This document shows positions 1 to 64,000 of a DNA stretch of 64,000 bases, piece after piece. The stretch spans positions 67,483,917 through 67,547,916 of the forward strand of contig CM049319.1 in assembly GCA_026874595.1 (NCBI GenBank), written 5' to 3'. This DNA is from Sipunculus nudus (Eukaryota; Annelida; Sipuncula; Golfingiida; Sipunculidae). The notes beneath the pieces were generated by a model. The model was not told the DNA's origin. It saw only the letters and a list, made by a program, of their open reading frames with translations, and did no database searches. The first letter of the stretch is position 1, and each line of letters begins with the position of its first letter. Position numbers and translations under genes: made by a program.

Positions 1-240
1 TTTCCTATTGGCACCGAGATGGACTCGGTCTGATTTCTCGAGACCTGTCGAGCACCCTCCAGTCAAGGTCCGTGAACTCGAGTCGGGACTTGCATCCAAG
101 TCCAGACTCGAGCCCCTGATCAATGACTTCCGTGTTATCTGCCAGAGGGTAGCCTCATCACCACATGAGCTTTAAAACCAGACAATTTTCCAGGATATAT
201 GGTGTTTTGCAAGAAACGGCGTCGAGTCCAAATTAACACA
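1..240. repeat. Degenerate GGACTCG-rich interspersed repeat, window edge
   Basis: This stretch is dense in GACTCG/CGAGTC words. A related stretch lies at 17929-18056. It looks like an interspersed or low-complexity repeat cut by the window edge. No coding potential is visible. Confidence 0.4.
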
Positions 241-449
241 CGGAAGATTTTGAAACACTCAATTCCTGTCTGTGAATACATTTGTTTTTAAAATAAATTA
301 AATATCACCTGTTTTTTTTTCACAAGAAGTAAACATGTTTTATGTAAATCCAAGGTTTTTATACATATTGGAAGCAACCCATCAACATGTTAAAATATCG
401 CTCATCACATTATTCTACAGTTCAACTATTACTTTAACATGCATTTAGG

Positions 450-625
450 GGGTATAATTGTCTCGGCGGTAATTGTCTGAGAAGCAGTTGTCCTAGATAG
501 GCGTAATTGCCTTGGGGTAATTGTCCGGGGGGAGGGGAACTGTCAGGGGAATTGTCTTTGGGTAATTGTCTAGGAGTAACTGGGGGAGGGGGTAATTGTA
601 ATCGGGGGTGGGGGTGTAATTATTT
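450..625. repeat. Degenerate GGTAATTGTC minisatellite
   Basis: About ten imperfect units of 14-18 bp built on GGTAATTGTC, drifting into G-rich sequence. It lies downstream of the polyadenylation signal of the minus-strand CUB gene. No gene is seen in 1-727. Confidence 0.55.
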
Positions 626-727
626 TGGGGATAAAAAGCAAAAGAAATTCACATATGGCCCACACATTTGAACAGATATATTGAATGAAATTAAAAAAAG
701 AGAGCTGCATTTTGCACGATTCTATGC

Positions 728-733
728 TTTATT
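728..733 (-). promoter_or_regulatory. Polyadenylation signal of CUB gene
   Basis: AATAAA on the minus strand, about 40 nt after the stop codon, implying a very short 3' UTR. Confidence 0.6.
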
Positions 734-771
734 ACAGCTTTCCGGATCTGACATTCACCAGTCTGAGCCGC

Positions 772-993
772 TCAGGCTATGACTTGGTAGTTCAGAGTGA
801 AGCCATGGCGTTGCACGGAGCTGTCCGTTCTCAGTCTCACATACACGATGTTTGACGTGCTGGTGAACGGGCTGGGGATATTATTGCCGCAGTGCTCATT
901 CTTCATGGCGGGGTCCTCGTAGATTTCGATGGCATCCCAATAACACGTGCTATGTTGTTCCGCGTCAAAACGAGTGAACACAATGTTGATTCT
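772..993 (-). CDS. CUB gene exon 6: second half of CUB domain and stop
   Basis: The acceptor TTTTTAG (995-994) opens phase 0, reading RINIVFTRFDAE, STCYWDAIEIYED, EHCGNNIPSPFTS, NIVYVRLRTDSSV and QRHGFTLNYQVIA, then TGA. This is the CUB second half: F..F, C-x-W/Y-D-x-x-E-I, C-G and G-F-x-L-x-Y. The spacing completes the two Cys pairs begun in exon 5. The CUB calcium-site acidic residues (the D of RFDAE and the D of YWDAI) appear present. The domain ends at the stop, so CUB is C-terminal. Confidence 0.87.
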   Translation of the reverse strand, partial: RINIVFTRFDAEQHSTCYWDAIEIYEDPAMKNEHCGNNIPSPFTSTSNIVYVRLRTDSSVQRHGFTLNYQVIA

Positions 994-1879
994 CTAAAAA
1001 TAATTAAATAAAATAAAAATATAAGAAGTGTCAATAATAAACCAACTAGCCTATAACCAAGGTTTGAGTATCGTCTAAAAATCATGAAAATTTCATTTTT
1101 TTCTCAGAAAATTAGTTTACGTCTAGATTATTGTTATACCAAAAAAATTGTGATTAATAATTGCGTTTATCCTAAGAAAAATAGCATTTCATCTGTCCGG
1201 TCAACGCTATGTGGATTGCAAATAGAAATACGAGAAATCCAACACATGCTTCAGTTTCAGATTGGCTGACAAATGGAGTTAAGACTTGATTGACATTTGA
1301 ATTTGTGACCTGCAGTAGCCAGTCTTTTTAGTTTGACCAGTGTTTATCTTGATAAGATGGTCCCTTTTTATTACCAATTTGTGTAAATCAGAATAACCTA
1401 GTGACCTGATCACCAGTGGACATGCGTTATATAGGACTATATAAGCCTCGCCTTAACATTAATTTCGAATTTACAGACTTGAAATTTCGCATTAAAATCA
1501 CGCTTTGTACATGATAAATTGTTAAAAGTAATTCAGGAGGGAGGGAACAAAATCACATCATGATATCTGCCCGCATTCACATTATAGTGAGCCATCTAGC
1601 ACAAATTTACTCTTCCCAAACGATTATTGTAATTCTCTTCAGAATTATATTCTCACAAACTTTCATAATAAAACTGTCGAATTCGGCAAGTATATATGAA
1701 AACATGTATTAAACAAATGTGTGGTTCTTTCCATTTCCATTTTTTGTTTGTTTTCCATTTAAAAAAGAGCAATTTGTGAATCTGTTATGATATTACAATT
1801 TAAGAGAGAAAGACCATGAATATGTACATGTGAATATGTATATATATATATATATATAATTTATGCTCTAAATCATTAT

Positions 1880-1935
<56 letters not shown>

Positions 1936-4900
1936 CTAAACGAAACAAAGGTAGTTCGACTAACCTTCGGGTAAAAAGTCTGACCTGACAGCAGAAACCT
2001 AAGCAGGTTAAGCCAGTGTGTGTTTAATGGTCAACCGCATGTGATATAGGTTTTGTATAATTGTGACATGATATCACTCATTATTTTAAATATGAATCCT
2101 AGATTGACAATATGTTTTCGTTTCCTTATATAATGTAATTGAGTGACATATTACCATTTTATTTTGTTTTATATAGTACTAGCTGATAAATCCGGGATAC
2201 CGGGCATATTACCGGGGTTGGGGAGATATATTAACTGAGATGTGCAATGTTGGCTCATTTTTTTTATTCTAAAAGTTAACGAAAATATAGGTTTTCAGTG
2301 GGAAACTGTCTCGATAAGATATGTATAAATGATTTTACATTTATTTTGTTGCGCTGTCTCATGGCACGAAATTCATACCCCGGTATGTTTACCTTGAAGA
2401 CCTAGTCAGTGATGATGTTTACATTGCAAAACGGAATGTGACGGGGGCATTTCGGTTTTCGATGATATTTGACTGGATTCTATCGTTGGACGTATAAAGA
2501 TAAGGTTGATGTGAGGTGCACATGAAAGATTTATCAAATGTACGTTGCAAGGAAACTGTTCCTGTAGAAAGAAACAGAAATATGCATACATCGTATGTAG
2601 CACAAGCGGACCCAACGGGCTTAAACCCCCGCCACCCCTGCCCAACCCTGTTCCTGAAGTTGGGACTTTGAATTGGGTCATTGATCCTCCTGGGTTCAAC
2701 ACTCCATTTCATTAAGCGAGAAACAACTGTTTTTCTCTTTTACTGACCATGCACGTGGGTGAGAGCCTCGTACAAATTTAAAGCCCGACATGCTCAAATC
2801 CCTTACTTAAAGCAAGTGTATTCATATGAACAATAGTCTGAGATTGAGTGACCACGCACGCTTTCCGGTCATTGCCGAAGGCAGTTCGGCTGTGCTCGGT
2901 CTAACCTCAGTGCAAGTCAGTAAAAACGGAAAAATCACTCAAAATTATATGTACATTAAAATTATTTATTCTCATATCGCCTATGTCACTGCAGGGATAA
3001 TAACCTTTAAAATGATGTATGGCACAGTATTGTACACAATGCGGTTTTAGAGAACATTGCGACCAAACGTGAACCGAATTCCTTTTATAAGTATTAGATT
3101 TGAGCATAGGAAGGATCCAAATTTTTATTCTTTTTAGATTCGAATCCCATGCGATTAGGATAACGTTATGCTTCCTTTTGAACAAAAAGATGTAATTCAC
3201 TAAATAAACAGAACTTCGTATTTACCCTCTGGCTGTTGTGTATTTACCGAGACTGAAGAAGATATGGCAAATTGTTTTTAAGACCGCTCTTACCAGGGGG
3301 AGCAAGTAGCATATTTACATTTTAATACCAGGGCGAAACGTCTATTAGGGCATCTTTAAGACAATACTTACAGGAAAATGACGAACATATATATAGAAAC
3401 TCTGACTGTAGTTTAAAAAAAACAAGAAGTTTCATACAACGAAAAGTAGGAAATATTTAGAAAACGTTTGCCCGCGATTGACTCGGTAAAATGACCTGGG
3501 GGGGGGGGGGGGGGGGTCCAAGCTAGAAAAATTATTCTGAATGCCTTGAAAGGGGATTGCGGCTCCCGGAAAAAGGACCCCCAGGCCCCGCCCCCAGGAT
3601 CAGCTTATGTTTAGGCATAACCATGTACATATATTGGTTGCGGGAGGTGAGTGAAAGGAGAAATTTAATAAATAAACAAAATGTAAGTTCACACCTCTTT
3701 TTGAAAATGAACATTTTATGCGGGTGTCTGACAAAATGTTTGACAGGTGGCGACATCTGTAGCCAATATTAAAAGCTGCTATTCAGCGCGAAAGGAGAAA
3801 AACAAACCCCTATTTTCATGCAATAAAATAAAACTTCGGAAGTGTGAGTTTGATATAAACATAACACCTTAAGCCTAGATAAAAAAATATCTGCACCTTT
3901 TAACCCGGAAAGGTTCCTGTAACCTTAAGGTATCTTGTAAGTGAGGGTGTATTTATTGTACGTACCTTTCCAACTGGAGCTTCTATTCTCCAATTACAGT
4001 TCAGATTGTTGTCGTAAAGGCTTCCGCTTGCAGGGTATTTGATTTCCCCTTGGCATGCAGATATGCGCACAGGATTAACTGAACAAGCTGAATAATAAAT
4101 ACAGTACAGCCTTGATTATTTGGACGGTTCACTTTATGAACAAACTGAAAAATTAATACAGATAAGCCTTGATTATTTTGACAATTCCCTTCATAAGCAT
4201 GCTGAAAAATGAATACAATGAGGCCTTGATTATTTAGACAGATCCCTTCCTGAATAGGCGGAAAAAATAAAGTAGAGCGTTGATTATTAGACAGATATCC
4301 TTTTTAAACAAACCGAACAATTAATACACTAGAGTTTTGATTATGTTAACAGTTCCCTTCATTAACATGTTGAAAATGAAAACAGTAAAGCCTCGATTAT
4401 TTGGACTGATTCCTTTCTTTAAAAAAAGCTGAAAATGAATATAATGGAGCATTGATTATGTTTCAAGTTCCTTTAATGAACAAGCTGAATAATAATAGCC
4501 TTCATTTTGTTAACGGTTCCGTTCATGAATAAGCTGAATAATGCAAAGAGTAGAGCCTCGATCTTTTGAACAGTTCCCTTCATGAACAAGCTGAACATAA
4601 ATACAGTAGAGCTTTGACCATTTGAACAGTTCCAATCATGAAAAGGCTGATTAATTAGTGCAACACAGCCTTGACTATTTAACAATTCCCTTCATAAACA
4701 AGCTGAACTTTGAATACAATCGAGCCTTGATTATTTGAACAGTTCCGTCCGTGAACCGGCAGAGTAAAAAGCATGGCGGGCGCTCTTTTATCTGAAAAGT
4801 TCCAACAAGGGCAAGCTGAAATGAAAAGCACAGTGCCGTTTCTTTAATTGGAACAGCACCATAATTATGAATCCTCCATTATCTTGTTTTTACATATGCT

Positions 4901-7900
4901 TTACATAAATTGCGTTAAGCTGGACTCTGTTGGTCAGGAATTTGAATTTCCAATCAAAGATATGTTGTCTAAATGCATGTCAGGATGTTTCTATTCAAGC
5001 GTTTTTTTAAGAAATTAAATTTCGTTTGGTAAAGATTTACTAACATACAAACTGTCACGAAATGCTAGACATCTAAGATATAATCCCTTCGCCAAACCTT
5101 TCTTGGCCAAATGTGCTCAAATGGCCACATAATGCACAGGTGTGGTATGTTTGTGCGTCGGACGCAAGTAATCTGTTGTTTACACACACGGCAGCACCAC
5201 TGGATCATCAGCGGCATTACTCATACAAACGCACTTTAAAACGACGAAATAGCCGTTAAAAATGACGACGTATTATATCGAAGCCACTTATCTAGTTGCC
5301 ACACCAGGTTATGAAAATAGTGTTCAGGTTGAAATATCATGGCTAATATTTCAGATACAAGGTTTCCTAGAGGATATGAACTAAATAAGATTAATCACAC
5401 ACGTGATGGGTACAGTTGACTTTATGCAACTAGAGAACTATCCTCAACTAGCTTCCCTTCATTCTTGTAACTCTTGTGGTTAAATGGATGTATACCTTAC
5501 CATGTGATGTGACACTTGCAAAAACAGTAAATGGTTGCACATGTTTAGGTATCCCAAAAGTAGAGGTTTTATTTAATGAACTGCTTAATTTCGAGTAACT
5601 ATAACAATAACTGTTAATTGGCTTCCGAGGCTCTTTATTTGGGTACAAAAGTAACGGCTATGAGTAGATGTTGTTCAAGGCTTGCTATTGTAAAGGTGAC
5701 GCACCAAAGAAACATTAGACCCTTGTCAAGTGTATGCGTAGACTGGCCCAGTCAATTCAGCTGAGAGGACTTTAAAATGCTCCCGCAGAGGGAGCTATCA
5801 AACTTGCTCTCTATGCATCGCAACGTTTAGAATACGTACCGCCATCTAGTGGCAAATTATATAACTAATACCTGACTACGGCAGCGATAAGTGCCTGCAG
5901 GGAGTTCACGTCTATCAAAGCATGGGATCAGTGTTTTTAAGCATTTTAGTAGCAAATGGACTAACGCCCTGACAGGACAAGTGCATGTGCTGCAAAAGTG
6001 GACTCAGACAGTCTGGGTTAACGAGAGCCCTTTTCCGTGGGCTGTCAGTTATTTGTTTACACATGAAGCTACTGTTCCCACAAAAATTACTGTCTATGTT
6101 TTTCAGTTTTTCTCAATAACTTAATAAAGAATATGTGTAAAAACGCAATGCGATCACCGGTAGAGCCCCCCCCCCTTCCCACACACACACGCACCCCAAC
6201 CTGGGCTAAAATGAGAAATCGGCTTTAGAGTGTACGAGCTTGGCAATAATTTTAATTACAAAATACACACCAGGGTTAAAGCTGTGACCTTGGACTAATA
6301 TTGTGACCAAAATTCATCTTTGAAAATCAACCATATTGGAGATCTAGCGCAAACAGGTTATGGCATAAAAAGTTCAACAAAATGAAATCGGTGGTTTGCA
6401 CCTAGTGCCCTTAATAGTTACAACAACACAATTATTTTACCCAAATATGATCATGAATTTAGAAATTAACTCATCAAGCCCTTATAAGCCTCCCAATTTT
6501 ACGGGGGTGAGGTCCAAATAGTAAGCCCTTGTTTTCTGACTATACAGAAGTTTAAGTTTATAAAATAATTTATAGCTATGCAAATTAAAAGAGATTAATT
6601 TGTTTTAAAACTTTGAATATTTGAAAGTAATGTTTAGTTGTTCCATTAAGCACAAAACAACACACAGACCGATATATCGGAATTATGTGACAGACAGACA
6701 ACACACAGACCGACATATAGCCAAAGATATGATAATAACAGACAGACAACACACAGACCGTCATATAGCCAAAGATAACACAATAACAGACAGACAGCAC
6801 ACAGACCGTCATATAGCCAAAGATATGACAATAACAGACAGACAGCACACAGACCGTCATATAGCCAAAGATATGACAATAACAGACAGACAACACACAG
6901 ACCGTCATATAGCTAAAGATATAACAATAACAGACAGACAACACACATACCGTCATATAGCTAAAGATATAACAATAACAGACAGACAACACACAGACCG
7001 TCATATAGCTAAAGATATAACAATAACAGACAGACAACACACATACCGTCAAATAGCCAAAGATATGACAATAACAGACAGACAACACACAGACCGCCAT
7101 ATAGCTAAAGATATGACAATAACAGACAGATAACAAACAGACCGTCATATAGCTAAAGATATGTCAATAACAGACAGATAACAAACAGACCGTCATATAG
7201 CTAAAGATATAACAATAACAGACAGACAACACACAGACCGTCATATAGCCAAAGATATGACAATAACAGACAGACAACACACAGACCGCCATATAGCTAA
7301 AGATATGACAATAACAGACAGATAACAAACAGACCGTCATATAGCCAAAGATAACACAATAAAAGACAGACAACACACAGACCGACATATAGCCAAAGAT
7401 ATGACAATAACAGACAGACAACACACAGACCGTCATATAGCCAAAGATATGACAATAACAGACAGACAACACACAGACCGTCATATAGCCAAAGATATGA
7501 CAATAACACACAGACAACACACAGACCGAGATATAGCCAACGATATGACAATAACAGACAGACAACACACAGACCGAGATATAGCCAAAGATATGACAAT
7601 AACAGGCAGACAACACACAGACCGTCATATAGCTAAAGATATAACAATAACAGACAGACAACACACAGACCGTCATATAGCCAAAGATATGACAATAACA
7701 GACAGACAACACACAGACCGCCATATAGCTAAAGATATGACAATAACAGACAGATAACAAACAGACCGTCATATAGCCAAAGATAACACAATAAAAGACA
7801 GACAACACACAGACCGACATATAGCCAAAGATATGACAATAACAGACAGACAACACACAGACCGTCATATAGCCAAAGATATGACAATAACAGACAGACA

Positions 7901-10900
7901 ACACACAGACCGTCATATAGCCAAAGATATGACAATAACACACAGACAACACACAGACCGAGATATAGCCAACGATATGACAATAACAGACAGACAACAC
8001 ACAGACCGAGATATAGCCAAAGATATGACAATAACAGGCAGACAACACACAGACCGTCATATAGCTAAAGATATGACAATAACAGACAGACAACACACAG
8101 ACCGTCATATAGCCAAAGATATGACAATAACAGACAGACAACACACAGACCTTCATATAGCTAAAGATATGTCAATAACAGGCAGACAACACACAGACCG
8201 TCATATAGCCAAAAATATGACAATAACAGACAGACAGCACACAGACCGACATATAGCCAAAGACAAGACAATAACAGACATAAAAGCGTTGTTGCCTTCT
8301 AAGGTAAAGCTGCATGTCAATTTGATATACCAATATTATATACGTAGACAAACAGGTATTTCAAGCAGAAAGCAATGGAAGACTTCAGATATTCGTAATA
8401 AAAATATCAAATCTTCTTAAATAGACTCATATTAAACGCATTAACAGTTCCACTAATGACAATGAAGAAGAGCTACTTATCTTTGATAAACAATAAACCA
8501 GAAAGCTTTTATCTATTGACAATTCTGATATAAAATACATATCACTTAAAGAAAACGTTGAGCAGACATTCACTTACTGTAGCTGTTGTAGCTTCGATGG
8601 TTGCATGATGATGAGGCTGGTGTTGTTGGGTAGGTCTGGCCGCTGGAGCTTGGAGAGTAGCTGGAGTAGCTGTAGCTTGACGAGTAACTGGAGTAGCTGT
8701 AGCTTGACGAGTAGCTGGAGTAGCTGTAGCTTGACGAGTAGCTGGAGTAGCTGAAGTTTGAAGAGTAGCTGGGGTAGCTGTAGCTTGGAGAGTAGCTGGA
8801 GTAGCTGTTGCTTGACGAGTAGCTGGAGTGGCTGTAGCTTGGAGAGTAGCTGGAGTTACTGTAACTTGGAGTGTAGCTGGAGTAGCTGTAGCTAGGAGTG
8901 TAGCTGGAGTAGCTGTAGCTTGAAGAGTAGCTGGAGTAGCTGTAACTTGGAGAGTAACTGGAGTAGCTGTAGCTTGGAGAGTAGCTGGAGTAACTGTAGC
9001 TTGGAGTGTAGCTGGAGTAGCTGTAGCTTGGAGTGTAGCTGGAGTAGCTGTAGCTTGGAGTGTAGCTGGAGTAGCTGTAGCTTGAAGAGTAGCTGGAGTA
9101 GCTGTAACTTTGAGAGTAACTGGAGTAGCTGTAGCTTGGAGAGTAGCTGGAGTAACTGTAGCTTGGAGTGTAGCTGGAGTAGCTGTAGCTTGGAGAGTAG
9201 CTGGAGTAGCTGTAACTTGGAGAGTAACTGGAGTAGCTGTAGCTAGGAGTGTAGCTGGAGTAGCTGTAGCATGGAGTGTAGCTGGAGTAGCTGTAGCTTG
9301 AAGAGTAGCTGGAGTAGCTGTAACTTGGAGAGTAACTGGAGTAGCTGTAGCTTGGAGAGTGGCTGGAGTAACTGTAGCTTGGAGTGTAGCTGGAGTAGCT
9401 ATAGCTTGGAGAGTAGCTGGAGTAACTGTAACTTGGAGTGTAGCTGGAGTAGCTGTAGCTAGGAGTGTAACTGGAGTAGCTGTAGCTTGAAGAGTAGCTG
9501 GAGTAGCTGTCACTTGGAGAGTAACTGGAGTAGCTGTAGCTTGGAGAGTAGCTGGAGTAACTGTAGCTTGGAGAGTAGCTGGAGTAGCTGTAGCTTGGAG
9601 TGTAGCTCGAGTAGCTGTAGCTTGGAGTGTAGCTGGAGTAACTGTAGCTTGGAGTGTAGCTGGAGTAGCTGTAGCTTGGAGTGTAGCTCGAGTAGCTGTA
9701 GCTTGGAGTGTAGCTAGAGTAGCTGTAGCTTGGAGTGTAGCTAGAGTAGCTGTAGCTTGGAGTGTAGCTGGAGTAGCTGTAGCTTGGAGTGTAGCTGGAG
9801 TAGCTGTAGCTTGGAGTGTAGCTGGAGTAGCTGTAGCTTGGAGTGTAGCTCGAGTAGCTGTAGCTTGGAGTGTAGCTCGAGTAGCTGTAGCTTGGAGTGT
9901 AGCTCGAGTAGCTGTAGCTTGGAGTGTAGCTCGAGTAGCTGTAGCTTGGAGTGTAGCTGGAGTAGCTGGAGTAGCTGTAGCTTGGAGTGTAGCTGTAGTA
10001 GCTAGAATAGCTGTAGCTTGGAGTGTAGCTATAGTACCTGGAGTAGCTGTAGCTTGGAGTGTAGCTGGATTGGCCGGAACTGTTCCCTTTATATAAAAAT
10101 AAACAAACGTGGGATTTATCTTTGTTTGTTTCTTTAATCAATCATTATCTCCCCTTTTAATCCAATAAATATTTGATAATTAGTATTATCATAATACATG
10201 TATATCACAAACCTGTGAATCATACAAATATGAAGATGTAGGTATGAATTAGATACTTATTATGAAAATAGTAATAATACGTGTGTCACGTAGTGTTTTA
10301 AACTGTGCCCTGAGTGGCCGGAGTAGCTTGAACTGTTCTCTGAGTGGCCGGAGTAGCTTGAACTGTTCTCTGAGTGGCCGGAGTAGCCGGAACTGTTCTC
10401 TAAGTGGCCGGAGTAGCCGGAACTGTTCTCTGAGTGGCCGGAGTAGCCGGAACTGCGTCCTGCTGGCCAGAGTGGCCGCAAGTTTTTACTGTATCAACCT
10501 CTATATGCTTTGGCCAACGGGATGGCATTATACAAGAATTATACATCCATTGGATTATGGATCGACATCCCTCGGATCATAGATCAGATCACTCGGATCA
10601 TGGATCTAGATAACTCGGATCATGGATCTATCCCTCGGACCATTAAGCCTTGTGGCACTTGTTTTTCTCGTGTTAACATTTAATGACATTTACAGCATTT
10701 CATCCCTAAATATCAACGATATTCTGAATTACATGGCTGTCAATGAGGCTTTGGGGAGGGGGGAAAGTGGATTAACAAAAATACTGTTTGTAGGTTTAGC
10801 AGTTAATAGTTAATTTTATTACGCCTCCGTGACATAATAAATCTCTGCTACCAAACCACCATATAATATATCATCTATAACGTTACTGAAGAAGTCCTAT

Positions 10901-11220
10901 GTGGGGATTTATTATTTAACAAATGTGTATCTGTTGTATCATTGTTGACCTCACCTTGGAGCAGATGTTTTATCTCAAACAGCAGGTCTGTGATCTGGAG
11001 GAGGAGGTATCGGTCGGACGGAACGCCCCCTAAAAGTTCAAATTATTTAAATGTTAATCCCTTTCCTTATTTCTTTTAATATTTTAACGTATTTCCGATA
11101 CCTGGTAAAATAACATTTATTTATCTCGAACATAACACATACTAATTCGTGCGTACAATATAATTTTGTGTTGGGAGGTCTGATCCACAGATTACACAAC
11201 CGCCTATGGATATATGGACT

Positions 11221-11288
<68 letters not shown>

Positions 11289-14200
11289 GAACTAATACCA
11301 GAGAGATTTTGTGCATGGGTAAAACAGCACAATTTTGGTTTTAATAAATTTCTTATTAAACCTACAGGGCTAACAGACTTGACTGGTAATCAAATACTTA
11401 TAAATGGAATTCGGTTCACGTTTGTTCGCAATGTTCTCTAAAACCGCGTTGTGTACAATACTGTGCCATACATCATTTTAAAGGTTATTATCCCCGCAGT
11501 GACATAGGCGATATGAGAATAAGTAATTTTTAATGTACATATAATTTTGAGTGATTTTTCCGTTTTTACTGACTTGCACTGAGGTAAGACCGAGCACAGC
11601 CGAACTGCCTCCGGCAATTACCGGATAGCGTGCATCGTGGTCACTCAACCTCAGACTATTGTTCATATGAATACACTTGCTTTAAGTGAGGGATTTGAGC
11701 ATGTCGGGCATTAAATTTGTACGAGGCTCTCACCCACGTGCATGGTAAGTAAAAGAGAAAAACACATGTTTCTCGCTTTATGAAATGTAGAGTTGATCCC
11801 AGGAGTATTAATGACCTAATTCAAGGTCCCAATTTCAGGAACAGGGTTAGACAGGGATGGCGGGAGTTTAAGGCCTCAAAATGTGTCTGATACGATGAAG
11901 AAAAAGGTTGCGGTGCCTGAAAATGGGATACGGACCCTCTGCATGGAGTCCCGTTGGGTCCGCTTCTGCTACCTACGAGGTATGCATATTTCTGTTTCTT
12001 TCTACAGGAACAGTTTCCTTGCAACGTACATTTAATAAATCTTTGATGTGTTCCTCATATCAACCTTATCTTTATACGTCCAACGATAGAATCCAATCAA
12101 CCGGAATGCCCCCGTCACATTCCGTTTTGCAATGTAAACATCATCACTGACTAGGTTTTCAAGGTAAACATACCGGGGTATGAATTTCTTGCCCCGAGCA
12201 CAGCGCCACAAAATAATGGTAAAATTATTTATACATATTTTATCGAGACAGTTTCCACTGAAAACCTATATTTTCCTTAACTTTTAGAAAAATGAGCCAA
12301 CATTCCACAACTCAGTTAATATATCTTCCCAACCCCGGTAATAAGCCCGGTATACCGGGTTTATCAGCTAGTCTACGATATTTGCAATAGCGCACCAGCA
12401 TACATCACCGCTCGATTATTAACAAAATAGCTGGATTTCACCTCCCTTTCCCCTCCTGTCATTCATTAATATATTTATTTATAATTATTTTTTTTCTTTT
12501 ATTCTTTTTGTGATCTCCCTCTTCCTGGTTGATACTTCGTACCAACCTCCCATGCTAATTTCAGTTTAACGGCGTAATAATTCACCACAGTCACTTTTCT
12601 GTAGGTTCACTGTATACTGGTCTGCTTCTCAACAACCTCACAACAACCTGACATATTACATTTTGAAAAGTTAATAATGGATTTGTAACCGTTTTGCTTT
12701 GCTGTCAGTTCAACACATTAAAGTATTTTGTATATTTGAATGTTTGCATGTGGCATAACTGCAGTTTGTCAAACTGTCTGTTTATTATTCTACCTGTTGG
12801 TCATATTAAAATGACATTTAACCATATACTCTAGGTTGAAGGTGTTTTGCCGCATGCTTAATATAAATGTTTCCGATGTGAAAAAAAGATTGAAATAGAT
12901 CCAAATGTTATTTTCCATAAGGAGTAACTTTAACCTATCATAATGATGATATGATGATTAGCCTATCCTAATTATGATATGATTATTAGCCTTCCAGAAT
13001 GATGATTTGATGATAAGCCAATCATAATGTAAATTACAAAATAATAGTGCCTCCGGGATTTCTGATGTTTGGGGAAGAAGGGATCTTAAAAGAAACCAAT
13101 TTCCAAATAACCTGTACAAGCATGCATTCAAGAATAAAAATGTCCGTGACATGTTTGTTATATTGTAGACTAAAAACCATCACTCAAAGATATAAAATGT
13201 AAACTAGGACAGGGGGATACGGTTTTTTTTTTTTTGTTATATGTTAGACCAAAGTGTTGATAAAATCTGTACCTCTGAGAAACGGGTAAGCAAGATAAGC
13301 AAATTATTGACTAACAGGCGCTGTAATAAATACATTTGTTCAACAAGTCTTTTTCCACTTTTTTTCTCAATATCTCTCGCATTCGTTCCATTTTATATTT
13401 TAAATTATATATACTAACCCTGATGAAGACGATAACATATTTTCATGACCCTAGAAGCTTGCAGTTTTAAAGTATCCTTTTCACTGTTATAGGTATTTTG
13501 AAACATTCTTTACTCATTTTGGGACGAACACCCCGTAAATCCCCTGTAAATTTTGCAAACTCAATTTTAAAACTTTATCTGGAGTGACTTTGCACTAGTG
13601 TATGCACAATGATGCTTTATGAATATTATTATGCATCAAAATTGCATAACTTTGACACAAATAGAATTGGAAGAACATGAGCTTAATTTTAATCATAGTG
13701 TATAATGAGAAAGTAATAGTCCATAAACCAATGCAAAGTCGCTCAAGAAAACAAAATTAAAGGGCGAGCGGCGTGGGCTTGTGGTGGTCTGTTGGCAGGA
13801 GACGCCATTTGTAGTTACCGCTTTACAATAAATAAATAATTTACCTGCTTTTGATATATACTGTAATCAGGCTTATCAACATGCAGTTTCCTTTTTCATT
13901 TATGTTAAGGGATGGGGGTGTCCAGGGTTCCTTTTCTCCTGGTTTTATTTGTATATTGGATGGAATTACCTTGGGTATTTTGAGAACTGGTTCCTGGTTC
14001 GGCCACAGACACCGGTTCAGGAACGGCTGTACCGACATCCTAAAAAAAATTATATCGAAACAGTAAGTGATCAGTTATTCACCAACGGTCCCATGACATT
14101 CCCTCTACAAGTCAATTTAATTCAACCGCTGCTTGTATGGCAAGCATTCGCCGATGACCGCCACCAGGTGCTGACACCGGGCCAAGATTCTTTGACCATC

Positions 14201-15890
14201 GGTTTCGTCAAATAAAATTGGGGTATCATGAGTGTTAGCGACGTTTGCACTCTTGACGCACCATTGGAATACTGCTCCCCTGAATGCATACATCAGCAAA
14301 TGCTTCCCGTACAAGCAGTGGTTGAAAGAATTTGATTAGTAGAAGTAAGAAAATGAAGAGTCTAAGAAAAAGAAAAAGTTCTAAAATTCACCTAAATTGG
14401 TAAAAGTGCAATACAAGACACGCTTCAGAAATACTTCCCTGTCGGTCAATTATACATTTCACCTCGAGTCAGAGAGTTCTCGTCTATTTATGATCACGGG
14501 AAAGTTTGAAAACGCAGAGGGCATAGGGACGGGTGTTTAAAAAAGGCGATATTTCTTATATCCCGCGCGGCTCTGATGTTGCGTTTGTATTTCACGTCGA
14601 CAGGTTTCAGTCGGTACTGGTCTTATAGCGTACAGGATTTTGATCCCGACATGATACAGTCATTAAAAAACTGTTCTAATGGTCAATGTATGCCTGACCG
14701 TCCGTCAACCCGTCATAGTCTGTCAACACAAAAAAGGGGTAACCCGCATGGATCAGCCGGAGGTTTCACTTGAACAAGAAAAAAAATACCGTATATCGGG
14801 ATTATGTATTACAAGAACCTTGTAGCAAACTATGCACCGCTCCGGGCGAAAACACTCCATGCGAAATATTTGCATACATATCTGCGCCGATCTGTCGCAC
14901 CGCCACATGATATACAGCACTTAAAAGTAAAACAATCTAACGGAACGTGTGTATTACGTGATTGAAAAGAAAACTATTCAAGCGAGTATATTAAAACATC
15001 TCGCGATAAAATACTTTCCAAGCGAGTATATTACAACATCTCGCGATAAAATACTTTCCAAGCGAGTATATTAAAACATCACACGATAAAATACTTCACA
15101 AGCGAGTATATTATAACATCTCGCGATAAAATACTTTCCAAGCGAGTATATTATAACATCACGCGATAAAATACTTTACAAGCGAGTATATTAAAACATC
15201 CCACGGACCAGCAGTACAAATAATATACGCCACCTGTATTACACCGTAAGAAATTTGTTGTATCTCAACGCGCATAACAACACCTAATCAGAAAAGAAAC
15301 CTTAACCGTATAGTAAAACTGATGTACCGACCCATATCTATTAATTTTGCACTAGCGGAAAATTAAAAACCGTACCGCGCATGCGTTATACAATACCGAA
15401 GAGAACTGTGCAGGCCAGCTAAATACAAAAGCCTCCTGAGAAAAAAAGTATCATTCGAGCGCGTGAGTAAAATAAGCTTTAGAGGTATATCGTAGAACTG
15501 ATTGTACGTTTACAGGCGGGGTAATTACAACATCCAGTAACAGACCACATAAAAAGAAAATCCTGCCTTTGATTGTTAACTAATTTTAACTAATGAAGGG
15601 CTCTCCGTGACTCTGTAGTTCTAGAGGCGGAGCAAACCGGAGAACCCGGAAAAACCAACGACTACGACCCACTCCCCTAGCCAAACCTAAGATCGACTCC
15701 GGGTGGCCAGGGGAGACAGCATTTTACCCATCGACACTCCAGGCCCCAGTTATACTTGCATAATTATTACAATACCGCTTTAGGAAATACACCCCTTCAA
15801 ACATACTCTTTAGCCCTACCCTTCGGCACTCACCTGACACGCGACATGGCTGGCTACCAGAATGAGGCAGGTTGCTAGGAGACACTTCAT
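772..15890 (-). CDS. Secreted Ser/Tyr-repeat protein with C-terminal CUB domain (six-exon gene model)
   Basis: I assembled this gene from exons 15834-15890, 13970-14039, 10955-11029, 8578-10086, 3966-4087 and 772-993, all minus strand. Every junction is GT/AG and the phases agree in series (0, 1, 1, 1, 0), giving 2055 nt or 684 residues plus stop. The order is a 19-residue signal peptide, a Pro/Glu/Ser linker, a short Leu-rich amphipathic stretch, about 500 residues of Ser/Tyr nonapeptide repeats and a roughly 110-residue CUB domain. CUB domains are extracellular beta-sandwich modules for protein and glycan binding. Tyr-rich repeats are known in mussel byssal adhesives and other hardened secretions. 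I infer an extracellular adhesive, shell-matrix or mucus protein. I recognise no named orthologue. The big exon is phase-symmetric (1-1), so skipping it leaves a 181-residue CUB protein. The splice chain is my reading of the DNA and is unconfirmed. Confidence 0.72.
1835..1933. repeat. TA microsatellite
   Basis: Two TA blocks separated by a short unique stretch. Confidence 0.9.
2176..3106 (+). mobile_element. Interspersed element, copy 1 of inverted pair
   Basis: This stretch matches 11391-12374 in reverse complement: the CTAGCTGATAAA end, the CCGGGxTACCGGG motif, the AAACGGAATGTGACGGGG block and the GTGAACCGAATTCC end all recur. It has no intact coding frame, so it is probably a non-autonomous transposon of unknown class. 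Confidence 0.65.
3499..3516. repeat. Homopolymer G run
   Basis: About 18 consecutive G bases in intron 5. Confidence 0.9.
3966..4087 (-). CDS. CUB gene exon 5: first half of CUB domain
   Basis: 122 nt, phase 1 in and phase 0 out. Acceptor TTATTCAG/CTTG (an alternative AG lies 9 nt further, at exon start 4078); donor GGAAAG/GTACGT. It reads CSVNPVRISACQGEIKYP, ASGSLYDNNLNCNWRI and EAPVGK. This matches the CUB opening: C, then G..xxP.SG.L, then N-C-x-W-x-I and the P-x-G turn. The acceptor lies inside a minisatellite unit (see 4081-4856). Confidence 0.82.
4081..4856. repeat. 57-bp degenerate minisatellite containing the exon-5 splice acceptor
   Basis: About 14 imperfect units of about 57 bp, each with GAACAAGCTGAAxAAT, then CCTTGATTATTTG, then GTTCCCTTCAT. 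The first unit includes the acceptor of exon 5. On the minus strand many units repeat the ATTATTCAG/CTTGTTC acceptor, giving a row of potential decoy 3' splice sites. Confidence 0.8.
4088..8577 (-). other. Intron 4 of CUB gene
   Basis: 4490 bp between the Ser/Tyr exon (donor GTAAGT) and exon 5. It holds the 57-bp and 48-bp arrays. From 4860 to 6600 I see no recognisable gene; short frames there look like chance. Confidence 0.6.
6655..8284. repeat. 48-bp minisatellite with 432-bp higher-order repeat
   Basis: Tandem units about ACACAGACCGTCATATAGCC plus AAAGATATGACAATAACAG plus ACAGACAAC (48 bp), about 34 copies. A nine-unit block starting near 7297 recurs exactly 432 bp later (near 7729), showing higher-order duplication. 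The unit is a multiple of three, so long frames arise on both strands. The minus-strand frames read Cys-rich and hydrophobic and have no matching splice sites. I treat it as intronic and non-coding. Confidence 0.88.
8578..10086 (-). CDS. CUB gene exon 4: giant Ser/Tyr nonapeptide-repeat exon
   Basis: This 1509-nt exon carries 502 complete codons with no stop. The acceptor follows a T-rich tract (TATAAAG/GG). The donor CTACA/GTAAGT comes just before an in-frame stop. The 27-bp unit encodes about YSSYTPSYS, roughly 50 copies, with T to S swaps. The ends are non-repetitive: NSSGQSSYTPSYS at the start and SSSGQTYPTTPASSSC at the end. About one residue in three is Tyr, a feature of proteins cross-linked or made adhesive through Tyr/DOPA. 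DOPA modification here is inference. Because 27 is a multiple of three, other frames are also partly open, but only this one is open throughout and bounded by strong splice sites in compatible phase. Confidence 0.68.
8640..10070. repeat. 27-bp minisatellite (coding array)
   Basis: Tandem 27-bp units (plus strand core AGCTGGAGTAGCTGTAGCTT) with interspersed variants. The array fills almost all of the Ser/Tyr exon. The unit length preserves the frame. Confidence 0.93.
10087..10954 (-). other. Intron 3 of CUB gene
   Basis: 868 bp, GTGAGG to TATAAAG. It contains the 30-bp array (10304-10459) and a short tandem of CTCGGATCATxGATC near 10560-10640. Nothing else is recognised. Confidence 0.6.
10304..10459 (-). 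other. Candidate extra or decaying exon made of a 30-bp repeat (NSSGYSGHSE)
   Basis: About five 30-bp units read GYSGHSENSS in the open minus frame. A possible acceptor (CAGCAG/GA) and a poor donor (CACA/GTTTAA) would give 156 nt in phase 1-1, the symmetry of the neighbouring exons. The unit shares AACAGTTCCGGC with the first bases of the large Ser/Tyr exon, so it may be a duplicated exon start. The weak donor and weak pyrimidine tract suggest it is rarely or never used. Confidence 0.3.
10955..11029 (-). CDS. CUB gene exon 3: Leu-rich amphipathic segment
   Basis: The acceptor is TTTTAG and the donor CAAG/GTGAGG; 75 nt, phase 1 to phase 1. Only one of the three frames is open. It reads GVPSDRYLLLQITDLL then FEIKHLLQ, a likely short amphipathic helix that could mediate association. 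The symmetric phase is compatible with the repeat exon that follows, or with direct joining to exon 5. Confidence 0.68.
11227..11281. repeat. TA microsatellite
   Basis: Uninterrupted TA dinucleotides in intron 2. Confidence 0.92.
11391..12374 (-). mobile_element. Interspersed element, copy 2 of inverted pair
   Basis: Reverse-complement partner of 2176-3106. The outer ends are AATACTTATAAATGGAATTC on the left and TTTATCAGCTAGT on the right. It sits in intron 2. The pair could fold in the pre-mRNA across exons 3-5. Confidence 0.65.
13970..14039 (-). CDS. CUB gene exon 2: Pro/Glu/Ser/Thr linker
   Basis: The acceptor is a T-run followed by AG (14041-14040); the donor is CAAG/GTAATT. The exon has 70 nt, begins in phase 0 and ends in phase 1. 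It reads DVGTAVPEPVSVAEP then GTSSQNTQ. This hydrophilic linker sits directly after the signal peptide. The incoming phase matches exon 1 and the outgoing phase matches exon 3. Confidence 0.68.
14040..15833 (-). other. Intron 1 of CUB gene
   Basis: 1794 bp, GTGAGT to T-run AG. It contains the 40-bp array (14980-15203). No other gene is seen; an 88-codon plus-strand frame overlapping exon 2 is treated as a shadow. Confidence 0.6.
14980..15203. repeat. 40-bp tandem array in intron 1
   Basis: About 5.6 copies of a 40-bp unit with AAGCGAGTATATTAAAACAT then CTCGCGATAAAATACTTTCC. Each unit has a TCGCGA or similar palindrome. It lies about 630 bp inside the gene from the start codon. Confidence 0.92.
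15834..15890 (-). CDS. CUB gene exon 1: signal peptide
   Basis: The ATG at 15890-15888 has A at -3. It opens 19 codons reading MKCLLATCLILVASHVACQ, a typical signal peptide (K after M, hydrophobic core, small residues before the end). The exon stops at CAG with donor GTGAGT, phase 0. A longer minus-strand frame crosses the same DNA but has no hydrophobic leader and ignores the strong donor. Confidence 0.8.
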
Positions 15891-15948
15891 GTTGACACGG
15901 CAACGAACTGGCGTGCACACAAGTGATGTAAACCGCTTGACATCTTTG

Positions 15949-15957
15949 CTTTAAATA
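15949..15957 (-). promoter_or_regulatory. TATA-like box of CUB gene
   Basis: TATTTAAAG on the minus strand, about 60 nt upstream of the ATG. It would place transcription start near 15925 with a 5' UTR of about 35 nt. Position is the only support. Confidence 0.45.
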
Positions 15958-16634
15958 CCTTCTGAAGCTATTACAGGTGTGCCATTTATTAAACCCATCC
16001 CATCCCAACCCTTACACCTGTAGCCAGTTCAAATATACACGTGAGTTTTCTTCCAGGTGAAACAATGGAAATAATTTCTGTTCAAGGTTTACCCATGTTA
16101 TGACAAGTGTTAAGTATGATTCTATTATTGAAATCAATTTCCCAAGCAGGTGAGCTCGCTACTGGTCCCTACCTTGATACCATCAGCAGTACACTGTTAT
16201 TGATATATGTAACTGTATTACTGACGTACAGTTATGCACATACATTGTGTGATCAGCGTACAGCTGATTCTAACCGGTAATGTATCGTAACAGGCCAGAT
16301 TAAAACATCACCAAATAACCGATATGCCGCAACCAAAAAAAAAATATAAACCCCATTCATCCATGAGTGCCAGAATGAGTTGTATTCATAAAATTTAAAA
16401 ACTTATTTTTAAAATGACACGTATATACAGTAATCACAATTGCTCTATGATATTTTATGTTAAATCTGACATGAAAATGTCTGAATCTTCTTATTTGAAG
16501 TAGTATAATCATGCATCATTATATATCTAACATTACCGATGCAGCATATGTATATATAAATATATGTATATAAATATATATATATATTTATATATATAAA
16601 TCTCTTCCCTCTTTTTTCACTCAACATATTTGTG

Positions 16635-16637
<3 letters not shown>

Positions 16638-16695
<58 letters not shown>

Positions 16696-16703
16696 GGAAA
16701 GAG
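16638..16703. repeat. TA then GA microsatellite
   Basis: A TA block runs directly into a GA block. Confidence 0.9.
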
Positions 16704-17928
16704 AGAGCGAGAGAGAATTTACAAAATATAAAAATTTTACTCAAATTTGAAAATCACATTTTATTTCAATTTTATGAACTAACACAAAATGTTTGTTTGG
16801 AACCTAGGACAGAAGAAAGAGTCTTCCGTATATATAAATATATATAATTGTGACCTAATTTCCAATTTTTAATGATATTAATACCAGCAGGGAAGTTACG
16901 TTAAAGGTCTCGTGGTCAAACAGAGTTGTGCCCTGTTGATAGACGGAGCGCCGGACGGGCTACCGAAACACAAGGGTCTCTATAGCTCAAAAGACTTTCT
17001 GGCGACTTGGCTAGAAATGTTACAAGTTGTTTTATTGAAAGTATATGGGTCCTGAAGGTCCTGAAGCTATTGTACTGGATAATTTTGAATTACTGAAACT
17101 TAAAGCAAATTTTGTTTTCTGCTTTTGAAACACGTTTGTATTATCGCTTAAAACTGTACATTACTTTCCTTGGTTCCTTCATAGCAGGGATCATTGACTA
17201 AAACGTTCTCATTTTAATCAGACCCCTAGTAATGTCATTTCTGGCACAGCTGTTATTGGCCCCATGAAGAAGACAGTCACTGGTAACACTGTTTTAAAAA
17301 GTCCATGATCAATCTATGATTTTTTTGTAGTTGTGTGATACAGTATAACGTGGATTTATTCAAATCCCTTATTCTGAGAGTAATGATGTCATGCATAAAT
17401 GTGAAACTTCAGCACTGAATCAATCTCAGACAATTAATATGAATATATTAAGCAGTATTATAATGTAAGCTCTTCTACCGATGAGAGAACGTGGAAATTT
17501 AGCGATTATTCTATTAAACTAGTAACGTATTATTAAAGAGTTAAACACTGAAGTCGAAAGGGTCTGTTGCAACAACATTTTACCGGACTTCAGCCAATGA
17601 GCCGGCTAAGATGCCATTTGTCAATTGTGACGTCATAATGACTCGTCTCGGACTAGGAGGTAAGGACCTGGGAAATCAGGCGAGTCCATCTCAGTTCTTG
17701 GAAATCAGGCGAGTCCATCTCAGTTCCAACAGAAGCTCAGTCACAAACCATACAGACCAACTACTGAAAGAATATTACATATAAAGACTGTATACACGAA
17801 ACGTAAGGCCTGAACTGGGAGATAAGTGTAATTAAACATTATGTAAAAGGATGTCAAAACTATCACAAAAATTCTCATGGTAGTTCAATTTTAAATTTCT
17901 TTATATAAGGAGATTTTTAATGGACTCG

Positions 17929-18056
17929 ACTCAGATGACTCCGGAGGAGATGAGCTTGGACTCGAACCCCAAGGACTCGATTTTGGACTTGGACTCGGGC
18001 TCGGGGAGACTAGACTGGGACTTGCACTCGGCATCGGATATTTTGTACTCGACTAC
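17929..18056. repeat. GGACTCG-rich repeat
   Basis: GGACTCG/GACTTGG words recur throughout, similar in composition to 1-240. Class unknown. Confidence 0.4.
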
Positions 18057-18265
18057 ATCTCTGATGGCAAAAAAATGCCTATTCAGCATAAAATGAGATC
18101 TATATGGCCTACCTATAAAGCATTGGAAAGAAAAAGAAGACCAGGGACAATGGAGACAGAGGCCTTTTGATGTTGAGGTTTTAAGTATGGCGGTTGATCT
18201 CCAGTTTGTAGGTCAATATATAACTTATTTATATGAGGCGAATATATTGAATATGTAATTAATCA

Positions 18266-18311
<46 letters not shown>

Positions 18312-18313
<2 letters not shown>

Positions 18314-18823
18314 CTATTGGTGTCCTCACACCAAATAGCTTAATGCCTCTAGCTACAGATCCCAGGGTACCCCCTCATTAGTCTCGGGACTTGTGCATCT
18401 CATTACCTCAATTTCAATATCATCCAATCACAGTCTGCGTAATCGTCCCGCGTCCGGTCCAGTTTACACAGTGTATACTCCCTAATCACGCGGCAGCCAT
18501 GTTTTAGCGAAAGCGAGGCTCTGTGCGCAAGATGTCGCTTAGGACTTGTGCAAAATTTTGTTATTGTTATGGTTATTGTTATTGTTATGTTATTGTAGGA
18601 AAACAATGGAATCACTGCTGTTTTCCGTTGCTGTAACGTGAATCATTCGCAGATTTTGGGACGCAACAATGCAGCGCCATGCTTGTTGACAGCTCCAAGG
18701 GGTTCCCCAGGCTTGCACACAGAGCCTCGTTTTCGTACTGAATCCTCCATACTGTGATTAGGGTCTATTACAACCATATCATCGTCCATTCCCGATTCAA
18801 CATTGGACGAAGCAACAGCTACA
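18312..18823 (+). repeat. Split direct repeat A1 (left end of Ngaro copy 1)
   Basis: It begins GACTATTGGTGTCCTCACAC, a short terminal hairpin (TATTGGTGT with ACACCAAATA). It matches A2 (26753) and A3 (27646), except that about 290 bp (18475-18765) are absent from A2 and A3. Confidence 0.75.
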
Positions 18824-19011
18824 AATTTAGAAAATACTTGAAATCGTACGATTTAACGACAACCTGGCGCGTGCCTGGGGGATATCCTTTGTGGGGGTCG
18901 AGCCGGGATCCTTTCCGCTGGAAGCCGTACAATTGAACACAGGGCCATTATTGCGTCGGTGCTACATGGAAGGTAAGCTATTTTGTTTACCCTGAAAGTA
19001 ATATTATTACA

Positions 19012-19674
19012 ATGTCTTCAGATCCCGCCTCCCCTGTTCTCCTGCTTGACCACTCTTTTATCAAGAGGCTAGACGCCTTCTTGAAAAACGGGGATTATGA
19101 TAAGGGTAGTTTCGACTCTCTTTTGGTTGAGGTCCTAAGGCGGCCCCCAATAAACCTGGGTCTAGATAATAGGGAATTTGCCGTGCGTTTTCATGGCGTG
19201 GGTGGCATGAAAGTTCGTGGCTTTGATCCGGCCAAATCGCTTACCAGCGCAGCTACCATGAAGGTCATCGAAAATATTAAGCCTAAAGTCCTTTACTTAG
19301 ACATCGGTTCGAACGACCTCTGCGATAAGAAAGTGAACCCTTGTAAACTAGCCAACCATGTGTTCTCGTACGCTTGTATGATAGCAGAAGTGTACGAAAT
19401 CAAACAGATGATATGTGGCTCGGTTGTGCCAAGACACCCGAAATGCCTCCCTTTCCCCACGTACAACGATGCCGTGGCGAAATACAACTCCGCACTAGCC
19501 GAAGTTTGTCTTACACATGAGCGGAATTGTATCAAATTCTGGAAACACAAAGGTTTCGCTCAGCCGACCAGAACCATACTTAAATATGATGGCGTCCATT
19601 TAAACTCTCGGGGCATGCTTAATTATGCAGCCAGCATCAAGCGGTCAGTCGTTTTTAAAAGTAAACAAACTTAA
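19012..19674 (+). CDS. Ngaro ORF: SGNH/GDSL-like hydrolase
   Basis: 220 residues. It keeps an SGNH plan: LLDHSFIKRL at residues 11-20 (nucleophile Ser15; the usual GDS is changed to DHS), LDIGSNDLCD (Asn101 in the GxND block) and YDGVHLNSRG (Asp193 and His196). SGNH enzymes are esterases or lipases. Such domains accompany gag/pol in Ngaro elements, where their role is unsettled. The altered GDS block could lower activity. In the second copy only the last 35 residues or so remain, from about residue 186. Confidence 0.8.
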   Translation: MSSDPASPVLLLDHSFIKRLDAFLKNGDYDKGSFDSLLVEVLRRPPINLGLDNREFAVRFHGVGGMKVRGFDPAKSLTSAATMKVIENIKPKVLYLDIGSNDLCDKKVNPCKLANHVFSYACMIAEVYEIKQMICGSVVPRHPKCLPFPTYNDAVAKYNSALAEVCLTHERNCIKFWKHKGFAQPTRTILKYDGVHLNSRGMLNYAASIKRSVVFKSKQT

Positions 19675-21714
19675 TAACATATGACAAAAGAAGGCTTCAT
19701 CCTTACAGGGCTAAGGTATAAGATCTGGTCATAGGTAGTTTGATTATCTACACTTCATTTAAAAGCAGTTTAACGACTTTGGCAAAGGAATACCCCTCGG
19801 CAGTCTTGCATTACTAATTGTGCAATTACACAGCATTCTGCCAACCCCCCCCCCCCCCCTTCCATCATAGGTGTGTGGATCATAAACACTTCATTGATAA
19901 GCAGTTGACCACGCGGCAGTCTTGCATTACTAATTGTGCAATTGCAATGCTTGCTGCCAACCCCCCCAACCCCCCTCTTTCTGATTCAGAATAAACTTTA
20001 GTCGTACATAGCTTTCATTGAGCTCATAATATTTAATACAATTATGCCTACCCTTGTGCTTGTTCCACAGGTTTTACCAACTTGTTTGACATTTATTGCT
20101 GAATAATTGTTCTGTTTTATGTATGTCATAACATCTGTAGACATAAATTGTGATGTGTGTTATCCAATTCCCACTTGTTTTATGTTACTTTTCGGGCAAA
20201 CAATGTCCCAACTGTTTGTACAAGTACCCCATTGTCTTATATTGAAACTGTATTGTTCTTGTGGTGTTCCCACTTTGATAATTTTAGTGTCGAAGGGCCA
20301 AAACATTTAGTGTCATGTGTGTTATCCAATTCCCACATGTTTTATGTTACTTTTCGGGCAAACAGTGTCCCCACTGTTTGTACAAGTTACCCCATTGTCT
20401 TATAAAGAAGCCTATATTGTTCTTGTGCTGTTCACACTTTGATAAATCTAATGTCAAAACGTCGAAATATTTATGTCTTGTGTTGTTTTTGTTTTAGTCT
20501 ATGTAATGCTTAATACTTATTTCTTGGTACAACATTTATATGTGCGATATGTGTTACCCAATTCCCGCATGTTTTATGTTACTTTTCAGGGACAACATGT
20601 CCATTTTATTATTGTTTCTTGTGGGACCACATTTATATAATTTATGTTATGTGTTACCCTGTTCCCACTTGCTTTATGTTACTTTTCAGGGACAGACTGT
20701 CCATGTTATCATTATTACCCACCGGTTCACTGCCACATACAAAACTCCCATAAGCATACTACAATATATATAGGCAGTGTTTGTTTTCCAATTTGTTCCT
20801 ACAATTAAGGGCAGTGTTTACAAGTACATTGCCCCCCCCCCCCCCCCACACCCCAAACTTAACCTAGTGCCCATTTTCTGGGGTTCATTACTGATTACTA
20901 ATCTGTCGTGTTATGTGTTATAATATCTACATAATTTGTGATATCTGTTACCCCATTCCTGCATGCTCTATGTTACTTTTCAGGGACACAGGTTCCTTAT
21001 TGTTAGTACTGGTTACCCCATTATCAAAATATACAAGCGTATATTGTTCTTGTGCTGTACCCCCTCTGATATATTGTCCTATTATTACCCTGTTTATTGT
21101 CAAAGTGCCAAGACCTTACCTAGTGTTTTGTGTCGTTTCAGTTTTTCAGATGTTATCACTATCTGGAGCACTTTTTACCGGGACATTGCCCCGTATATTT
21201 GTCTTGGGGGGGGGGGGCATTATAACAGCTCAGGTCCATAAAAAGTGGACTACCTGAATTACAAATAGTTTTAAATGGTTCTTGTGCTGTTCCCCCGTGA
21301 TATTTGCTCTATCTTACACATATTATTTATTGGGGGGGAGGGGGCGTTACATCTATTCTGACACTTTATTGTGATTGATCTGCTAAGTAAATTTTCCATG
21401 TCATTAAATGATTATGTACTCATAATCTCATTACATAATCCCTCTCTGGCACAAAGGACCAAGTACCAGTTAAGATAATACTAGTGGCCATATTAGTACC
21501 CCATTACATTTGACAAGACATTCCAGTTAAGGCAATTTGGGCGAAAATTATCAGCCTTGCCAGTTATAAATTCTTTAAGTATTTTCATGCCATTACATAA
21601 TACATTTCAGACGTAAGTCCTAGTAAGATCCGCTCAGTATTGCAGGGTTTTTTAACATGTGTGAACTTCATTAATTCCATAAGTATTTTCCTGCCATCAA
21701 ATTTTACATTTCAG
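19675..21714 (+). other. Ngaro internal non-coding region with tandem repeats
   Basis: It contains C-runs near 19847 and 20832 and, at 20150-20480, about two units of a 160-bp repeat (TGTGTTATCCAATTCCCAC, TTTTATGTTACTTTTCGGGC, GTCCCCACTGTTTGTACAAG). Weaker relatives follow to 21010. No protein is recognised. The matching region of copy 2 has three units. Confidence 0.65.
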
Positions 21715-23139
21715 ATGCCGCGTACACGTAAGAACCAGCTGGATGCATCACCTATAATAACCCGCGACCAGTCAACAAGAAGAGCCAATGTCCAGCAACA
21801 GGACAGCAACAGGAAATTCAAGGCAACCTCTGCCAGAGCTCCAAGCAGACGAGCACGCCCATATGACCCACATCAGGAACAACAGCCAGGAGGACCCGAC
21901 TTCTCCCAGCAGCCTGTGCTCCAAGCAAGTATGCAGTCGCAGCCTGGCTCTCAAGGTTCAAATGAATTGTCACCCGCAATGTTAAGAGCAATTCAGACCG
22001 CTGTCAACTCGGCCATGGCAGCAGGGTCCAGCCAGTCAAACAGCACTACCACGCTACGTGCTCCAACACAACGGCTGTCGACCGCAGCCAGCTTCGCCAC
22101 AGCAGCAGGTCCGAGTGGGTCCACCAACACTACCACATCAGGGTTGTCACCACAGCAACAACCGACCACAGCCAACCCGTCCACGGAAGATTGCACCAGC
22201 CAGGCCTACAGGTCCGCTACACTCCCTACACAGGCACAGCTACCTACAACCAATTTTACAAGCCCCACCGGGGTGGCACAGCCTTCAGTTCATCTAGCGG
22301 AAGGCAACAATGCTCAGGTTACTGCATCTGTAACAGGACAGACCGCACAGACTCTGATACATGAATTGTTGGGTGAGTCATCACATTCCCCAGCAAAACA
22401 AAACCAATGTGAACCAGGTACAGCACAGGTACACAACCGCCTTTTCACATATGACACTATAACCGCAGGGATTGAGCTTAAAGATCACACAGATATCATC
22501 TCCCAAAAATATTTTGACTTAACTAAACTGTTACCTCAACTTGGGTTTCAGGTGGGGGATAAAGACAAAAATAGCAACCTCACACTCACTATCACCAATG
22601 ACCCTCACTCCCCACTATCATATCAACCCAAGACAAAAACCCGTACCATCAATTCAATCTCTGCATGGGTAGCTGCATACACCAGATATGCATTCATTAG
22701 GGTTTCCACCTTCCCGGAGGAAGCATTAGGGCACCTCCGGCACCAACACCAGGTGTGCCAGCTTCAAGCCATGTACCCTGGAACTCAGGCAATGAGTTTT
22801 TATGACCAAGCCTATCGTAAATATTGGGCCACCATCCCCCTGTTCCCATATGGAAGTCAACTGGATGGACTTATGGAGGAAGCCCGTAGTAAAGGTAACA
22901 TGATTCAGCCCTTTCGCGCAGGTTCCAACATTAAGAAATCATCCTCATCAGGGCCACAGGAATCCTTCAGTGTCCCCCCTGGGTTTTGCTTTGAATACAA
23001 CAAAACCACACGTTGCTCAAAGTATCACTGCTGCAGATATACCCACAGTTGTTTCATGTGCTTCTCCAGGGCACAACCACACAACCACCCACGCTGTAAC
23101 TGTAAAGAGTTTCCCCTCCAGGGAGCCTCCTCAAGGTAA
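21715..23139 (+). CDS. Ngaro gag-like protein
   Basis: 474 residues from the ATG of MPRTRKNQLDASP (start chosen because that ATG begins the basic N terminus; the frame opens further upstream at 21640). The N-terminal half is Ser/Thr/Gln/Pro-rich. The middle resembles DIRS/Ngaro gag (SAWVAAYTRYAFIRV, YPGTQAMSFYDQAYRKYW). The C terminus has a Cys/His cluster around CSKYHCCRYTHSCFMC and a later H/C pair, as is usual in the group for nucleic-acid binding. The ATG directly follows TTACATTTCAG, which resembles a splice acceptor. Confidence 0.8.
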   Translation: MPRTRKNQLDASPIITRDQSTRRANVQQQDSNRKFKATSARAPSRRARPYDPHQEQQPGGPDFSQQPVLQASMQSQPGSQGSNELSPAMLRAIQTAVNSAMAAGSSQSNSTTTLRAPTQRLSTAASFATAAGPSGSTNTTTSGLSPQQQPTTANPSTEDCTSQAYRSATLPTQAQLPTTNFTSPTGVAQPSVHLAEGNNAQVTASVTGQTAQTLIHELLGESSHSPAKQNQCEPGTAQVHNRLFTYDTITAGIELKDHTDIISQKYFDLTKLLPQLGFQVGDKDKNSNLTLTITNDPHSPLSYQPKTKTRTINSISAWVAAYTRYAFIRVSTFPEEALGHLRHQHQVCQLQAMYPGTQAMSFYDQAYRKYWATIPLFPYGSQLDGLMEEARSKGNMIQPFRAGSNIKKSSSSGPQESFSVPPGFCFEYNKTTRCSKYHCCRYTHSCFMCFSRAQPHNHPRCNCKEFPLQGASSR

Positions 23140-24770
23140 ACTGTCACGCAACAGCTCCCAAGTTCTCTCCCTCAGCGTAGGGTGCAACCAGGAAATTCCC
23201 ACCCCCATAGTCAAGGACAAACTGGCTAGATGCCTAGAAGGATATAATTCAACAGAATATAGATTCCTGGTGGAAGGTTTCTCACATGGGTTTTGTATAA
23301 ACCACCAAGTCCCGTTAAAACCTGGAGAATACCCTAACCATCCTTCAGCGACATCTAACATAAAGTGTGTCTGGCAGAAAGTCCAGAAAGAAATTGCCCT
23401 TGGCCGAGTGGAGGGACCTTTCTCATCGCCCCCTTTTCCAAATTTCAGTTATTCTCCTCTAGGTTTAATTCCCAAGAAAGATGGGAAATATAGACTCATT
23501 CATAATCTCTCCTTCCCAGCAGGCATTCCTTTCAGTGAATGAAGGTATACCTAAAGTTAACACTGCAGTACAATATGATACATTAGACTATTGCATACGC
23601 ATAATACAGAAAATAGGACATAATTGTCTCATTGCCAAAGCAGATATAGAAGATGCCTTTAGGCTTATTCCCATATCTAAAACTGACTATCCAAAACTAG
23701 GTTTCAAAGTCCAGGATTCCTATTTTTATGACCGGTGTTTGCCAATGGGCTGTTCTGCATCATGTCAAATATTTGAACGTTTTAGCAGTGCAATACAATG
23801 GATCTTGGAAACAAAATTTGAGGTAAAGTTCATGTCCCATATCTTGGACGATTTTATGTTTTTTGGCACCCATAACACGCCAGAGTGTAATAACTCGCTG
23901 CAAGCATTCTTAAGGCTGGCAAAAGTCATTAACTTGCCCATTAAACATAAACAAACGGTATTTCCCTCCACTACAGCCACTTTGTTTGGTATTGAAATTG
24001 ACACCAAAAAAGGGACAATGAGATTACCCTCAGACAAACTACTCAAAACTAAACAAGCACTACAAGAAGCGAGAACTAGACATAAAATTAAGGTTAAACC
24101 CTTACAATCCCTTCTCGGCCTGCTCAATTTCGCTTGCCTGGTGATCGTACCAGGAAGAGCATTTCTACGCAGACTTCACAACCTGTTATTATACAAAGTA
24201 AATCCCAAGCCACATGACTGGATTCGGATTACATCAGAGGCCAAAAAAGATTTGGAAGCTTGGGGGGTTTTCCTAGAACATTTCAACGGCCGAGCACTCA
24301 TCATGCATGAGAGATGGCTGGAGTCTAACGAGCTGCAATTATTTACAGACGCGGCAAAAAGCAAGGGCTTTGCAGCAGTTAATAAGACTCGCTGGTTTGC
24401 ACACCCATGGCCTAAGGATTGGCTTACCAAAATATAGCATCTTTGGAACTCTTTCCTATCGTACTAGCAATTGAAATTTTGGGGCGATTTATGGAGAAAT
24501 CATAGAGTCAAATTTAATTGCGATAACATGCCAGTGGTCGAGGTTATTAACAGACAGTCAGCCAAAAAACCCAGATATTATGTCTCTCACTCGCAGACCA
24601 GTCCTGGATTGCATGAAATTCAATATACTTTTTAAAGCAATTCACATCCCAGGAGCCCACAATACATTAGCCGATCTCCTGTCTCGTTTACAGATAGCAA
24701 CAGCCAGAGCCATAGATCCACACTTGGATGCGCAACCGACTGCAGTCCCCGACCAACTACTCCCACAGTA
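23140..24770 (+). pseudogene. Ngaro reverse transcriptase/RNase H, frameshifted
   Basis: The RT start (GLIPKKDGKYRLIHNLSFP) lies in one frame to 23542. The rest (KADIEDAFRLIPI, LPMGCSASCQIF, catalytic HILDDFMFFG, GIEIDTKKG) lies in another frame to 24437. The RNase H start ELQLFTDAAKSKGFAAV follows. Further frame breaks occur at about 24428, 24480 and 24563, where this copy has run-length differences from copy 2. The first break, near 23525-23545, is shared with copy 2. Sequence content is good, but no single frame is open. Confidence 0.85.
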
Positions 24771-25670
24771 GTGCAACAAGCAGCTGCGCTTCTGATGGGC
24801 AGTTTATCAAGGAACACACAAGCTTCTTGCAAACGAGCCTTAAGGCACTTAAATGCATTTTGTCAATCACAAGGGGGCTTGTCTCTGCTCCCATGCAGCA
24901 CAGACACTATCATTAGTTTCATTGTACATAGACTACAAGAGAATTCAGCCCCATCTACCATCATCTCACAAATATCTGCCGTCAATTTCTTACACAAAGT
25001 GGCAGGCTTGCCATGCCCCTCAGATTGCTTCTCAGTTAAGAAGATGATATCAAGCCTGGGTAAACGGTCAAAACAAATTGACAACAGACTACCTATTACA
25101 TTACCCATATTGAACAGTTTGATTGAAGCACTGCCGTCAGTATACCAAAACCAATTCGTGCAGTCACTTCTTAAGGCTATGTTTCTAATTGCATTCCATG
25201 CCTTTCTACGATTAGGCGAGCTTACATACTCTCAAAATCAACCAGCAAACACAATAAATTTTGATCAAGTAAGTTTTTGCAATGGGACCGTTAAAATCAC
25301 TATGACTCGCTACAAGCATGCCCCATCAAACCATCAAACTGTTTTGGAAGTGCAACCCAGTTCCAATCAATTCTGCCCAGTCAAAGCACTAGCAAATTAT
25401 TGCACTCACAGACCTGAACTTCCTGGGCCATTATTTTTGCTCAAAAATGGTGCACCAATGACACGCAGTTTTTTCTGTAACGCCCTCTCACAGTGTTTGT
25501 CTGCATGCGGTTACCAAACTACTAGGTTTAAGAGCCATAGTTTCAGAATAGGCGCCGCTACCCATGCAGCATCTCTCGGATTGTGTAACAGTGTAATAAT
25601 GCAATTGGGGAGGTGGCACTCTAGAGCTTTCATGAGGTATATCAGATTTCTTACTCTACCTCTCCAATGA
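24771..25670 (+). CDS. Ngaro tyrosine recombinase
   Basis: 299 residues with the full phage-integrase-type catalytic set in order: Arg147 (FLRLGEL), Lys182 (TRYKHAP), His256 and Arg259 (SHSFRIGAAT), His283 (GRWHSRAF) and nucleophile Tyr290 (MRYIRF). The N-terminal half is a SAM-like DNA-binding region. Tyrosine recombinases integrate DIRS/Ngaro cDNA through circular intermediates without target-site duplication. The frame is intact here and in copy 2 (nine residue differences by my count). Confidence 0.92.
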   Translation: MQQAAALLMGSLSRNTQASCKRALRHLNAFCQSQGGLSLLPCSTDTIISFIVHRLQENSAPSTIISQISAVNFLHKVAGLPCPSDCFSVKKMISSLGKRSKQIDNRLPITLPILNSLIEALPSVYQNQFVQSLLKAMFLIAFHAFLRLGELTYSQNQPANTINFDQVSFCNGTVKITMTRYKHAPSNHQTVLEVQPSSNQFCPVKALANYCTHRPELPGPLFLLKNGAPMTRSFFCNALSQCLSACGYQTTRFKSHSFRIGAATHAASLGLCNSVIMQLGRWHSRAFMRYIRFLTLPLQ

Positions 25671-25703
25671 GAACCCCCTCCCCCACCAAAAAGAATTATG
25701 CTT

Positions 25704-25976
25704 CCAGTAAGTGACTGGGGCTTGTATAGGATCCCCCATACCAGCCATTTTTAAATACCCCGGCCTGTTAAACTAAAATGTGCTTCCAGTAAGTGACTGG
25801 GACTCATTTACAATATCATTTACAATATCATCATACACAAGCCGTCTTTTAAATCCTCAGTACTAAAATACGCCTCTAGTAAGTAACTGGGGGCTAGTAC
25901 TTATAACTCCATCCTCCATCAGCCAAGCAAATCCCAACTACAGTCAAACTAATAGGTGCTCCCAGTAAGTGACTGG
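25704..25976 (+). promoter_or_regulatory. Four spaced hairpins CCAGT-AAGTG-ACTGG in the 3' region
   Basis: Near-identical 15-nt stem-loops at 25704, 25786, 25876 (CTAGT variant) and 25962, spaced 82-90 nt, between the recombinase stop and B1. Copy 2 has the same four. They may be RNA structures or recombinase/packaging signals. Function unknown. Confidence 0.5.
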
Positions 25977-26167
25977 GGCTCATTTAGTTACCATCATCAG
26001 GTCTCTTCAGTCCTAACTACTCACTTAATGTGTAATAGACCATAGCAAACTTGAGAACTTTATACCCAATATGACTCGAACTGGATGTGCGATTTTTTTG
26101 TTAAACTACCTGTCCTCCTGCTCCCCAATTCAAGTATGGTGGGGAGCACCTCTAGACGAGGCGCTTT

Positions 26168-26752
26168 GGCGGTAAGATCCCCTCATACTCGAATTTGGCT
26201 CCTTATTGTTAGTTCCAAAGTTTATTTTATCTCCAGTAAACATTTAGTCCAATATCTGAGGCCATATCAAGGGTTATATTATTATTTTAATTCTATTAGT
26301 TAGGCTAGAGGCTGGTAAAATGTAGGTTGCTCATAGAAAGTTCGCACATGATCCTAGATTTAATTAGCTGAGTTAATGCAGGTCTGTTGACAATAGGTGC
26401 TGGTGTTTATGCTTTTCTGTACTGTATTATTTAATTATGTGTATTTTCTTAACTCTTCTGTTTTACCGAACTGTATTTTGATGCAGATATGTGTAATTTT
26501 TGTATATCTATACATTGTATAAGGTTTCATGTAAATCCTGCAGTTACTGAATTGCGACTGGTATTTAATATACCAGTCATTACGGACTCATTACAGGAGG
26601 AAAGCTCCACTACATGATCTATGTGTTTCAGACTAGTTTCACTTTTCCATACACCTTGTTTTTATTTGTACATTTCTACTTTTGCGTCATAATAAATGAC
26701 AATTTATCATCTATATTTGGTCTCTTTATCTGTGGCCGGGAGGGGCATAAAT
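26168..26752 (+). repeat. Split direct repeat B1
   Basis: Starts GGCGGTAAGATCCCCTCATA and ends GGCCGGGAGGGGCATAAAT. Nearly identical to B2 (27059) and B3 (27953). Confidence 0.85.
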
Positions 26753-27058
26753 GACTATTGGTGTCCTCACACCAAATAGCTTTATGCCTCTAGCTACAGA
26801 TCCCAGGGTACCCCCTCATTAGTCTCGGGACTTGTGCATCTCATTACCTCAATTTCAATATCATCCAATCCCAGTCTGCGTAATCGTCCCACGTCAGGTC
26901 CAGTTTACACAGTGCATTACAACCATATCATCGTCCATTCCCGATTCAACATTGGACCAAGCAACAGCTACAAATTCACCTCCACCTCCCTACCATCCAC
27001 CCTTATCTTTACTTTGATTTTGACATGTCTTTGGGCTAGTTTACATTCAGCAGTGGGG
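26753..27058 (+). repeat. Split direct repeat A2
   Basis: Copy of the left end A1, without its internal 290 bp. Confidence 0.82.
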
Positions 27059-27645
27059 TGGCGGTAAGATCCCCTCATACTCGAATTTGGGTCTTATTGT
27101 TAGTTCCAAATTTTATTTTATCTCCAGTAAACATTTAGTCCAATATCTGAGGCCATATCAAGGGTTATATTATTATTTTAATTCTATTAGTTAGGCTAGA
27201 GGTTGGTAAAATGTAGGTTGCTCATAGAAAGTTCTCACATGATCCTAGATTTAATTAGCTGAGTTAATGCAGGTCTGTTGACAATAGGTGCTGGTGTTTA
27301 TGCTTTTCTGTACTGTATTATTTAATTGTGTGTATTTTCTGAACTTTTCTGTTTTTACCGAACTGTATTTTGATGCAGATATGTGTAAGGTTTGTATATC
27401 TATACATTGTATAAGGTTTCATGTATATCCTGCAGTTACTGAATTGCGACTGGTATTTAATATACCAGTCATTACGGACTCATTACAGGAGGAAAGCTCC
27501 ACTACATGATCTATGTGTTTCAGACTAGTTTCACTTTTCCATACACCTTGTTTTTATTTGTACATTTCTACTTTTGCGTCATAATAAATGACAATTTATC
27601 ATCTATATTTGGTCTCTTTATCTGTGGCCGGGAGGGGCATAAATG
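27059..27645 (+). repeat. Split direct repeat B2
   Basis: Second B copy, with the same ends as B1. Confidence 0.85.
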
Positions 27646-27952
27646 ACTATTGGTGTCCTCACACCAAATAGCTTTATGCCTCTAGCTACAGATCCCAGGG
27701 TACCCCCTCATTAGTCTCGGGACTTGTGCATCTCATTACCTCAATTTCAGTATCATCCAATCCCAGTCTGCGTAATCGTCCCACGTCAGGTCCAGTTTAC
27801 ACAGTGCATTACAACCATATCATCGTCCATTCCCGATTCAACATTGGACCAAGCAACAGCTACAAATTTACCTCCACCTCCCCACCATCCACCCTTATCT
27901 TTACTTTGATTTTGACATGTCTTTGGGCTAGTTTACATTCAGCAGTGGGGTG
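27646..27952 (+). repeat. Extra A unit (A3)
   Basis: A third A copy, nearly identical to A2, making the tail a tandem of about 893 bp. Confidence 0.82.
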
Positions 27953-28541
27953 GCGGTAAGCTCCCCTCATACTCGAATTTGGGTCCTTATTGTTAGTTCC
28001 AAATTATATTTTATCTCCAGTAAACATTTAGTCCAATATCTGAGGCCATATCAAGGGTTATATTATTATTTTAATTCTATTAGTTAGGCTAGAGGTTGGT
28101 AAAATGTAGGTTGCTCATAGAAAGTTCTCACATGATCCTAGATTTAATTAGCTGAGTTATTGCAGGTCTGTTGACAATAGGTGCTGGTGTTTATGCTTTT
28201 CTGTACTGTATTATTTAATAGTGTGTATTTTCTGAACTTTTCTGTTTTTACCGAACTGTATTTTGATGCAGATATGTGTAAGGTTTGTATATCTATACAT
28301 TGTATATGGTTTCATGTATATCCTGCAGTTACTGAATTGCGACTGGTATTTAATATACCAGTCATTACGGACTCATTACAGGAGGAAAGCTCCACTACAT
28401 GATCTATGTGTTTCAGACTAGTTTCACTTTTCCATACACCTTGTTTTTATTTGTACATTTCTACTTTTGCGTCATAATAAATGACAATTTATCATCTATA
28501 TTTGGTCTCTTTATCTGTGGCCGGGAGGGGCATAAATATAT
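27953..28541 (+). repeat. Extra B unit (B3), right end of Ngaro copy 1
   Basis: Ends at GGCCGGGAGGGGCATAAA followed by a TA run. This is the right boundary. Confidence 0.8.
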
Positions 28542-28559
28542 ATATATAATTATAACAGA

Positions 28560-31345
28560 AATACAACAGGTGACATGATGTTGGCGTACAACCATTATAA
28601 CAGTCATCAGTGTAATTCCGTGTTCATTCATGGGTGCAGAGGTTTATTGCTTGCCGGAATCAAAGATTTCGGCAAGCATATTGGTCAGTTGCGTATGTCT
28701 GTTTCTCTGTCTGTTTGTTGCTTGCCGGAAATCTTCGATTATCGCAAGCTGGTTGGTCAGTCGCGGACGTCTGTCTGTTTGTCTGTTTGTCTGTCATCTC
28801 TCTACAGGTCTCAATTTTGCACAGATCACTTTCAAACTTACACACTTTATAGATAATCAAAAATGCAAGAAGCCTATTGTTTTTGGTTAATATAGGGCAA
28901 AGGTCAAGGTCAAGGTCATCAAAACTTCTTAAAACGGTATTTTCTTCATATCTTTGTCACTATTAGTTGTATCTTCTTCAAACATAACTCATTTTAAACG
29001 TCATTCCAAGGCCAGTCATCTGGTGTGTAGCTGACTCAAATTTGCCGTAACCATGGTTACGAATTTTTGGGAAAAAATCATGATATTCGAAAATAAGGGG
29101 CCTTATTTTTCTAACTTTGGCAGTTTTACAGCTAGAGAGGTCTAGTTTTTTGCATCAGGTAGCATTTAACAAGTACTGCAAGATTTTATTACAGGTCTCG
29201 CGATATCTTGTATAATATCTCGTCAAACGAGAAATTTCGAGATTTCAGTAATCTTGCCTTGGAGGTCACAATTTTGCAGGAATCTTTTTGAAACTGACAT
29301 AGCGTAAGTCCTACACTATTATCTCGAAATAGTTTTTCCATTTTTTGAATGCAGCCGCTAGGTGGCGCTGTATGCAAACCTCCCCAACATATCATGTTTT
29401 GGCGATATCTCCAAAACTGTGAGCCTCAATTACATAAACTATAGCTTATTTTCTTCCTCTGGGTCTTTTCTAAATCCTGGTGGAGTCATTTTGACTCAAT
29501 CTTGAGTCACTTTGGCAGTGTGTCCGTCTGTTTCTCAGTTTTCATCAAACTCGCCTGCTTACCGGTTATGGCGTCTCACATATAGCATTCTACAGCTCAC
29601 AGTTTTGAAAGAATCCTTTTAAAACTATTACATCTTATGTCTTACACTAATATCTCGAAACGGATTTTTCCTTTTCCAGAATTGGCCGCTAGGGGGCAGT
29701 GCACTCAAACTTGCACAACATATCATTTTTGGCCATATCTCCAAAACTATAAACCTCATTTACATAAACTATAGCTTATTATCTTTCTCTGAGGTTTCTC
29801 CATCACATGATTAAGTCAACTGGTCTCAATCTTGGGTCAGTTTGTCAGTATGTTTGTCTGTTTGTCAGTTGTCCTCAATTTCGCCTGCTTCCAGGTGCTT
29901 GCGTCTCACATGTAGCATTCTACTGGACAGTTTTGAAGGAATCGTTTTGTAAATTACACTTGTCATATATCATGATGATATCTGGAAGTCCTATGTTTAT
30001 TATTCAAATAAGTCAAAGGTCAAGGACAAGGTGATCAAAATATATCAAAATCTTATTTTCTTTAGAACTTTGTTAATATTGGTTCTTTCTTCACAAACTA
30101 TGGATTATTTTCTTTCACTATTATACTGCTCGTTCATCTGACTAACTTTACATCATTTCCGGCAAGCGCGTGACCTCAGGTCATCTAGTTTGTTTGTTTG
30201 TCATCACTCTCCTGGCCACAATTTTGCCACAATAACCTTGAAACTTACAGGGATGATGAAAAACAAAATTTTTTGGTCCAAATAGGTCAAAGGTCAAGGT
30301 CGAGGTCATTAAAAGTATACAAAACGGGTTTTTCTTCATATCTTTGTAACTATTAGTCGTATCTACTTGAACTATAGCTCATTTTAATTGTCATCCAATC
30401 GCCTTTCTTCTGGTGGGTACCTGACTCAAATTTGCCGTTTCCATGGTAACACATTTACGGGGAAAATTTATCATATTTGAAAATCAATGGACTAATTTGT
30501 CAGTTTTAATGCTAGAAAGGTCTAGTTTTTTTGCATTAGGTAGCATTCGTTTAGTACTACATGATATATTTTGAGATATTTCGAGATTTCATTAATCTTG
30601 CCCTGGAGGCCACAGTTTTGCAGGATTTTTTTAAAAACTGATATTTTTCAAGTCTTACCCTAGTATCTCAAATTTGTTTTTTTCATTTTTTGGATACGGC
30701 CGCTAGGTGGCGCTTGATGCGAACCTCCCCAACATATAATATTTTGGCCATATCTCCAAAATTATAAGCCTCAATTACAAAAACTATAGCTTACTTTCTT
30801 CCTCTGAGTCTTCTCCGTAACCTGGTGTAGTCATATGGTCACAATTTTGTGTCCCTTTGTCAGTGTGTCTGTCTGTTTGTCAGTTGTCCTGAAATTTGTC
30901 TGCTTGCTGGTTCTTGCGTCTCACATATAGCATTCTACAGGCCACAGTTTTTTAAGAAGCATTTGAAAACTGATGCATATTATGTTTCACAGAAATATCT
31001 CAAAACATGTTTTTCATTTTCCGGATATGGCCGCCTGGTGGCGCTGCACATGACCTTCACACACATACCATTGTATTGGCCATATCTCTAAAACCCAAAG
31101 CCTCAATTACAGAAACTATGGCATATTTTCTTTCCCTGTGTCTTCTCCATGACCTAGTAATGTCATCTGGTCTCAATCTTGTGTCACTTTGTGTGTCTGT
31201 ATGTTTGTCAGTTGTCCTCAAATCTGCCTGCTTGCTTGTTCTTGCGCCTCATATATAGCATTCAATAGGCCACAGTCTTTTTCAGGAATCCTTTTAAAAC
31301 TGGTACATCTTATGTGTTACCCTAATATCTCAAAACAGATTTTTC
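28560..31345 (+). repeat. 331-bp-period interspersed/tandem repeat block, copy 1
   Basis: Repeating segments: GTCTGTCTGTTTGTCAG, CACATATAGCATTCTACAG, GGCCACAGTTTT, CCGCTAGGTGGCGC, AACCTCCCCAACATAT and GGCCATATCTCCAAAA. The CCGCTAGGTGGCGC landmark recurs with 331-bp spacing (29355 to 29686; 30700 to 31031). The block also carries AGGTCA repeats. It has no coding frame. The block ends abruptly about 31345, where 41131 of copy 2 continues. Confidence 0.8.
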
Positions 31346-31675
31346 ATTTTCCGGATATAGAGAAAAATATATGGTAAAAATATAGAGAGAGATAGTGAAA
31401 GGAAAAGTATTAATAAGGCAAGCATATATATTTATATATATATCATGAAAGTTTAAGATTTGAGAGAGGGAGAGAAAAAGAGAGGTCTAGGAAGGAGTGT
31501 AAAGATAGAAAGTATAAAAGAAATATACGGACAGAGAGAGAGAGAGAGAGTGAGAGAGAGAGTAAAAGGGAAATTATGAATAAGGCGAGCAGAAAAGATA
31601 GTATGTATAATGGAAGAATAATTTATTTATCCAGATTCTAATATCCAGCGCCGGTTAGGTGGTAGCATGAACTCT
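31346..31675. other. AT/GA-rich spacer
   Basis: GA-rich low-complexity sequence with no gene, between the repeat block and the foldback element. Confidence 0.5.
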
Positions 31676-32470
31676 GTTAAAATGGTATCATGCCATTCTG
31701 CCGATTCCCATTTTGCCGAATCCCAAAGTACCGATTCCAGTTTGCCGAATCCCAGATTGCCGAATCAGAACTTTTTAATATGAAATCATCGGATAATTTG
31801 TAAACTATAATTGTTTTTGGAGCATCGGAGTATTCACGGAGTGAACACGACAAAACAGTATAAAAATGCATTGACGGAATGCTAATCTCAGTGTTTACAA
31901 ACAAGAAGCCCTCGCCCGAATTACCGCTTCTTAACAGCTACCAGTCGGCAACCCGGCAGGCAACGAGTCACGCATGACTTGTCATAGCCGACACCTAGAG
32001 GTCCCTGGAAACAAGCGATCGTACGTGATCTTCCCATGGTGCTGCTGACGTAACCTCGTTGCTTTTTATAGTTATGATCGTTTTAGTTTTGCATATTGTT
32101 TTTGTATGCGGTTACTTTTGTTGTTAATCGTAATAACTAACCAGACTCACTAAAAACAGAAAGGCCCCTGGAAAAATAGTGATAATACATGACTGCTATG
32201 ACGGCCATGAAAGTCATGCGTGACTTGTGGCATGGCGGGTTACCGACTGGTTTACCTGTACACCCTGAAATTAGCATTCCGTCAACGTAATATCATACTG
32301 CTTTGATCGTTTTTACTCCATGAATACTACGATGCCATTAAATATGAATATATATCAAATTAACGGACGATTTCATATTAAAAAGTTAACATTCGGCAAT
32401 CTGGGATTCGGCAAACTGGACTCGGTATTCTGGGATTCGACAGAATGGGAATCGGCAAACTGGCATGTAA
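31676..32470. mobile_element. Foldback element with long inverted repeats
   Basis: 31676-31990 is mirrored by 32190-32470. The ends carry iterated GCCGATTCCCA/GCCGAATCCCA words. Further in, GCATTCCGTCAA and ACCGACTGG with GTCACGCATGAC pair with their complements. No transposase is seen, so this is a non-autonomous foldback or long-TIR MITE. Confidence 0.7.
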
Positions 32471-33289
32471 CCGTTAAAATGCCTACCACTGTCAACGAAT
32501 CAACAAGGCAAGACCACGGAACGAAACCCGCTAGTTCATCAAAAGTTCACCCATTCAGGCCCTGAAATTCGGCAGATATTATTAACTTTTAATGATTCAT
32601 CAAAGTGACTCAAAATTAAACTTTAACATTGAGGATAAATAGGTGTTTCGTGGTGTTTCGTCTCAGGTACCCAAAACACCGGTGTTTTGGGTGTTTAGTC
32701 CGACCTGACCAGACCCATACTTAAATATGATGGCGTCCATTTAAACTCTCGGGGCATTCTTAATTATGCAGCCAGCATCAAGCGGTCAGTCGTTTTTAAA
32801 AGTAAACAAACTTAATAACATATGACAAAAGAAGGCTTTATCCTTAAAGGGCTAAGGTATAAGATCTGGTCATAGGTAGTTTGATTATCTACACTTCATT
32901 TATAAGCAGTTGAACGACTTTGGCAAAGGAATACCCCTCGGCAGTCTTGCATTACTAATTGGGCAATTACACAGCATTCTGCCAACCCCCCCCCCCCCCC
33001 TTCCATCATAGGTGTGTGGATCATGTACACTTCATTGATATGCAGTTGACCACGCGGCAGTCTTGCATTACTAATTGTGCAATTGCAATGCTTGCTGCCA
33101 ACCCCCCCCCCCCCCTTTCTGATTCAGAATAAACTTTAGTCGTACATAGCTTTCATTGAGCTCATAATATTTAATACAATTATGCCTACCCTTGTGCTTT
33201 TTCCACAGGTTTTACCAACTTGTTTGACATTTATTGCTGAATAATTGTTCTTTTTTATGTATGTCATAACATCTGTAGACATAAATTGT

Positions 33290-33770
33290 GATGTGTGTTA
33301 TCCAATTCCCACTTGTTTTATGTTACTTTTAGGGCAAACAATGTCCCAACTGTTTGTACAAGTACCCCATTGTCTTATATTGAAGCTGTATTGTTCTTGT
33401 GGTGTTCCCACTTTGATAATTTTAGTGTCGAAGGGCCAAAACATTTAGTGTCATGTGTGTTATCCAATTTCCACATGTTTCATGTTACTTTTCGGGCAAA
33501 CAATGTCCCCAGTGTTTGTACAAGTTACCCAATTGTCTTATATTGAAGCTTTATTGTTCTTGTGGTGTTCCCACTTTGATAATTTTAGTGTCAAAGTGCC
33601 AAAACATTTAGTGTCATGTGTGTTATCCAATTCCCACATGTTTTATGTTACTTTTCGGGCAAACAGTGTCCCCACTGTTTGTACAAGTTACCCCATTGTC
33701 TTATAAAGAAGCCTATATTGTTCTTGTGCTGTTCACACTTTGATAAATCTAATGTCAAAACGTCGAAATA
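33290..33770 (+). repeat. 160-bp repeat, three units (copy 2)
   Basis: Units begin near 33294, 33454 and 33613, one more than in copy 1. Confidence 0.8.
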
Positions 33771-35072
33771 TTTATGTCTTGTGTTGTTTTTGTTTTAGTC
33801 TATGTAATGCTTAACACTTATTTCTTGGTACAACATTTATATGTGCGATATGTGTTAGCCAATTCCCGCATGTTTTATGTTACTTTTCAGGGACAACATG
33901 TCCTTTTTATTATTGTTTCTTGTGGGACCACATTATATAATTTATGTTATGTGTTACCCTCTTCCCACTTGCTTTATGTTACTTTTCAGGGACAGACTGT
34001 CCATGTTATTATTATTACCCACCGGTTCATTGCCACATACAAAACTCCCATAAGCATACTACAATATATATAGGCTGTGTTTGTTTTCCAATTTGTTCCT
34101 ACAATTAAGGGCAGTGTTTACAAGTACATTGCCCCCCCCCCCCCCACACCCCAAACCTAACCTAGTGCCCATTTTCTGGGGTTCATTACTGATTACTAAT
34201 CTCTCGTGTTATGTGTTATAATATCTACATAATTTGTGATATCTGTTACCCCATTACTGCATGCTCTATGTTACTTTTCAGGGACACAGGTTCCTTATTG
34301 TTAGTACTGGTTACCCCATTATCAAAATATACAAGCGTATATTCTTCTTGTGCTTTATCCCCTCTGATATATTGTCCTATTATTACCCTGTTTATTGTCA
34401 AAGTGCCAAGACCTTACCTAGTTTTTTGTGTCGTTTCAGTTTTTCAGATGTTATCACTATCTGGAGCACTTTTTACCGGGACATTGCCCCGTATATTTGT
34501 CTTGGGGGGGGGGGCATTCATGCCTACTCATGCATTATAACAGCTCAGGTCCATAAAAAGTGGATTACCAGAATAAAAAATAGTTTTAAATGGTTCTTGT
34601 GCTGTTTCCCCTGTGGTATTTGCTCTATCTTACACATATTATTTATTGGGGGGGGGGTTACATCTATTCTGACACTTTATTGTGATTGATCTGCTAAGTA
34701 AACTTTCCATGTCATTAAATGATTATGTACTCATAATCTCATTACATAATCCCTCTCTGGCACAAAGGACCAAGTACCAGTTAAGATAATACTAGTGGCC
34801 ATATTAGTACCCCATTACATTTGACAAGATATTCCAGTTAAGGTAATTTGGGCGAAAATTATCAGCCTTGCCAGTTATACACTGAAAGTCAGCAAAAAAT
34901 TTACCATTTAATAAGGACATTAATAAATTCTTTAAGTATTTTCATGCCATTACATAATACATTTCAGACATAAGTCCTAGTAAGATCCGCTCAGTATTGC
35001 AGGGTTTTTTTTACATGTGTGAACTTCATTAATTCCATAAGTATTTTCCTGCCATCAAATTATACATTTCAG

Positions 35073-36243
35073 ATGCCGCGTACACGTAAGAACCAGCTGG
35101 ATGCATCACCTATAATAACCCGCGACCAATCAACAAGAAGAGCCAATGTCCAGCAACAAGAAGAGCCAATGTCCAGCAACAGAACAGCATTAGGAAATCC
35201 AAGGCAACCTCTGCCAGAGCTCCAAGCAGACGAGCACGCCCTTATGACCCACATCAGGAACAACAGCCAGGAGGACCCGACTTCTCCCAGCAGCCTGTGC
35301 TCCAAGCAAGTATGCAGTCGCAGCCTGGCTCTCAAGGTTCAAATGAATAGTCACCCGCAATGTTAAGAGCAATTCAGACCGCTGTCAACTCGGCCATGGC
35401 AGCAGGGTCCAGCCAGTCAAACAGCACTACCACGCTACGTGCTCCAACACAACAGCTGTCGACCGCAGCCAGCTTCGCCACAGCAGCAGATCCGAGTGGG
35501 TCCACCAACACCACCACATCAGGGTTGTCACCACAGCAACAACCGAGCACAGCCAACCCGTCCACGGAAGATTGCACCAGCCAGACCTCACATTCACTAT
35601 CACCAATGACCCTCACTCCCCACTATCATTTCAACCTAAGACAAAAACCCGTACCATCAATTCAATCTCTGCATGGGTAGCTGCATACACCATATATTCA
35701 TTCATTAGGGTTTCCACCTTCCCGGAGGAAGCATTAGGGCACCTCCGGCACCAACACCAGGTGTGCCAGCTTCAAGCCATGTACCCTGGAACTCAGGCAT
35801 GGAGTTTTTATGACCAAGCCTATCGTAAATATTGGGCCACCAACCCCCTGTTCCCATATGGAAGTCAACTGGATGGACTTATGGAGAAAACCCGTAGTAA
35901 AGGTAACATGATTCAGCCCTTTCGCGCAGGTTCCAACATTAAGAAATCATCCTCATCAGGGCCACAGGAATCCTTCAGTGTCCCCCCAGGGTTTCGCTTT
36001 GAATACAACAAAACCACACGTTGCTCAAAGTATCACTCCTGCAGATATACCCACCGTTGTTTCATGTGCTTCTCCAGGGCAAAACCACACAACCACCCAC
36101 GCTGTAACTGTAAAGAGTTTCCCCTCCAGGGAGCTACCTCAAGGCAAACTGTCACACAACAGCTCCCAAGTTCTCCCCCTCAGCGTAGGGTGCAACCAGG
36201 AAATTCCCACCCCCATAGTCAAGGACATACGCGAGATGCCTAG
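35073..36243 (+). pseudogene. Ngaro gag, broken (copy 2)
   Basis: A 23-bp duplication (AAGAAGAGCCAATGTCCAGC region near 35150) shifts the frame. A TAG replaces TTG in copy 1 at about 35348. About 380 bp matching 22201-22584 are deleted near 35585. The C-terminal part with the Cys/His cluster (35590-36243) is still open. Confidence 0.85.
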
Positions 36244-37777
36244 AAAGATATGATTCAACAGAATATAGATTCCTGGTGGAAGGTTTCTCACATGGGTTTT
36301 GTATTAACCACCTAGTCCCATTAAAACCTGGAGAATACCCTAACCATCCTTCAGCGAGATCTAACATAAAGTGTGTCTGGCAGAAAGTCCAGAAAGAAAT
36401 TGCCCTCGGCCGAGTGGCGGGACCTTTCTCATCGCCCCCTTTTCCAAATTTCAGATCTTCTCCTTTTAGGTTTAATTCCCAAAAAAGATGGGAAATATAG
36501 ACTCATTCATAATCTCTCCTTCCCAGCAGGCATTCCCTTCAGTGAATGGAGGTATACCTAAAGTTAACACTGCAGTACAATATGATACATTAGACTATTG
36601 CATAAGCATAATACAGAAAATAGGACATAATTGTCTCATTGCCAAAACAGATATAGAAGATGCCTTTAGGCTTATTCCCATATCTAAAACTGACCATCCT
36701 AAACTAGGTTTCAAAGTCCAGGATTCCTATTTTTATGACCGGTGTTTGCCAATGGGCTGTTCTGCATCATGCCAAATATATTAGAACGTTTTAGCAGTGC
36801 AATACAATGGATCTTGAAAACAAAATTTGAGGTAAAGTTCAAGTCCAATATCTTGGACGATTTTATGTTTTTTGGCACCCATAACACGCCAGAGTGTAAT
36901 AACTCGCTGCAAGCATTCTTAAGGCTGGCAAAAGTCATTAACTTGCCCATTAAACATGAAAAAACGGTATTTCCCTCCACTACAGCCACTTTGTTTGGTA
37001 TTGAAATTGACACCAAAAAAGAGACAATGAGATTACAGTCAGACAAACTACTCAAAACTAAACAAGCACTACAAGAAGCGAGAACTAGACATAAAATTCA
37101 GGTTAAACCTTTACAATCCCTTCTCGGCCTGCTTAATTTCGCTTGCCTGGTGATCGTACCAGGAAGAGCATTTCTACGCAGACTTCACAACCTGTTATTA
37201 TACAAAGTAAATCCCAAGCCACATTACTGGATTCGGATTACATCAGAGGCCAAAAAAGATTTGGAAGCTTGGGGGGTTTTCCTAGAACATTTCAACGGCC
37301 GAGCACTCTTCATGCATGAGAGATGGCTGGAGTCTAACGAGCTGCAATTATTTACAGACGCGGCAAAAAGCAAGGGCTTTGCAGCAGTCTATAAGACTCG
37401 CTGGTTTGCACACCCATGGGCTAAGGATTGGCTTACCAAAAATATAGCATATTTGGAACTCTTTCCTATCGTACTAGCAATTGAAATTTGGGACGATTTA
37501 TGGAGAAATCATAGAGTCAAATTTAATTGCGATAACATGCCAGTGGTCGAGGTTATTAACAGACAGTCAGCCAAAACCCAGATATTATGTCTCTCACTCG
37601 CAGACCAGTCCTGGCTTGCATGAAATTCAATATACTTTTTAAAGTAATTCACATCCCAGGAGCCCACAATACATTAGCCGATCTCCTGTCTCGTTTACAG
37701 ATAGCAACAGCCAGAGCCATAGATCCACACTTGGATGCGCAACCGACTGCAGTCCCCGACCAACTACTCCCACAGTA
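36244..37777 (+). pseudogene. Ngaro RT/RNase H, frameshifted (copy 2)
   Basis: It shares with copy 1 the break after LSFPAGIPFSE. It has its own TAG just after SASCQIY (36781). From 36784 to 37623 the frame is open across ILDDFMFFG and RNase H (LFTDAAKSKGFAAV, ELFPIVLAIEIW, DNMPVVEVINRQSA), longer than in copy 1. Confidence 0.85.
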
Positions 37778-38677
37778 GTGCAACAAGCAGCTGCGCTTCT
37801 GATGGGCAGTTTATCAAGGAACACACAAGCTTCTTACAAACGAGCCTTAAGGCACTTAAATGCATTTTGTCAATCACAAGGGGGCTTGTCTCTGCTCCCA
37901 TGCAGCACAGACACTATCATTAGTTTCATTGTACATAGACTACAAGAGAATTCAGCCCCATCTTCCATCATCTCACAAATATCTGCCGTCAATTTCTTAC
38001 ACAAAGTGGCAGGCTTGCCATGCCCCTCAGATTGCTTCTCAGTTAAGAAGATGATATCAAGCCTGGGTAAACGGTCAAAACAAATTGACAACAGACTACC
38101 TATTACATTACCCATATTGAACAGTTTGGTTGAAGCACTGCCTTCAGTATTCCAAAACCAATTCGTGCAGTCACTTCTTAAAGCTATGTTTCTAATTGCA
38201 TTCCATGCCTTTCTACGGTTAGGTGAGCTTACATACTCTCAAAATCAACCAGCAAACACAATAAATTTTGATCAAATAAGTTTTTGCAATGGGACCGTTA
38301 AAATCACTATGACTCGCTACAAGCATGCCCCATCAAACCATCAAACTATTTTGGAAGTGCAACCCAGTTCCAATCAATTCTGCCCAGTCAAAGCACTAGC
38401 AAATTATTGCACTCACAGACCTGAACTTCCTGGGCCATTATTTTTGCTCAAAAATGGTGCACCAATGACACGCAGTTTTTTCTGTAATGCCCTCTCACAG
38501 TGTTTGTCCGCATGCGGTTACCAAACTACTATGTTTAAGAGCCATAGTTTCAGAATAGGCGCCGCTACCCATGCAGCATCTCTCGGATTGTCTGACAGTG
38601 TAATAATGCAATTGGGGAGGTGGCACTCTAGAGCTTTCATGAGGTATATCAGATTTCTTACTCTACCTCTCCAATGA
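37778..38677 (+). CDS. Ngaro tyrosine recombinase (copy 2)
   Basis: 299 residues, full length, with the same catalytic residues as copy 1 (R147, K182, H256, R259, H283, Y290). Nine substitutions are counted against copy 1, none at these positions. It stays open although gag and RT of the same element are broken. Confidence 0.92.
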   Translation: MQQAAALLMGSLSRNTQASYKRALRHLNAFCQSQGGLSLLPCSTDTIISFIVHRLQENSAPSSIISQISAVNFLHKVAGLPCPSDCFSVKKMISSLGKRSKQIDNRLPITLPILNSLVEALPSVFQNQFVQSLLKAMFLIAFHAFLRLGELTYSQNQPANTINFDQISFCNGTVKITMTRYKHAPSNHQTILEVQPSSNQFCPVKALANYCTHRPELPGPLFLLKNGAPMTRSFFCNALSQCLSACGYQTTMFKSHSFRIGAATHAASLGLSDSVIMQLGRWHSRAFMRYIRFLTLPLQ

Positions 38678-38710
38678 GAACCCCCTCCCCCACCAAAAAG
38701 AATTATGCTT

Positions 38711-38983
38711 CCAGTAAGTGACTGGGGCTTGTATAGGATCCCCCATACCAGCCATTTTTAAATACCCCGGCCTGTTAAACTAAAATGTGCTTCCAGTAAG
38801 TGACTGGGACTCATTTACAATATCATTTACAATATCATCATACACAAGCCGTCTTTTAAATCCTCAGTACTAAAATACGCCTCCAGTAAGTGACTGGGGG
38901 CTAGTTCTTATAACTCCATCCTCCATCAGCCAAGCAAATCCCAACTACAGTCAAACTAATAGGTGCTCCCAGTAAGTGACTGG
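38711..38983 (+). promoter_or_regulatory. Four spaced hairpins, copy 2
   Basis: CCAGT-AAGTG-ACTGG at 38711, 38793, 38883 and 38969. All four are perfect here, including the third, which is mutated in copy 1. Confidence 0.5.
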
Positions 38984-39180
38984 GGCTTATTTAGTTACCA
39001 GCATCAGGTCTCTTCAGTCCTCCGGCTAACTACTCACTTAATGAGTAATAGACCATAGCAAACTTGAGAACTTTATACCCAATATGACTCGAACTGGATG
39101 TGCGATTTTTTTGTTAAACTACCTGTCCTCCTGCTCCCCAATTCAAGTATGGTGGGGAGCACCTCTAGACGAGGCGCTTT

Positions 39181-39747
39181 GGCGGTAAGATCCCCTCATA
39201 CTCGAATTTGGCTCCTTATTGTTAGTTCCAAAGTTTATTTTATCTCCAGTAAACATTTAGTCCAATATCTGAGGCCATATCAAGGGTTATATAATTATTT
39301 TAATTCTATTAGTTAGGCTAGAGGTTGGTAAAATGTAGGTTGCTCATAGAAAGTTCTCACATGATCCTAGATTTAATTAGCTGAGTTAATTCAGGTCTGT
39401 TGACAATAGGTGCTGGTGTTTATGCTTTTCTGTACTGTATTATTTAATTGTGTGTATTTTCTGAACTTTTCTGTTTTACCGAGCTGTATTTTGATGCAGA
39501 TATGTGTAATGTTTGTATATCTATACATTGTATATGGTTTCATGTATATCCTGCAGTTACTGAATTGCGACTGGTATTTAATATACCAGTCATTACGGAC
39601 TCATTACAGGAGGAAAGCTCCACTACATGATCTATGTGTTTCAGACTAGTTCCACTTTTCCATACACCTTGTTATTATTTGTACATTTCTACTTTTGCGT
39701 CATAATAAATGACAATTTATCATCTATATTTGGTCTCTTTATCTGTA
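39181..39747 (+). repeat. Single B repeat, right end of copy 2
   Basis: Same start as B1 (GGCGGTAAGATCCCC) but ends TCTTTATCTGTATCTAATAT instead of the GGCCGGGAGG tail. Confidence 0.8.
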
Positions 39748-39759
39748 TCTAATATATAT

Positions 39760-41480
39760 ATATAATTATAACAGAAATACAACAGGTGACATGATGTTGG
39801 CGTACAACCATTATAACAGTCATCAGTGTAATTCCGTGTTCATTCATGGGTGCAGAGGTTTATTGCTTGCCGGAATCAAAGATTTCGGCAAGCATATTGG
39901 TCAGTTGCGTATGTCTGTTTGTCTGTCTGTCTGTCTGTTTGTTTGTTTGTCATCACTCTCCTGGCCACAATTTTGCCACAATAACATTGAAACTTACAGG
40001 GATGATGAAAAACAAAATTTCTAGGTGCCCTATTGTTTTTGGTCCAAATAGGTCAAAGGTCAAGGTCGAGGTCATCAAAAGTATACAAAACGGGTTTTTC
40101 TTCATATCTTTGTAACTAATAGTCGTATCTACTTGAACTATAGCTCATTTTAATCGTCATCCAATCGCCTTTCTTCTGGTGGGTACCTGACTCAAATTTG
40201 CCGTTTCCATGGTAACACATTTACGGGGAAAATTTATCATATTTGAAAATCAATGGACTAATTTGTCAGTTTTAATGCTAGAAAGGTCTAGTTTTTTTGC
40301 ATTAGGTAGCATTCGTTTAGTACTACATGATATATTTTGAGATATTTCGAGATTTCATTAATCTTGCCCTGGAGGCCACAGTTTTGCAGGATTTTTTTTA
40401 AAAACTGATATTTTTCAAGTCTTACCCTAGTATCTCAAATTTGTTTTTTTCATTTTTTAGATACGGCCGCTAGGTGGCGCTTGATGCGAACCTCCCCAAC
40501 ATATAATATTTTGGCCATATCTCCAAAATTATAAGCCTCAATTACAAAAACTATAGCTTACTTTCTTCCTCTGAGTCTTCTCCGTAACCTGGTGTAGTCA
40601 TATGGTCACAATTTTGTGTCCCTTTGTCAGTGTGTCTGTCCGTTTGTCAGTTGTCCTGAAATTTGCCTGCTTGCTGGTTCTTGCGTCTCACATATAGCAT
40701 TCTACAGGCCACAGTTTTTTAAGAAGCATTTGAAAACTGATGCATATTATGTTTTACAGAAATATCTCAAAACATGTTTTTCATTTTCCGGATACGGCCG
40801 CCTGGTGGCGCTGCACATGACCTTCACACACATACCATTGTATTGGCCATATCTCTAAAACCCAAAGCCTCAATTGCAGAAACTATGGCTTATTTTCTTT
40901 CCCTGTGTCTTCTCCATGACCTAGTAATGTCATCTGGTCTCAATCTTGTGTCACTTTTAAGTGTATCTGTCTGTTTGTCAGTTGTCCTCAAATCTGCCTG
41001 CTTGCTTGTTCTTGCGCCTCATATATAGCATTCTATAGGCCACAGTTTTTTTCAGGAATCCTTTTAAAACTGGTACATCTTATGTGTTACACTAATATCT
41101 CAAAACAGAATTTTCACTTTCCGGATATAGCCACTAGGGGGCGCTGCACTTTCACCTCCCCAACATATCATGTTTTGGTCATCTCTTCAAAATTATAAAC
41201 CTTACCTACATAAACTATCGCTAATTTTGCTCTTCTTTACCTTCAGCGCTTTTGTCTGGTAATCTGTGTTATCACAGATGTGTCAGTATGTCTGTCTGTT
41301 CGTCTTTTGTGGTCAGCTTTGTCTGCTTCCTCGTTGTTTTGTCTGATATGTCATTTTACAGGCCACAACTTCTCAGCAAACGCTGAGGGTCATTCAAATA
41401 ATAGAAAACCCACAATATGTTCTGTCTGTCCGTCTGTCTGTCATTTCAACTTCCGGCAAGCGCTCAACCTCTGGTCGTCT
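39760..41480 (+). repeat. 331-bp-period repeat block, copy 2
   Basis: It matches 28550-31345, but about 1.5 kb (28705-30190) is missing between two GTCTGTTTGT runs. Landmarks lie at 40467, 40798 and 41131. It continues past the point where copy 1 ends and finishes near the CTTCCGGCAAGCGC motif at about 41450. Confidence 0.78.
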
Positions 41481-42369
41481 AGTTTTTCAGTCTGTGACGA
41501 GAAACAAATTTGTAAACTGCACGGATCCAGTATTACAACTGTATATTTCTATTTTGAACACCAAAACAGGGGTCAACTGCACTTTAAATACGCCCGTATT
41601 GCCCATTAATTCTTAAAAAGATGACTGTGTCCTTTTTTTCGCCTAGCTGCAAGAGAGAGAGAGAGAGAGAGAGGCGGAATCATCGTATGATTCCTGACGA
41701 GTCACCAGTATCCTGTCTGCGGAGAACCCAGTCCTTGTGGTATACACATTGTAATATGGGCACCACCAGAATTCGCTTGCTGGAAACAGATATAGCATTT
41801 AATGTCTTTTTATAAAGTTAACGGCGGATCCTTGTTAGCCACCGGAAACCATACTCGTCAGCCTTTGTCATGAGTTAAACATATAGTCGCACACAAAAAC
41901 ACACGGTTGTGCTCCGGAACTCTTTTGGCTAAACCTGTGGAAGAGCAAAGTTGAAAGAGTTCCTTTTGTTCGCTGCCTTCAGTTTCATTCATAGAAATGA
42001 AACTATCCGGTGTTTCGCTTTTTTAAAGGGGCATTTATTTTTTATTATAAGACTGAATGAAATCAGTATTTTCTACCGCAGTACTTGAACTCTAATATTC
42101 ATGAATTCATTTCTACATCAAATTAGAAAAAAAATGCCAGCAAAATGGCTAACATTACGACACCTATATGCCCAGATTTCCAATATTGCTGCCTGGTAGC
42201 CATATTGTTTTTTTGACAGGTCTAACATACTATTTGAACCTTCTTTCACAGATAGGAGAGTGACCAGTATTTGGTTGGGGTTCGGGGATGGCTGCAGGCA
42301 TACCTGAGGCGCAAATGATCCACACTATTCCTATACATCCTCCATATAAATAAATAAATAAATAAATAA

Positions 42370-42413
<44 letters not shown>

Positions 42414-44242
42414 TATATGGGTGTCTATTCATACACTTTTACATGTGGAAATGTACAGGTATGAAAGTTGGCTGATATTTTATTGTTCTAAAGTTATTTT
42501 AATTCTATACTTTGCTATTGTCTAGAAAGTTTCCAAAATTTTACTGGAGCACATAGCGTTGTCAGTGATAGTTTATTGTATAAGAAAAATTGCGGCAAAC
42601 ACTTGCCACACGTAAAAAGAGACATAAACTTTTATTATTTTTCAAAATGTACTGCTCCTCCCAATCTGTGTGAGTCACATGAAGTTCTAAACCTGGTAAG
42701 GCACAGGACCTTTTGCAATTTAATAAATACGGTCAATCTATCCCTACCAGACTCGTGACATACAGATGAAATGCTTTTGTATTTCCTGTGCTCGATTAGT
42801 GAAACCAAAAGTGCGTTCTTTCTTTTAAAAGCATTTAGGAAAAACGGACGAGACACCGCCCGCGCACTACTGACATGTACTCTTATATAGGTTATCGCGG
42901 TGCTCAGATGGCTCGCACTCAGTTGCGGTTTGGATGCAGTGCTTTGATGTATGGCATTTCTTCTTCAACAGCTGTGTAGATGATCCTTATTGTGCGTGTG
43001 GTCTTCCTGCGGAAACGTCAGATTAGTATTTATTTTCATGTCCCATAAACACCCACAAACGACTGAAACTAATGAGTATGGAAACAAATAAACTTTCTTG
43101 TTTGGTGAAAACAACAAGCCGAACATTGAAAACTTTACACTAATTGAGAAATACCAGTGTGTTATTAAACCATTTAATTTTTTGGTGATATGAATAACCA
43201 TAACATTATTTTGTTTAAAGAAATTTTTACAAATGCGAAATGAAGCAATTTGTTTATCTCGGCCGCGGGTGACTCTCCCTTTGTTTAACCAGAGCTCACC
43301 TGTATAATACAACCACTGAGTTTTGATCAGGACCAGGGCGGAGGTAAATATGCTGTCTCTGACTACTGTCTAGCTCATCCTTATGTACATACACGATTAA
43401 ATCATCGCGTTCGGGAGGACTGAGAAAAGAGAATGAGTAAAGCAAACGGATTGAGCAAACAGAAGTACGATTGAGAGAGATGCTGTACTGAATTATTACT
43501 GATGATAACTATAACAACATGTTCAAGTTTCATTCGCATTGTCACAAATTGTTTACCAAGCAATTCTTGGAAAAAGGGAAGTGTAGTAATATCTGAGGAT
43601 AATTATATAACAAGAGACGAGCCAGCAGTTGCGAGAAGAGCCGTTTATGATCAAGACAACGAGGTTATGACGGCTTAGCTTACAGCGTCATCACGTGATA
43701 TCTTGTATAGGTTAGTAATGACGCACAAAGCTAATATTTATTATACCACTTAATTATGCTCCTTGATTTTACCGACCATTCCCAAAATACCACGATAACA
43801 TAGAGTGACTATACTCTCTTTCAAGTCTTTTACTGGATGTGATATTTACTGTATGCATAACTTGATCACAGATTATGTGTATGGAGCTGTTTGTAATAAC
43901 CGGGACTTGATTACATATTTCTTCGCATACAAAGCTAAATGTAAAAATGATCGATTGTAGGTTAACAATAATCTGAGATGGGTTCATGTTTCCTGCACAA
44001 AAGACTGAAGATACATAAAGTATTGTTTCTGGTGTTCTACATGCTACGCTTAATTCTATTTTTTCAAAATGTAAGGTTGAAGATAAGGTTACGCGTATAC
44101 AATTACTTTCATATCTTTTTAGTGGTATCTGCCTCCATATATTAGTGCCATCATAACCTAGGTATGTTGATCTGCAGAATTCTGTTCCGGTTAAGGACTA
44201 CGCGACAGAGCGGAAGGACACGATTATCCTATATATATATAT
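41481..44242. other. Intergenic, no gene recognised
   Basis: It contains a GA run (41651-41673) and an AAAT/TA microsatellite (42347-42409). Short frames on both strands show no domain, leader or splice-site pattern I trust. Confidence 0.5.
42347..42409. repeat. AAAT and TA microsatellite
   Basis: ATAA tetranucleotides followed by a TA run. Confidence 0.9.
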
Positions 44243-44427
44243 ACAGTGAAACCTCGTTGTGTTGAAGTCGGAGGGACCCTCAGAAAATTTCGACACATCC
44301 GAGGTTCGACACAAGCGGGTTTTATTTGGTTATAATTTAACTGGAGTTGTCCGGAATATCGACTCCGTAACTTCGACATAAGCGGGGTATTCGACTTAAG
44401 CGAGTTCGACACAACGAGGTTTCACTA
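44243..44427. mobile_element. MITE with CAGTGAAACCTCGTTGTGT terminal inverted repeats (pogo/Tigger type)
   Basis: Left end CAGTGAAACCTCGTTGTGTT and right end ACACAACGAGGTTTCACT pair as TIRs, flanked by TA runs. The interior repeats CGACATAAGCGG words. It is about 185 bp and non-coding. TA target choice and CAG-type ends fit pogo/Tigger MITEs. Confidence 0.75.
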
Positions 44428-44448
44428 TATATATATATATATAGTCGG

Positions 44449-45819
44449 TACTGGTTAATTGTTCATCGTATAATTGTATATCCCGTTTAATTGTAAATAA
44501 TGAAATCCAAAACCTTTTCCACATGTCTTGTTAATAAAATTCTCCGTTTATTTGAATATCTGATAATTGTATATATCGAGTAATTGTTTAGTAAAATCCA
44601 ACCCCCTGTGAATTACAATCCCGGATATTCATGTGTTTACAACCGTCTCACGGACTGACCGCCGGTGCGCTAAGTAGCCTTTAATATTGCTCGCCCCGAC
44701 AGGTTTGAAGGGTAACCTAATGGACCACCGACTACTCTTTCTTCTAATTAGCCTTTGATATGACCGGGGCCATCGGCTGAAATGGTTTCCCTCCTTGATT
44801 ACATGCTTAATTATATGTGTAATTGATGCGTTAATTCTACACGTACTCCCCGGACAAACTGTCACAGGGTAGGTTGCATTATAAACACGGGATACGTTAT
44901 AAACATGGTCTTTTATTCCAGAGCATTACCTATACGGCAATCGGTGAATATGTTTTATAACTCTTAATAAAATCAGTAAGAAAAGCCGTATCGATTCCTT
45001 TTTTATAGTTTATTCGAATTATGAATCTGTATTTTGTTGGCCCTGTGTGGCCTTTCATCTAATTGACCTTTGATATATTCACGTGATCGGTATGCAGCAA
45101 GCCATGCACCCAGCGTAGAGTCGTACTCAAAATCGTTTACAAGAAACGATCTCTGGCGGATGACGTTTTCCATTAACGTCGTTTTATAAGACCACACAAT
45201 AGGTAAACGTACTGAAATATTTTTAAAGTTTAAAAAGTAAGACAATATGTGTTATAAAAATTCAAATTCTTTTGGAATCTTGCTAAACTTCGTGACCTCT
45301 AACAATTTCACGTGATCGTTAATCTGTCTGCCATATTGAAGCATTGCTTTTTAAAGATAAAATAGACGAACAGGTGAATGCACAGTAATTCTCTATTTTA
45401 TGAGTTGAAACAAATAAAATGAGTTATGATAACCCAAATCCTTGGGGAATCGTATTAAACCCTTGAAAACATTTGATATATTCACTTGATCGGTAAGCTG
45501 TCAGCCATTTGCAATAAGACCGCTTTTATCAATAATAAATAAAACCGAAGAATATACAGTATTTTTTCCGTAGAAGGTGTAGAAATTATAAATAAATAAA
45601 ATAATGAATTGAAACATTATTAGATGAAACATTCCAAAACAGATAATTCAGAACCATCTGATTTATACGAGAAACCCAAGCCATGTATCCGATGGCAATT
45701 CACAGTATAATAGTGATAACTTCAACCTAGAAGATTAACATCCCGTTTATTTTAATAGCCCGATTAAATGAATATGAACGGTTGAAAAATACGATATTCA
45801 GTTAAACGGGCCCGAATGT

Positions 45820-45822
<3 letters not shown>
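44449..45822. mobile_element. Degraded pogo/Tigger-like element
   Basis: The left end (AGTCGGTACTGGTTAATTG, then CCCGTTTAATTG) is similar to the reverse complement of the right end (CGGGCCCGTTTAACTGAATA). It lies between TA runs. No intact transposase is seen. Confidence 0.4.

Positions 45823-45877
<55 letters not shown>
45822..45877. repeat. TA microsatellite
   Basis: TA run bordering the degraded element. Confidence 0.9.
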
Positions 45878-45884
<7 letters not shown>

Positions 45885-46504
45885 ATGTATTATGTATATA
45901 TGTATATATAATAGTCTATATAAAGGTTTGCCTTATACAGGACTTTTTATTTTCATTAACATATAAATGTATCTCTTTGTGAATCTATATTGCTAAGTGA
46001 TATTTTCAGGACCCCATCGAAAAATAGCTGAATATGGGCCATCCTGGTAAAATATATGTACAAATAAAATAAAATAAATAAAGACACTGATATCAAGCGT
46101 CCATCAAGGACCTCCAAATGGACATAAGTCCAAATGTGACCGGCTAACTTGGACCCGTCCAACTGTTTGGTCGATAGTGGGATGGGAACAGCACAGGGGG
46201 TAAAATGACACACTCTCAAAATACTTGCATAGCAGGCGTTTTGCTGGGTAACCTATATACGTTCAAAGTTTGAGTATTATTCGCTTCAAGGATGCATTTA
46301 CTACATCAAGAGTTTTAAAGCTATAATTCAATGGGTTCTTCCTTTGCCCATGTACACCCTCTCAACAAACAGTCGGGGAAAATGGTCCACATGGGGTTAT
46401 GATACATGTGTCTCATTTATTAAGTGCAGAAGTCTTGCATGTGTCTGTGTAGCGCTAGCATTGTTTATTGCCGGGAGATGCGCTCACGTATGGGGTCTGA
46501 CGTG
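45878..46504. other. Intergenic, nothing recognised
   Basis: No gene or clear repeat apart from short TA-rich stretches. Confidence 0.4.
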
Positions 46505-46884
46505 TAGAAACACAGCGCTCATGCTAACATGGAACTTTCTGGGCATGTCGCGATATTTATGGATTATACGTTTTAAAGGACTTGTTGTCGCTGTGACAGT
46601 GTTGGTATCCGGGTACTGTACAATTTTTGATTATATTGTATAACTGTATTGATTTACTGTTATTCTGTTGCTTTACTGTGTAACTGTATTGATTGAGTGT
46701 TTTGTAATGTAAGGGTTGTTTTAAGGATAAATTATAATTATTTGTTAACAAAAAAACACTGACTTCGTTATTCATTCCCCGAGATTTCACGCTGCCTAGT
46801 GTTACAGAATCTGATTTTTTTTATCTCAAAAACAAAATTTATGCTCATCACGACTACGTGATCTGTTTTTATTAGGTTCCGTAA
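46505..46884 (+). mobile_element. Solo LTR fragment of Gypsy-type element
   Basis: It matches the LTR at 61413-62097: GTAGAAACACAGCG, AAGGACTTGTTGTCGCTGTG, ATAAATTATAATTATTTGTT, TTTCACGCTGCCTAGTGTTA, ACGACTACGTGATCTGTT, ATTAGGTTCC. About 300 bp of the 5' half are missing. No internal sequence follows, hence solo. It ends about 560 bp upstream of the second host gene. Confidence 0.7.
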
Positions 46885-47004
46885 CAGTAACCTTGCCAAC
46901 AAACAAATGGACGGACAAACAGACAGACGGACGGGAGTGAAGACGTAACAACCTCCCTGGCAGAGAAAATAACAGCTTATAACCCTGTGAATTATATACA
47001 CAAA

Positions 47005-47009
<5 letters not shown>

Positions 47010-47067
<58 letters not shown>
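47010..47067. repeat. TA microsatellite
   Basis: Long uninterrupted TA run between the solo LTR and the gene start. Confidence 0.92.
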
Positions 47068-47069
<2 letters not shown>

Positions 47070-47375
47070 GTGCCTTGTCGTTATCTCTTGTGTTTCTTGG
47101 AAATCCCCGCGGGGAAGCCTTGTGGTGATACAAAGATTACAAGTAAGATCACTTTGTATACAGGCTGGCAGTTCCGCTTTGTTTTTCGTGCATAATCGGG
47201 TGCGGGTACCGGCATGACAAAATGTTGCTTTCATAAGGTTGTTTATTGGGTGGTGTGGTAAATCCATTAGTACAGCATGACACTAAGCCTGATAAGAGAA
47301 AACCCAGATGAGCATTTTTGATAATAGTTAGTTACGTAATCATGATATGTAGTGCCGTGTGTAAAGGGTGGTTTG

Positions 47376-47382
47376 TATTAAA
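47376..47382 (+). promoter_or_regulatory. TATA-like box of TRGRR-repeat gene
   Basis: TATTAAA 70 nt before the ATG. It would give a start near 47408 and a 5' UTR of about 40 nt. The spacing is almost the same as in the CUB gene. Confidence 0.4.
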
Positions 47383-47445
47383 CACGTCGCGGGGCTTGCT
47401 GTACATTATTTAGTGTTGTCGCTAAAAATCAGTTGGGATTTTAGA

Positions 47446-47515
47446 ATGTGGGCCGCATTTGGAGTACCTTACTTTGCTTTGATGTTGGCACTCTCATTTG
47501 CCCAAGTCCAAATGG
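47446..47515 (+). CDS. TRGRR gene exon 1: signal peptide
   Basis: ATG with A at -3 opens MWAAFGVPYFALMLALSFAQ then VQM, a clear hydrophobic leader. The exon ends ATGG with donor GTAAGT, phase 1, so the split Gly codon is completed by exon 2. Confidence 0.75.
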
Positions 47516-50500
47516 GTAAGTAAGAAATCTAGTTGTATATGAAAACTAGATAGTTGTTGCTAATTACGTAAAATATTAACAGCAACGCTTTTATAAGTAA
47601 AGTAATCCGAGGCATTAGCAATGAAACCAGTCAAAACGCGACTATTGACATGACTTACATAAAATTGCTACCTGACAACATAGTTAAGTATGGAAAGTAA
47701 GGAAACTTGGAATCTTCTGTAAACATGACATTTCAATGGCAAGTGTGCTGGTACACAATAAAAATAGATGTACATTACTCAAATAAATATTATTTAACAT
47801 AACCAGAACACAATTAACTGAAATTTCTATCGATTCGGTAAAATTTTTACAGATAATTTCAATTTATTAACAATGAGCAAGCTTTTTACGCGCGCTTTAC
47901 CAACTGGGTATTTGAGTAGCCTCCTAAATTCTAGATATTTCTTTTTAGTCGTTTCATTTGATTTATTGACTTTTTATGAATTATCTTTCATTTTGAAGCC
48001 ATCAAACTTATAAACGTCTTAGTAAACAATAAATACGGCAATAAAAGGGTACTTATCCTATGATTCAAAGACGAGTAATTTATCAAGATACATGCACATT
48101 AATATCTACATTGTTCAGCAATAAAAGAGGAGAAAAATGGCCTTTCCTTTACTACCATAGGACTAGTATTAAGGTATTAACAGCGTTTGTAAACCCTTAA
48201 ATTATTTTTTTAAATGGGGGTATTGTGAGGTCATTTACTTTCCAATGTAATTGTAAAAAAGGTGAATCCGGTGATATAAAAATTCTCAACTAAAACTTAA
48301 TAAATGAATTACCAAACAACACACGTCCGAGGAGACTGTGTACTAACAGTGGCAGTACGTGCTAACAGTTACAACCGATTTTGTGATTATTCCCCCTAAA
48401 CGGATTTCTCTCAACCGTAATCTTGGCACTTTGACGCAGATTGATCAGAGGACCATTTCTCAAGATATTGACCCTGTTTCATCCACAAACTTTATAAAAA
48501 ATAGGGACCTTAAGAAACAATAAAATCAACAAAGATTACGAAGAAAATTCGTAGAATTAACTGTGTAAAAACTTTTGGTTTAAACTACGACCACATCAGA
48601 AATAAAAAAAAAATCTTTTGTAAATTGGATATAACTGCACTTTATAAGCATATAACCCGTTCAAATACAAACAGTTGTATCTATCTTGTTAAGCAATTTC
48701 ACAGGAGTAAAATTGTGTTTACTTCACCACAATAGGACTAATACTCAAAAGTTACAGTCGATTTTGTGTCCATGCCCCTAAACCAATTTCCGTCAGTCGC
48801 AAACTTGGTACTAAGACGCGGTTAGATATAAAGGGAAATATGTCGAAAAATCAGCTTTGTTTCAAGTGCCAACATTCATTTTGACAAACTAAGGATTTCT
48901 AGGAATTATAAAATAGGGTCTAGAAAATTCCCCCACAGGGAGGAATCGAGCTATACCCCTACTCGCCCATGGATTAAAAACTATTGATTTCTACGTGCCA
49001 ACGAATAACCGTCTATTTTTTGGGATGCTACGGATTGTCTCATTTATAAACTGCACTCATATATTAATAGAATATCTTCAGTCGCTTCTAAGAACGGTGT
49101 ATCTGGTATCTATCTCAGCAGAAAGTTAAATGGTCTGTATGATAGATGTTTATTTAAAACACGAGATGTTTATCTGATTCCTTATTTAATGCGGAGAGGA
49201 ATATATAACCCTCAACACTAACCCTGACTATAGTTTCTGAAAAAGTGTCAGCAGGAGGAGGATTAGATACACTTTGTCATGTGTCTCATCCGATATCACA
49301 ATTAACAATAAATATATGTGAAAATAAATTAAAACACATTAAAACTCCTTCTCTCCTCTCGATTAGATTTTCTTTTTCTTTCTTATTTATTGAATGCTCC
49401 ACTGCCTTAACATATCACCCTGTGTTCCATCGGCAGCTAAAATGGGGTGAGTTTCTCTTAGTCGTAGTTCGCTTTCCTATATAAAGTCTATGGTGATTTT
49501 CTCGCTGATACACATTTTTGCAATCAAAATATAAAGGTTTATAATTAATATATTTGTTTTAGAATAGTCTCCTTGGTAACCAAGCATTACAGTAGTTTCT
49601 TGTAATTTTATAAATTTTCCTATTTTGCATCGAAGATCTCGTTCAACTTCATCCATAAATAGTCTTAGTTTATAACATGAAAAAAAAGAAATGTTCATCA
49701 TATTCCACTCAATGTTCTCCAATGTAGCGTTTTTCAGTCTCACCTCTCCGGAACATTGTCCAGCCATTGTCCATGTATTACTGTTAGCTAAATGTGAGGG
49801 GTATTTTCCTTGCAGGAAGCTCGATATTTGGCCGTATATTTTTTTCATCTTTTAATTTAAGTCGCAGTTTGTTTTCCAGTCTTGTAGTGGCTTTCCATGG
49901 AAGTTAATATTCCTATCCTTAGTCATCACATGTTCTCTGGATTTGATGAATGTTCGCAGCACTGTAGTCACCAACATATACTGCAACCTTTTTGCGACAG
50001 GACATACAGTTTTAATCAACTTTGTAATTTTTTCTGAAGATACTATTTCCCCAATATCTGTTAAATATCCTATTCATATACAAAACCAGAATGAATCCGG
50101 TTATGAAAAAATAGTTTTTCTCTTATTATAAATGTTTTTTATTCAATATTCATGGAGAGCATATATTTTTCATTAATCTTGTTTGAATGTTACAGTTTAC
50201 TTAAAATAAGTTTTTAAAGGGGTTACTCAATTAGGTCCAATCCCTCGAAGTTTTCCAGCCTTACATTGCTTTTAAATACACTAAGGGCTTTTCCTAATTT
50301 GCTGTATAAGAAAAGGGCTATATTTTTTCATGTTTCGATTGTTTCCATTAGATTCAGACTTCCTGCCTCATATTTTCCAAAGACTGTTTTCTTTTTTACT
50401 TTTTATTAGTTTTCAAGTTGTCGAATTGTTTTTGCCATATAAATTTATAAATAATTCTATTCAAATCTTTAATGAACGAATCTGGAGCGCATAATGCTTG

Positions 50501-53500
50501 AAGTACATAGATATATTTCGAAATGATAAAAGTGTTGACTACAAGTTTTTTTTCCCGATAATTGATAGATTTTTCCGACTCCATTTTTGAAAGATATCTT
50601 TTATATTCTCTGCTTTGGTTTCCATATTCTCTTGTATATCAGATGCTGACCGTGAATCGCTAAACCAAATTCCCAGAATTTTATAATACTTGATGCTAAG
50701 TTTTTCCAATTGATTTCGTCTATCTCGTTTTCTTGATTGGATTCTGCACCTCCAAACTATAGACATTCAGTTTTGGCTTTATTAAGTTCTAGTCCGAAAA
50801 ATTAAAAAAAAAATCAATAATTTTTTTGGCCTTTCAAGATGTCCTTTTCATCAATTAAGAAAAGCGTTGTGTCGTCCGCACATTGGACAATTTTCAAAAT
50901 GTTACAATCACAGTTTTCAAGGGAAGCTGAATACCTTTAATATTTTTAGATTGTCTTATTTTTACACGACAGCAGTTCCACTGCTACTATGAAGGTCGAA
51001 GGCGAAAATGGACAGCCTTCCCTGACACCGCATTGTAAAGGAATCCATTGACTTAACCACCCGTTGAACTGAATACAGTTTTTTGTGTCATTGTTAACAT
51101 TTTTTAACCATTTTAAACAATTTTCTCCAAAACAAAATAGTCATTTTGTGTCAAAAGCTTTCCTGAAATCGAGTGCTAATATGGCCCCTTTTGTTTTTGT
51201 TTTGTGTATGTTGTGACATCATCAATTAGTCTGATGATTTTAGCTATATTTCGGTCTTTTATGAAACCAGTTTTTTCTGATTGAATTATTTGTGTAATCT
51301 TATGGCTAGTGTCTTAGCGAGTATCTTATAATCTGTGTTACTAACAGTGGTGGGTCTATCATTATCTAGATTGTCTCTTTCTTATTTTTCCTTTATGCAA
51401 TATTACTTTTACTCCTCTCTTTTGTGAGATTGAGAAAGCATAATTAAATTAATCAATTAATAATTTAGATAAATCGGCCCAGAATAATTTGAAAAAGTCT
51501 GTAGTTAGACCGTCCAGTCTTTGGCTTGAACTGGTTTTCATTTATTTAACAGTTTTTTTAGCTTCCTCATTAGTTATTATTCCTTCACAAATCATTTTAT
51601 CCTCGTAACTCAACTGTGGTTGTTCTATATCTTGTATTAAGGCATGAAGCAACTTTTCATCTGTATTATTCTTTTTATATTAGTTCTTATAATAGTTTTT
51701 TTGACTTTTTTAAATTTCTTTTTGTGTTCTGACGACTTTTCCGTCTTTTAATCTAATTTCGTATACATTTTGATATACCTCTGCATTTTTTCTAAGCCCA
51801 GGGAGTATTTTTTGTTACGTTCCCCTTCTTCCATCCATCCTAACCTCGAGCGTTTTTTAGATTTAAATATTTAATTTCTACTTTACAAAATTTTCCATCT
51901 ACTCTGTGGGCTCTTATGCCGAGTCAGTTTTGATCCTGGTGTAGACCTTTTACTTGTTTTATATATTCGTTGTCTTTTAAGAGAGTGTTGTCAAGTAAGA
52001 AGGACCCCATTCTGGTTCTTGTGAATTAATATATGGATATTGGTCTGTGATCATTAGAAGGATATGTGTGTATATTTGCTTGATCTATTTTATTTTTGTC
52101 TTGCTATGAAAGGATTATTTCTGCTCCAGGTGTAATCCCTGCGGTCTGTGTAATGTCCACGCCATTTTTCTCTCAGTCAAAGTTGTTATATCATATAATT
52201 GAAAGCTCTACTCTCTTTTTTTAATGTTCCTTCCTTGAAATAATATCTAAATTTTGAATTACCACGGAATTAAAATCTCCGATGAACAATGTATAGTCCA
52301 AGGTTTCTAAGACGCCCATTGTATATGTTCGGATTTGTTAAAAAGAGCTATCTTCTTTCTTGTGTTACATGGAGCGTAAACGTTTAAAATAGCCTAGGCA
52401 CTAATATCTCAATGAAAATTAAGAGGCAAAATAGGTTGTAATTTTTTAACAGTACAATTAGACAAATGTTTGGATAACGTTTACGATATAAGGATTGCTA
52501 AATCATAACTCTGCTTCGTAGCGTTAACATAAATATTTCCCCGCGCCATTCTTTTCTCACCACATCTATCATTTTCTCATCCCAATACGTCTCTTGCACT
52601 TATAATAGTCTTGCAAGGATTGCATCTCTTTTTGTTTTATTTTTCATTCCACGGCAATTCAAACTGATCACTTTCAAACTGAAAGTTATTCATTAATCCT
52701 GTCCACGGTCCAAGCCTAAAATCCATCTGGTCAATACTCAGGTCGGGCGTGACCGGATCTTTTGTGATTGGAACTTGGACTGCTGTATTTTTTTGTCGTT
52801 TTTCAGCGTCGTTGTTAAGCGATGAACTGACCTATTTTGTCGTAGCTCGCCCCGGCACTGACATTAGTGCGATTTGCGGTTTCCTTTCTCAGGTATTTAC
52901 TGATGTCAGGAGCGGAGTTCAATCTCTCGATTGGCTGTGGTCCGCCGGTTACCGGTCACCATTGTTCTTTTGTTTCCGGGTGGTGGGGCTAGTTGCCGGT
53001 CAACCTTGTTGGAGGGGAGTTGCTGTTCTGGGCTAGTATAAGCTCCTTCTCCTAACCCGTTGCTAAGTGAGCATTCTAGATCGCCGGACTTGTGGCCGTT
53101 AACGTCACACACTCGGCAGCGTATGGGATTTGGACACTGTGCCTTTGTGTGTCCAGGTTGTAAACAGTTTTTGCATTTTGTATTGTCGGTATGATTTGTA
53201 TATTTGTTCTTTATGATAGACCTCTGCAGTGCACACCCCCCCCCCCCCCCCGAAACATTTTAAGGGAGAGGTTTTGACGAAACATTAATGTAGGCGAACC
53301 GTCTCCCTGTTTTCCAGTGTTAGCTCTCCTTCTCATTTCTGTCTCTCTCGTATTTTAAGTTTGTTATAGACTGACAACCGAGGTTTTCTTGGGCACTCAT
53401 TAAAATTTAGTTGGCGTATGGCAAAGGTACATTATATATAAAAATTTGGATTTCGGTTTATCTTCTTGATTATGTGTAATGAAAGGGTTGTTGGCGTAAT

Positions 53501-56500
53501 CCATAAGTGTTATATCTTTCACATGCAATCCCTCCAGTAGGATGCAAGTTCTGTCTTCATCAGACTTTGGGTACAGTTTCCATAATCCACAAATTCTCTG
53601 TGCACCGCCTATGTAATTGTACCCACATACATGTTCAGCGGCAAAACAGAGACTTCTAATGGTCATAGGATTATCTCTGTTGTCTGGTATATCTCGGGTC
53701 TTGATGGCTGAATCATGTTGCATTCACTCCCAGGAAGCTCCGTGCCTTGGCCAGCCCATGTAAAGTATCAACTGCGTCAATCGAGGTAGCCATTTTGTTA
53801 TTTTGAAGTCCTGTGTCTCACACCAGGAGTTATTTTTCTGTTCTTGACATCAGATAGTCCTTTACTGGGTATCTGTAGTGATTTTCGAGTGTCTATTTTT
53901 GAATATTCGTCCACGAATCAATGACAAATATTATCAAAACTGCAGAGCCACTAAAAAGCGCACGGAACCAGAAGACTAGATTTGGGTGTTAACCCGGCAC
54001 ATGATCCGTATTCAGGAGCGTCATCAAGGCATATTATAAATATAAAGTAACTTATGCACGAATGAACCTGGGAATATGGACCAAGAACGCCTTGATCGAT
54101 TACGTTTTCAGTGAAGGGAAACTGCAAAACAAAGCATCAAGGTGACACAGTTACAAGGTGATCACATTCAACTAACTTGTACGGATCTTTCCCGATCCAC
54201 CCAAATATCAGGATCCGTAACAAAATATAATGTGTCCTTCTCTAACCTAGCCCTCCCCAACCCCGCTATGGAAATTTATTAAGTATTTTGTATAAAGCTG
54301 CGAACAGGCAACCAAACAAATGAATACTCAAATAAAAATAACCTCCTGGTGAAGGAAAACTGACATTTCCAGAGTCAACTACAAAAAATGAAAGCGGATA
54401 ATCAAGACAAGAATCACACAGGAATGTAAACAATGTCATTTGTTGATGATAAACGTGACGTTGCCTGAGGCTGGATTTTATAGTTGGGTTAATGGGAGAG
54501 CGATAATTGATGTGTTGTTTTCACATGCTTTTGACACGAAATGTACGGGAGGAAACGATCATTAAAATATCATCAGCGCCTGTTTCTTTAAGTTCAAGTG
54601 ATTAAAAAAAGATTTCCTAGAAAAGTTATATTTATGGCCTTCAAGGGAAGCCACGTACAGAGTTTTCACACACAAAGTGTTAACATATCTGAAACTAGAT
54701 ACACAACAGTCGTTTATCACTTGAATGAATCACTAATTCAAAGAAATACGTTATCGTATGTTAAAAGCCATTATTGGATTAATGTGTACACTTTCATACA
54801 GGCCAGGGAACTTAGATTCTTTGTTGGCACTTGAGGGATTATCTTTTTTTTGTGTTTTCATATAGTAGTAGTTTAGTTTGTTTGTCTGGACAAGTAGATT
54901 TAAAGATTTAAGTTTCCAATTTGTCATATTAGGTGATAAAACATTACAGCATGCCAGTCTACATGATGAAATGGTGAAGGACAGCCACAACTAAAATATA
55001 AACATATTTCAAATTATTATTTATAAAAAGAATTAATCATGCACCTTTTTATAAGAGTATTATAAGAGTCATATTTCATAGATTTTCTGTTCATACTTTA
55101 AGACATTGTTTGTTAACACTTTTTACAGGAGACATCAACACCAAAGTGCCATACATATACCAGAAAATATCGCCCAATGGACGGGAACAAATGATCAAAG
55201 AAAACGCAGAGACTGAAACTGTAAGAAATGAAACGGATGAAATGTTAGGTGGTGCCAATCTCGACTCGGGTTCCGGAATTGCTGAAGGTGACCCGAGACG
55301 CAGAGAGGGCAGTGAAGGTGTATCCTACCCGTCATCACCAAAAATAAGACCAGTCAGTGACAGCGTGAGTGGCCGAGTTGACGACATGCTACAAGACCGC
55401 CCTCGGGACGGCATTAATCGAACGGCTCTTTTGTCGAGAGTAAATGATTCATTGAACAACTCACGCTCAGTGCCAATGCCTGAAAAGGAAGGGAGTAGTA
55501 GTACTTTTTATAAAAACAGAACACCGCATGATATCTCAGCCCTTGTTCAGGGTACACACATAAAAGGAAATAACGTCAGTGAGTCACTGTCCACTTACCA
55601 AGTGCAGCAGAATGAATATGAAATTCATACAACCACAGTGAAAGGGTCTACCAAGACAGTAAATTTTAGCAATCCTTTTAAGCATCCTGATGTCGAACAC
55701 CTGCGTAATACTTCTAATGCTAGCGGAGTTAATGAAACAAGGATAGACAAAACAAATAATACACAAACAAATGAAGTGTCACCTAAATCAGATTTTGTGT
55801 CTTCTGTGTTAAAAAGAAAGCATCGGCCATATGCTGTAGTTTCAACTGCTACCACTTATAAATCAACCCCTTTGACCAATTTTCTTTCGCTAAAGAAAGG
55901 ATCGAAGCCTTCCATCAGAATAACAATCCAATCCATGTTTACAACGCCTGACGTATCGAAGCGACTGGAAGCAACCACTGTGATAAAGAAAGAACGCAGT
56001 GTTTTATCTACAACCGTCAAAGGCAGAAGATTGCAACAGTATAATAAAACAGCTTTTATTACAGGAGGACGGCGTCCTCAGCCAGTGACCCCTACTAATC
56101 CAGCGGAAAAGATTTCAGAGTCTAAAGATAGTAAATCCTCCGTCAGAATATTCCAAAACGTAGAGCCGACCGTTTTTGCCATCAAACTAACAAGGTTCAA
56201 CCCCGTAACTCCTGCCGTAAGGAGAAGTCATCGGCCACAAAATGTAGCCCTGAGACAAATTGAAACAATACTAGGCAACCGGGGGATAGGTGATGACAAG
56301 ACAACCTTCTACGTCAGGAAGACAACAAACTCAATGAATATATCACCTGTTGTTACAAGGGGACGCCATTTTTCTTATGTAATGTCAACAGTACCTATGC
56401 GCAGATTTGTTTTATCTGAAACATATGGAAGAAGGCGTACACCGCCGGATGTTACACCGACTGTACCGCGGGATATATTTAAGACCAAAGCTGTAACAAG

Positions 56501-57083
56501 AGGACGTCGGTCAAACATTGTACGCCCAACTGTTCCGACGCTGCGATCAACACCAAGCACAAGAAAGGAACGTTCAAGTTCTCCTGGAAGAAGGGCATTG
56601 TATGTTACCCCGGCAATGACAAGAGGGCGTCTTCCTCCGGTAGTATCTCCCACTCTCTCAATCAGAAGACGAGCTCTGTCATCTGGAAGGAAATCTCCCG
56701 ACACCAGAACAACATCTGCTGCAGGAAGAAAGCTTGGGTATTTTGGTAACACTCCTACTGTCACCAGAGGCCGCCGAACACGGGTCGTGCGTCCAACGAC
56801 TGTTATGCCTAGGGGGACACATATTGATAGACGTGAACCTGCAGGTGTCAGAACTACCCCTTCTGTAAGACTTTACAATACTGAGGTCGCCACGAGAGGG
56901 CGCCGCCAACAAATTGTACTTCCAACTGTTGCCTTTCCTAGAAGAAAACAGTTTGGAAGAAATCACCCTCGAGTTCTTAGATCAACATCTTCTTTCAGGG
57001 TTTTTAACACTTTACCCGCTACTAGAGGCCGCCGTCCACGAATCTTATTTCCAACGGTTTCTTTGCCTAGACGCAGGCAATAG
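47446..57083 (+). CDS. Secreted, Cys-free, Arg/Thr/Pro-rich repeat protein (two-exon gene model)
   Basis: Exon 1 (47446-47515) encodes a signal peptide and ends in phase 1. Exon 2 (55129-57083) begins in phase 1 after TTTTTACAG and runs to TAG; together they give 2025 nt or 674 residues plus stop. The first 200 mature residues are acidic to neutral with many N-glycosylation sequons (NET, NRT, NDS, NVS, NTS, NAS and others). The rest is strongly basic, with RR/RK pairs and six TRGRR modules. I see no Cys and no known domain. A secreted, glycosylated, intrinsically disordered matrix protein is the likeliest reading. A multi-peptide precursor cut at dibasic sites is the alternative. The 7.6-kb intron may hide further exons. 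Confidence 0.68.
48110..48930. repeat. Degenerate direct duplication of about 400-450 bp
   Basis: Two stretches share AATAGGACTAxTA, GTTACAxxCGATTTTGTG, CCCCTAAACxxATTTC and CTTGGxACTxxGACGC in the same order. Class unknown. Confidence 0.4.
49477..52690 (-). pseudogene. LINE ORF2 (endonuclease and reverse transcriptase), broken
   Basis: The endonuclease begins near 52690 with SLKVISLNCRGMKNKTK. RT motifs follow: NDRPTTVSNTDYKILAKTLA (about 51340), ALDFRKAF (about 51160), QCGVREGCPFSP (about 51020) and catalytic CADDTTLFL (about 50880; Tyr of YADD replaced by Cys). The tail has IYKFIWQKQFDNLK and a final open stretch at 49477-49848 (LLIAKMCIS-like end). Several frameshifts and stops. Confidence 0.82.
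52905..53793 (-). pseudogene. LINE ORF1 (gag-like, CCHC knuckles), broken
   Basis: It starts MATSIDAVDTLHGLAKARSF at 53793 and meets TGA soon after. It then has LEGLHVKDITLMDYANNPF and two zinc knuckles, CKNCLQPGHTKAQC and CRVCDVNGHKSGDLEC, around 53075-53165. Frames are interrupted. Confidence 0.75.
55129..57083 (+). CDS. TRGRR gene exon 2: repetitive basic exon
   Basis: Acceptor TTTTTACAG/GA gives Gly-Asp-Ile-Asn after exon 1. There are 651 residues to the stop. Six modules of form [V/A/M]TRGR[R/H/L]xx[I/V/Y]VxPT[V/L] start at 56352, 56493, 56616, 56760, 56889 and 57018, spaced 41-48 residues. They are preceded by degenerate relatives (ITGGRRPQPVTPT). The last module ends in PRRRQ at the C terminus. 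The open frame extends upstream of the acceptor by chance only. Confidence 0.8.
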
Positions 57084-58188
57084 CAAAGACGGTAATTCCC
57101 GTATAAAACACTCATCTTTTACTAAACTTTTTTTATAAAACACACTGCCGAAAAGGGGTCCGGGAGAAAAGTCAGCTTTGGAAATACTAACATCAGCTTG
57201 AAAAAAGTCTCATCAAGGAAAAAAAACATGGCCATTAAAACTTACCAGATTCAGTGGGCATACGAGATTCAAGTAAAGCGAAAAGGAGGTTGGAAAAAAA
57301 CTTTAAGAACACCTTTATATCTTTGTTGGTTTTCAAAACCTGCTGATCGAATGCAAATTTCTCCCGTCATATGTAAGGGGGCGCTGGTTTCAGATTTTCG
57401 CCACCACCATCTCAAACCACAAATGTCATATCTGAATGTTCTTGTGAAACAATATTTTAAATGACCGGTATTGCTGACGTCACTTCATGCTGGGGATTTT
57501 TTGTAGAGAGGACCCGGTGAATAGGGCTCGTTTGTAGAGTATTTTACTGATTAATGAACCTTCTTCTTAATCCTCTGCTGTTTATTAAAATCTTTTTAAA
57601 TCTTCAACCTTTTATCGAATGTTCAATTGTCTGCTACTGGTTAATGAACCTTCTTTCTGCTGAAAGTTGCAGCAGCGCTTTAAAGTATGTATTGTTTAGC
57701 AAATATTTAAGGTGAACAGTTTGTTTCCGTGTTAATGGATAACGATAACAAGGGTGCTTTAGATTTTTCTTATTTTCTTCTACACTGACATCGTTTGCAT
57801 TATATTTTTATTACAAAACACCGGGCACATAAGATCAAAAGAGAAGAAAAGGTTCTGGAGCGCTCTTTTTGTAGGGGCTAGGTACATCGCAAAAGGTGAT
57901 TGCTACGGTTTTTAGCTCAGCTGACTATACGTCATCTGAACTATAGTTATGGTCCATCGTCCGTTTCTCAGTCCGTCTTTCTGTCCCTTGGACTGGCACA
58001 TTTTGAAACCTTTGAACCTGCGAATCCTAAATTCGGCATTCTATTAGATGTCCCAAACATCTTTTACCTGACCGGAAACTAGGTCACTTTGTTCCTTCCA
58101 GAAATTAAGGGAAAACCGCAATTTTCCATTAAAAACCTTTACCACACTTCAGTACTACCAAATATAAAAAAACTACAAATCTCTCTTT

Positions 58189-58244
<56 letters not shown>

Positions 58245-58608
58245 CCCATGTACATGCTAGAAATAAGGTCAGCATAGCGTTATTCATAAAAGTTATGGGC
58301 GAAAACATAATGCACTTTGTAAAAAATCAGGAAAATATTAACACTTAATTCTAAAGATATAACTTGATTTAATCACAATTTAAATGTATACCCGAAATTA
58401 GACAAGGATGTTGTATACTTTGAAGTAATTGGCAAAAATATAATATCAGTACCTTAAATTTTATCAGACTTTGACCATGCAGATTTTTTTCCTGCAAGTA
58501 GATTTGATTTATTTTTTTTTTCACTGCAGGTACCATCAGGATTTAATCAGTTAAATTCTGAAATTTGTAATAAAAAACACTAATATGGAGTTATTATTAT
58601 TTTTTCAG
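57084..58608. other. Downstream of TRGRR gene, no gene recognised
   Basis: Probable 3' UTR at the start. No canonical AATAAA is seen close to the stop. A TA run lies at 58194-58241. Confidence 0.45.
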
Positions 58609-58686
58609 AGGCTCTATTGTATTCATTTGCGTTGTCAAGTTGCACGCATCCCAATCCACTGGTCATTGGAGGTCAGCTGTGCCAAG
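58609..58686 (+). other. Candidate orphan exon
   Basis: A strong acceptor (ATTATTTTTTCAG) and a donor CAAG/GTACCT bound 78 nt. In phase 1-1 it reads ALLYSFALSSCTHPN then PLVIGGQLCQ. Exon 1 of the TRGRR gene also ends in phase 1, so an alternative transcript is formally possible. All three frames are open, so the evidence is weak. Confidence 0.3.
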
Positions 58687-59677
58687 GTACCTGATTTGTA
58701 AAAGGTTACTGGGGGAGATCGCCTGCTGTTACAGGTGTACAGTTAGTCTCATATCACCCCCCCCCCCCCCCCCCCTTAAATCCCACACCACAAAGTTTGA
58801 ACGGTATTGCATTAATTCTAAAACTGTTTCCGCTCAAATGTTCAAAACGTTTCTTGAAATAGTAATTCAAGGAGTAATTCAGAAGATGCAATGTTATGGT
58901 AATATAGCAATTTTAAAGAAATTACTTTTTACATAATTTTAGCTGATTAAAACATAATTAAACCCATCAGTATGCACAATTAGATAATATATGGTCAATT
59001 CATGGATAAATAAAGGTGCAATGAAGAACTGTGAATTTTGAATCAAGTGTAATTTTCAGATATCTATTGTTTTGCAGATATATATTTTGTGGTAAAAAAT
59101 AAATACATGTGTTTGCATAATGTGATGTAATCTGACAAAATCAGGGAAAAATGTTGATGCAATTTAGAATTATGAATCAGCTTGTATTTTCAGATATATA
59201 TATTCTTCTGCAAATGTTTAAAATTTATAAACTTTTGAAAAAAAAAGAAATTAAATGTAATAAAAAAAGGATGATCTGATGCAAATATTTATTATTTTAA
59301 TGCCTCAGTAGAATGAGGAAATTAAGTGATCGGCTTTGATTGACCATCTCTCCCTATATTTAAATAATAATATTATTATAAATATCATGCTTTTAATAAT
59401 TATATTATTATATTATAAATAATGATGAACAAACTGTTTTCCTGTAAGCACTGTTGAATTAACTTCGTATCCTGTAATGAATAAGCAGAACTGTTGTAAC
59501 TATGAACCCCCTCCCCCTTTTTTTACCTTCAAGGTCAATTTCAGCCGAACACCGTGACCAAATGGCCCCTTTTTTAACTATTAGGCCAGAAATTAAGAGA
59601 ATACTAGAAAAGGTAATAATGAGTTGTTAAAGTCTAAAATGTTAAAAAAATGCAGTATGCAGACAAGAATGTCTTAC

Positions 59678-59782
59678 CGCTCAGGGCAATTACTAACTGT
59701 GTTAGGAACCAAACACAAGAAAAAACAGCGTGTTTCAACACTTCCCGGGACGGGTAATATTTCAATCTGAAACTGGTGGTGA
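59678..59782 (-). other. Candidate orphan exon, minus strand
   Basis: Pyrimidine-rich acceptor (TTGTCTTTTTGTCAATAG) and donor GCG/GTAAGA bound 105 nt with two open frames. No domain or partner exon found. Confidence 0.2.
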
Positions 59783-60068
59783 CTATTGACAAAAAGACAA
59801 TCACACAAACAGTAGGCGTTGCTTGATTTTAGGTTAAGGATAAGGTAATTGGACATGAAATAATGGTTTACTTATTCTCGTCAAAAAGCTAATTCATAAA
59901 AGGAAATAGCGCGAGCCGTTGGGGAATGTATACAAAATATAACATGTCAGCTGATATTGAATCAAAGGGTGAAATGTGTTATTGCACAATTACGTTGTTA
60001 TTTATTATTAAGGTATTTGGTGTCCATTATTATTACACGTACGCTATATAACTTGATGCCAGTTGCAG

Positions 60069-60121
60069 GCGTTGCACAAAAATCATTATATGAGATGAAA
60101 GCATCACCACAAGACCTAAAA
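60069..60121 (+). other. Candidate orphan exon
   Basis: 53 nt between GTTGCAG and GTAAGG, open in the frame VAQKSLYEMKASPQDLK, phase-compatible with 58609-58686. The pyrimidine tract is weak. Confidence 0.2.
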
Positions 60122-61412
60122 GTAAGGTGTGATCTTTTCTCCTTTTAGGGGTTATCGGTTGACGTCAGTCATGCGTCATCAATTATTTTTGATCTTAATA
60201 TTAATTCAACCAAGTTCTGTCACATATTAATGTTTCCGCCTGCACTCTGTGGTCATAATATAGTTGAACAGTCAATATGTAAACTTGACTTTAATATTAA
60301 AACAGAATGTGCATAATACAATTTACAAGTTAACTTGCAAACTCCGTTATTGCTGTTTGTTGCGATGAACTTAAATTTATAATGAACATAGTTAATTATT
60401 CTGGACTCCACTTGATTGGAACGATTATCGGTGTACATTTATGTGTGTGCGTGTGTGTATCTCAATCAGATGTGTGTATATATATATATATTTATAACCG
60501 AAAACAAAACAAACACAACATAGCTGCTTACACACAAACACACATATATAATAAAATTATATATATACAATATATATATATTGGTACGACCTTACTCTAT
60601 ACTTTTTAATCTATATTATAAGAGACATGGCCACGCGGGATTTTTGTTCCGCATTGTCTCCGTCTAATATGCATTTTTTTTTGTCTTGAACTGTCTAGAA
60701 TGATGCCAAGTGTGTCCTAAGGGGGTTACTTTCCATATTTTAACCTAAATCCAGATATATTTCATTTTATTTTTTCACCACGCCATTCAAGATAGTTGCA
60801 GTACACTGTGATACCAGTAGGGGACAGCAATACATACTCATCTCACTCTTAAAATATGCCTATATTAGATATATAAATAATTAGGTTTCGACATCTTTTT
60901 AATAGCTAAATTATAAATTCTGATATATTTGGACAACGTGAATCCAGTTTTCCCTCATTTTTCCTCCAATCAGTCCCACAAGCATTTGGATATCATGTAT
61001 TTTACTTGTCACACATTAAGCTAAACACATAAGATCCCAAGTTTTAAATACCACCTTGCATAATGGCAAGAGCCAACCATAGCTAGCCACATTAAATAAT
61101 CTAGTTCATCCTCAGAGCTATGTGGCCCCAGACAAGGGACTCTTAGTGATTTTATGGCGATAATGGCAATTCACGGTCAGTCCCGCTCAAACCCAGAAGT
61201 CACATGGACGTGCCCCAAAACACTTAACCGGGCACTACGCTACCGGTATAATAAATAAGTCGTACTGGTAAACTGAGTAAACAGACCAGGCAAAATATAT
61301 ATTTTCATTCAAAATATGATGGAAGGTGAGTAGACGAAAAAGCCAGGACACATACCATTGGTATAGATGTCTCTTTTATTTTACTCTCCTGACCGAGCCG
61401 GGCCGGCCCACG
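60122..61412. other. Intergenic, possible Helitron-like end
   Basis: It contains TA and CA microsatellites (60470-60590). At about 60610 the words TCTATATTATAAGAGAC and TTTTTGTTCCGCATTGTCTC resemble Helitron 5' ends. No gene recognised. Confidence 0.25.
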
Positions 61413-62097
61413 TGTAACCCTGATAAGTAGAAACACAGCGATGTTGTTTTAGATGTTTCCTGTAACGCGTGTGTACAGTGTATCATGTTAGGTTCTTTGG
61501 CATGTTCGAGAAATGGAAAGTTCTCGGCTTGAGGTGAAAGTGATAAATAAAGGGCTGTGTTTTACAGCCAAACAGAGAAGATAGAAATATTCCAGCGGAC
61601 ACAGATGCGTGTAAGTCAGTTGCGGACCTTTTCCGATAAGTGCGGTAATTATAGATTTTCTTCTAAATTTGTAACGGATCTTATATGGTCTTCAGTTTGC
61701 TTTCGGGATTACAACAGATTGATTTTGTGAATGAACTATACTGTTTTTCTCTGAGAAGATTTATGTGAACTGTTCATCTGGGTTGTACGTTATAAAAGAC
61801 TTGTTGTCGCTGTGACAGTGGTGGTATCCAGATACTGTAAACTTTATTTATATACTTGTATTGATTTACTATTGTACTGTTGTTATACTGTATAATTGTA
61901 CTGATCTATTGTATTGTAATGTAAGGATTGTTTTAAGAATAAATTATAATTATTTGTTAACAAAAGACCATATACTTCTTTATTCATTCCCCTAGACTTT
62001 TCACGCTGCCTAGTGTTACAAAATTTTTATTTTATCTCCATTACAAAATGTATGCTCTTTACGACTACGTGATCTGTTGATATTAGGTTCCTTAACA
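61413..62097 (+). mobile_element. 5' LTR of Ty3/Gypsy-type retrotransposon
   Basis: It starts TGTAACCC, ends TTCCTTAACA, about 685 bp, and is followed by a primer-binding site and gag. Its 3' half matches the solo LTR at 46505-46884. The left boundary is uncertain. Confidence 0.65.
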
Positions 62098-62104
62098 TAA
62101 AATT

Positions 62105-62122
62105 AGGGGCTCGTCTGAGAAG
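62105..62122 (+). promoter_or_regulatory. Retrotransposon primer-binding site
   Basis: TAGGGGCTCGTCTGAGAA lies 7 nt after the LTR. It is close to the tRNA-Pro-type site TGGGGGCTCGTCCGGGAT, with four differences. Confidence 0.55.
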
Positions 62123-62260
62123 TTTAATAGTATTTACAATTTATTAGGCCTTGACCTAGACACATTGTTTACAATACATTGTTTACAAGATTACACATTG
62201 TTTACATTACATTGTTTACAGGATTTGTCTCAGTGGTTTTTTTGTTTTAACATCTGAACA

Positions 62261-64000
62261 TGGCCGAATTCAAACCTGAGTCATTTGTTGACAATCCCGA
62301 CCCTGATTAGCTTGAACAGTTGACAAAGGAACAGTTATGGCGTTTGGGACAACACTTAAGGCTAAGTGTAAAAAAAGCTTTGAGAAATTGCTAAAATCAT
62401 GAAAGATCTAGTTAGCAAAAGTTTTATTGAAGAGAGTAAAGTGGAAACATAAAAAAATGACAGCCTTGCTATGCAATTAGAATTTAAAAAGTTGGAAATG
62501 CAACATGAGCTAGCATTAAAGAGAGGGAATTAGAAAAACAAAAAGAAATAGAAAAAGAAAGACTAGAAACAGAAATAGAAAGAGACAGACTAGAAAAAGA
62601 AAAAGAAAAAGAAATTGAGTTAAAACGACTGCAGTTAGAAAGACTTAAACTAGAACATAGTCTACGTGCTGCCCGAACTCACAGTTTTGATGTTGCTAAA
62701 CACATTAGACTTGTCTCACCTTTTCAAGAAAAAGAGGTTGATAAATATTTCATGCACTTTGAAAAAGTAGCTGAAAATTTAAAATGGCCTAAGGACTATG
62801 CTGTTACAAAGTGTATTGACTGGCAAGGCCAGAGAAATTTATACAGAGCTTTTAGTAAAAGCTGCTGCTGACTATGACCTGTTAAAACGGTTACTCCTAA
62901 AAGGTTATCAGTTAGTACCGGAGGCTTACCGCTAGAAATTTAGAAATTGGGAAAAGCGCAAAGAACAGACATACGTCGAATTTGCTGGGACAAAAGAGCA
63001 GTTGTTTGATCGCTGGTGTAGTTCTAACAATGAAATGAAAGATTATGACAATTTGCGCCAGTTGATTTTGCTTGAAGAATTTAAGCGCTGCATTAACGCA
63101 GATGTTAAAACTTTTCTTGATGAGAATAGTCATGAAATACTTGACATTGCTGCTCAATTAGCTGATGATTTTTCACTAACATACAAAATGTCCGTTACTA
63201 GCAAATCAAACCAGTCATTCACAACCAAGAATGTAAATCAGTATGGTCAAAAGATGTTTACAGCGCAGTCACTAAGTACTAGTAGTCCTGATAGTTCAGC
63301 AAAGTCCATCGATACACCTCAGTCCACGTCCACTGTGTCTGAATCCAACCAAGACCAGTCATTTTCAAAGAAAAGCTGTAATTACTTCAAAAAGTAAGGT
63401 CATCTAAAATCCGACTGCTGGAAACTTGCGAATGAACCAAATATCAAACCATCTGGTTTTGTTTCAAAATCTATGCGTAGCATAGTACAAGAGCCAGGCT
63501 CTTTTCATGAAAATAAGGGGTACAACTAATTTATTGCGTCTAAAAAAGAGTTCGATGCTACGGAGGCCAACGTGCCTTCTGACTCCAAAGAAGAATCCGT
63601 AGCTTGCGGGGTAAAAACCTCAGTCGATTCCTGCGAGGAATTTAAAAAGGCTAGGTCCTTTCAAGACTCCTGCGAGGAGTATTCTCTAAATAAGGGTAAG
63701 TCCTTTTATGACTCTTGCGAGAGTATTTGAAACGAGGCCAGGTCCTCTTTTGATAAACAGAATTTTGTTTCTGCTGAGGAAAATTCCTCTGTTGACTCCC
63801 ACGAGGAGTTTGGTGGTAAAAAGATGAAGATTACTTAAATAACCCTGAGAAAGAGTTTATGACTGACACTGTCAATGTTAGTTGTTTGTTTAATGTAACT
63901 GAGGTAGTAGATTCCTCTCCTGACTCTGAAATGGAGTTATTTGAGTCATTCATACATGATGGTTTTGTATCACTTTCAAGTGATTTTTCAGACTCTACCC
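62261..64000 (+). pseudogene. Gypsy-type gag, broken, running off the window
   Basis: Begins MAEFKPESFVDNPDPD then TAG. A Lys/Glu-rich coiled coil follows (about 62470-62660), then a SCAN-like capsid region: LVSPFQEKEVDKYFMHFEKV, ENLKWPKD, later QTYVEFAGTKEQLFDRWC-like sequence. An altered CCHC knuckle (C-N-Y-F...GHLKSDC, with Cys to Phe and a stop inside) lies at about 63380-63415. The longest open piece is 63002-63397. After it come SCEEF-type acidic repeats. SCAN-like gag of this kind is known from Gmr1-like Gypsy elements. Multiple stops and frameshifts make it non-functional. Confidence 0.75.

Follow-up and report, generated by a model that had tools for sequence, protein, structure and literature searches.

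A Sipunculus nudus gene model that joins a Lys-free Ser/Tyr nonapeptide repeat to a CUB domain: a candidate secreted structural protein

Cement proteins of the Pc-3 type from sandcastle worms are Ser/Tyr proteins in which runs of serine are interrupted by tyrosine. The proteins of the mussel foot protein-1 family are secreted and carry a long run of short Tyr-bearing repeats, and Tyr-Lys repeats are a trait of both mussel mfp-1 and apfp-1 of Atrina. The latter protein is described as a linker that attaches to the byssus through its DOPA repeats and to tissue mannose through a C-type lectin domain; its repeats bear Lys, Pro and Val (e.g., VVPDYKPP, PVYK) and are followed by a Gly-rich stretch (PMC4912638). 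Low-complexity domains rich in Tyr and Ser are also described for FUS-like proteins; they contain LARKS, among them the segment SYSGYS (PMC8551513).

A candidate gene on the minus strand of a 64,000-nucleotide stretch of the Sipunculus nudus genome (contig CM049319.1, positions 67,483,917 to 67,547,916; the window, to which all coordinates below refer) shares with apfp-1 a signal peptide, here a predicted one, Tyr-bearing tandem repeats, a C-terminal binding domain and, for its CUB domain by analogy, calcium dependence (PMC4912638). Unlike those of apfp-1, its repeats consist of Ser and Tyr without Lys, and its head is a CUB domain instead of a C-type lectin. In fact, not a single Lys occurs in the 502 complete codons of the repeat exon (exon 4), i.e., the Tyr-Lys repeats of mfp-1 and apfp-1 are absent, and Pfam reveals no domain besides CUB, C-type lectin included, at E values up to 0.1. 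Because the repeats have no Lys and the protein has no lectin, we do not consider it a member of the mfp-1/apfp-1 family. It resembles the mussel foot protein-1 family in its long run of short Tyr-bearing repeats and its predicted secretion, whereas no Lys stands beside Tyr here and the mfp-1 decapeptide is absent. With the Pc-3-type cements it shares Ser runs broken by Tyr, but it differs from them in its regular nonapeptide with Pro and Thr and in the additional CUB domain. Finally, it is Tyr- and Ser-rich like the FUS-like LARKS, and its SYSSYS is one Gly-to-Ser step away from SYSGYS (PMC8551513); unlike FUS-like domains, it is predicted to be secreted and possesses only two Gly and three Gln among the 502 residues of exon 4. 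The sequence-only reading of this DNA knew of no named family with such a layout, and among the matches listed from open-licence PMC text, a combination of Lys-free Ser/Tyr nonapeptides with CUB was likewise not met. Structural proteins that are secreted and combine Tyr repeats with a binding head are a known kind; the Lys-free Ser/Tyr nonapeptide joined to CUB is, within these matches, a new combination.

Rebuilt from the minus strand, the six-exon join is 2,055 nt long (684 codons plus TGA) and free of internal stops, and all five introns start with GT and end with AG, with cumulative phases of 0,1,1,1,0. Exon 1 (15834..15890; MKCLLATCLILVASHVACQ) encodes the predicted signal peptide, with a mean of 2.96 over the eight residues of its hydrophobic core, and ends with a phase 0 donor. 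It is followed by exon 2 (13970..14039; DVGTAVPEPVSVAEPGTSSQNTQ; phase 0 to 1), exon 3 with a leucine-rich stretch (10955..11029; GGVPSDRYLLLQITDLLFEIKHLLQ; phase 1 to 1), the 1,509-nt exon 4 (8578..10086; phase 1 to 1), whose complete codons are residues 69-570, exon 5 with the N-terminal part of the CUB domain (3966..4087; phase 1 to 0) and exon 6 with the remainder of this domain and the stop codon (772..993). An AATAAA poly(A) signal (728..733, minus strand) starts at 733, about 40 nt past the stop. The sequence-only reading had given the same six exons, GT/AG borders, phases and codon number, and our rebuilt join is identical to it, on the minus strand, which that reading had not named. 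Its layout, a signal peptide followed by about 500 residues of Tyr-rich nonapeptides and a C-terminal CUB domain, agrees with the translation and with Pfam, and the profile search by which it had proposed to check the CUB domain returned that domain at the C-terminus with an E value of 1.5e-21.

When all splice sites of the gene interval were ranked by weight matrices, all five donors fell into the top 3% of 990 GTs and the five acceptors between the 70th and 96th percentiles of 773 AGs, the weakest being that of exon 3; note that these matrices are rough approximations, and so are the percentiles. The G+C content of the exons is 0.44-0.55 versus 0.35-0.41 for the introns. The evidence for exons 2 and 3 consists of their splice borders, phase and G+C content (0.54 and 0.55, respectively; 5.8% of 1,272 overlapping 72-nt intron pieces also have at least 0.52), and a search for their relatives elsewhere in the genome returned none at E values up to 10. 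An enumeration of internal exons between exons 1 and 4 with fixed splice thresholds yielded two candidates, 14262-14361 and 10955-10994. The second one combines the exon 3 donor with a later acceptor in a different phase, and exons 2 and 3 as modelled score under the acceptor threshold of this enumeration.

The CUB match (PF00431) spans residues 579-680 and profile positions 5-110 of 110, with 77.2 bits against a curated cut-off of 21.4. The four core cysteines are present (Cys582, 601, 628 and 646), and Glu623 (FDAE), Asp631 (YWD) and Asp668 (TDSS) align with acidic positions of the CUB domains of cubilin and PCPE-1, which also provide the best and the next best PDB chain matches, respectively. 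We take these three positions to be calcium-site residues; the domain carries the Glu/Asp/Asp set of calcium-site CUBs, i.e., a predicted site. The CUB match is shared with other proteins of the same genome, but their identity near full length does not exceed 33%, the value of the best relative, which lies within a CUB-trypsin protein on contig C17. The position of the intron inside the domain recurs on C13 and C5. On C13, GT directly follows G plus K, Q, R or E, at most 16 residues past a pattern for the CUB half-exon, in four of four places; 12 further places caught by this wide pattern do not have this ending and stand outside that count; they include matches due to chance as well as CUB pieces that end differently. 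A narrower half-exon pattern finds GT at the intron position in three of three places on C13, and the C5 exon (L023) has an AG acceptor at the place that matches the CUB-internal intron. Among 26 other CUB loci, the narrower pattern caught three places, with GT only at the one on C13; the exons on C1 (L002 and L012) read through. The agreement of C13 and C5, taken with the read-through of the C1 exons, indicates that the intron position is shared by some, not all, CUB domains of this genome, and the shared position supports the predicted exon 5/6 junction independently. The 20 kb of sequence read at the CUB locus on C13 contain several CUB pieces in one direction and no 27-bp array; two matches to parts of the repeat there are at chance level (E 7.2 and 7.4). 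The gene model goes beyond chance, since two CUB halves separated by 3 kb are in frame with each other and together make up a complete CUB, at an intron position that other CUB exons of the genome share.

Exon 4 consists mainly of 51.8 copies of a 27-bp unit with 90% matches (Tandem Repeats Finder). In the spliced frame, this array encodes about 51 copies of a nonapeptide with the consensus SYTPSYSYS, and the motif S[YH][TS][PSQ][SC] occurs 51 times, with starts spanning residues 75-543. Its 502 complete codons comprise 249 Ser (49.6%), 156 Tyr (31.1%), 45 Pro (9.0%) and 31 Thr (6.2%), and the only charged residues are one Asp and two Arg (Glu is absent, as is Lys); trypsin would find hardly any sites in the repeat. 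Tyr is encoded by TAC in 153 of 156 cases, and the AGC and AGT codons of Ser are used 137 and 22 times, respectively. AlphaFold gave no confident fold for 120 repeat residues (mean pLDDT 39.5). A search of the 1.43-Gb genome with an 87-residue query, in which 150 of 531 candidates were scored, detected the repeat exon at this locus only; in the same search, two overlapping matches on C11 contain seven and six stops, respectively, and were rejected as chance-like.

The model is weakest with regard to the use of exon 4, which begins and ends in phase 1 and could be dropped without breaking the frame, a point that the sequence-only reading had not raised. It could instead be a 27-bp minisatellite within an intron, and the true product would then be a secreted protein of ~180 residues with a single CUB, encoded by exons 1, 2, 3, 5 and 6; the end of exon 3 and the start of exon 5 are both in phase 1, as such skipping needs. 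As the unit is a multiple of three, the open frame alone proves little, and a second minus-strand frame of the repeat is also open (531 aa). Moreover, intron 4 of the same gene carries another minisatellite, a 48-bp unit in 33 copies; its frames are open for up to 335 aa, but it most likely is non-coding. We compared 50 repeat units that could be phased with their consensus and shuffled the same changes 500 times. In the frame with Tyr there are 39 synonymous and 38 nonsynonymous changes without stops; the next frame has 36, 41 and no stops, and the third 22, 48 and 7 stops. One of 500 shuffles reaches 39 synonymous changes in the Tyr frame, and 48 of 500 are also stop-free; in the next frame, none of 500 reaches 36. 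Changes by codon position are 39/3/39 in the exon array (51 units) versus 41/11/15 in the intronic 48-bp array (33 units), a pattern that does not clearly separate the two arrays. The substitution test thus leans towards coding but does not settle the question, and it is the splice borders, not the substitutions, that select the frame. Against an intronic array speak a GTAAGT donor in the right phase, 58 nt past the last motif copy (the window has 26 such hexamers when both strands are counted, or 0.20 per kb), donor and acceptor ranks at the 97th and 96th percentiles, the similar Ser/Tyr make-up of the non-repeat ends of exon 4, and about 51 copies without any stop or frame change. We regard the shorter product as a serious but rather improbable alternative.

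It appears very unlikely that the join made by eye fused two genes, one for a Ser/Tyr protein (exons 1-4) and another, unrelated one for the CUB. It is true that read-through past the exon 4 donor stops two codons on (SYNSYSK stop) and that intron 4 offers 69 combinations of a signal-like ATG with a phase 1 donor, but at least 12 of these lie in the 48-bp array with donors of the GTGTGT type and look like array artefacts, and the promoter search revealed no second copy on C14. Furthermore, no AATAAA or ATTAAA is present on the coding strand from position 10138 down to 6256 of the window (2.3 kb past the repeat exon), and therefore exon 4 is not likely to be a last exon. The product could also be a mucin-like, lubricating or immune glycoprotein, with the Ser/Thr/Pro block as a carrier of O-glycans and CUB as a recognition module, without adhesion or cross-linking. 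CUB proteins are common among the proteins that animals secrete for defence or in mucus, and exon 4 is 56% Ser plus Thr and 9% Pro. A DMBT1-like CUB/SRCR protein heads the list of anemone pedal disc proteins (PMC6626399). However, Tyr is retained in the repeat, with changes at five of 150 Tyr positions compared with two of 200 Ser positions in 50 units. To our knowledge, 31% Tyr is also unusual for a mucin domain, and we consider a glycoprotein of this kind unlikely.

The reading that we favour, at a probability of roughly 0.55, is that the gene is real and encodes a secreted structural protein, a Ser/Tyr polymer docked by its CUB domain. As the predicted protein is secreted, composed mostly of Ser/Tyr repeats and tipped with CUB, it may be a component of an extracellular glue, fibre or matrix. 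The sequence-only reading, too, had suggested an adhesive or matrix role in which CUB anchors a cross-linkable Tyr polymer; this role is a putative one. The signal peptide would direct it to the secretory path. The Ser/Tyr block, near-uncharged and without Lys, would be disordered and of low complexity, and as a polymer it would bind to itself and to other proteins via stacking of Tyr and hydrogen bonds. After secretion, the polymer could be hardened through oxidation of Tyr, or modified by O-glycosylation or phosphorylation of Ser/Thr. Judging from known CUBs, the C-terminal domain would dock the polymer to a partner, probably with a basic side chain engaging the calcium site. The whole would be a two-part linker, a polymer arm with a calcium-dependent binding head, in glue, a byssus-like fibre, mucus, periostracum or shell matrix. 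In outline, the product would work like Atrina apfp-1, the nearest precedent for such a mechanism (PMC4912638). If expressed, it would provide a very simple natural polymer, with two residues making up 81% of the repeat exon, joined to a defined binding head, and a useful test of how a Tyr-rich secreted material assembles without Lys and nearly without Gly.

Upstream of the start codon, the core promoter and 5' leader (15891..16000, minus strand) contain TATTTAAAG, which lies about 67 nt ahead of the start codon and is kept in four of four copies. Besides the one described here, there are three further copies of promoter, leader and exon 1 (172-178 nt), all on C17 and with 88-89% DNA identity; one of them has AAG instead of ATG. 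The recurrence of this 5' end lends support to the gene model. The shared segment is 2.46 kb long (14366..16826, minus strand; promoter, exon 1 and most of intron 1): pieces of it align to three C17 places at 72-78% identity, and the alignment ends before exon 2. A search with the whole protein against six C17 loci (L049-L054) found the signal exon alone at E values up to 1, and a CUB query of the same loci gave two chance-level matches only (E 4.1 and 6.0), a search that short diverged exons could escape. It is conceivable, if doubtful, that the gene is a lineage-specific and independent byssal-linker-like combination of polymer arm and binding head (a Ser/Tyr polymer that lacks Lys, and a CUB head that depends on calcium), born when a minisatellite-grown exon arose behind a promoter/signal-exon module copied between chromosomes. 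If expressed, the gene would be a clean case of a structural gene assembled out of three parts, namely a promoter/leader module that other loci share, an exon grown from a minisatellite and CUB.

Some side observations concern the assembly. Open frames for a core-2/I-branching transferase lie 5-6 kb downstream of two of the three C17 copies. The beta-sandwich of molluscan hemocyanin (PF14830) had no match among three scored candidates, but the control of this search had none either, and the result is no evidence of absence. Ten of 11 matches to COX1 (PF00115) are located on contigs C60-C123, and the one that was inspected, on C123 (L046), looks bacterial by eye, judged from its open frames.

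The introns of the Ser/Tyr-CUB gene carry several tandem arrays, one of which is a 30-bp array of 5.2 copies in intron 3 (window 10301-10455). Read on the minus strand, this array gives ENSSGYSGHS in a frame compatible with phase 1, and AACAGTTCCGG is common to the array and the start of exon 4 (8578-10086, minus strand). The array is possibly an extra or decayed exon. Another array, of 57 bp (11.9 copies with 68% matches; 4080-4746), starts at the acceptor of exon 5, which encodes the N-terminal part of the CUB domain, and contains five acceptor-like sites of the form TTCAGCTT[GA]TT, including the real exon 5 acceptor. Intron 4 harbors a 48-bp minisatellite of 33 copies (6690-8280), in which each strand contains long open frames. 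Furthermore, an inverted pair of elements with 89-93% identity is located in intron 5 (2178-3100) and intron 2 (11388-12372).

Elsewhere in the window, an element is present in two copies (18937-25670 and 34193-38677), which by eye seem to be of the Ngaro/DIRS type. The first copy possesses a GDSL hydrolase frame (Pfam), followed by frames that, likewise by eye, look reverse transcriptase-like and recombinase-like. The plus-strand open frame at 55002-57083 may encode a basic repeat protein: the predicted product of ~651 residues downstream of the acceptor-like site TTTTTACAG has 118 Lys+Arg versus 49 Asp+Glu and recurring TRGRR..PTV..PRR units, and matches no Pfam family at an E-value cut-off of 0.1.

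In the searched genome (G000), COX1-family open frames of 489-578 aa were found on contigs C60, C61, C62, C66, C72, C74, C75, C89 and C123, none of which is among the long contigs. C123, the sole COX1 contig inspected, reads as bacterial by eye, and therefore the assembly seems to include associated bacteria. Multiple CUB matches within open frames of about 839-897 aa are present on contigs C16, C10 and C11 (loci L019 and L028).
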